A DNA stretch of 33,658 bases from Lactobacillales bacterium (GTDB taxonomy: Bacteria > Bacillota > Bacilli > Lactobacillales > Vagococcaceae). Each line of letters begins with the position of its first letter. The stretch's first letter is position 1. The stretch lies in contig JAATGB010000145.1 of NCBI GenBank assembly GCA_015654945.1, forward strand, positions 1 to 33,658, given 5' to 3'. The notes beneath the pieces are model-generated. The model made no database searches. It saw only the letters and a list, made by a program, of their open reading frames with translations, and was not told the origin of the DNA. The translations under genes were made by a program, and so were the position numbers. Below, one piece after another: positions 1-33,658 of the stretch.

Positions 1-228
<228 letters not shown>

Positions 229-246
229 AAGAAAGGAGTGACAACG

Positions 247-639
247 ATGGCAGAATTGAAACCGATGGAAGATTTTGATCTAGAAGTCCCAATTTCTCCC
301 GTGAAACATCCAGACGAGCAGCAATCGCAGCCTAAGCTAGTTCCTGTTTTTCCACAAAAAAAGATTCGTAAGATTTCTAGAATCGAAAAACTATCTGTCT
401 TTTTTCTACTTGCTGCATTCATCGCTGTCTCAGTCCTGACGGTTTACGTTAGTACCTCAATCACACAACAGACAGAAGAAATCACTGTCTTACAACAAAA
501 AATTGCCAATAAAAATAAAAATATTGAAAAATTTGAACAGGAAAAAAGCGAATTATCACAAAAAGATCGCTTGAAAAAAATTGCTGAAAAAGCCGGTTTG
601 CAATTAAGAGATGAAAATATAAGGAATGTGACCAAATGA
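247..639 (+). CDS. ftsL: Cell division protein FtsL
   Basis: A small bitopic membrane protein of the divisome (130 residues from the chosen start). It has a charged, proline-containing cytoplasmic N-terminus (about 1-47), one transmembrane helix (about 49-71, VFFLLAAFIAVSVLTVYV) and an extracytoplasmic Lys/Glu-rich coiled coil (about 75-115). FtsL pairs with DivIC and DivIB and helps activate septal peptidoglycan synthesis. The ORF track starts at GTG 238, but that codon overlaps the Shine-Dalgarno GAAAGGAG; ATG 247 has normal spacing, so I use it. Its stop overlaps the next start (ATGA), showing tight coupling to the PBP gene. Identity rests on topology and position because FtsL sequences are poorly conserved. 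Confidence 0.9.
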   Translation: MAELKPMEDFDLEVPISPVKHPDEQQSQPKLVPVFPQKKIRKISRIEKLSVFFLLAAFIAVSVLTVYVSTSITQQTEEITVLQQKIANKNKNIEKFEQEKSELSQKDRLKKIAEKAGLQLRDENIRNVTK

Positions 640-2474
640 ATAAGCACCGATTGAAACGCTATTTACGTTCAAAAAATCTAAACCCGGTAAATAATCGGAA
701 AAAAGTAGGGGTAATTCTTTTTGCAACAGCAATTGGGGTTTTCCTTATTTTTGCTATTCGCTTTTCTTATATCATGATGGGAAATATTGGAAATGTTTCA
801 CTTGCAGAAAAAACAGCAGAACTGTATAAAGGGAGCCAGATTATCAAAGCAAAACGTGGCTCTATTTTAGATAGAAACGGGGATCCGATTGCAGAAGATG
901 CGACTTCGTATTCACTTTATGCTATTTTGGATAAAAATTATCTCGGAATTAACAAGAAAAAATTATATGTTCAAGAAAAAGATCGTGAAAAAATTGCTGA
1001 GGTTTTAAACAAATATGTAGGCTTAGAAAAAAGTTACGTTATTAGTCAATTAAAACCGCAAAAAAATAAGCAAGGAAAAACCATCACAAATGTTGAATTT
1101 GGGACGGAAGGCAAGGGCTTAACACTTGAAACGAAAACCAATATTGAAAAAGCCTTAAAAAAAGAAAACATCGCGGGAATTTATTTTACGGAGCATCCGG
1201 CGAGATCCTATCCAAATGGTGAATTTGCTTCTTACTTAATCGGCTATACGGCGTATGCGGACAAAAATGATGATACCAAAGGGATGAAAGGTGTCTTATG
1301 TATTGAGGGTGCCTACAACAAACAGTTAAAAGGAACCGATGGCAAGATTGTGTATCAAAAAGATAGTAGCGGTAACGCGATTCCGGGAACGCAGGTTGTG
1401 AAAAAAGAAGCCAAAGATGGGGAAGATATTCAAACCACTTTGGATCGAAACTTGCAATTGTATTTGGAAGATTTAATGGATTCAGTGGAAGAAAAATACT
1501 CACCTGAAAGCATGACGGCAATGCTTGTCGAAGCAAAAACGGGTTCGATTTTAGCAGCGACACAACGTCCAAGCTTTGATCCTGTGACCAAGGAAGGTCT
1601 TAGTGGTGAAAATGCATTATGGCGAAATCTTTTAGTAGAAGATTCATTTGAACCCGGCTCCACAATGAAGGTATTCACGGTTGCGGCGGCAATTGAGGCC
1701 GGTGTCTTTGATCCCAATGCGACCTATCAATCGGGGAAAATCCAAGTAGATGATACACAGATCAGTGACTGGAATCCAGCGGGAGTTGGTACACTTACTT
1801 ACCGTCAGGCATTGGCTTGGTCGAGTAATGTCGGAATGGTTCATTTAGAAGAAATGATGCCAACTGCTTGGCAGGAGTACATCAAAAAATTCGGGTTTGT
1901 CAAAAGCACTAATTCTGGTTTGTTAAATGAAAATATCGGTCTTTTACAAAATAGTACAACGGTCGATCGGGCGATGACTGCTTATGGGCAAGCGATCTCC
2001 GTAACGGACTTTCAGATGATGCAAGGATTTACGGCGATTGCGAATAATGGCAAAATGATGAAACCGCAGTATATAAAAAAAATAGTCAAGTCAGATGGTA
2101 CGGAAAAAGTCTATAATCCCAAAGAAGTTTCCCAACCAATCTCCAGTACAACTGCAAATCAGGTTTTAACGTATATGCAAGATGTTGTCAACGATGCAAC
2201 ATATGGTACGGGATATGGTATTTTTAATATTGATGGCTACAATGTATCAGCCAAAACAGGAACTGCGCAAATTTCTGAAAATGGCAAATATTTGGATGAC
2301 CAATATATTCATTCAGTGGTTCAAATTGCGCCAACAGAAGATCCCGAATATATTATGTATGTCACGATTAAAAAACCAACTATTCCAGCAGGAACATCGG
2401 CAAGTAGTATTGTTGCAGAAATTTCTAATCCATTGCTAAAAAGGGCACTTGATTTAGGTGTGAGTGACCAATAA
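636..2474 (+). CDS. Class B penicillin-binding protein, septal transpeptidase (PBP2X/FtsI type) lacking PASTA domains
   Basis: Septal D,D-transpeptidase, the cross-linking partner of FtsW. Seen: a basic cytoplasmic tail, one membrane anchor (about 24-47), a dimerisation/pedestal region that begins with the class B motif RGSILDRNG, and a transpeptidase domain with all three active-site motifs: STMK (S342, K345), SSN (396-398) and KTG (540-542). The protein is 612 residues and ends about 70 residues after KTG. Relatives that I recall from Bacillus, Staphylococcus, Streptococcus and Enterococcus are about 700-750 residues and carry two C-terminal PASTA domains; none is present here. The start overlaps ftsL by 4 bases. 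It would be annotated ftsI, pbpB, pbpC or pbp2X depending on the organism, so no symbol is given. Confidence 0.93.
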   Translation: MNKHRLKRYLRSKNLNPVNNRKKVGVILFATAIGVFLIFAIRFSYIMMGNIGNVSLAEKTAELYKGSQIIKAKRGSILDRNGDPIAEDATSYSLYAILDKNYLGINKKKLYVQEKDREKIAEVLNKYVGLEKSYVISQLKPQKNKQGKTITNVEFGTEGKGLTLETKTNIEKALKKENIAGIYFTEHPARSYPNGEFASYLIGYTAYADKNDDTKGMKGVLCIEGAYNKQLKGTDGKIVYQKDSSGNAIPGTQVVKKEAKDGEDIQTTLDRNLQLYLEDLMDSVEEKYSPESMTAMLVEAKTGSILAATQRPSFDPVTKEGLSGENALWRNLLVEDSFEPGSTMKVFTVAAAIEAGVFDPNATYQSGKIQVDDTQISDWNPAGVGTLTYRQALAWSSNVGMVHLEEMMPTAWQEYIKKFGFVKSTNSGLLNENIGLLQNSTTVDRAMTAYGQAISVTDFQMMQGFTAIANNGKMMKPQYIKKIVKSDGTEKVYNPKEVSQPISSTTANQVLTYMQDVVNDATYGTGYGIFNIDGYNVSAKTGTAQISENGKYLDDQYIHSVVQIAPTEDPEYIMYVTIKKPTIPAGTSASSIVAEISNPLLKRALDLGVSDQ

Positions 2475-2514
2475 ATTTTTAACAAATTTTGAATAAAGTG
2501 TAGGTGAATAGCGA

Positions 2515-3984
2515 ATGAACAGCAGAGAAATAATTCAAATCGTGGAACCAATTAAAAAATATGGACAGTTAGATGAATTAGAGCTTGGTTCGATTTCTCA
2601 AGATACAAGAACTGTGCAAAAAAATTCTTGTTTTGTATGTATTGAAGGAGCACAAGTGGACGGACACCTCTTTGTCGCACAAGCTGTTAAAAACGGTGCA
2701 GTCCTCATTATTGCAGAAAAAGCGATTGATTCTACTGTACCCTATCTCCTTGTCCAAAATTCCAAAAAAGCATTCGCACAATTAAGTGCTGCCTTCTGCG
2801 GGGACCCAACGAAAGAACTCGCTATAATTGGTGTGACAGGAACAAATGGCAAAACTACGACTACGCATCTTATTGAAGAGGTATTGCGTAATAGCGGGAA
2901 ACCAACGGGAATAATTGGCACCATGTACAATAAAATTGGGGCGAAAAAAATCCCAACAATTAATACGACACCGGATAGTTTAACCATTCAAAAATTATTA
3001 AAGCAAATGAAAGATTCTGCAATTGAAGCTTGTGCAATCGAAGTTTCTTCTCATGCGCTGTTTCAAGGAAGAGTCTGGGGTGTTGATTTTGATGTTGCTG
3101 TCTTTACTAATTTGAGTCAAGACCATTTGGAATATCATCATACGATGACGGACTATTTTTATGCGAAAAGTTTATTATTCTCCCAACTTGGGAACAGCTA
3201 TCACGATGATCAGAAAAAGAAAACGGCAGTGATCAATATAGATGACGCATATGGAAGAAAACTGTTGCCACTTACGTCGGCTAATGTCGTAACTTATGGT
3301 ATCCAAAATTCTGCGACGATTCAAGCTTTAGATGTTAAAGTGACGAGTAAAGGAACTCAATTTACTTTGGCTTTTCTGGATGAAGTTTATCCGGTTACGA
3401 TGAAGCTGATCGGCGATTTTAATGTCTACAATGTGTTGGCTGCTGTTGGTTCCTGCCATGCTTTGGGAGTAAAGACAGAAGTGATCATTCGTGCAATTGA
3501 GCAAATCAAGGGTGTAAGAGGACGGTTCGAATTAGTTCCGAACGAACAAGAAATCACTGTGATTGTTGATTATGCACATACGCCAGATGGCTTAGAGAAT
3601 GTATTGAAAACTGCCAGAAAATTTGCCGAAAAAGATGTTTACTGTGTTATTGGTTGTGGCGGAGATCGGGATCCAGGGAAACGGTCTGTTATGGGAAAGA
3701 TTGCGGTTGAATATGCGACACACGCCATGTTTACTTCTGATAATCCCCGAACAGAGGATCCAGAGGTCATTTTAGATCAAATGACGGAACAACTTGTTGC
3801 TGCAAGTTATCAGCGCGAGACAGATCGTAAAAAAGCAATTGAAACAGTTTTAGCACAAGCTAAGACAGGTGATGTGGTCTTAATTGCTGGTAAAGGTCAT
3901 GAAGACTATCAAATCATCGGAAAAGAGAAGCATCCTTTTGATGATGTGACAGTTGTGAAAAATTATTTTAGACAGATAAATTAG
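2515..3984 (+). CDS. murE: UDP-N-acetylmuramoyl-tripeptide synthetase MurE, meso-diaminopimelate-type signature
   Basis: Cytoplasmic Mur ligase that adds the third stem-peptide residue to UDP-MurNAc-L-Ala-D-Glu using ATP. Seen: the N-terminal UDP-binding domain, the ATP loop [10 protein letters not shown] (K113), TTPDS, EVSSHAL, the [12 protein letters not shown] motif, a YAKSLLF lysine likely to be carbamylated, [13 protein letters not shown] and [11 protein letters not shown]. Substrate-specificity residues are DNPR (409-412) and GKGHE (459-463). In MurE proteins of known structure DNPR plus GKGHE marks meso-diaminopimelate addition, whereas lysine-adding enzymes have other residues. The 489-residue length is normal. 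It sits between the PBP gene and mraY, as in Bacillus and unlike the Enterococcus faecalis arrangement as I remember it. The ribosome site is a weak AGGTGA. Identity is sure; third-residue specificity is inferred from motifs. Confidence 0.96.
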
Positions 3985-3994
3985 GAGAATTCAA

Positions 3995-4960
3995 ATGGAA
4001 TGGACACAAGCATTAATACCTATTGCAACAAGCTTTGCGCTAACCTTTAGCATTATGCCGATCTTTATTGCGTATTTTTTAATGAAAAAGCAAGGGCAAT
4101 CAATTCGAGAAGATGGACCCACCTGGCATAATAGTAAAACAGGAACACCAACGATGGGTGGTGCGGTATTTCTGATAGCTATTGTAGTTTCATCGCTACT
4201 TGTAGCATTATGGCAACATGTTGTCACACCCTCTTTTGGAATTATTCTGTTCATTCTCATTTTATATGGTACATTGGGATTTCTTGATGATTTTATCAAA
4301 ATATTTAAAAAACGAAACATGGGTTTAAATTCAAAGCAAAAATTAATGGGTCAAATTATTGGCGGCGTTGTTTTTTATGGAATTTACCGGTTAGAAGGCT
4401 TTGGTAATGAAATCGCGGTCCCCGGATTAGGAACCATTCATATCGGCGTTTTATATGGCGTTTTTGTTGTTTTTTGGTTAGTTGGATTTTCAAATGCGGT
4501 TAATTTAACCGATGGCATAGATGGCTTGGTATCTGGGTTAGCAATTCTCTCTTTTGCGACCTATGGCATCATTGCGTGGAAGCAAGGACAACTCGATGTA
4601 TTGATTATTTGTTTAGCGACGATCGGTGGTTTAGTCGGTTTTATTCCTTTTAATCGAAAGCCGGCGAAGATTTTTATGGGAGATGTTGGTTCACTTGCTT
4701 TAGGCGGGATGCTAGCGGGTATTTCAATCTTGCTACATCAAGAATGGTCATTGTTACTGATTGGTTTTATCTATGTTTGTGAAACTGCCAGTGTATTACT
4801 ACAAGTTACTTCTTTCAAATTAACTGGTAAAAGAATTTTCAAAATGAGTCCCATTCACCATCACTTCGAAATGAGTGGCTGGTCAGAATGGAAAATTGAT
4901 ATTATTTTTTGGATAGTGGGATTTGTGATGTCTGCGCTCACGCTATTAATACTCTACTAG
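3995..4960 (+). CDS. mraY: Phospho-N-acetylmuramoyl-pentapeptide transferase MraY
   Basis: Integral membrane enzyme that moves phospho-MurNAc-pentapeptide from UDP onto undecaprenyl phosphate, giving lipid I. It is 321 residues with about ten hydrophobic segments, the usual family size. Active-site motifs are visible: DDF (D98, D99), NLTDGIDGL (N170, D173, D176), FMGDVGS (D230) and the family-specific SPIHHHFE (H288-290) near the C-terminus. The ATG at 3995 follows a TAGGAGAA ribosome site, 10 bases after the murE stop. It supplies lipid I to MurG encoded two genes downstream and uses product made by MurE, MurD and MurF, of which MurF is not in this window. Confidence 0.98.
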
Positions 4961-4978
4961 AACAGGGAGAGAAAACAG

Positions 4979-6343
4979 ATGAAAAAAGTTACAACTTACG
5001 AAAATAAAAAAATCTTGGTTTTGGGATTAGCCAAAAGTGGCGTCAGTGCAGCCAAATTGCTCCATAAACTAGGTGCATTTGTAACTGTAAATGATTTCAA
5101 AGAATTTTCTGAGAATCCCGAAGCGCAGGATTTATTAAAAAAAGGTATCAAGGTTGTAACCGGTAGTCATCCTGTTGAGCTATTGGATGAGGGATTTTCA
5201 TTAATTGTGAAAAATCCTGGAATTCCTTATACAAACCCTATTATCGAGAAAGCAATTCAAAAAGGAATTCCGATTATTACAGAAGTTGAACTTGCCTACG
5301 AAATTTCGGAAGCACCATTTGTCGGAATTACTGGGACAAATGGAAAAACGACAACGACAACCATGATTGCGGAAGTTTTAAATCAACAAGGAACCAAAAA
5401 CCAAGCACGATTAGCTGGAAATATTGGCTATCCTGCAAGTACGGTTGTACAAGAAGCAAGTCGAGAAGATGTTTTGGTGACAGAGCTTTCCAGTTTTCAG
5501 CTTTTAGGTATCCAGCAATTTCATCCTCATGTTGCGGTGATTACCAATCTTTACTCAGCACATCTGGATTACCATGAAACAAGAGAAGCATATGTGCAAG
5601 CCAAATGGCGAATTCAAAAAAATATGACGGCACAAGATTTTCTAATCTATAATGCAGACCAAGAAGAGCTAAGTCATTTAGCGCTGACTTCTGATGCTAA
5701 AGGAGTACCATTTTCAGCTGTTAAAGTGGTAAAGGACGGTGCGTATCAATTAGAAGGAAAGCTTTATTACAAAGATACGTATATTATGGAAAGTCACGAT
5801 CTAGGTGTGCCCGGTACGCATAATATTGAAAATGCGCTAGCAACAATTGCTGTGGGTGGAATTTACGAAGTTGCGCCTGAAAAAATCAAATACGCATTGT
5901 GTCATTTTTCGGGTGTTCCTCATCGAACACAGTATATTGGCGAATGGCAACAACGAAAGTTTTATAACGATTCGAAGGCGACAAATATTTTAGCAACAGA
6001 AAAAGCATTAAGTGGCTTTGAACCGGGAAAAGTGGTCCTGTTAGCCGGTGGTTTAGATCGAGGCAATAATTTTGATGAATTGGTCCCTTCCTTAAAGGGA
6101 ATCCACACGATTGTTTTATTTGGAGAAACGCAAAAAAAATTAGCGGAAGCAGCAGAAAAAGCAAAAATTCCTGAAATATTATTTACGAAAAATGCGGAAA
6201 GTGCGGTAGCACTTGCATTTGAGCATAGTAGAGAAGGCGATAGTATTTTACTTTCACCTGCCTGTGCTAGTTGGGATCAGTACAAGAATTTTGAAGTTCG
6301 AGGCGATCGTTTTATCGCGGCGTATAAAAAATTAAAAGAATAG
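4979..6343 (+). CDS. murD: UDP-N-acetylmuramoyl-L-alanine--D-glutamate ligase MurD
   Basis: Cytoplasmic Mur ligase adding D-glutamate to UDP-MurNAc-L-alanine, the step before MurE. The 454 residues fit the family. Seen: an N-terminal Rossmann-like domain with [15 protein letters not shown], the ATP loop [13 protein letters not shown] (K123), [28 protein letters not shown] and the C-terminal [20 protein letters not shown], which separates MurD from the other Mur ligases. The ribosome site is CAGGGAGAG, 18 bases after mraY. No unusual residues were noted. Gene order mraY-murD-murG is standard for lactic acid bacteria, where spoVE/ftsW is not placed between murD and murG. Confidence 0.98.
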
Positions 6344-6353
6344 AGTGAATACA

Positions 6354-7448
6354 ATGAAATTACTTATTACAGGAGGCGGTACAGGAGGTCATATTTATCC
6401 GGCACTTGCTCTGATTAGGGAAATCAAAAAAAAAGATCCAACTAGTGAGTTTTTATATGTGGGAACGAAAAATGGCTTGGAGAGTAAAATTGTACCGGCC
6501 GAAAACATTCCATTTCAAACGATCGAAATTCAAGGCTTCAAGCGTTCACTCTCTTTAGATACGCTTAAAACACTTTCTTTATTTATAAAAAGTCTCAAAG
6601 TTGCTAAAAAAATGATCAAAAAATTTCAGCCAGATGTGGTATTAGGTACGGGCGGTTATGTGAGCAGTGCAGTTGTCTATGCTGCTTATAAATTAGGGAT
6701 TCCGACCGTGATTCATGAGCAAAACAGCGTACCTGGCATGACCAATAAATTTTTGGCAAGATATGTTGATAAAGTGGCGATTTGTTTTTCTGATGCGGCG
6801 CAATACTTTCCTAAAGAAAAAGTGGTCCTTACAGGAAACCCACGAGCACAAGAGGTTTATGGCATACCACAATCAGCTGTTATTAAAAACTATCAATTAG
6901 ATCCAGCGAAACCAACCGTGCTTATTTTTGGTGGCAGCAGAGGTGCCGCCAAAATTAATCAAGCAGTCAAAGAGGCAATTACGGAGTTTACAACTAAAAA
7001 CTATCAGATTCTTTATGCGTCAGGTGAAATTTATTATGAAAAAATCCAAATGGAATTAAAGGAACAATTACGTCATGCACAGAACATTACAGTGATTCCT
7101 TATATTTCGGATATGGAGCAAGTTTTAGCAAATGTGACGTTAATTGTTGGACGAGCGGGGGCAACTTCATTAGCTGAAATTACAGCATTAGGCTTGCCAT
7201 CAATCTTGATTCCAAGTCCCAATGTAACCAATGATCATCAGACGAAGAATGCGCAAAATTTGGTGAAAAATGGTGCTGCGGTCATGCTAAAAGATGGGGA
7301 GCTTTCTGGTGAATTATTAGTGACAACCATTGATGAATTGATGGATGATCCATCAAAGTTACACAGTATGGCAAAAATTACGAAAGAGGCTGGAATTCCA
7401 GACGCTGCAGATCGCTTATATGAGTTGGTGAAGACAATTACGAACTGA
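6354..7448 (+). CDS. murG: UDP-N-acetylglucosamine--lipid I GlcNAc transferase MurG
   Basis: Peripheral membrane GT-B glycosyltransferase that converts lipid I to lipid II. The protein starts [20 protein letters not shown], with the glycine-rich lipid-binding loop at 7-13. Further family motifs are [32 protein letters not shown] and NDHQTKNA; the last two line the UDP-GlcNAc site. From ATG 6354 it is 364 residues. The ORF track begins at GTG 6345, but this lies too close to the murD stop and has no ribosome site, while [13 protein letters not shown] is the usual family N-terminus, so ATG 6354 is preferred. The gene is 10 bases downstream of murD and co-transcribed with it. Confidence 0.97.
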
Positions 7449-7461
7449 GTTAACGAAATTT

Positions 7462-7472
7462 AAAGGAGGTGA
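7462..7472 (+). promoter_or_regulatory. Very strong Shine-Dalgarno for divIB without a normal start codon at the proper distance
   Basis: AAAGGAGGTGA is a perfect 11-base complement of the 16S rRNA 3' end. Downstream in the divIB frame come AGC ATC ATA AAA; the only canonical start nearby is the GTG contained in this motif. It decides that the GTG at 7469 is unlikely to be the initiation codon. Confidence 0.75.
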
Positions 7473-8410
7473 GCATCATAAAAAAAGACGAAAAAAAGAA
7501 TGAAATAGATCCAGAGATGCTCACGCCATGGCAAAGAGAAAACCTCAAATATTTGAAAGATCATGGGAATGAACCGAAGTGGATTCAAGAGAAGGCGGAA
7601 CAAAAAAAAGAACCGCCCATTGAAGAGGAAATTCCTGCTGTAGAAGAGGAAGAACCGCCGCAACTCCCTATGATGACTGAGGCGGAATTATTGGCTGATG
7701 CCAAACGGAAAAGAGAACTACGCAGACGATTAACCGTGCTAATGACTTTTTTTGTACTGGCAATTTTGGTGACAACGTACTTCATTTCGCCTTATAGTAA
7801 ACTTGGTCAAGTACATATTGTTGGGGCTAATGCAGAGGATGTCTCAGCTCTGGTGACGGACACAAATTTTAAGACCAATAAGAATTTGTTGGTACAATAT
7901 TTTCAACGCGCAAAAGCGTTGAAAAAAATGAAAGAAAAAAACCCGCAAATTAAAACAGCAAATTTAAAAATTGAAAACATAAATCAATTTTCAATCAAGG
8001 TTGTCAACTATAAAACGATTGCCTATGAACAAGAAGGGGATGTGTATCATCCTATTCTAGAAAATGCAGTAATTTTAAAAACAACAGTGGCGAAAAAAGA
8101 AGACAATTTTCTTATCTTTAAAAATTTTAAATCAGATAAATCATTCAAGAATTTGATCGCCGCTATTAGGAATTTGGATAAAGATATCACCGACAATATC
8201 ACAAATGTGATGGCAACTCCCTCTAAGAGTAATTCGCACCTGATTACCCTGAATATGAAGGATGGTAATCAAGTCATTGCATCCACGGTTGACTTTAAAT
8301 CAAAGATTATTTATTATCCCAAGGTTGCGGCGCAAATGAGTGAGAAAGGAATTATTGACATGGAAGCAGGGATTTTTTCCTATCCATTTAATAATAATTC
8401 TAAAAAATGA
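7469..8410 (+). CDS. divIB: Cell division protein DivIB/FtsQ
   Basis: Bitopic divisome protein of about 310 residues: a long charged cytoplasmic N-terminus rich in Glu and Lys (to about residue 88), one transmembrane helix (about 90-110, TVLMTFFVLAILVTTYFI), then an extracytoplasmic POTRA-like beginning (SPYSKLGQVHIVGANAEDVS) and the DivIB beta-domain. It stabilises FtsL/DivIC and sits between murG and ftsA as usual. The start is uncertain: GTG 7469 lies inside the Shine-Dalgarno AAAGGAGGTGA. The properly spaced codons in frame are ATC 7475 and ATA 7478, and the first in-frame ATG is 7517, which has no good ribosome site. I give the track ORF boundary; the true N-terminus is probably a few codons inside. 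Confidence 0.92.
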   Translation: MSIIKKDEKKNEIDPEMLTPWQRENLKYLKDHGNEPKWIQEKAEQKKEPPIEEEIPAVEEEEPPQLPMMTEAELLADAKRKRELRRRLTVLMTFFVLAILVTTYFISPYSKLGQVHIVGANAEDVSALVTDTNFKTNKNLLVQYFQRAKALKKMKEKNPQIKTANLKIENINQFSIKVVNYKTIAYEQEGDVYHPILENAVILKTTVAKKEDNFLIFKNFKSDKSFKNLIAAIRNLDKDITDNITNVMATPSKSNSHLITLNMKDGNQVIASTVDFKSKIIYYPKVAAQMSEKGIIDMEAGIFSYPFNNNSKK

Positions 8411-8471
8411 TAAAATAATCAACAAAATGTTAGAAATCAACAAAAATTCACCAATTATTTATGTATTATTC

Positions 8472-8501
8472 TTCCTTAAACTCTAGAAAATATGGTAGAA
8501 T
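8472..8501 (+). promoter_or_regulatory. Probable extended -10 promoter for ftsA-ftsZ and downstream genes
   Basis: The 183-base gap between divIB and ftsA is AT-rich and non-coding. It contains TGGTAGAAT (8493-8501), an extended -10 with a 5/6 hexamer. A poor -35 (TTCCTT) lies 18 bases upstream. No hairpin terminator was seen in the gap, so read-through from the upstream dcw genes is also expected. Confidence 0.4.
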
Positions 8502-8593
8502 TATAGGAAGTAAGAATTATGATAAAATGAAAGTAGACGAACAGATAAATTGTTCAAGTAAATACGGAAACTAAGTAGGAGGGAAAACCTTTC

Positions 8594-9922
8594 ATGGCAA
8601 AAACAGGAATATATGTAGGCCTTGATATTGGTACAACATCAGTGAAAGTAGTTGTTGCTGAATATGTCGAAAATCAAGTGAACATCATTGGTGTTGGAAA
8701 TGCAAAATCAGAAGGCTTGAATCGTGGGATTATCATTGATATTGATAAAACCGTTGAGTCTATTCAAAAAGCAATCAAACAGGCAGAAGAAAAGTCTGGG
8801 ATCCAGATAAAAAAAGTAAATGTAGGTTTGCCTGCTAATTTATTAGAGGTTGAAAAATGTGAAGGCATGATTGCTGTCAATACAGAATCAAAAGAAATAA
8901 CAGATGAAGATGTCAGAAATGTAGCTTCTGCTGCAATTGTTCGTTCTACCCCTCCTGAACGCCAAATTATTACGCTTTTACCACAAGAGTTTAAAGTTGA
9001 CGGTTTTGAAGGAATCAAAGACCCTCGTGGAATGATTGGCGTAAGATTAGACATGAAAGGTTTGGTCTTTACCGGACCAAAAACAATTGTGCATAATATT
9101 CAAAAATGTGTCGAAAAAGCGGGATTGGGCTTAAATGAATTGGTCATTACGCCGTTGGCACTGACAGAATCCGTTTTATCTGATGGCGAAAAAGATTTTG
9201 GGACTGCGATTATTGATCTTGGTGGGGGCCAAACCACTACTTCAGTGATGTATGAAAATGAATTGAAGTTTACTCATGTCGATCAAGAAGGCGGCGAATT
9301 TGTAACAAAAGATATTTCTATGGTGCTAAACACTTCATTAAGCAGTGCGGAATCGTTGAAAATCAATTACGGAGATGCCTATCCAGAAAGAGCTTCAGCA
9401 ACAGAAGAGTTTCCAGTAGATGTTATTGGAAAAAATGATCCTGTGCGAGTGGATGAACGTTATCTTGCAGAAATCATTGAAGCGAGAATGGAACAAATTT
9501 TTGATAGATCTCGATCAGTGTTAAATAGCATTGATGCATTAAGCTTACCAGGCGGTGTTATTTTAACTGGTGGAGCGGCGAGCATTCCAGGTGCAATCGA
9601 GCTAGCAACTGAAATATTTGACACGAATGTGAAATTATATGTTCCGAATCATATGGGACTTAGAAATCCAGCATTCACAAATGTGATTAGTATTGTTGAG
9701 TACGTTGCAAAGTTAAGTGACATTCATCAAATTGCAAAATCGGCTGTCACAGGAGACCGAATATCTAAAAGCTCAACCACCACGTTTAGCAGTAAAGATA
9801 ACCAAGAAACAACAAATGCTGCTACTCCATCGTATGATACTTATGAAGGCTACGAGGAAGAAGCTAAGGGTGAAAATGTGCGAGATAAGCTTAAAGGTTT
9901 CTTTTCTAATATATTTGACTAA
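8594..9922 (+). CDS. ftsA: Cell division protein FtsA
   Basis: Actin-like ATPase that tethers FtsZ filaments to the membrane. Seen: the N-terminal phosphate-1 loop VGLDIGTTSVKVVVAE, the SHS2/1C region (about 85-165), the second nucleotide motif IIDLGGGQTTTSVMYEN, the adenosine motif PGGVILTGGAASIPG and, after a low-complexity linker rich in Ser/Thr, a C-terminal amphipathic helix (VRDKLKGFFSNIFD) for membrane binding. It is 442 residues, within the Gram-positive range. The ribosome site is TAGGAGGG, 10 bases before ATG. ftsZ follows 29 bases later with its own strong ribosome site, the usual pairing. Confidence 0.97.
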   Translation: MAKTGIYVGLDIGTTSVKVVVAEYVENQVNIIGVGNAKSEGLNRGIIIDIDKTVESIQKAIKQAEEKSGIQIKKVNVGLPANLLEVEKCEGMIAVNTESKEITDEDVRNVASAAIVRSTPPERQIITLLPQEFKVDGFEGIKDPRGMIGVRLDMKGLVFTGPKTIVHNIQKCVEKAGLGLNELVITPLALTESVLSDGEKDFGTAIIDLGGGQTTTSVMYENELKFTHVDQEGGEFVTKDISMVLNTSLSSAESLKINYGDAYPERASATEEFPVDVIGKNDPVRVDERYLAEIIEARMEQIFDRSRSVLNSIDALSLPGGVILTGGAASIPGAIELATEIFDTNVKLYVPNHMGLRNPAFTNVISIVEYVAKLSDIHQIAKSAVTGDRISKSSTTTFSSKDNQETTNAATPSYDTYEGYEEEAKGENVRDKLKGFFSNIFD

Positions 9923-9951
9923 CATACATACAATAGGAGGAATGAAATAAT

Positions 9952-11202
9952 ATGGAATTTTCTTTAGATAATAACATGGATAATGGCGCTGTAATTAAAG
10001 TTATTGGCGTCGGTGGTGCAGGCGGAAACGCAGTAAACAGAATGATCGAAGAAGATGTTCAAGGCGTTGAGTTTATTGTTGCCAATACAGATGTGCAAGC
10101 ATTAAAAAATTCAAGTGCAGAGACAGTGATTCAATTAGGACCAAAATATACACGTGGCTTAGGAGCTGGTTCTCAACCAGAAGTTGGTAAAAAAGCCGCT
10201 GAAGAAAGTGAAGAGTATTTAAAAGAAGCGTTACAAGGCGCAGATATGATCTTTATCACTGCAGGTATGGGTGGCGGTACTGGAACGGGAGCAGCACCTG
10301 TTGTTGCAAAAATCGCGAAAGATTTAGGCGCACTTACTGTGGGAGTTGTCACACGTCCATTCAGTTTTGAAGGACCAAAACGTGGTCGTTATGCTGCAGA
10401 AGGCATTGCGTTGTTCAAGGAAAATGTGGATACTTTGTTAATTATTTCAAACAATCGTTTACTTGAAGTTGTTGACAAAAAGACACCGATCTTAGAAGCA
10501 TTCCGTGAAGCGGATAATGTATTACGCCAAGGGGTTCAAGGGATTTCTGATTTGATTACTGCGCCAGGCTATGTCAATCTTGACTTTGCCGATGTGAAGA
10601 CAGTCATGGAAAATCAAGGAACGGCTTTAATGGGAATTGGTTCAGCAAGTGGTGAAAATAGAGTAGTCGAAGCAACCAAACGGGCAATTTCTTCTCCACT
10701 ATTAGAAACATCAATCGATGGAGCAGAACAAGTATTGCTAAATATTACGGGTGGACTAGACATGACCTTATTTGAAGCGCAAGATGCTTCTGATATTGTC
10801 GCAAGCGCCGCAACTGGTGATGTCAATATTATTTTGGGAACGTCAATCAATGAACAATTACAAGATGAAATTGTAGTAACGGTCATTGCCACTGGAATCG
10901 ACCCAACTAGAAATGAAAAAAAAAATACTCGGCCCAATAGAGTAAATACGACGCAAGCACAACCACATGTGCAGGCACAAAGACCAAATCTTGATTTTGA
11001 TCCAATTAAAGCTGAACCAGAAGAAGAAAATGCTTTTGGGGATTGGGATATTAGACGTGAACCAAGTCAAAGAGGAACTGTGGATGAAACACAGTTTGAA
11101 ACAATTGAAAAAAAAGACTTTGAACCTTTCCAGAAGGATTCAGAAGGTTCAGGGGATGACGAATTAACAACCCCACCATTTTTCCGTAGAAAGAAAAAAT
11201 AA
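9952..11202 (+). CDS. ftsZ: Cell division GTPase FtsZ
   Basis: Tubulin-like GTPase forming the Z-ring. Seen: N-terminal [11 protein letters not shown], the tubulin signature [11 protein letters not shown] (105-115), the synergy-loop region containing [11 protein letters not shown], a variable acidic linker (about 320-400) and the C-terminal conserved peptide with tail [15 protein letters not shown], which binds FtsA and SepF. The 416-residue length is normal. The ribosome site ATAGGAGGAAT sits upstream of ATG 9952. The sequence closely matches my memory of enterococcal FtsZ, including the FFRRKKK end, and is the main reason for placing the organism near Enterococcaceae. Confidence 0.99.
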
Positions 11203-11216
11203 GAGGTGACAACGGC

Positions 11217-11927
11217 ATGGCACTAAAAGAAAATGTTGCACAAATCCAGCAAACTATTTCGCAAGCATGCCAATCAGTTGGAAGATCGCTAGAAAGTGTC
11301 AATGTTATAGCTGTAACCAAAACCGTTTCGAGTGATATGGCAAGACAGGTGGTCAAATGCGGTATCCATCATTTAGCAGAAAACCGCGTTGACAAATTGC
11401 TGGAGAAACAAAAATCCTTAAACGACTGTCCAGCTATAACGTGGCATTTAATTGGGAATCTACAGCGAAAAAAAGTGAAAACAATTATCAACCGTATTGA
11501 TTATTTCCATGCATTAGATACGATTCATTTAGCAGAAGAAATTCAAAAAAGAGCGACACACAAAATTAACTGTTTTGTGGAAGTCAATGTGTCGGAAGAA
11601 GAGTCGAAACACGGGATTCGTGTCGAAGATGTTGTTGAATTTATCACGCAGATGGAACCTTTTGATCAAATTGAAATTGTTGGCTTGATGACAATGGCGC
11701 CGTTAGATGCGTCATCTGATGAAGTGGTCACTATTTTTGAAACATTAAAGCAGATAAAAGAGGAAGTAGCTGCGAAAAAATGGCCGTTTGCTCCTTGTAA
11801 TGAACTAAGTATGGGAATGAGTCAAGACTATCCGATAGCCATTCAGCAAGGCGCAACATTTGTCAGAATAGGCACTGCTTTTTTTAAAAATAATTTAACT
11901 ATCAATGATGAGGGGGAACCAGCATGA
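11217..11927 (+). CDS. ylmE: Pyridoxal phosphate homeostasis protein YlmE (YggS/PLPBP family)
   Basis: Cytoplasmic PLP-binding protein with an alanine-racemase-like TIM-barrel fold but no established catalytic activity; it buffers PLP and influences amino-acid metabolism. Seen: VIAVTKTVSSDMA with the PLP lysine K35, HHLAENRVDKL, WHLIGNLQRKKVK, FVEVNVSEEESKHGI and the phosphate-binding LSMGMSQDYPIAIQQGATFVRIGTAFF. It is 236 residues, near the usual 225-235. It lies in the conserved run ftsZ-ylmE-sepF-ylmG-ylmH-divIVA and its TGA overlaps the sepF ATG (ATGA). Confidence 0.95.
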   Translation: MALKENVAQIQQTISQACQSVGRSLESVNVIAVTKTVSSDMARQVVKCGIHHLAENRVDKLLEKQKSLNDCPAITWHLIGNLQRKKVKTIINRIDYFHALDTIHLAEEIQKRATHKINCFVEVNVSEEESKHGIRVEDVVEFITQMEPFDQIEIVGLMTMAPLDASSDEVVTIFETLKQIKEEVAAKKWPFAPCNELSMGMSQDYPIAIQQGATFVRIGTAFFKNNLTINDEGEPA

Positions 11928-12484
11928 AAATGTTCAACCGAGCTACTTTGTCCGGATTTTTTGGACTATCCGATGATGACACTTATGAAGAAGAATATAG
12001 CGCAAATGAAAAACAGCCTGTAGCGAATCAAGAAAATAATCGTTCGAACTCCTCATTTTTTAGACAGTCGCGAAATGATTCTTATGAAGCAGGAAAAAGA
12101 AGCGAACCACAGCAAGAAGCAAAAGAAAATCGTAAAGTTGTGACGATGTCTACATCTCAAAATAGACCAACACAAGACCACACGACACGTGAAAGCAATC
12201 AAGGTACTGCCAGAAAAGTGACAGTTTTGGAGCCACGGACATATACGGAAGCGAAAAAAATTGCGGAATGTATCTTTAAAAATGAAGTAGTGATTGTGAA
12301 TTTTCATTTAGTCGAAGAAACGCAAGCAAGAAGAATCGTTGATTTCCTTACGGGCTCAGTCTTCGCGTTAAATGGAGACATTCAACGAATTGGTGAAGAA
12401 ATGTTTCTTTGTACACCACCAAATATAGAAATCGATAGTACGGTGGCAAAAAGCCTTTTGGGCAGCCATTTTGCTGAATACTAA
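11924..12484 (+). CDS. sepF: Cell division protein SepF
   Basis: Membrane-binding FtsZ anchor that bundles and bends Z-ring filaments. Seen: an N-terminal amphipathic segment (MKMFNRATLSGFFGLS), a long disordered Gln/Asn/Ser/Arg-rich linker (about 20-95) and the compact SepF core (about 98-183) with ARKVTVLEPRTYTEAKKIAE and FLTGSVFALNGDIQRIGEEMFLCTP. At 186 residues it is slightly longer than Bacillus SepF (about 150), mostly because of the linker. The start overlaps ylmE by 4 bases, and a GAGGGGGAAC ribosome site lies in the end of ylmE. Confidence 0.95.
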   Translation: MKMFNRATLSGFFGLSDDDTYEEEYSANEKQPVANQENNRSNSSFFRQSRNDSYEAGKRSEPQQEAKENRKVVTMSTSQNRPTQDHTTRESNQGTARKVTVLEPRTYTEAKKIAECIFKNEVVIVNFHLVEETQARRIVDFLTGSVFALNGDIQRIGEEMFLCTPPNIEIDSTVAKSLLGSHFAEY

Positions 12485-12499
12485 TAGGATGTGACTTCG

Positions 12500-12772
12500 T
12501 TGATATTTGCTCAAATTATTATGCTATTAATTAAATTAATTCAAGCGTATTCTGTTATTTTAGTGATATACGCGTTGCTTTCTTGGTTCCCAGGAGCTTA
12601 TGAATCGACGTTAGGAAAATGGATTATTAAATTAGTTGAACCGTATTTACGCTTGTTTGATCGATTAAATCTACACATAGGATCACTTGGATTTTCAGTA
12701 TTTGCAGGTGTGATTGTCTTAAACATCATTGCGAGGTTATTAACGAGTCTTTTAAATGGTGTACTTTATTAA
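12500..12772 (+). CDS. ylmG: YggT family membrane protein YlmG
   Basis: Small integral membrane protein with two hydrophobic segments (about 5-27 and 65-88) joined by a loop containing the family motif ALLSWFPGAYES. The molecular role is not settled; it is always found near sepF, and related plastid proteins affect nucleoid and division organisation. The ORF track starts at GTG 12491, but that codon is only one base from the ribosome-site core AGGA. TTG at 12500 has normal spacing (about 10 bases) and gives the 90-residue protein expected for the family (MIFAQIIML). The start choice is moderately sure, the identity is sure. Confidence 0.92.
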   Translation: MIFAQIIMLLIKLIQAYSVILVIYALLSWFPGAYESTLGKWIIKLVEPYLRLFDRLNLHIGSLGFSVFAGVIVLNIIARLLTSLLNGVLY

Positions 12773-12816
12773 GAACTACATATTGTCAAATGAGTGAAAC
12801 GAAGGGATGACTATCG

Positions 12817-13599
12817 ATGAATGTAAATGTGTACCAACATTTTCGTAAAGATGAGCATCCTTTTATTGATTTGGTAAGTAATTGGTTGGAACAAGTGGAA
12901 GATCAGTATGCTCCAGTGCTCACTGATTTTTTGGATCCCCGCCAAGCTTTTATTCTAGAAACGTTAATCCGGCAGAACGGGGAACTCAGCTTTTCTTTTT
13001 ATGGTGGATATGAAAGCGCAGAAAGAAGAAGGGCGATTATTTATCCTGATTATTACGAGCCCACCATTGATGAATATGATATTTGCCTTTTTGAGATTGT
13101 TTATCCGACAAAGTTTGGACAATTGTCTCATGGTAAAATTTTAGGTACAGTAGTAAGTACTGGAGTAAAAAGAGAATATTTTGGGGATATTATTTCGGAC
13201 GGTGTACGTTGGCAAATTTTTGTTAAAGCAGATATTGCTAGCTATGTGGCGTTGCAGGTTCAAAAAATCGGCTCGTTTTCTGTACGTCTAGAAGAAAAAA
13301 AGTATGTTGATATCCTGATGCCAAAAGATGATTGGACATTAGAAAAGCTCACAGTTAGTTCTTTGCGGCTGGATAATATGATTTCATCTGTATACAATAT
13401 CTCACGACAAAGGTCGAAACAATTGATTGAAGCTGGCAAGGTGAAAATTAATTGGACGGAAAACAAACGTCCAGATTTTGTGTTAGATTTATTAGATATT
13501 GTTTCAGTTCGTAGGTTTGGCAGAATTCAAATCAAAGAGTTTGAAGGAAAGACAAAAAAGGAAAAGTACCGGTTGTTGTTGGGAGTTTTGAGGAAGTAA
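12817..13599 (+). CDS. ylmH: S4-domain RNA-binding protein YlmH
   Basis: Cytoplasmic RNA-binding protein of 260 residues. The N-terminal two-thirds is the YlmH-specific domain (FGGYESAERRRAI-like segment near 65, YDICLFEIVYP, LSHGKILGTVVSTGVKRE). The C-terminal S4 domain (about 180-245, SSLRLDNMISSVYNISRQRSKQLIEAGKVKINW) is of the same kind as in ribosomal protein S4 and RluD. Recent work on YlmH/RqcP-type proteins links the family to ribosome quality control, and it was first tied to division by gene position; both are family knowledge. It is preceded by GAAGGGATGA as ribosome site and followed 26 bases later by divIVA. Confidence 0.93.
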   Translation: MNVNVYQHFRKDEHPFIDLVSNWLEQVEDQYAPVLTDFLDPRQAFILETLIRQNGELSFSFYGGYESAERRRAIIYPDYYEPTIDEYDICLFEIVYPTKFGQLSHGKILGTVVSTGVKREYFGDIISDGVRWQIFVKADIASYVALQVQKIGSFSVRLEEKKYVDILMPKDDWTLEKLTVSSLRLDNMISSVYNISRQRSKQLIEAGKVKINWTENKRPDFVLDLLDIVSVRRFGRIQIKEFEGKTKKEKYRLLLGVLRK

Positions 13600-13625
13600 T
13601 AAAAATACAGATGAGGTGATTATGT

Positions 13626-14336
13626 ATGGCATTAAGTCCATTAGATATTCGAAATAAAACATTTTCAACAAAGATGAGAGGCTTTAGTCAAGAAGAAGTT
13701 GATGATTTCTTGGATCAAGTCATTAATGATTATGAAGAAGTGATTCGTGAAAAAAGGGAATTAGAAAAATCTCTCAAGCATGCAGAAGAAAAGTTAACGT
13801 ACTTTAATGAGTTGAAAGATGCGTTAAATCAATCGATTATTGTGGCCCAAGATACAGCAGATAAATTAAAAGACAATGCATCAAAGGAATCAAATATTAT
13901 TATTTCTACAGCGGAAACAGAAGCCAAAGAAATCTTAACAAAAGCGAATGATGAAGCAAAAACATTGGTTGAGGATGCAACAGTTAAAGCCAATGATCGT
14001 TTGAATGATTCGACTGAAAAAGCGCGCCAATTGGCAGCCGAAACGGATGATTTGAAAAAGAAAACACGAATTTTTCATCGCAATTTAACTATGTTGCTTG
14101 AATCACAACTTGATATCGTAAAAACAGATGATTGGGAAGAATTGTTAAAACCTTTTTCCGCGTATGTCAATGACGATCATGTATTGGTCAAAGAAGTACT
14201 TGCTGACGAATTGAAAAATGAACCAGCTGAAGCCAACATCACTACTGAACAAAATGAAACAACGACTGCAGTAGAAACAACGGCTTCAGAAAGCACAACA
14301 GTTGTCTTTCCAGAAGAAGAAAATCAAGAAAAATAA
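13626..14336 (+). CDS. divIVA: Cell division initiation/polarity protein DivIVA
   Basis: Coiled-coil scaffold that binds negatively curved membrane at septa and poles. The N-terminal lipid-binding domain is clear (MALSPLDIRNKTFSTKMRGFS then QEEVDDFLDQVINDYE), followed by a long coiled coil (about 30-165) and an acidic, Thr/Glu-rich disordered tail (about 195-236). In 236 residues no enzyme motif is present. ATG 13626 follows TGAGGTGAT; the overlapping ATG at 13622 is in another frame. It ends the dcw-linked run; no terminator is visible before the T-box leader of ileS. Confidence 0.96.
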   Translation: MALSPLDIRNKTFSTKMRGFSQEEVDDFLDQVINDYEEVIREKRELEKSLKHAEEKLTYFNELKDALNQSIIVAQDTADKLKDNASKESNIIISTAETEAKEILTKANDEAKTLVEDATVKANDRLNDSTEKARQLAAETDDLKKKTRIFHRNLTMLLESQLDIVKTDDWEELLKPFSAYVNDDHVLVKEVLADELKNEPAEANITTEQNETTTAVETTASESTTVVFPEEENQEK

Positions 14337-14344
14337 GACAAATA

Positions 14345-14575
14345 AGACAAGAAATAGAAAAACGGATAGAATTCTTATAGCGAGCCAATAATTGGTGAAA
14401 GATTGGTAGATCCTTTTATGCGTTAGATCCTTCTTGTTACTTTTCCTTCCGAATAGAGTAAGAAGGGACGGGTCATTGACGTTATAAATGATAGAGGGAA
14501 TATTGTGTAAGATATTCCGAATCTGGGTGGTAACGCGAGCACTTCGTCCCTATTGGGGCGGGAGTGTTTTTTTTT
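14345..14575 (+). promoter_or_regulatory. T-box riboswitch leader of ileS (isoleucine-responsive)
   Basis: A tRNA-sensing leader lies between divIVA and ileS. The T-box core GGGTGGTAACGCG is at 14525-14537; its TGGT can pair with an ACCA tRNA end. Stem I can be drawn from ACAAGAA (about 14346) with TTCTTGT (about 14431), with an AGCGAG segment (about 14379) and the GGTGAAAG distal-loop sequence (14394). Candidate specifier codons on the 3' side are ATC at 14427-14429 (next to the stem base, preferred) and ATC at 14410-14412; both read isoleucine, matching the gene. Uncharged tRNA-Ile should favour the antiterminator and ileS expression. Confidence 0.92.
14540..14575 (+). terminator. T-box regulated intrinsic terminator before ileS
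   Basis: CACTTCGTCCC pairs with GGGGCGGGAGTG across a TATT loop (one bulge and G-U pairs), followed by nine T. The 5' arm follows the T-box core directly, as expected for mutually exclusive antiterminator and terminator folds. Confidence 0.9.
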
Positions 14576-14605
14576 ATCAAGAAAAATTGAAAGGAATTAA
14601 CGAAA

Positions 14606-17401
14606 ATGAAAATGAAAGAAACGCTGCAGCTTGGAAAAACTGAATTTCCCATGCGAGGGAATTTACCAGTCAGAGAAGTCGAATGGCAAAAAGAATGGGA
14701 AGAAAAACAAATTTATGAAGCAAGACAAAAAATTAATGCAGGAAAACCGACTTTTGTTTTACATGATGGACCACCTTATGCAAATGGGAATATCCATTTA
14801 GGTCATGCGCTGAATAAAATCAGTAAAGATATTATTGTCCGTTCTAAATCAATGGCTGGTTTTCGCGCGCCTTACGTACCAGGATGGGATACACATGGAC
14901 TACCTATTGAACAAGTTCTGGCAAACAAAGGAATTAAGCGTAAGGAAATGACCATGGCGGAATATCGCGAAAAATGTAAAGAATATGCGTTGTCACAAGT
15001 TGACAAGCAACGAGCAGATTTTAAACGTCTGGGCGTAGCGGGTGAATGGGATCATCCTTATGTTACATTGACACCTGATTATGAAGCGGCGGAAATCCGC
15101 GTATTTGGTAAGATGGCAGAAAATGGTTACATCTACAAAGGATTGAAGCCTATTTATTGGTCACCTTCCAGCGAGTCATCATTAGCTGAAGCTGAAATTG
15201 AGTATAAAGATATCAAATCAGCATCAATCTATGTGGCTTTTCCAGTTGCCGATGGGAAAGGCAAGCTTGATTCAGATACATCATTTGTAATTTGGACAAC
15301 AACTCCATGGACTTTACCAGCAAATTTGGGTATTTCGGTAAATCCGGCATATGAATATGTGGTTGTCAAAGTCGCCGCGAAAAAATATGTGATTGCCAAA
15401 GAATTACTTGAAACGGTTGCGAAAGAAATTGGTTGGGAAAACCCTGAAGTCATTCAAACGATTAAAGGAACAGAATTGGAGTACATGACTGCACAGCATC
15501 CGTTCTATGACCGTACCTCTTTATTAATGCTAGGAGATCATGTGACATTAGAAGCAGGTACCGGCTTGGTTCATACTGCTCCGGGACATGGGGATGATGA
15601 CTATTATGTTGGGAAAAAATATCATTTAGACATTCTTTCACCAGTGGATAATCGTGGTTGCTATACAGAGGAAGCACCCGGATTTGAAGGGATTTTTTAT
15701 GACAAAGCGAATCCCATGATTACGGAACTATTGGAAGAAAAAGGTGCTTTACTCAAGCTATCCTTCTTTACCCACAGCTATCCGCATGATTGGCGTACGA
15801 AGAAGCCCGTTATTTATCGGGCAACACCACAATGGTTTGCTTCAATTGATAAGTTCCGTCAAAATGTTTTAGATGAAGTCGAAAAAGTCGATTGGATTAT
15901 TCCTTGGGGAAAAACACGTTTGTATAATATGATTCGTGATCGTGGCGACTGGGTAATTTCTCGCCAACGTGCATGGGGGGTTCCATTACCGATTTTTTAT
16001 GCCGAAAATGGAGATGCAATTATTACACCAGAAACCATTGAACATGTGGCGCAGCTAGTCGCTGAATTCGGCTCGAATGTATGGTTTGAACGGGAACCAA
16101 AAGAATTATTGCCAGTTGGCTTTACACATCCAGGTAGCCCAAATGGAACTTTCACCAAAGAAAAAGACATTATGGATGTATGGTTTGATTCCGGTTCTTC
16201 TCATGAAGCGGTGTTACGCGGTAGAGAGAATTTAACATTTCCGGCAGATATGTATTTGGAAGGATCTGACCAATATCGTGGCTGGTTCAATTCAAGTATT
16301 ACAACGAGTGTGGCTATCAATGGCGTTGCGCCATATAAAGCAGTTCTTTCACAAGGATTCACGTTAGATCCGCAAGGGCGAAAGCAAAGCAAGTCATTAG
16401 GAAATACGATTGAACCAGGAAAAGTAATTAATCAAATGGGCGCGGATATTTTACGTTTATGGGTCGCAAGTGTGGATTATGAATCCGATGTTCGTGTAGA
16501 TATGAACACGTTGAATCAAATTTCAGAAGTGTACCGTAAAATTCGCAATACAATGCGGTTTTTACTAGCTAATTCAAACGATTTTGATCCAAAACAGCAC
16601 ACAGTTTCCTATGAAGCGTTACGCTCAGTTGATAAATATATACTTGTTCGTTTGAATGATGTGGTGAAAACAGTGCGTGAGAAAGGCTATGACGTATACT
16701 CTTTTTCAACTGTCTATAAAACAATTGTTAATTTCTGTACGGCTGATTTATCTGCTTTCTATTTAGATTTCGCGAAAGATGTTGTGTATATTGAGGCGGA
16801 AAATAGCTATGAAAGACGTTGTATGCAGACTGTTTTTTATGAAACCTTGACTGTTTTAACGCGGTTATTAACACCAATTTTGCCACATACGACAGAAGAA
16901 ATTTGGCAGCATTTAAAAGAAGAAGAAGAATATGTCCAATTAGCTGAATTACCAAATTATCAAGAGTTTTCGAATCAAGCTGAGCTTGTAGATACGTGGA
17001 CCGCCTTTCTTGAGTTACGAGACAAAGTTTTGAAAGCTTTGGAAGAAGCACGCAATGCAAAACTAATTGGGAAGTCTTTTGAAGCCAAGCTTATTCTTTA
17101 TCCCAATGAACAAGTTCAAATGCTTTTGACAGCGCTGAATGCTGACCTCAGCCAATTGCTCATTGTTTCTCAGTTAGAGATTGCGGCTAGTGGAACCAAT
17201 CCACCAAGTGAAGCAATTGTGTTTGACGATGTTGCGATTCTGGTGGAAAAAGCAGTGGGAGATACCTGCGAACGTTGTCGAAAGGTTACCCAAGATGTGG
17301 GTTCAAACAAAGATTTGCCAACATTATGCGCGCACTGCGCAGCGATTGTTGCGGAGAATTATCCAGAAGCAGTTACAGAAGGCTTTGAAGCCAAAAATTA
17401 A
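14606..17401 (+). CDS. ileS: Isoleucyl-tRNA synthetase
   Basis: Class Ia aminoacyl-tRNA synthetase charging tRNA-Ile. It is 931 residues, the usual bacterial type. Seen: HLGH (64-67, HIGH motif), the CP1 editing domain (about 200-400, with [14 protein letters not shown] and the [16 protein letters not shown] editing site), the KMSKS loop written as KQSKS (593-597), the anticodon-binding domain, and a C-terminal zinc finger with C888, C891, C908 and C911. ATG 14606 lies 10 bases after AAAGGA; a second ATG two codons on is also possible. Expression is under the T-box leader. Glutamine instead of methionine in KMSKS is a tolerated variant position. Confidence 0.98.
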
Positions 17402-17444
17402 TTTTTGTAGTATTGCTGATGGACGAATACTTTAATCAGTAGAA

Positions 17445-17490
17445 GACTATCCAATAAATTTCATTTAGAAGTTTGCGGGGTAGTTTTTTT
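17445..17490 (+). terminator. Probable ileS terminator
   Basis: ACTATCC (17446-17452) pairs with GGGTAGT (17478-17484), followed by a run of T to 17490. The loop is long (25 bases), so efficiency is uncertain. Confidence 0.5.
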
Positions 17491-17550
17491 ATTTAAATGT
17501 CCTGTTTTGAGCAACAAAAAGGAATTGGCGAATTGCCTGTGTGCTTTGGC

Positions 17551-17613
17551 TTGCTCGTTTATAATTTTCGAACAACAAATAAGATGATTGAAACGAAAAT
17601 TATAAACGAGCAA
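17551..17613. repeat. Perfect 20-bp inverted repeat with 23-base spacer
   Basis: TTGCTCGTTTATAATTTTCG (17551-17570) and its exact reverse complement (17594-17613) flank a 23-base spacer between the convergent ileS and zwf genes. There is no T-run on either side, so it is not a standard intrinsic terminator. No ORF overlaps it. It could be a transcript-end stabilising hairpin, a remnant of a small mobile element or a structured RNA; the sequence does not decide. Confidence 0.85.
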
Positions 17614-17664
17614 TAGAAAAAGGCATCCAACCAAAGTGCTACTTTGGTTGGATGCCGCTTTTGT
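17614..17664 (-). terminator. Terminator of zwf, probably bidirectional
   Basis: A perfect 16-bp stem (17622-17637 with 17641-17656; GGCATCCAACCAAAGT) closes a 3-base loop. On the - strand it is followed by TTTTT, on the + strand by GCTTTT, so it should stop zwf transcripts and may also stop ileS read-through. Confidence 0.9.
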
Positions 17665-17687
17665 ATGGGGATTTTCGGATGAGCGAT

Positions 17688-19211
17688 TTACGATAATTTA
17701 CCCTTTTCGCGGTACCATTCATCTGGTTGCCAGACCCATTCAAAGCCATCCTGCGCAAGTAATTCAAAAGCAGAAGGTGGTCCCATGGTTCCACTGGCAT
17801 AGTTAGGGAAGTCGATTTCTTTTTTATCCCAGGCAGCACGAATGACATCCACAATGCGCCATGACTGCGCGACTTCATCCCAATGAGTAAAGTTCGTTCC
17901 ATCGCCATTTAAACAGTCTAAAATCAATTTTTCATAAGCTTCCGGACTATTTCCAGTTGTTTCAGAAGAATGGCGGAAATCGAGCTTTACAGGCCGTAAA
18001 TCGAATCCTTGACCAATCTCCTTACCATTTAGCGCTAAAGAAAATCCTTCTGTTGGTTGAATGTAGATGGTTAATACATTTGCGGGAATTTCTTTTTGTT
18101 GCTCAAGAGGTTCTTCTGGATCACGGAAAATATTAGTTGCAACCGATTTGAACACAATATTAATGCGTGTTCCTTTTTCAGTTAAATGTTTTCCGGTACG
18201 CACGTAGAAAGGAACGTCATTCCAACGTAAGTTATCAATTAGAAATTTCCCCGCAACAAAGGTTTCGGTTTGTGAGTGCGGAGCCACATTTTTTTCTTTG
18301 CGATAAGGTAGAAATTTTTGTTCTTCTAGTACACCAGGACCATATTGCCCGCGAGTGAAATTTTTTTCGGCTTCCTCTTCTGAATAGATCCTGACCGCTT
18401 TCAAGGCCTTCACTTTTTCTTCACGAATAGAGGTTTCTGAAAAAATAGTTGGTGGTTCCATGGCAAGAAGTGCTACAACTTGGAGAATATGATTTTGGAT
18501 CATGTCTTTTAACGCGCCACTCTTATCATAATAACCGCCACGTTCTTCAACGCCAAGAAATTCAGCAAAAGTAATCTGAATATTGTCAATGAAATCTTTG
18601 TTCCACATGGATTCAAACAGGGTATTACCAAAACGAATCGCCGAAATGTTTTGAACCATTTCTTTGCCTAGATAATGATCAATGCGATAAATTTGTTCCT
18701 CTGCAAAGACCTTGCGAATTTGTTCGTTGAGTTCTGAAGCGGATTGAAAGTCGGATCCAAAAGGTTTTTCAATAATTAAACGATTAAAGCCGTTTTCTGT
18801 CACGATGTTTTCTGTTTTTAAATGTTCTATAATAGTGCCAAAAAAATTTGGTGCCATTGCCAAATAAAATAATCGATTGCCTTGAAGATGATATTTTTTA
18901 TCAAGAGAATCTGCTAACTTTTCCAGCGTCACATAGTGCTCGGTATCTGTAACATTGTGTGATTGATAATAAAAATGACTCGTAAAAGAAGTAAGCTCTG
19001 CCTCCGTTGGTTTTAAATCAGCGAGTGTTTCTTTGACAATTGTCCGATAATAGTCATTTGTCCATTCTCTTCTTGCGGTACCAATTACGGCAAATTTTTC
19101 TTGTAAATCTCCTTTACGAAAAAGACGAAAAAGCGAAGGATAAAGTTTTCTTTTGGCAAGATCTCCTGTTCCGCCAAAAATGGTAAAGAGTGCAATATTT
19201 TCTTGAGGCAT
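17688..19211 (-). CDS. zwf: Glucose-6-phosphate 1-dehydrogenase
   Basis: Oxidises glucose 6-phosphate to 6-phosphogluconolactone with NADP+, the entry to the oxidative pentose phosphate pathway. Seen: the nucleotide-binding FGGTGDLAKRKLYPSLF (12-28), EKPFG (148-152) and the active-site signature RIDHYLGK (176-183, with the catalytic His), then the typical beta-sheet dimer domain with PFYVRTGKHL. The 507-residue length is right. The start ATG at 19211 has GTGAGGAATAATT upstream. In Enterococcus faecalis, as I recall, zwf also follows ileS and is next to a DtxR-family gene, so the neighbourhood is conserved. The NADPH made here could feed glutamate synthase encoded nearby; that link is inference. 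Confidence 0.98.
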   Translation of the reverse strand: MPQENIALFTIFGGTGDLAKRKLYPSLFRLFRKGDLQEKFAVIGTARREWTNDYYRTIVKETLADLKPTEAELTSFTSHFYYQSHNVTDTEHYVTLEKLADSLDKKYHLQGNRLFYLAMAPNFFGTIIEHLKTENIVTENGFNRLIIEKPFGSDFQSASELNEQIRKVFAEEQIYRIDHYLGKEMVQNISAIRFGNTLFESMWNKDFIDNIQITFAEFLGVEERGGYYDKSGALKDMIQNHILQVVALLAMEPPTIFSETSIREEKVKALKAVRIYSEEEAEKNFTRGQYGPGVLEEQKFLPYRKEKNVAPHSQTETFVAGKFLIDNLRWNDVPFYVRTGKHLTEKGTRINIVFKSVATNIFRDPEEPLEQQKEIPANVLTIYIQPTEGFSLALNGKEIGQGFDLRPVKLDFRHSSETTGNSPEAYEKLILDCLNGDGTNFTHWDEVAQSWRIVDVIRAAWDKKEIDFPNYASGTMGPPSAFELLAQDGFEWVWQPDEWYREKGKLS

Positions 19212-19266
19212 AATTATTCCTCACTTTCATCAAAGTTTTAATAGCGATAAAAAAGCATTTGAATCT

Positions 19267-19295
19267 ATTTTACTGTTTTTAATTTACGAAAGCAA
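19267..19295 (-). promoter_or_regulatory. Probable zwf promoter
   Basis: Read on the - strand: TTGCTT, 17-base spacer, TAAAAT, located 55-84 bases before the zwf start codon in the short gap after the regulator gene. The -10 matches 5/6, the -35 only 3/6. Confidence 0.5.
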
Positions 19296-19316
19296 GAACT
19301 TAGAAACGCGCAGAAT

Positions 19317-19970
19317 TTATTCGACTGTTTCCACAAAAATATTATGAGCTGCTTTGTAACTAACATGAATAGTATTCCCTAATTGGTCTTCTAGAGAAAT
19401 CGGACCTTCGTATGCACCAATCTCTGTGATGGTAACTACGTCATGAATATGTAACTGAATCGTGACCAAATAATCCAGCAGTTCTTTTTCATCTAGCACA
19501 CGTTCAATACACACTTTTGTATGAAGTGGGAAATCTGCAAGTGTCTGATTAGACTTCTCGAAAATGGGTTCATCTTTAGGCGGAATCACACCGCCATGAG
19601 GGCAAGATTCTGGGTACTCAAGGTATTCTGCCAAACGATCTGTCAATTCTTCTGAAGAAACATGTTCCAAGACCTCGGCTTCTTCGTGGACAGCATTCCA
19701 TGAATAATTTAAATGCTCGACCAAAAAAACTTCCCAAAGTCGATGCTTACGCACCAAAGTACTTGCTTTATTTAAGCCGCTTTCAGTCAATTGAACACCC
19801 TGATAAGGAGAGTGTTTCACGAAGCCTTCCTTTTCCAATTTGCCAACCATTTCACTGACAGAAGCTGCAGAGACATTCAAACCTGAAACGATTTGCTTAT
19901 TATTTATTTTCTGTTCATTACCACCAAGTTCAAAAATAAGTTTTAAATAATCTTCTTTATTAGGAGTCAT
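19317..19970 (-). CDS. DtxR/MntR-family metal-dependent transcriptional regulator (manganese type, with C-terminal SH3-like domain)
   Basis: Cytoplasmic metalloregulator. Seen: an N-terminal winged helix (about 5-65, with recognition segment NVSAASVSEMVGKLEKEGFV), a dimerisation/metal domain (about 70-140) and a C-terminal FeoA/SH3-like domain (about 150-217). Metal ligands by alignment to Bacillus MntR are D7, H76, E99, E102 and H103; the position of DtxR Cys102 is Glu, the manganese-type set, while the MntR E11 position is Lys (K10). ESCPHGG (about 142) is the usual linker motif. The three-domain layout resembles ScaR, MtsR and EfaR. It is 105 bases upstream of zwf with its own promoter; no Mn transporter gene is nearby. 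Confidence 0.9.
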   Translation of the reverse strand: MTPNKEDYLKLIFELGGNEQKINNKQIVSGLNVSAASVSEMVGKLEKEGFVKHSPYQGVQLTESGLNKASTLVRKHRLWEVFLVEHLNYSWNAVHEEAEVLEHVSSEELTDRLAEYLEYPESCPHGGVIPPKDEPIFEKSNQTLADFPLHTKVCIERVLDEKELLDYLVTIQLHIHDVVTITEIGAYEGPISLEDQLGNTIHVSYKAAHNIFVETVE

Positions 19971-20015
19971 AAAAATTCCTCGCTTTCACTCTCCTATTTT
20001 ACCAAAAAAACACGA

Positions 20016-20024
20016 ATTATACCA
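20016..20024 (-). promoter_or_regulatory. Extended -10 promoter of the DtxR-family gene
   Basis: On the - strand TGGTATAAT is a perfect extended -10 about 46 bases upstream of the start codon at 19970. No good -35 is present, as is common for this class. Confidence 0.6.
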
Positions 20025-20131
20025 ATTTTAATCGAGTTCGAAGGTAAAAGAGAGTCGAAACAATGGGTAAATAAAAAAAGAAAATTTTGGGAAAAATGGA
20101 AAAAGATAACAAAATTTATGCGCTTTTTTTA

Positions 20132-20146
20132 AATTTTTAGAAAATT
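20132..20146. promoter_or_regulatory. CodY box upstream of gltB
   Basis: AATTTTTAGAAAATT matches the 15-base CodY consensus AATTTTCWGAAAATT at all positions but one (T for C at position 7). It lies 14 bases before the -35 of the gltB promoter. CodY control of glutamate synthase genes is known in Lactococcus; control here is inferred from the site. Confidence 0.65.
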
Positions 20147-20160
20147 CCAAAATCTTGCTG

Positions 20161-20189
20161 TTGCTATATCTACCAGAAACATGTAAAAT
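20161..20189 (+). promoter_or_regulatory. Probable gltBD promoter
   Basis: TTGCTA, 17-base spacer, TAAAAT (5/6), 57 bases before the gltB start codon. It lies in the 276-base divergent gap between the DtxR-family gene and gltB; the rest of this gap is AT-rich with no ORF of note. Confidence 0.6.
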
Positions 20190-20246
20190 ATAAAAAAATA
20201 AAAGAGTCATCTAAATTGACTTAATTAGCGAAAAGGATGGATCGTA

Positions 20247-23200
20247 ATGAACAAACAGATACCTTTACCAAACCAAACCATGTATGATCCCGCATTTGAA
20301 AAAGATGCCTGTGGAATGGGGTTTGTGGCACAAATTGATGGGATTTCTTCACATCATCTTGTGGATCAAGCGCTGACTGTTTTAGAAAGAATGAACCATC
20401 GTGGTGGGACAGGATCTGAGCCAGACACTGGAGATGGCGCAGGCATTTTAATGTCATTACCAGATATTTTTTTCCAGAAAAAAGCTGCAAAACAACACGT
20501 CTTGTTACCAGAAAAAGGAAAATACGCAGTGGCAATGTTATTTTTGCCACAAGAAGAAACAAGTAAACAACAAATGCTGGATGAAATTACGCAAGAGACG
20601 CAAAGACAAGGTTATCGTGTGCTTTGGACGAGAGAGGTTCCATTTGCCTTTGAAAATTGTGGTCCGACTGCGCAGAAGGTGATGCCGAGTTTTTGCCAAA
20701 TTTTTATTGAGAAGCCAATGGATGTGACGGTCGGCAGAGAATTCGAAGATCAATTATTTAGGTTACGTCGACAAGTTGAAAAAGTTTTTTCCCCGAATGA
20801 GCTAACGATTGTGAGTCTTTCTTCTCAAACAATTGTGTACAAAGGAATGTTACATGCCTACCAAGTACGGTTATTTTTCCCGGATTTACAAGATAAAACG
20901 ATGGAAACCTCCATCGCCTTGGTTCATTCACGCTTTTCAACCAATACTTTTCCTAGTTGGGATCGGGCACAGCCGTTCCGATTTCTTGCACATAATGGCG
21001 AAATTAATACGTTACGCGGCGCAGAAAACTGGATGCAAAGCCATAATGTCGAAGTTTATAATGAAGAAAACTCAGATTCAGCAAAATTAGAGAATTGTAT
21101 GGAATATTTATACCGCCAAGGAAGAGACATTCCACATGCTTTGATGATGATGGTTCCTGAAGCTTGGTCGAAAGAAGCGCGATTATCCGATGAACTAGCC
21201 GCATTTTACGAATACACCGCAAATTTTATGGCCCCGTGGGATGGACCTGCTGCACTTTGCTTTACTGACGGCATCCAAGTAGGGGCTGCGCTTGATCGAA
21301 ATGGATTAAGACCTTCTCGTTATTCGCTCACGAAAGACAACTTTCTTGTTGTAGCCTCTGAAGCGGGTGTGGTGGATCTTGACCCTGCAACGATTATTGA
21401 AAAAGGTGTATTAGGTCCTGGTAGTATGATTCTGGTTGATACGCAGACTGGTAAATTTATGCGAAATGAAGAAATTAAAGAAAAATATGCAACCGAACAT
21501 CCCTATCGAGTATGGCTACAAGAAAATTTAGTAACACTCGATATGCTTCATCCTGAAATTAAAGAGGATACCCATCTAAGTCCGGCTGAATTACAAACAA
21601 TGTGGAAAATGCACGGATATACGGATGAGGTGATTCGGACATTGATCGTGCCCATGGCAGAAAATGGCGAAGAACCGGTTATCTCCATGGGATTTGACTC
21701 GCCTTTGGCCATTCTTAGTGAGCAACCACAATCTTTATTTACGTATTTCAAACAACAATTTGCTCAAGTCACAAACCCGCCGATTGATGCTATTCGTGAA
21801 AAATTAGTCATTGGAACCGAAATGTTTTTAGGTGCGGATGGGGATTTTAATCAGGACTTTGCTGGAAATTGCGCCAAAGTGAAAATTGATAGCCCGGTTC
21901 TTTCAGAAGCCGATTTTATGAAAATTAAAAGTCTAGCAACTGAAGCACAAAAAGCACAAACAATCTCCATTCTTTACAGTAAAGGTGCGGATCGACCAAA
22001 TCGGCTGCAAAAAGCGATGGAAGAGTTTTGCAAACAAGCAGAAGAGTACATAGACGCTGGTAATACGATTCTAATTTTAAGTGATAGAGGACTGACAGAA
22101 GGAAAGTTAGTGATTCCGATTTTACTTGCTGTAGCTGGGTTGCACCACTACTTGATTGGCAAAGGCAAACGGAATCAAGTTTCACTTGTTGCCGATACAG
22201 CTGAGGTTTGTGAAGTTCACCATTTTGCAATGCTGATTGGTTATGGTGCCAGCGCAATTTATCCGTATGGGGCATATGAAACATTGCGTGATTATCATCT
22301 GGAAGCACAAACTGAAAAGTATCGAAAAGCAGCTGAAAAAGGCATTATTAAAATCATGTCGCGGATGGGGATTTCAACAATTGCTGGTTATCATGGCGCG
22401 CAATTATTTGAAGCAGTCGGCATTTCACAGAAAGTGGTAGCGCACTATTTCACTGGGACTTCAAGCAGAATTGGAGGACTTTCGCTAGATCAAATTGAAA
22501 AGGAATATTTATCACGTTATACGTATGCGTACGGCGAAAAGAAAAATGATTTTTTACCTTCTGGCGGTAGTTTCCAATATAAAGCCGATGGGGAGCATCA
22601 TTTGTATAATCCCAAGACCATTTATAATTTTCAAAAAGCGGTTCGCCAAGGTGATTATGCTTTATTTAAAGAGTATATTGAGCAAATGAATCAGGAGTCA
22701 CAGGAAACCCCCACAACCTTACGTTCTCTTTGGACGTTAAAAAGCAGCTTAGCACCTGTTAAGCTTTCAGAAGTGGAGCCAGCAAAAGAAATGGTCAAAC
22801 GGTTCAAGGTAGGGGCTATGAGTTATGGCTCACTAAGCCAAGAAGCACATGAATGTCTAGCGCAAGCGATGAATGCTATTGGTGCAAAGAGTAACAGTGG
22901 TGAAGGCGGGGAACATCGAAATCGCTTTAAACCTAGAAAAAATGGGGTTAATCTAAATAGCAAGATTAAGCAAGTTGCTTCCGGCAGATTTGGTGTGAAT
23001 ACAGAATATTTAATGAGTGCAGAAGAAATTCAAATTAAGATGGCACAAGGAGCAAAGCCTGGCGAAGGTGGACAACTTCCGGGCAATAAAGTATTTCCCT
23101 GGATTGCCGAAATTCGGGGTTCAACGCCCGGAGTACGGTTAATTTCACCACCACCGCATCATGATATTTATTCGATTGAAGATTTAGCCCAATTAATCTT

Positions 23201-24788
23201 TGATTTAAAAACAGTCAATCCTTATGCAGCGATTAATGTCAAATTAGTATCAAGTACAGGTGTGGGAACAATTGCAACTGGTGTTGTCAAAGCTGGTGCG
23301 GACAAAGTAGTGATTTCTGGTTATGATGGCGGAACAGGAGCTTCACCCAAAAATTCGATTCGTGATGCCGGCCTACCATGGGAGATGGGGTTGGTAGAAG
23401 CACACCAAACCTTAACCATGAATCATCTTCGTCAACGCATGACACTCGAAACCGACGGGAAATTAATGACTGGTCGTGATATCGCAGTAGCCATTCTTTT
23501 AGGCGCCGAAGAATATAGCTTTGCCTCTTTATCATTGGTAGCGGTTGGTTGCGTGATGATGCGCGTGTGTAACTTAAATACTTGCCCCGTCGGCGTAGCC
23601 ACCCAAAATCCAGTGTTGCGGAAATTCTTTGCTGGAAAGCCAGAGCATGTGATTAATATGATGATGTTTTTGGCCGAAGATTTACGGGAAATTATGGCTG
23701 AAATGGGCTATCGGACAATTGATGAAATGATCGGACATACAGAACATTTACAACCTAAATTTGTGGCAAAAGGCAAAGCAAAATCTTTAGACTTCTCGGC
23801 AATGCTTGGCACAACCTATGGCATTGAACGGAAAACAACGGTACCATTTTTAGCCAAACGACAATGGCAGGAATTAGATGCTTTTGCAGAAGTTGCACTC
23901 GCTTCAAAACAAGAAACAAAAATTCAACAACTGATTAATAACCGTGATCGAACAGTGGGGGCACGGATGGGCGGTTGGATTGCCGAGCGCTTTGGCAATT
24001 ACGAGCTTGCCCAAGGCAAAGTTAAGTACGAATATACGGGGACAGCAGGACAAAGCTTTGGCGCATTTGTGACCCAAGGCATGGAGCTGACCTTAATTGG
24101 CGAAGCCAATGATTATGTAGGCAAAGCGTTGAGTGGGGGACGTTTAATTATCATGCCGCCGAAAAATGCTGCTTATCAGACGGAAGATTCTCCAATTGTG
24201 GGGAATGTGGTTTGCTTTGGTGCAAATCGCGGGGAAGGTTATTTCAATGGTCGTGCGGGTGAACGATTCTGTGTAAGGAACAGCGGGGCCGAAGTCGTGG
24301 TTGAAGGCGTTGGCGATCATGGTTGTGAATACATGACAGGTGGTGTGGCAGTCATTCTAGGAACGACTGGCCGAAATTTTGCAGCTGGGATGTCTGGCGG
24401 TATTGCCTATGTATATGATCCGTTGAAGCAATTTCCAGCTAAATGTAATCTAGAAATGGTAGAACTATTTGGTCTGAATGAAAAGGGAAATGATGATTTA
24501 CTGAAAGAATTAATTGAAAAGCATGTTCATTACACCCATTCGAGAAAGGGTCAAAAAATTCTCGAAAACTGGGAAGAAGAAAAACAACATTTTGTCAAAG
24601 TCTATCCCACTGAATACCGAGAAATGGTCGAAGTAACCGATAAATTCAAAGCAGCAGGCTTCCAAGGCGATGAATTATTAACCAAGGCCTTTAACGAAGT
24701 GATGGGTATTACTGAAGTAGATCCAGTAATACCAACTGTCCAAACAGAAGCACTGCCACCAAAATTCACTGTGAAGGAGCGTCGATAA
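20247..24788 (+). CDS. gltB: Glutamate synthase (NADPH) large subunit
   Basis: Makes two glutamates from 2-oxoglutarate and glutamine, with electrons delivered by the small subunit. The 1513-residue chain has the full layout: a short propeptide ending before C22 (KDACGMGFVA), the Ntn glutaminase domain (about 22-430), the central domain, the FMN-binding synthase domain (about 830-1200, with GAKSNSGEGGEHRNRF and GYDGGTGASP) holding the [3Fe-4S] cysteines C1102, C1108 and C1113 (CVMMRVCNLNTC), and the C-terminal beta-helix (about 1270-1500, GEGYFNGRAGERF). The ribosome site is AAAAGGA. gltD starts one base after its stop. Named gltA in Bacillus nomenclature. Many lactic acid bacteria lack this enzyme. 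Confidence 0.98.
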   Translation: MNKQIPLPNQTMYDPAFEKDACGMGFVAQIDGISSHHLVDQALTVLERMNHRGGTGSEPDTGDGAGILMSLPDIFFQKKAAKQHVLLPEKGKYAVAMLFLPQEETSKQQMLDEITQETQRQGYRVLWTREVPFAFENCGPTAQKVMPSFCQIFIEKPMDVTVGREFEDQLFRLRRQVEKVFSPNELTIVSLSSQTIVYKGMLHAYQVRLFFPDLQDKTMETSIALVHSRFSTNTFPSWDRAQPFRFLAHNGEINTLRGAENWMQSHNVEVYNEENSDSAKLENCMEYLYRQGRDIPHALMMMVPEAWSKEARLSDELAAFYEYTANFMAPWDGPAALCFTDGIQVGAALDRNGLRPSRYSLTKDNFLVVASEAGVVDLDPATIIEKGVLGPGSMILVDTQTGKFMRNEEIKEKYATEHPYRVWLQENLVTLDMLHPEIKEDTHLSPAELQTMWKMHGYTDEVIRTLIVPMAENGEEPVISMGFDSPLAILSEQPQSLFTYFKQQFAQVTNPPIDAIREKLVIGTEMFLGADGDFNQDFAGNCAKVKIDSPVLSEADFMKIKSLATEAQKAQTISILYSKGADRPNRLQKAMEEFCKQAEEYIDAGNTILILSDRGLTEGKLVIPILLAVAGLHHYLIGKGKRNQVSLVADTAEVCEVHHFAMLIGYGASAIYPYGAYETLRDYHLEAQTEKYRKAAEKGIIKIMSRMGISTIAGYHGAQLFEAVGISQKVVAHYFTGTSSRIGGLSLDQIEKEYLSRYTYAYGEKKNDFLPSGGSFQYKADGEHHLYNPKTIYNFQKAVRQGDYALFKEYIEQMNQESQETPTTLRSLWTLKSSLAPVKLSEVEPAKEMVKRFKVGAMSYGSLSQEAHECLAQAMNAIGAKSNSGEGGEHRNRFKPRKNGVNLNSKIKQVASGRFGVNTEYLMSAEEIQIKMAQGAKPGEGGQLPGNKVFPWIAEIRGSTPGVRLISPPPHHDIYSIEDLAQLIFDLKTVNPYAAINVKLVSSTGVGTIATGVVKAGADKVVISGYDGGTGASPKNSIRDAGLPWEMGLVEAHQTLTMNHLRQRMTLETDGKLMTGRDIAVAILLGAEEYSFASLSLVAVGCVMMRVCNLNTCPVGVATQNPVLRKFFAGKPEHVINMMMFLAEDLREIMAEMGYRTIDEMIGHTEHLQPKFVAKGKAKSLDFSAMLGTTYGIERKTTVPFLAKRQWQELDAFAEVALASKQETKIQQLINNRDRTVGARMGGWIAERFGNYELAQGKVKYEYTGTAGQSFGAFVTQGMELTLIGEANDYVGKALSGGRLIIMPPKNAAYQTEDSPIVGNVVCFGANRGEGYFNGRAGERFCVRNSGAEVVVEGVGDHGCEYMTGGVAVILGTTGRNFAAGMSGGIAYVYDPLKQFPAKCNLEMVELFGLNEKGNDDLLKELIEKHVHYTHSRKGQKILENWEEEKQHFVKVYPTEYREMVEVTDKFKAAGFQGDELLTKAFNEVMGITEVDPVIPTVQTEALPPKFTVKERR

Positions 24789-24789
24789 T

Positions 24790-26229
24790 ATGGCAGATCC
24801 GTATGGGTATTTAAAATTTAAAAAAGTCGAAAATCCCTATCGTCCCGTGCAAGAACGGATCCATGATTGGAAAGAGCTGCAAACGCCTTTACCAACAGAA
24901 GAACGACAAAAGCAAGGCGCTCGCTGTATGAATTGCGGGATTCCGTTTTGTCACACTGGAGTCTTCTTTGGCGGGAAACGAGCCGTTTCAGGTTGTCCCA
25001 ATGATAATCTAATTCCCGAATGGAATGATTTGGTTTATCGCGGTGATTTCAAAAAAGCATGGGAAAGATTAAGTCGGACGAATCCGATTCCTGAAATGAC
25101 CGGTCGTGTCTGTCCTGCTCCTTGTGAAAAGTCTTGTACCGAAGCATTAAATGGACCGGGCGTCGCGATTCACGACAATGAACGCTTCATCATTGATCAT
25201 GCATTTGAACAAGATTGGGTCCGGCCAACTGGGATGCCTCAAGGACCGAAAACGGGTTTTAAAGTCGCAATTATCGGCAGTGGTCCAGCTGGGTTGTCAG
25301 CTGCTTGGCGTTTAAACCAGTTAGGGCATACGGTCACTGTCTTTGAACGCTCAGACCGTCCAGGGGGCTTGTTAATGTATGGAATTCCTAATATGAAATT
25401 AGACAAAGATGTAGTGGCACGTAGAATTCAAGTTATGGAAGAAGTCGGGATTGAATTTCAAGTGAAGACAGAAATTGGTGTTGATCTTACAGCAGAGGAA
25501 CTTTTTGCTGAATTTGATCGTGTAATTATTTGTACGGGAGCAGCAGTTGCGCGCGATTTACCAATTGCTGGCCGGGAGTTAAAGGGTATACGCTTTGCTG
25601 TGGATTATCTCACGGATGCGACTAAATTCGTTCTTGAAAACGGTAAAGAAGCAGTGGATCGAAGCCTAGTCGGAAAAAATGTGATTGTTGTAGGAGGCGG
25701 AGATACTGGAAATGATTGCCTTGCAACTGCAGTTCGCCAAGGCTGTCAATCAGTGAAACAATTTGAAATTAACCAAATGCCTCCAGAAAAACGCGCTGCA
25801 AATAATCTATGGCCTGAGTATCCGTTGATTCGAAAAATCGGCTATGGACAAGAAGAGGCACAAGAAACACAAACGGAACAAGTGAACTATTTTCAAACTT
25901 CAACAACTGCTTTTGTTGGTGAGAAAAATCAGGTGACCGGCGTGCACACAACGCAGGTGGACACAAACTTTCAACCAATTGCAGGTACAGAAGAAGTGAT
26001 GAAAGCGGACCTTGTCTTACTTGCTATGGGTTTTAGCGGTGTTCAAAAGAGTTTATTAGACCATTTAGATGTGGAAGAGGCATATGATGACTATTCGACC
26101 AATAATGAAAAAGTTTATTTAGCTGGTGATGCAAGAAGAGGACCGAGTTTGGTGATTTGGGCGATTCGTGAAGGACGTTTAGCAGCTGAAGCATGTGATA
26201 ATGCGCTGCGTTCATTAGTCTCCCAATAA
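24790..26229 (+). CDS. gltD: Glutamate synthase (NADPH) small subunit
   Basis: FAD- and NADPH-binding partner that passes electrons from NADPH to the large subunit. The N-terminal ferredoxin-like part carries two cysteine groups for [4Fe-4S] clusters: C46, C49, C54 and C69, and CPAPCEKSC (from about residue 112). Then come an FAD Rossmann motif (VAIIGSGPAGLSAAWRLN, about 158) and an NADPH motif (VIVVGGGDTGNDCL, about 298). It is 479 residues, typical. The ribosome site AAGGAG lies in the end of gltB, with one base between the genes, so translation is coupled. No terminator with a T-run was found after it; the next gene has its own leader. Confidence 0.97.
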   Translation: MADPYGYLKFKKVENPYRPVQERIHDWKELQTPLPTEERQKQGARCMNCGIPFCHTGVFFGGKRAVSGCPNDNLIPEWNDLVYRGDFKKAWERLSRTNPIPEMTGRVCPAPCEKSCTEALNGPGVAIHDNERFIIDHAFEQDWVRPTGMPQGPKTGFKVAIIGSGPAGLSAAWRLNQLGHTVTVFERSDRPGGLLMYGIPNMKLDKDVVARRIQVMEEVGIEFQVKTEIGVDLTAEELFAEFDRVIICTGAAVARDLPIAGRELKGIRFAVDYLTDATKFVLENGKEAVDRSLVGKNVIVVGGGDTGNDCLATAVRQGCQSVKQFEINQMPPEKRAANNLWPEYPLIRKIGYGQEEAQETQTEQVNYFQTSTTAFVGEKNQVTGVHTTQVDTNFQPIAGTEEVMKADLVLLAMGFSGVQKSLLDHLDVEEAYDDYSTNNEKVYLAGDARRGPSLVIWAIREGRLAAEACDNALRSLVSQ

Positions 26230-26281
26230 GTGCCGGCAATTAAACTAAAATAAATATTTATTGATTATTCGTCATATAGAG

Positions 26282-26310
26282 TATACTTTTTTGCAGAAGT
26301 GCGGTATACT
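26282..26310 (+). promoter_or_regulatory. Possible cold-shock gene promoter region
   Basis: Two TATACT -10-like hexamers lie at 26282 and 26305, with TTGATT at 26261 as a possible but short-spaced -35 for the first. Either would give a leader of about 115-145 bases before the start codon, a length typical for cold-shock mRNAs. Which one is used cannot be decided by eye. Confidence 0.35.
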
Positions 26311-26435
26311 AAGAATGTAATTTGTTTAGCAGCAACAAGAGGAAGACTATTTTACATCTGTTCTATATTCATCTTCTGTAGCGGTGGCAGTATTACAACT
26401 ATATCGTGCAACCTGCACAAGGAGGAAAATATATT

Positions 26436-26636
26436 ATGGCTCAAGGAACAGTAAAATGGTTTAATGGCGAAAAAGGTTTTGGTTTCATCACTCAAGAAGA
26501 AGGACAAGATGTATTCGTACATTTTTCAGCTATCCAAGGTGACGGCTTCAAAACATTAGATGAAGGTCAATCTGTAACTTTCGATATCGAAGAATCAGAT
26601 CGCGGACCTCAAGCAACTAACGTTGAAAAAAACTAA
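26436..26636 (+). CDS. csp: Cold-shock protein (CspA/CspB family)
   Basis: Single-stranded nucleic-acid-binding beta-barrel, an RNA chaperone. It is 66 residues, beginning [18 protein letters not shown], with RNP1 (KGFGFI, 13-18) and RNP2 (VFVHFS, from 26). The ORF track starts at GTG 26406, which would add ten non-family residues; ATG 26436 follows AAGGAGG (26419-26425) and gives the standard protein. A small hairpin GTGCA-ACC-TGCAC (26406-26418) touches the ribosome site. It stands alone between gltD and the dehydrogenase gene with its own terminator. Whether it is cold-induced or constitutive cannot be told. Confidence 0.97.
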
Positions 26637-26653
26637 TTTCATTTAGTAAATTT

Positions 26654-26695
26654 TAAAACTGGAAAGTGAGTGAAAACTCATCTTCCAGTTTTTTT
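26654..26695 (+). terminator. Terminator of the cold-shock gene
   Basis: ACTGGAAAGTGAGT (26658-26671), loop GAAA, ACTCATCTTCCAGT (26676-26689): a 14-bp stem with one mismatch and one G-T pair, followed by seven T. Confidence 0.93.
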
Positions 26696-26873
26696 GTGCA
26701 AATAAGTAATAAATGAAAATAAAAAGTTAGTCAGTGATTTTAGTTGGATTTATTGATTATTTGAAAGTGATGCGCAATAATAGTGAATAACAGTAAAATA
26801 TAGCAGACGATTATTCACGGGAGAAAGGCTAGTTTTTCTGATAAGAAAAAATGAGAATAGGGAAGTGTAAATC

Positions 26874-27797
26874 ATGCGTAAGGTAGGAATTATTGGTTTA
26901 GGACATGTGGGCGCAACAGTTGCTTACACACTCGTCACAGAAGGGCTAGTGGATGAACTTGTTTTGATTGATCAAAACGAACAATTAGCGTTATCAGAAG
27001 AATATGATTTGTTAGATGCTGTAGTCAATCTAACCAACAAAACAAAAATCATAATTCAAGATTATCAAGCATTGGCAGATGCGGAAGTGATCGTTTTTGC
27101 AGCAGGACAAATCAGTGCGTTGGGTAAGGCAGGCGACCGATTTAAAGAATTGGCCATTACGAGTAAAATTGTTGAAGAAGTCGCACCAAAAATCAAAGCT
27201 TCCGGATTTGAGGGAATCCTTGTAACGATTACGAATCCTTGTGATGTGATTGCAGCGTATATGCAAAAATTAACTGGATTTCCGACTAATCGAGTTTTAG
27301 GCACGGGAACAATGTTGGACACAGCGCGCATGAAACAAGCAGTTGGTCGTAAGCTAGGAATTAGCAGTAACAATGTGGGCGGCTATGTTTATGGTGAGCA
27401 TGGAAATTCACAATTTGTTGCGTGGTCAACTGTAACGGTGGGGAATCGACCGCTTTTAGAATGGAATCAAGAACTTGATTTAGCTGGCTTAACAGAAGAC
27501 GTTAAAGATGGCGGATGGAAATCTTTTGCCGGTAAAGGGTATACAAGTTATGGGATTGCAACCTGTGCTGCTCGGCTTGTTCGAATGATCTTAAACGACG
27601 CGAAAATCGTGATACCTGTTTCTACCTATAGCGAAAAAATGGACAGTTACTATGGACAACCTGCACTAATTGGAAAAGACGGCGTAGAAGCAATTGTTGA
27701 GTGCCAGTTAACGAAAGAAGAAAGGGCCTCTTTAGAAAGCTCAGTTGAAATTATTAAACAAGGACTGGCTAAATTGCCTTTAAATGCAGCAAAATAA
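26874..27797 (+). CDS. L-2-hydroxyisocaproate dehydrogenase / L-lactate dehydrogenase family protein
   Basis: NAD-dependent 2-hydroxyacid dehydrogenase, 307 residues. Seen: the Rossmann motif GIIGLGHVGATVA (5-17), VTITNPCDV, the mobile-loop Arg in AGDRF (R89), GTMLDTAR (D149, R152) and the catalytic His in GEHGNSQF (H176). GEHGNSQ and the AGQISALGKAGDRF loop, instead of GEHGDSE and the AG(A/C)PQKPGETR loop of true glycolytic LDH, point to the L-2-hydroxyisocaproate (HicDH) branch, which reduces branched-chain 2-oxo acids. The substrate is inferred, and lactate/pyruvate activity remains possible. It is a single-gene unit with its own upstream gap and terminator. Confidence 0.9.
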   Translation: MRKVGIIGLGHVGATVAYTLVTEGLVDELVLIDQNEQLALSEEYDLLDAVVNLTNKTKIIIQDYQALADAEVIVFAAGQISALGKAGDRFKELAITSKIVEEVAPKIKASGFEGILVTITNPCDVIAAYMQKLTGFPTNRVLGTGTMLDTARMKQAVGRKLGISSNNVGGYVYGEHGNSQFVAWSTVTVGNRPLLEWNQELDLAGLTEDVKDGGWKSFAGKGYTSYGIATCAARLVRMILNDAKIVIPVSTYSEKMDSYYGQPALIGKDGVEAIVECQLTKEERASLESSVEIIKQGLAKLPLNAAK

Positions 27798-27818
27798 GAT
27801 AGCGCTACTTATCCGGAT

Positions 27819-27850
27819 AAAATGATTTTCATAATAGAAAATCATTTTTT
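27819..27850 (+). terminator. Terminator of the 2-hydroxyacid dehydrogenase gene
   Basis: AAAATGATTTTC, loop ATAATA, GAAAATCATTTT: a perfect 12-bp stem followed by T residues. It starts about 20 bases after the stop codon. Confidence 0.88.
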
Positions 27851-27920
27851 ATTTTAAAAAACTGCAACATGTTCCGACAACTTTATTTCACTTTTCAAAA
27901 TTTTATTATAAAATGTCTAG

Positions 27921-27938
27921 ACTTTTAATTTTAAAAGT
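27921..27938. promoter_or_regulatory. Palindrome upstream of the 6-phospho-beta-glycosidase promoter, possible operator
   Basis: ACTTTTAATTTTAAAAGT is an 8+2+8 perfect palindrome ending 12 bases before the -35 hexamer. A repressor or activator site is possible; no regulator gene is adjacent, the nearest being the RpiR-type gene downstream. AT-richness makes chance formation possible. Confidence 0.4.
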
Positions 27939-27950
27939 ATTGTTTTTATA

Positions 27951-27979
27951 TTGATTTTCACTTTAATGATCGCTATAAT
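27951..27979 (+). promoter_or_regulatory. Promoter of the 6-phospho-beta-glycosidase gene
   Basis: TTGATT, 17-base spacer, perfect TATAAT, 32 bases before the start codon, with ribosome site GAAGGAG following. This is the best sigma-A promoter match in the window. Confidence 0.8.
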
Positions 27980-28011
27980 AAAGAGAATAAATGAAGTGAA
28001 GGAGCATTCAA

Positions 28012-29409
28012 ATGAAAACGTATAACTTTCCAGAAAATTTTTGGTGGGGATCTGCAGCGAGTGGGACACAAACCGAAGGACGATTACCGAACGACGGCAA
28101 AGGAGAAAATATTTGGGATTATTGGTACGAAACCAATCCAGAATTATTTTTCAATCAAGTTGGTCCTGGAAAAACGTCTCAATTTTTAAGTAAGTATGAA
28201 GAAGATATTCAATTAATGAAAAAAACGGGACACAACTCTTTTCGGACAGGAATCCAATGGAGTCGTTTATTTCCAAAGGGAACAGGAGAAGTGAATCAAG
28301 TTGCGGTGAATTTTTACAACAAAGTGTTTGATGAGCTGCTTGCGAATGACATTGAACCGTTTATTACCTTGTATCATTTTGATATGCCGTTAGAGCTGCA
28401 AAAAAAAGGTGGCTGGCTAAACCGAGAAACGGTGGACGCATATGTTGCGTATGCGAAAACTTGTTTTGAATTATTTGGTGATCGCGTGAAAAAATGGTTT
28501 ACCCATAATGAACCAATTGTTCCCGTAGAAGGTGGCTATTTGTACCAATTTCATTATCCAGCAGAAGTTAATATGAAACATGCAGTACAAGTTGGTTTTC
28601 ATGAAAATTTAGCAAGTGCTAAAGCAATTGCTGTGTATCATGGCTTGAAATTAGATGGTGAAATTGGGATTGTACTGAATCTAACACCAAGCTATCCAAG
28701 AGATGAGAACAATCCTGAAGATTTGAAAGCCTCACAATATGCGGATGCTTTCTTTAATCGTTCATTCTTAGACCCTGCTGTTAAAGGAACTTTTCCACCA
28801 AAATTAATTGAAGTTGTCAAGGAACTCAATATGGTTCCAGAGATGGAAGCAGATGATTTGGATGTAATTAAGAATAATACAATTGATCTGTTGGGAATTA
28901 ATTATTATCAACCACGCCGTGTCAAAGCAAAAGAAAGCGCAATTGACCACACGAACGGACCAATGCCAGATGATTATTTTGATAATTATGAAATGCCAGG
29001 ACGTAAAATGAACCCTTATCGTGGTTGGGAAATTTATGAAAAAGGGATCTACGATATTTTGATCAACGTTAGAGATAATTATGGTAATATTCGCTGTTAC
29101 ATCTCGGAAAATGGCATGGGTGTTGAAAATGAAGAACGATTTATCGATGCAAAAGGTGAAGTTCAAGATGATTACCGGATTGAATTTGTGACCGATCATT
29201 TAAAATTTGTCCATCAAGCTCTTGAAGAAGGGAGCAATGTCCAAGGGTATCACATGTGGACCTGTATGGATAACTGGTCTTGGCTAAATGCATATAAAAA
29301 CCGCTATGGCTTTATCTCAGTTGATCTTGCGCAAGATGGCAAAAGAACCATTAAGAAAAGCGGTTATTGGTTTAAGCAAGTTTCAGATAACAATGGATTT
29401 GAAGCGTAA
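28012..29409 (+). CDS. 6-phospho-beta-glycosidase, glycoside hydrolase family 1
   Basis: Cytoplasmic hydrolase that splits PTS-imported phosphorylated beta-glycosides, giving glucose 6-phosphate or galactose 6-phosphate plus the aglycone. It is 465 residues with the GH1 TIM barrel: N-terminal FPENFWWGSAASGTQTEG, acid/base E167 in THNEP (usually T[FL]NEP), nucleophile E366 in ISENG, and a C-terminal VDLAQDGKRTIKKSGYWF where phospho-glycosidases carry the phosphate-binding Lys. Gluco versus galacto preference cannot be read safely. It has its own promoter and terminator, and no beta-glucoside PTS gene accompanies it here. The 6-phospho assignment rests on the C-terminal loop and on the family found in this order. 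Confidence 0.9.
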   Translation: MKTYNFPENFWWGSAASGTQTEGRLPNDGKGENIWDYWYETNPELFFNQVGPGKTSQFLSKYEEDIQLMKKTGHNSFRTGIQWSRLFPKGTGEVNQVAVNFYNKVFDELLANDIEPFITLYHFDMPLELQKKGGWLNRETVDAYVAYAKTCFELFGDRVKKWFTHNEPIVPVEGGYLYQFHYPAEVNMKHAVQVGFHENLASAKAIAVYHGLKLDGEIGIVLNLTPSYPRDENNPEDLKASQYADAFFNRSFLDPAVKGTFPPKLIEVVKELNMVPEMEADDLDVIKNNTIDLLGINYYQPRRVKAKESAIDHTNGPMPDDYFDNYEMPGRKMNPYRGWEIYEKGIYDILINVRDNYGNIRCYISENGMGVENEERFIDAKGEVQDDYRIEFVTDHLKFVHQALEEGSNVQGYHMWTCMDNWSWLNAYKNRYGFISVDLAQDGKRTIKKSGYWFKQVSDNNGFEA

Positions 29410-29430
29410 TAAGTAAAATAGAAGCAAAGC

Positions 29431-29467
29431 AAAAGTAGCGGCAAATGAAAAAATTGCCGCTACTTTT
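29431..29467. terminator. Bidirectional terminator between the GH1 gene and the RpiR-family gene
   Basis: AAAAGTAGCGGCAA (29431-29444), 9-base loop, TTGCCGCTACTTTT (29454-29467): a perfect 14-bp stem with T-runs readable on both strands. It serves the convergent genes ending at 29409 (+) and 29472 (-). Confidence 0.93.
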
Positions 29468-29471
29468 TTTG

Positions 29472-30242
29472 CTATTTTTGATGAATTCTGATTGCATAGG
29501 CATCGAGCAGAATACGTGAAATGACTTGCAGCGGAAGACGAGAGCGTACTTCGTATTCGGGAAAGTAAGATCCTGCTGATTTATAGCCAACAAAAAGTAA
29601 TTCAGAAAGCTGTGCCAAGCTCCCATTGGCATTGGCAGTAATGGTAATAATGGAGATGTTTTTGTGCTCACAATTTTTTGCAGCAGACACTAATTCTTCT
29701 GTTTCACCATTTAAAGAAATAAAAAGCGCGATATCTTGCGTGGTCATTTTTTGTGGAATCGTACGAATGATATTCGGATCATCGTGCATTTCACAATTTT
29801 TGTCTAAAAGTTGAAATTTCACGAGCATTTCCTTGGCAATCAGCTCAGAAAAACCACGCGCAAAGATAAAGACCTTTTTTGCGTATTTTAATTTTTGGAC
29901 GGTGTCCTCAATCGTACCACTGTCTAATAATTGAATCGTCCGTGTAACTTCTTGTTCATTTTTAATAATGGCTTTCTGAATATCCTCATCGACTTTTTCC
30001 ATAATTGAAAAACGTGGATTGTTTTCTTCCATCTCTTTCAAATGGTGCTTAAAAGAGGTAAATCCTTCAAAGCCAAGCTTTTTCATCGTTCGAACAATGG
30101 TCGCTGTCGAAACATTGGCATCTTCACTTAGCTTGACAATCGACATTGCCGGAATCTCGTTAATATTTTTCTCAAGATAATCCAATAGATAGCTTTCCGA
30201 GCTGCTTAGTTTTTTCGTCGAGCTTTTAGCAAAAAATGACAT
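29472..30242 (-). CDS. RpiR-family transcriptional regulator (HTH + SIS domain)
   Basis: Sugar-phosphate-responsive regulator of 256 residues. The N-terminal HTH_6 domain is visible (about 20-75, with MSIVKLSEDANVSTATIVRTMKKLGFEGFTSFKHHL). The C-terminal SIS domain (about 105-245, VFIFARGFSELIAKEMLVKFQLL and DIALFISLNGETEELVSAAK) binds phosphorylated sugars. The start at 30242 has AGAAAGAGG upstream on the - strand. It is divergent from the kinase-PTS-aldolase operon, the usual place for a local regulator, so control of that operon is likely; repressor or activator cannot be told. A role on the neighbouring GH1 gene is possible. Confidence 0.92.
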   Translation of the reverse strand: MSFFAKSSTKKLSSSESYLLDYLEKNINEIPAMSIVKLSEDANVSTATIVRTMKKLGFEGFTSFKHHLKEMEENNPRFSIMEKVDEDIQKAIIKNEQEVTRTIQLLDSGTIEDTVQKLKYAKKVFIFARGFSELIAKEMLVKFQLLDKNCEMHDDPNIIRTIPQKMTTQDIALFISLNGETEELVSAAKNCEHKNISIITITANANGSLAQLSELLFVGYKSAGSYFPEYEVRSRLPLQVISRILLDAYAIRIHQK

Positions 30243-30255
30243 AGGAACCTCTTTC

Positions 30256-30310
30256 TGTAAAAGTTTTCTTATTTTAAAGGTAAAAATGCCGGAAACTGAA
30301 AACCTTTACA
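30256..30310. promoter_or_regulatory. Pair of cre-like / operator sites in the divergent promoter region
   Basis: TGTAAAAGTTTTCT (30256-30269) and TGAAAACCTTTACA (30297-30310) each match the CcpA cre pattern TGWAARCGYTWWCW at 13 of 14 positions, with the central CG broken in both. They are also near-perfect inverted copies of each other (12 of 13). They may be CcpA sites or the binding sites of the RpiR regulator. Confidence 0.45.
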
Positions 30311-30320
30311 AAGAATTATA

Positions 30321-30329
30321 TGTCATAAT
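30321..30329 (+). promoter_or_regulatory. Probable extended -10 promoter of the kinase-PTS-aldolase operon
   Basis: TGTCATAAT is an extended -10 (hexamer 5/6), 41-49 bases before the kinase start. The second cre-like site occupies the -35 area, a position suited to repression. Confidence 0.5.
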
Positions 30330-30369
30330 TTTAGCATAGTAAAGTATGAATGAGAAGAGAGGAACGCGG

Positions 30370-31311
30370 ATGATTGTTACATGCACAATGAATACAGCCA
30401 TTGATTTGTTTATTCAAACCACAGATTACCATCCAAAGATTGTTAATCGTTCGTTAAAGGACGATATTCAACCGAACGGCAAAGGTGTTAATGTCTCTTT
30501 TATTTTAAATCGATTGGAGATTCCAAACCAAGCAACAGGATTTATTGCAGGATTTACTGGAGAATTCATCAAACAGGAGTTGGAAAAAGAAGGCGTTCAA
30601 ACCCAGTTTGTCGAAGTGGACGGTTTTACCCGCATAAATGTATTTACAAAAGTCGAGAAAGAAAAAAACGAGTATAAGCTAGTGAATCGCGGCCCCAGTA
30701 TTACGACCAAGCAGATTGCACAATTGATGACAAAAATTGAAATGTTAGGAAATCACGATCTGCTATGTGTTTCTGGGAGTAATCCTCAAGGTGTAGAAGA
30801 TGATACAATTTTAAAAATGGCCCAAATTGCGGCGCAAAAAGGAAGTAAATTTGTCTTGGATACAAGCACGAAAATTGTGTTGGATGTGTTGCCGTATCAT
30901 CCTTATTTGCTAAAACCAAATGAAGAAGAACTAGGCGAATTATTTGGAAAAAAAGAATTAAATGAAAAGGAAATTATTTATTATAGCCAAGTCCTTCTGG
31001 CAAAAGGTGCTCAAAATATTCTTGTTTCAGTCGGTGCCAAAGGAGCCTATTTTTTTAACAAAGAGTGCCAATTATATGCGAACGCACCACAAGGAAAGCT
31101 CGTGAATTCTGCTTGTGCAGGGGATTCTTTATTAGGAACTTTTCTCGGCTACTTAGCAAAAAACAGCTCTTACCAAGCGGCATTGAAATACAGCGTTGCG
31201 GCAGGCAGTTCAACGGCATTTCGTGAAGGCTTGACTGATTTTTCTGATGTAGAACAATTAGCAAAAGAGATTACCGTTATTGATATAAATGGAGGGAAGG
31301 AAATAAAATGA
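30370..31311 (+). CDS. PfkB-family hexose-phosphate kinase (1-phosphofructokinase / tagatose kinase type)
   Basis: Ribokinase-fold kinase, 313 residues from ATG 30370. The ORF-track start ATG 30346 adds eight residues (MNEKRGTR), and the ribosome site AGAGGA lies between the two, so 30370 is preferred; MIVTCTMNTAID is the normal FruK/LacC beginning. Seen: PNGKGVNVSFILNRL (36-50), VSGSNPQGVED, KPNEEELGELF and the anion-hole/catalytic motif SACAGDS (D252), where the family usually has GAGD. It should phosphorylate a ketohexose 1- or 6-phosphate to the 1,6-bisphosphate. With fructose-family PTS and LacD-type aldolase downstream, tagatose 1-phosphate is the most likely substrate; fructose 1-phosphate is the alternative. 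Confidence 0.9.
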   Translation: MIVTCTMNTAIDLFIQTTDYHPKIVNRSLKDDIQPNGKGVNVSFILNRLEIPNQATGFIAGFTGEFIKQELEKEGVQTQFVEVDGFTRINVFTKVEKEKNEYKLVNRGPSITTKQIAQLMTKIEMLGNHDLLCVSGSNPQGVEDDTILKMAQIAAQKGSKFVLDTSTKIVLDVLPYHPYLLKPNEEELGELFGKKELNEKEIIYYSQVLLAKGAQNILVSVGAKGAYFFNKECQLYANAPQGKLVNSACAGDSLLGTFLGYLAKNSSYQAALKYSVAAGSSTAFREGLTDFSDVEQLAKEITVIDINGGKEIK

Positions 31312-32705
31312 CAACATATAAAATTATTGCGGCAACCGGTTGCCCAACAGGAATTGCCCATACATATATGGCGCAGGAAGCGTTAGAACAAGCAGCAAAG
31401 GAAGCAGGAGTTACGATTAAAGTTGAAACCCACGGACAAATTGGTATTGAAAACGAATTAACACCAGCAGAAATTCAAGAAGCAGATGCTGTGATTATTG
31501 CAGCAGATAAGGATGTTCAAAGTGAACGCTTTGCTGGAAAACGTGTGATTGATGTTTCCGTTTCAAAAGGAATTAAAGAAGCACCACAATTGATTACAGA
31601 TGCGTTGGCAGGAAAAGGGCATGTGTTAGGTGGTGTTGAGCAGCCAGAAGCTTCTTCTAAAAATATCAACGGAGGCGGAATGGGTCACAAAATTTATAAA
31701 GATTTGATGAATGGTGTATCGCATATGCTGCCATTTGTGGTTGGTGGTGGTGTTTTGACGGCCATCTCTTTTCTGTGGGGAATTTATTCAGCCGATCCGA
31801 AGAGTGTTCAATACAATGAAATTGCTGCTTTATTAAAAGAGATCGGCGGCATCTCCATGAACTTAATGGTACCAATACTTTCAGCTTATATTGCGGAAAG
31901 CATTGCCAAACGACCTGGATTAATTACCGGCTTTGTTGGCGGCATGATTGCGTATAGTGGTGGCGCCGGTTTTCTTGGTGGGATTGTTTCTGGTTTCTTA
32001 GGAGGCTATATTATTGTGCTATTAAGTGAACTGTTCAAGAAATTACCAAAAGAGTTAGATGGATTAAAAGCAATTTTTCTTTATCCAGTACTAGGCGTGC
32101 TTTTAGTCGGTGTGAGTATGCACTTTATTACGATTCCGATGACATCGATCAATGAAGGGATGATGCACTTTTTAGCTGGCTTCCAAAATTCAAGTCCAAT
32201 TGTTTTAGGGTTAATTGTTGGCTGTATGTGTGCTTTTGACATGGGGGGTCCGGTAAATAAAGCAGCATATGTCACCGGAACGGCTTTGTTGGCACAGGGA
32301 AACAACTATTTTATGGCAGGTGTATCCGCTGCATGTATTGCACCACCACTTATTACGGGAGTTGCAGTCATTCTCTTTAAAAAATATTTCAATCGTGATG
32401 ATCGCAATGCTGGTTTGGTGAATATTATTCTTGGCTCGACACACATCACGGAAGGCGCAATTCCTTTTGCCGCTAAAGATCCTATTCGTGTTCTGCCTGT
32501 AATGATGATTGGTTCATCGATAGCTGCAATTTTAACTTATATGTTGAAAGTTCAAGTTCCAGCTCCTCATGGCGGTTTCCTTGTTTTGCCAGTGGTGACA
32601 GGCAAGATTGCTTGGGTGGGGGCCATTTTAATTGGTTCAATTGTCGGCGGAATATTATTGGGACTAGTTCAAAAATATAAAACGGAAAAAGCAAAAAAAG
32701 ACTAG
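31308..32705 (+). CDS. PTS fructose-family EIIBC component
   Basis: Membrane sugar permease fused to its phospho-carrier. The EIIB domain (1 to about 100) has the phosphocysteine C12 in AATGCPTGIAHTYMAQEAL, the fructose-family signature. A short linker with NINGGG follows, then EIIC (about 123-465) with about nine hydrophobic segments, GGPVNKAAY (313-321) and STHITEGAIPFAAKDP, both conserved in fructose-type EIIC. Products of this family are usually sugar 1-phosphates. At 465 residues it lacks EIIA, which is the next gene. The start overlaps the kinase stop (ATGA), with ribosome site GGAGGGAAGG. Substrate is inferred from the cluster, not from the sequence. Confidence 0.95.
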   Translation: MTTYKIIAATGCPTGIAHTYMAQEALEQAAKEAGVTIKVETHGQIGIENELTPAEIQEADAVIIAADKDVQSERFAGKRVIDVSVSKGIKEAPQLITDALAGKGHVLGGVEQPEASSKNINGGGMGHKIYKDLMNGVSHMLPFVVGGGVLTAISFLWGIYSADPKSVQYNEIAALLKEIGGISMNLMVPILSAYIAESIAKRPGLITGFVGGMIAYSGGAGFLGGIVSGFLGGYIIVLLSELFKKLPKELDGLKAIFLYPVLGVLLVGVSMHFITIPMTSINEGMMHFLAGFQNSSPIVLGLIVGCMCAFDMGGPVNKAAYVTGTALLAQGNNYFMAGVSAACIAPPLITGVAVILFKKYFNRDDRNAGLVNIILGSTHITEGAIPFAAKDPIRVLPVMMIGSSIAAILTYMLKVQVPAPHGGFLVLPVVTGKIAWVGAILIGSIVGGILLGLVQKYKTEKAKKD

Positions 32706-32718
32706 AAAGGAAAAATAA

Positions 32719-33162
32719 ATGCTACAAGAGAAAAATATTTTAGTAGATGTCAGTGCAAAGACGAAGGAGGAAGTTTTTGCAGCTATTGCTCAATTAAGTG
32801 TAGCAAATGAGTATGCTACCAGCTATGATGCCGTATTCGCCGGCTTACAAGAGCGCGAAAAAGAAAGCACGACTGGAATGATGGATGGTTTTGCAATTCC
32901 CCATGCAAAGAAACACGAAATTATACAAGCAGGCATTTTTATTTTTAAGTTGAAGGAAGGCGTTGAATGGGCCTCTCTGGATGGGAAAAAAATTCATTTT
33001 GTGATTGCATTATTGATTCCAGCGGTAGAAGCGAACACCACTCATTTAAAGCTACTTTCTCAGGTCGCACGCTTATTGATGAAAGCAGAAATCAAGCAAC
33101 AACTAAAAAATGCTCAAACAAAGGCCGAAATTGTCCAAATTATTCAAGCAAATATCAACTAA
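32719..33162 (+). CDS. PTS fructose-family EIIA component
   Basis: Cytoplasmic phospho-carrier of the EIIA-Fru/Mtl (PTS_EIIA_2) type, 147 residues. It takes phosphate from HPr on the active-site His (H62 in DGFAIPHAK) and passes it to C12 of the EIIBC protein. [19 protein letters not shown] is the family signature. ATG 32719 follows AAAGGAAAAA, 13 bases after the EIIBC stop. No additional domain such as HPr or PRD is fused. It completes the transporter of this operon. Confidence 0.95.
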
Positions 33163-33176
33163 AAGGAGTAAAAATA

Positions 33177-33658
33177 ATGACACATGCTGAAAAAATGCAA
33201 AACTTATTGAATGAAAAAGGAATGATCGGAGCGCTGGCAATTGATCAACGCGGCGCCTTAAAGAAAATGATGGGCAAATACAAAGCAGAAGTGACTACAG
33301 AAGATATTGAAAGTTTCAAAACAATCGTTTCTGAAGAATTAACGCCCTATGCTTCTGCTATTCTGCTAGATCCAGAATATGGATTACCAGCAGCCAAAGT
33401 AAGAGCTTCTCAAGCTGGGTTATTGCTTGCTTATGAAAAAACGGGTTACGATGCGTCTACTCCGGGAAGATTGCCAGATAGCTTGGCCGATTGGTCCGTT
33501 CGTCGGTTGAAAGAAGCCGGAGCGGATGCGTGTAAATTTTTACTCTACTACGATGTGGATGAAGCAATAGAAATTAACGAGCAAAAACATGCCTACATGG
33601 AACGAATTGGTTCAGAATGTATGGCGGAAGACTTACCATTTTTCTTAGAGTTAGTCTC
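33177..33658 (+). CDS. lacD: Tagatose-1,6-bisphosphate aldolase LacD, N-terminal part (cut by window end)
   Basis: Not in the ORF track because it runs off the window; 160 codons are visible of about 325 expected. The protein starts [15 protein letters not shown], then [55 protein letters not shown] and [17 protein letters not shown], all typical of LacD class I aldolases of Gram-positive bacteria. The enzyme splits tagatose 1,6-bisphosphate into glyceraldehyde 3-phosphate and dihydroxyacetone phosphate; LacD also accepts related ketohexose bisphosphates. The Schiff-base lysine is beyond the window. The ribosome site AAAAGGAG lies 9 bases before the ATG, directly after EIIA, so it belongs to the same operon. 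Confidence 0.93.

Follow-up and report, generated by a model that had tools for sequence, protein, structure and literature searches.

We propose, with a probability of roughly 0.88, that the murE gene studied here encodes a ligase adding meso-diaminopimelate (mDAP), that it is an ancestral gene serving a wall of AsnB-amidated mDAP with direct cross-links, and that relatives of its host switched to lysine. The window, meaning the whole stretch of DNA analyzed (33,658 nucleotides), is the entire contig C71 of a 2.33 Mb assembly in 207 contigs that is estimated to be 82% complete. The proposal is built on the sequence, its signatures, gene presence and absence, synteny and trees; from these we infer the substrate actually used, the amidation, the cross-link chemistry and the direction of the switch. 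Judged by its sequence, the window MurE is a standard mDAP-adding enzyme, ordinary in itself. Its interest lies in the taxonomic setting.

The murE ORF (positions 2515-3984, + strand) is a single open frame of 489 amino acids with an ATG start. Aligning the protein, we located the mDAP recognition motif DNPR at residues 409-412 (3739-3750, +) and GKGHE, whose Glu contacts the side-chain amino group, at residues 459-463 (3889-3903, +). In two alignments, CGGDRD at residues 381-386 (3655-3672, +) takes the place of S(T/P)GxK in lysine-type MurE. The preliminary description had reported DNPR, GKGHE and the location of murE between a PBP gene and mraY, and the sequence bears out all three. It had also taken both motifs as markers of mDAP use. 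This stands for DNPR, whose Asn and Arg bind the distal mDAP carboxylate in the MurE of E. coli and M. tuberculosis; S. aureus MurE reads DNPA, without the Arg (PMC3829189). It does not stand for GKGHE alone. The lysine-adding MurE of T. maritima (4bub) reads DDPR and GRGHE at the aligned sites, and the Glu of the GKGHE site is also used by S. aureus MurE (PMC3829189), so GKGHE is the weaker and less diagnostic marker of the two. Moreover, the A409R substitution in S. aureus MurE (DNPA to DNPR) brought no gain of mDAP activity (PMC3829189), and thus DNPR marks mDAP specificity without fully determining it.

Among the relatives examined, the three sites go together. DAP-type MurE proteins carry CGGDRD, DNPR and GKGHE, as do the named references Listeria monocytogenes and Bacillus velezensis in the alignments. 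Lysine-type proteins carry S(T/P)GxK, DDPx and GKGx(D), with no Glu after GKGx; Enterococcus faecalis falls on this side, and Latilactobacillus curvatus shows nearly the same form. At the DNPR columns, all 24 aligned lysine-type relatives have DDPx, and E. faecalis has DDPA. Scoring the whole protein, we obtained 611.2 bits against the NCBIfam equivalog model of DAP-type MurE (NF001126, cut-off 373) and 361.6 bits, below the cut-off of 536, against that of lysine-type MurE (NF010628). With a full-length MurE at 611 bits against the DAP-type equivalog, chance resemblance is no issue. A protein search of genome contigs with the window MurE returned only distant MurE proteins (Nitrospirae, Planctomycetes and others).

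A MurE tree had been suggested in the preliminary description, together with searches for a second murE and for DAP synthesis genes. The tree that includes the named L. monocytogenes, B. velezensis, E. faecalis and L. curvatus proteins separates DAP from lysine types with 100/100 support and places the window MurE with the DAP type. In both MurE trees that we built, it stands beside the Listeria, Bacillus and Carnobacterium enzymes and apart from the lysine-type MurE of E. faecalis and Vagococcus. One could still suppose a lysine wall to which the window MurE contributes L-lysine in vivo despite its DNPR, given that specificity depends on more than the motif (PMC3829189) and that the T. maritima enzyme adds lysine with a DDPR/GRGHE site. 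However, the whole window MurE scores as DAP-type and under the lysine-model cut-off, it clusters with the Listeria, Bacillus and Carnobacterium enzymes, and its genome yielded an mDAP-type AsnB and neither D-Asp ligase nor FemAB. We therefore regard lysine addition by this enzyme as highly improbable.

The preliminary description had chosen Enterococcus for comparison. The organism is not an Enterococcus; it represents genus g1 in the Vagococcus family (f1). This family was identified by plasmid matches of 100% over 12 kb each, which mark three of its genomes as Vagococcus carniphilus (G003), V. xieshaowenii (G018) and Vagococcus sp. (G013). Plasmid matches likewise showed that family f2 includes Carnobacterium, f3 Enterococcus mundtii and f8 Listeria innocua. 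The sister of g1 is g8 (genome G028); their concatenated dcw proteins are 75% identical. Across 29 genomes of the family, a DNPR MurE located in the dcw cluster is the only murE in four genera, namely g1 (the window), g2, g5 and g8. A lysine-type murE (DDPx) that is not linked to dcw is found in 25 of the 29. The cut-off of NF010628 is exceeded in 21 of the 29 genomes and narrowly missed in four more, those of g4 (502-525 bits); the MurE proteins of g1, g2, g5 and g8 reach 355-386 bits only.

The dcw cluster of the window begins with ftsL (238-639), assigned by synteny with genomes G028, G020 and G001, and the division PBP gene (636-2474; PBP2X/SpoVD-like profile match) directly upstream of murE. 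Directly downstream of murE lies mraY (3995-4960; TIGR00445, 320 bits), and then come murD (4979-6343; TIGR01087, 418 bits) and murG (6345-7448; TIGR01133, 335 bits), all on the + strand. The order continues with ftsQ, ftsA, ftsZ and further dcw genes to ileS; among the later genes, the names ylmE, sepF, ylmG, ylmH and divIVA are given by position and conservation. The preliminary description had called this order that of Bacillus and not that of E. faecalis. Our comparison agrees, as murE lies between the PBP gene and mraY also in L. monocytogenes and B. velezensis and is found elsewhere in E. faecalis. Within the family, the distance from pbp to mraY is 1497-1521 bp in the DNPR genera, with murE in between, and -52 to 60 bp in the lysine-type members, where pbp abuts mraY (12 of the 12 whose dcw cluster was examined). 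The remainder of the window (17688-33162) holds genes of ordinary metabolism: G6PD, an iron-dependent repressor, both the large and the small subunit of glutamate synthase, a lactate/malate dehydrogenase-family protein, a GH1 glycosidase, an RpiR-family regulator, a PfkB kinase and PTS components.

We also checked the genes that would build the cross-link. Homologues of a putative D-Asp ligase occur in all 25 genomes with a lysine-type MurE and in none of the four DNPR-only genera. This ATP-grasp-like protein is encoded between the lysine-type murE and an aspartate-racemase-family gene (locus L041). Its closest plasmid matches, in lactobacilli, are annotated as carboxylate-amine ligase or hypothetical; these matches, the neighboring genes and a weak similarity to the ATP-grasp family suggest an AslA/Aslfm D-Asp ligase. 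In V. xieshaowenii, a break next to an A run divides the gene into two frames (L034:5519-6760), which may reflect a frameshift mutation, phase variation or an assembly error. Among the family genomes searched, FemAB proteins were found only in G005, G007 and G027. Neither a D-Asp ligase nor FemAB(X) was found in the window genome (82% complete) or in G001, G020 and G028.

The AsnB proteins of the four DNPR genera are 56-64% identical to AsnB of L. monocytogenes, a proven mDAP amidotransferase (PMC8554201), and 37-42% identical to the AsnH-like protein. The window genome contributes a 294-residue fragment at a contig end, with 60% identity to Listeria AsnB over 293 residues. The lysine genera have a protein about 40% identical to Listeria AsnB, and this AsnH-like gene directly adjoins the lysine murE in g6, most of g7 and two g4 genomes. 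AsnH amidates D-Asp bridges in Lactococcus (PMC4155827), and a place beside the lysine murE is what would be expected of an AsnH. We found no AsnH-like gene in the window genome (82% complete). Its asnB is cut by the end of contig C65, where it follows tlyA-argR-recN-corA. In G028, the order reads tlyA, argR, recN, corA, asnB, a DUF3397 gene, mraZ, rsmH, ftsL, pbp and murE. Since C65 and G028 share the order from tlyA to asnB, the most likely place of C65 is immediately upstream of the window.

Searching the window genome with the MurE query and the lysine-type model NF010628, we found only one murE in this 82% complete assembly. The other MurE-like matches were rejected as extra murE genes, being MurF (beside Ddl), MurC and the window's own MurD. 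With 82% completeness and 207 contigs, the apparent absence of a second murE or of a ligase gene could be missing data. The unassembled part might then hide a lysine-type murE and make the organism a two-murE species like G018 and G022, the two relatives in which both types occur. In both of these genomes, however, the DNPR copy is located away from the dcw cluster, and in the window it is part of it. G020 (100% complete) and G028 (99% complete) show the same pattern as the window genome, a single murE of the DNPR type inside dcw. Nor did the window genome yield the genes that accompany a lysine wall (AsnH-like, D-Asp ligase). Thus, we give a hidden lysine-type murE very little credence and retain the single DAP-type murE as our reading.

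G018 (V. xieshaowenii) and G022 carry the second DNPR MurE besides their lysine-type murE, and the AsnB encoded after it is 51-52% identical to Listeria AsnB and 38-40% to the AsnH-like protein. In G018 (L045:5315-11185; C1:740314-746184), a RodA/FtsW-like gene, murE2, a sodium:dicarboxylate-family (SDF) symporter gene and an mDAP-type asnB stand in a row. No dapB, no dapF and no dapH over cut-off were found in this genome. In the 5.7 Mb genome of G022 (L046:6890-10313), asnB follows the second murE with no symporter gene between them, and dapB, dapH and dapF are all present. A search for a plasmid source of the V. xieshaowenii murE2 gave only plasmid matches below 60% identity, the top ones being very large or chromosome-sized records. 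It is conceivable, though we think it rather doubtful, that the DAP-to-lysine switch was repeated and partly reversible and that V. xieshaowenii may build imported DAP into an alternative amidated peptidoglycan.

Further MurE-like ligases came up in these searches. G022 has a third one (L047:6981-8450), with NNPR, a disrupted GKGHE site (GMGPKSFYHQ) and the Pfam Mur ligase middle and C-terminal domains. Extra ligases at L126, L190, L191 and L129 (Carnobacterium family, including Carnobacterium sp. 17-4) and at L192 (f7) keep GKGHE or a similar motif and show LTVTELFG, TTDDLNG or TLDDLN at the DNPR site. Several of the Carnobacterium-family and f7 genomes with such ligases have two or three MurE-like matches each.

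The search for DAP synthesis genes covered DapB, DapH, the candidate M20 deacetylase, DapF and LysA. The window genome has LysA (495 bits), DapB (273 bits), DapH (393 bits) and DapF (186 bits, both Cys motifs kept), and its dapH adjoins an M20 amidohydrolase gene, a candidate for the N-acetyl-DAP deacetylase. As the DAP pathway also serves lysine synthesis, its presence by itself says little about the wall. The DNPR-only G020 (g5) differs. Its DapF homologue at the syntenic site (L205:8818-9774) has lost both catalytic Cys motifs and no DapH is over cut-off, so its supply of DAP must be different. G020 also encodes a second DapB-family protein (L199:6317-7132) a few kb from an apparent proline-reductase-type cluster; this protein probably does not belong to lysine biosynthesis.

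The history of the two types was followed in a tree of eleven concatenated dcw proteins. Genus g2 is basal in the family (88/89; g2 has 31% of the columns), followed by g1 with g8. Genus g5 is the sister of Vagococcus proper (100/100), and g4, g6 and g7 stand together. The DNPR genera are thus paraphyletic to the lysine genera. Forcing all lysine-type members of the family into a single clade gave a tree 322 log units worse, which was rejected (p-AU 9.6e-5); the constrained group had been defined by MurE type before the test and after the first tree was seen. The dcw tree needs at least three state changes with the Enterococcaceae counted in and the f9 row left out, a count that does not give the direction. 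Vagococcus proper has a lysine MurE that joins those of Enterococcus (100/96) and stands apart from the MurE of g4 and of g6/g7, and its gene has a genomic context different from theirs, which fits separate acquisitions. The gene content suggests that the family switched between wall types more than once. Given the rejection of a single lysine clade, the DAP state is most likely ancestral in the family and would have been replaced at least twice.

The same mDAP activity could have another history, in which a lysine-type ancestor gained the DNPR murE horizontally within its dcw cluster. The branch order inside the DAP clade is poorly resolved, and two f9-family sequences fall among the MurE of the Vagococcus family, as such a transfer would allow. 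But the site between the PBP gene and mraY is the same in Listeria, Bacillus, Carnobacterium and the four DNPR genera, which argues for a DAP enzyme retained and repeatedly lost. It is unlikely that the gene was inserted anew at precisely this place in up to three lineages, and the DNPR genera form a paraphyletic group with respect to the lysine ones. We consider a lysine-to-DAP gain very unlikely. The preliminary description had also offered an unusual murE as an explanation; the gene is most likely a retained ancestral dcw gene of the standard DAP type.

The wall predicted from these genes is most likely a directly cross-linked, amidated mDAP peptidoglycan. mDAP would be made through the acetyl branch by DapB, DapH, a likely N-acetyl-DAP deacetylase and DapF, and MurE would join it to UDP-MurNAc-L-Ala-D-Glu. 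AsnB, presumably encoded just upstream of the dcw cluster, would amidate the mDAP, and the stem peptides would be linked directly from mDAP to D-Ala, bridged by neither D-Asp nor an L-amino acid. The window murE would have come down vertically as the family's ancestral dcw murE. Relatives including Vagococcus proper would have lost the dcw murE and gained an unlinked lysine-type murE with D-Asp-bridge genes, at least two times independently. A DAP wall as in Carnobacterium had been one option of the preliminary description, and the single murE, the DAP genes, the mDAP-type AsnB and the failure to find a D-Asp ligase or FemAB favor it; we consider it very likely right.

Taxonomists have long used peptidoglycan type as a marker, and it decides which hydrolases, phage endolysins and host sensors recognize a bacterium; NOD1 and insect PGRPs read DAP. 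The gene data indicate both wall types within one family of lactic acid bacteria, which makes the Vagococcus family a natural comparison set for changing the third residue of the wall. We predict that genera g1, g2, g5 and g8 are DAP-type. In the open-access literature, we found no description of a DAP wall in Vagococcus or its relatives.

Comparing with known systems, the closest are the dcw-encoded mDAP-adding MurE enzymes of Listeria, Bacillus and Carnobacterium (NF001126), which have the same CGGDRD/DNPR/GKGHE residues, the same site between PBP gene and mraY and the same side of the tree. Only the host differs, being a member of the Vagococcus family, where lysine-type MurE prevails among the genomes compared. 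The mDAP wall of Lactiplantibacillus plantarum follows the same logic, with direct mDAP cross-links, amidation by AsnB1 and no aslA/D-Asp ligase (PMC4155827). There, asnB1 is reported to co-localize with murE, whereas in G028 and G020 murE is part of the dcw cluster and asnB precedes mraZ. The lysine-type MurE of Enterococcus and Vagococcus (NF010628) acts at the same reaction step as the window MurE. Unlike the latter, it shows DDPx and S(T/P)GxK, lacks the Glu after GKGx and is encoded outside dcw, in genomes where the putative D-Asp ligase and AsnH-like genes are present as well.
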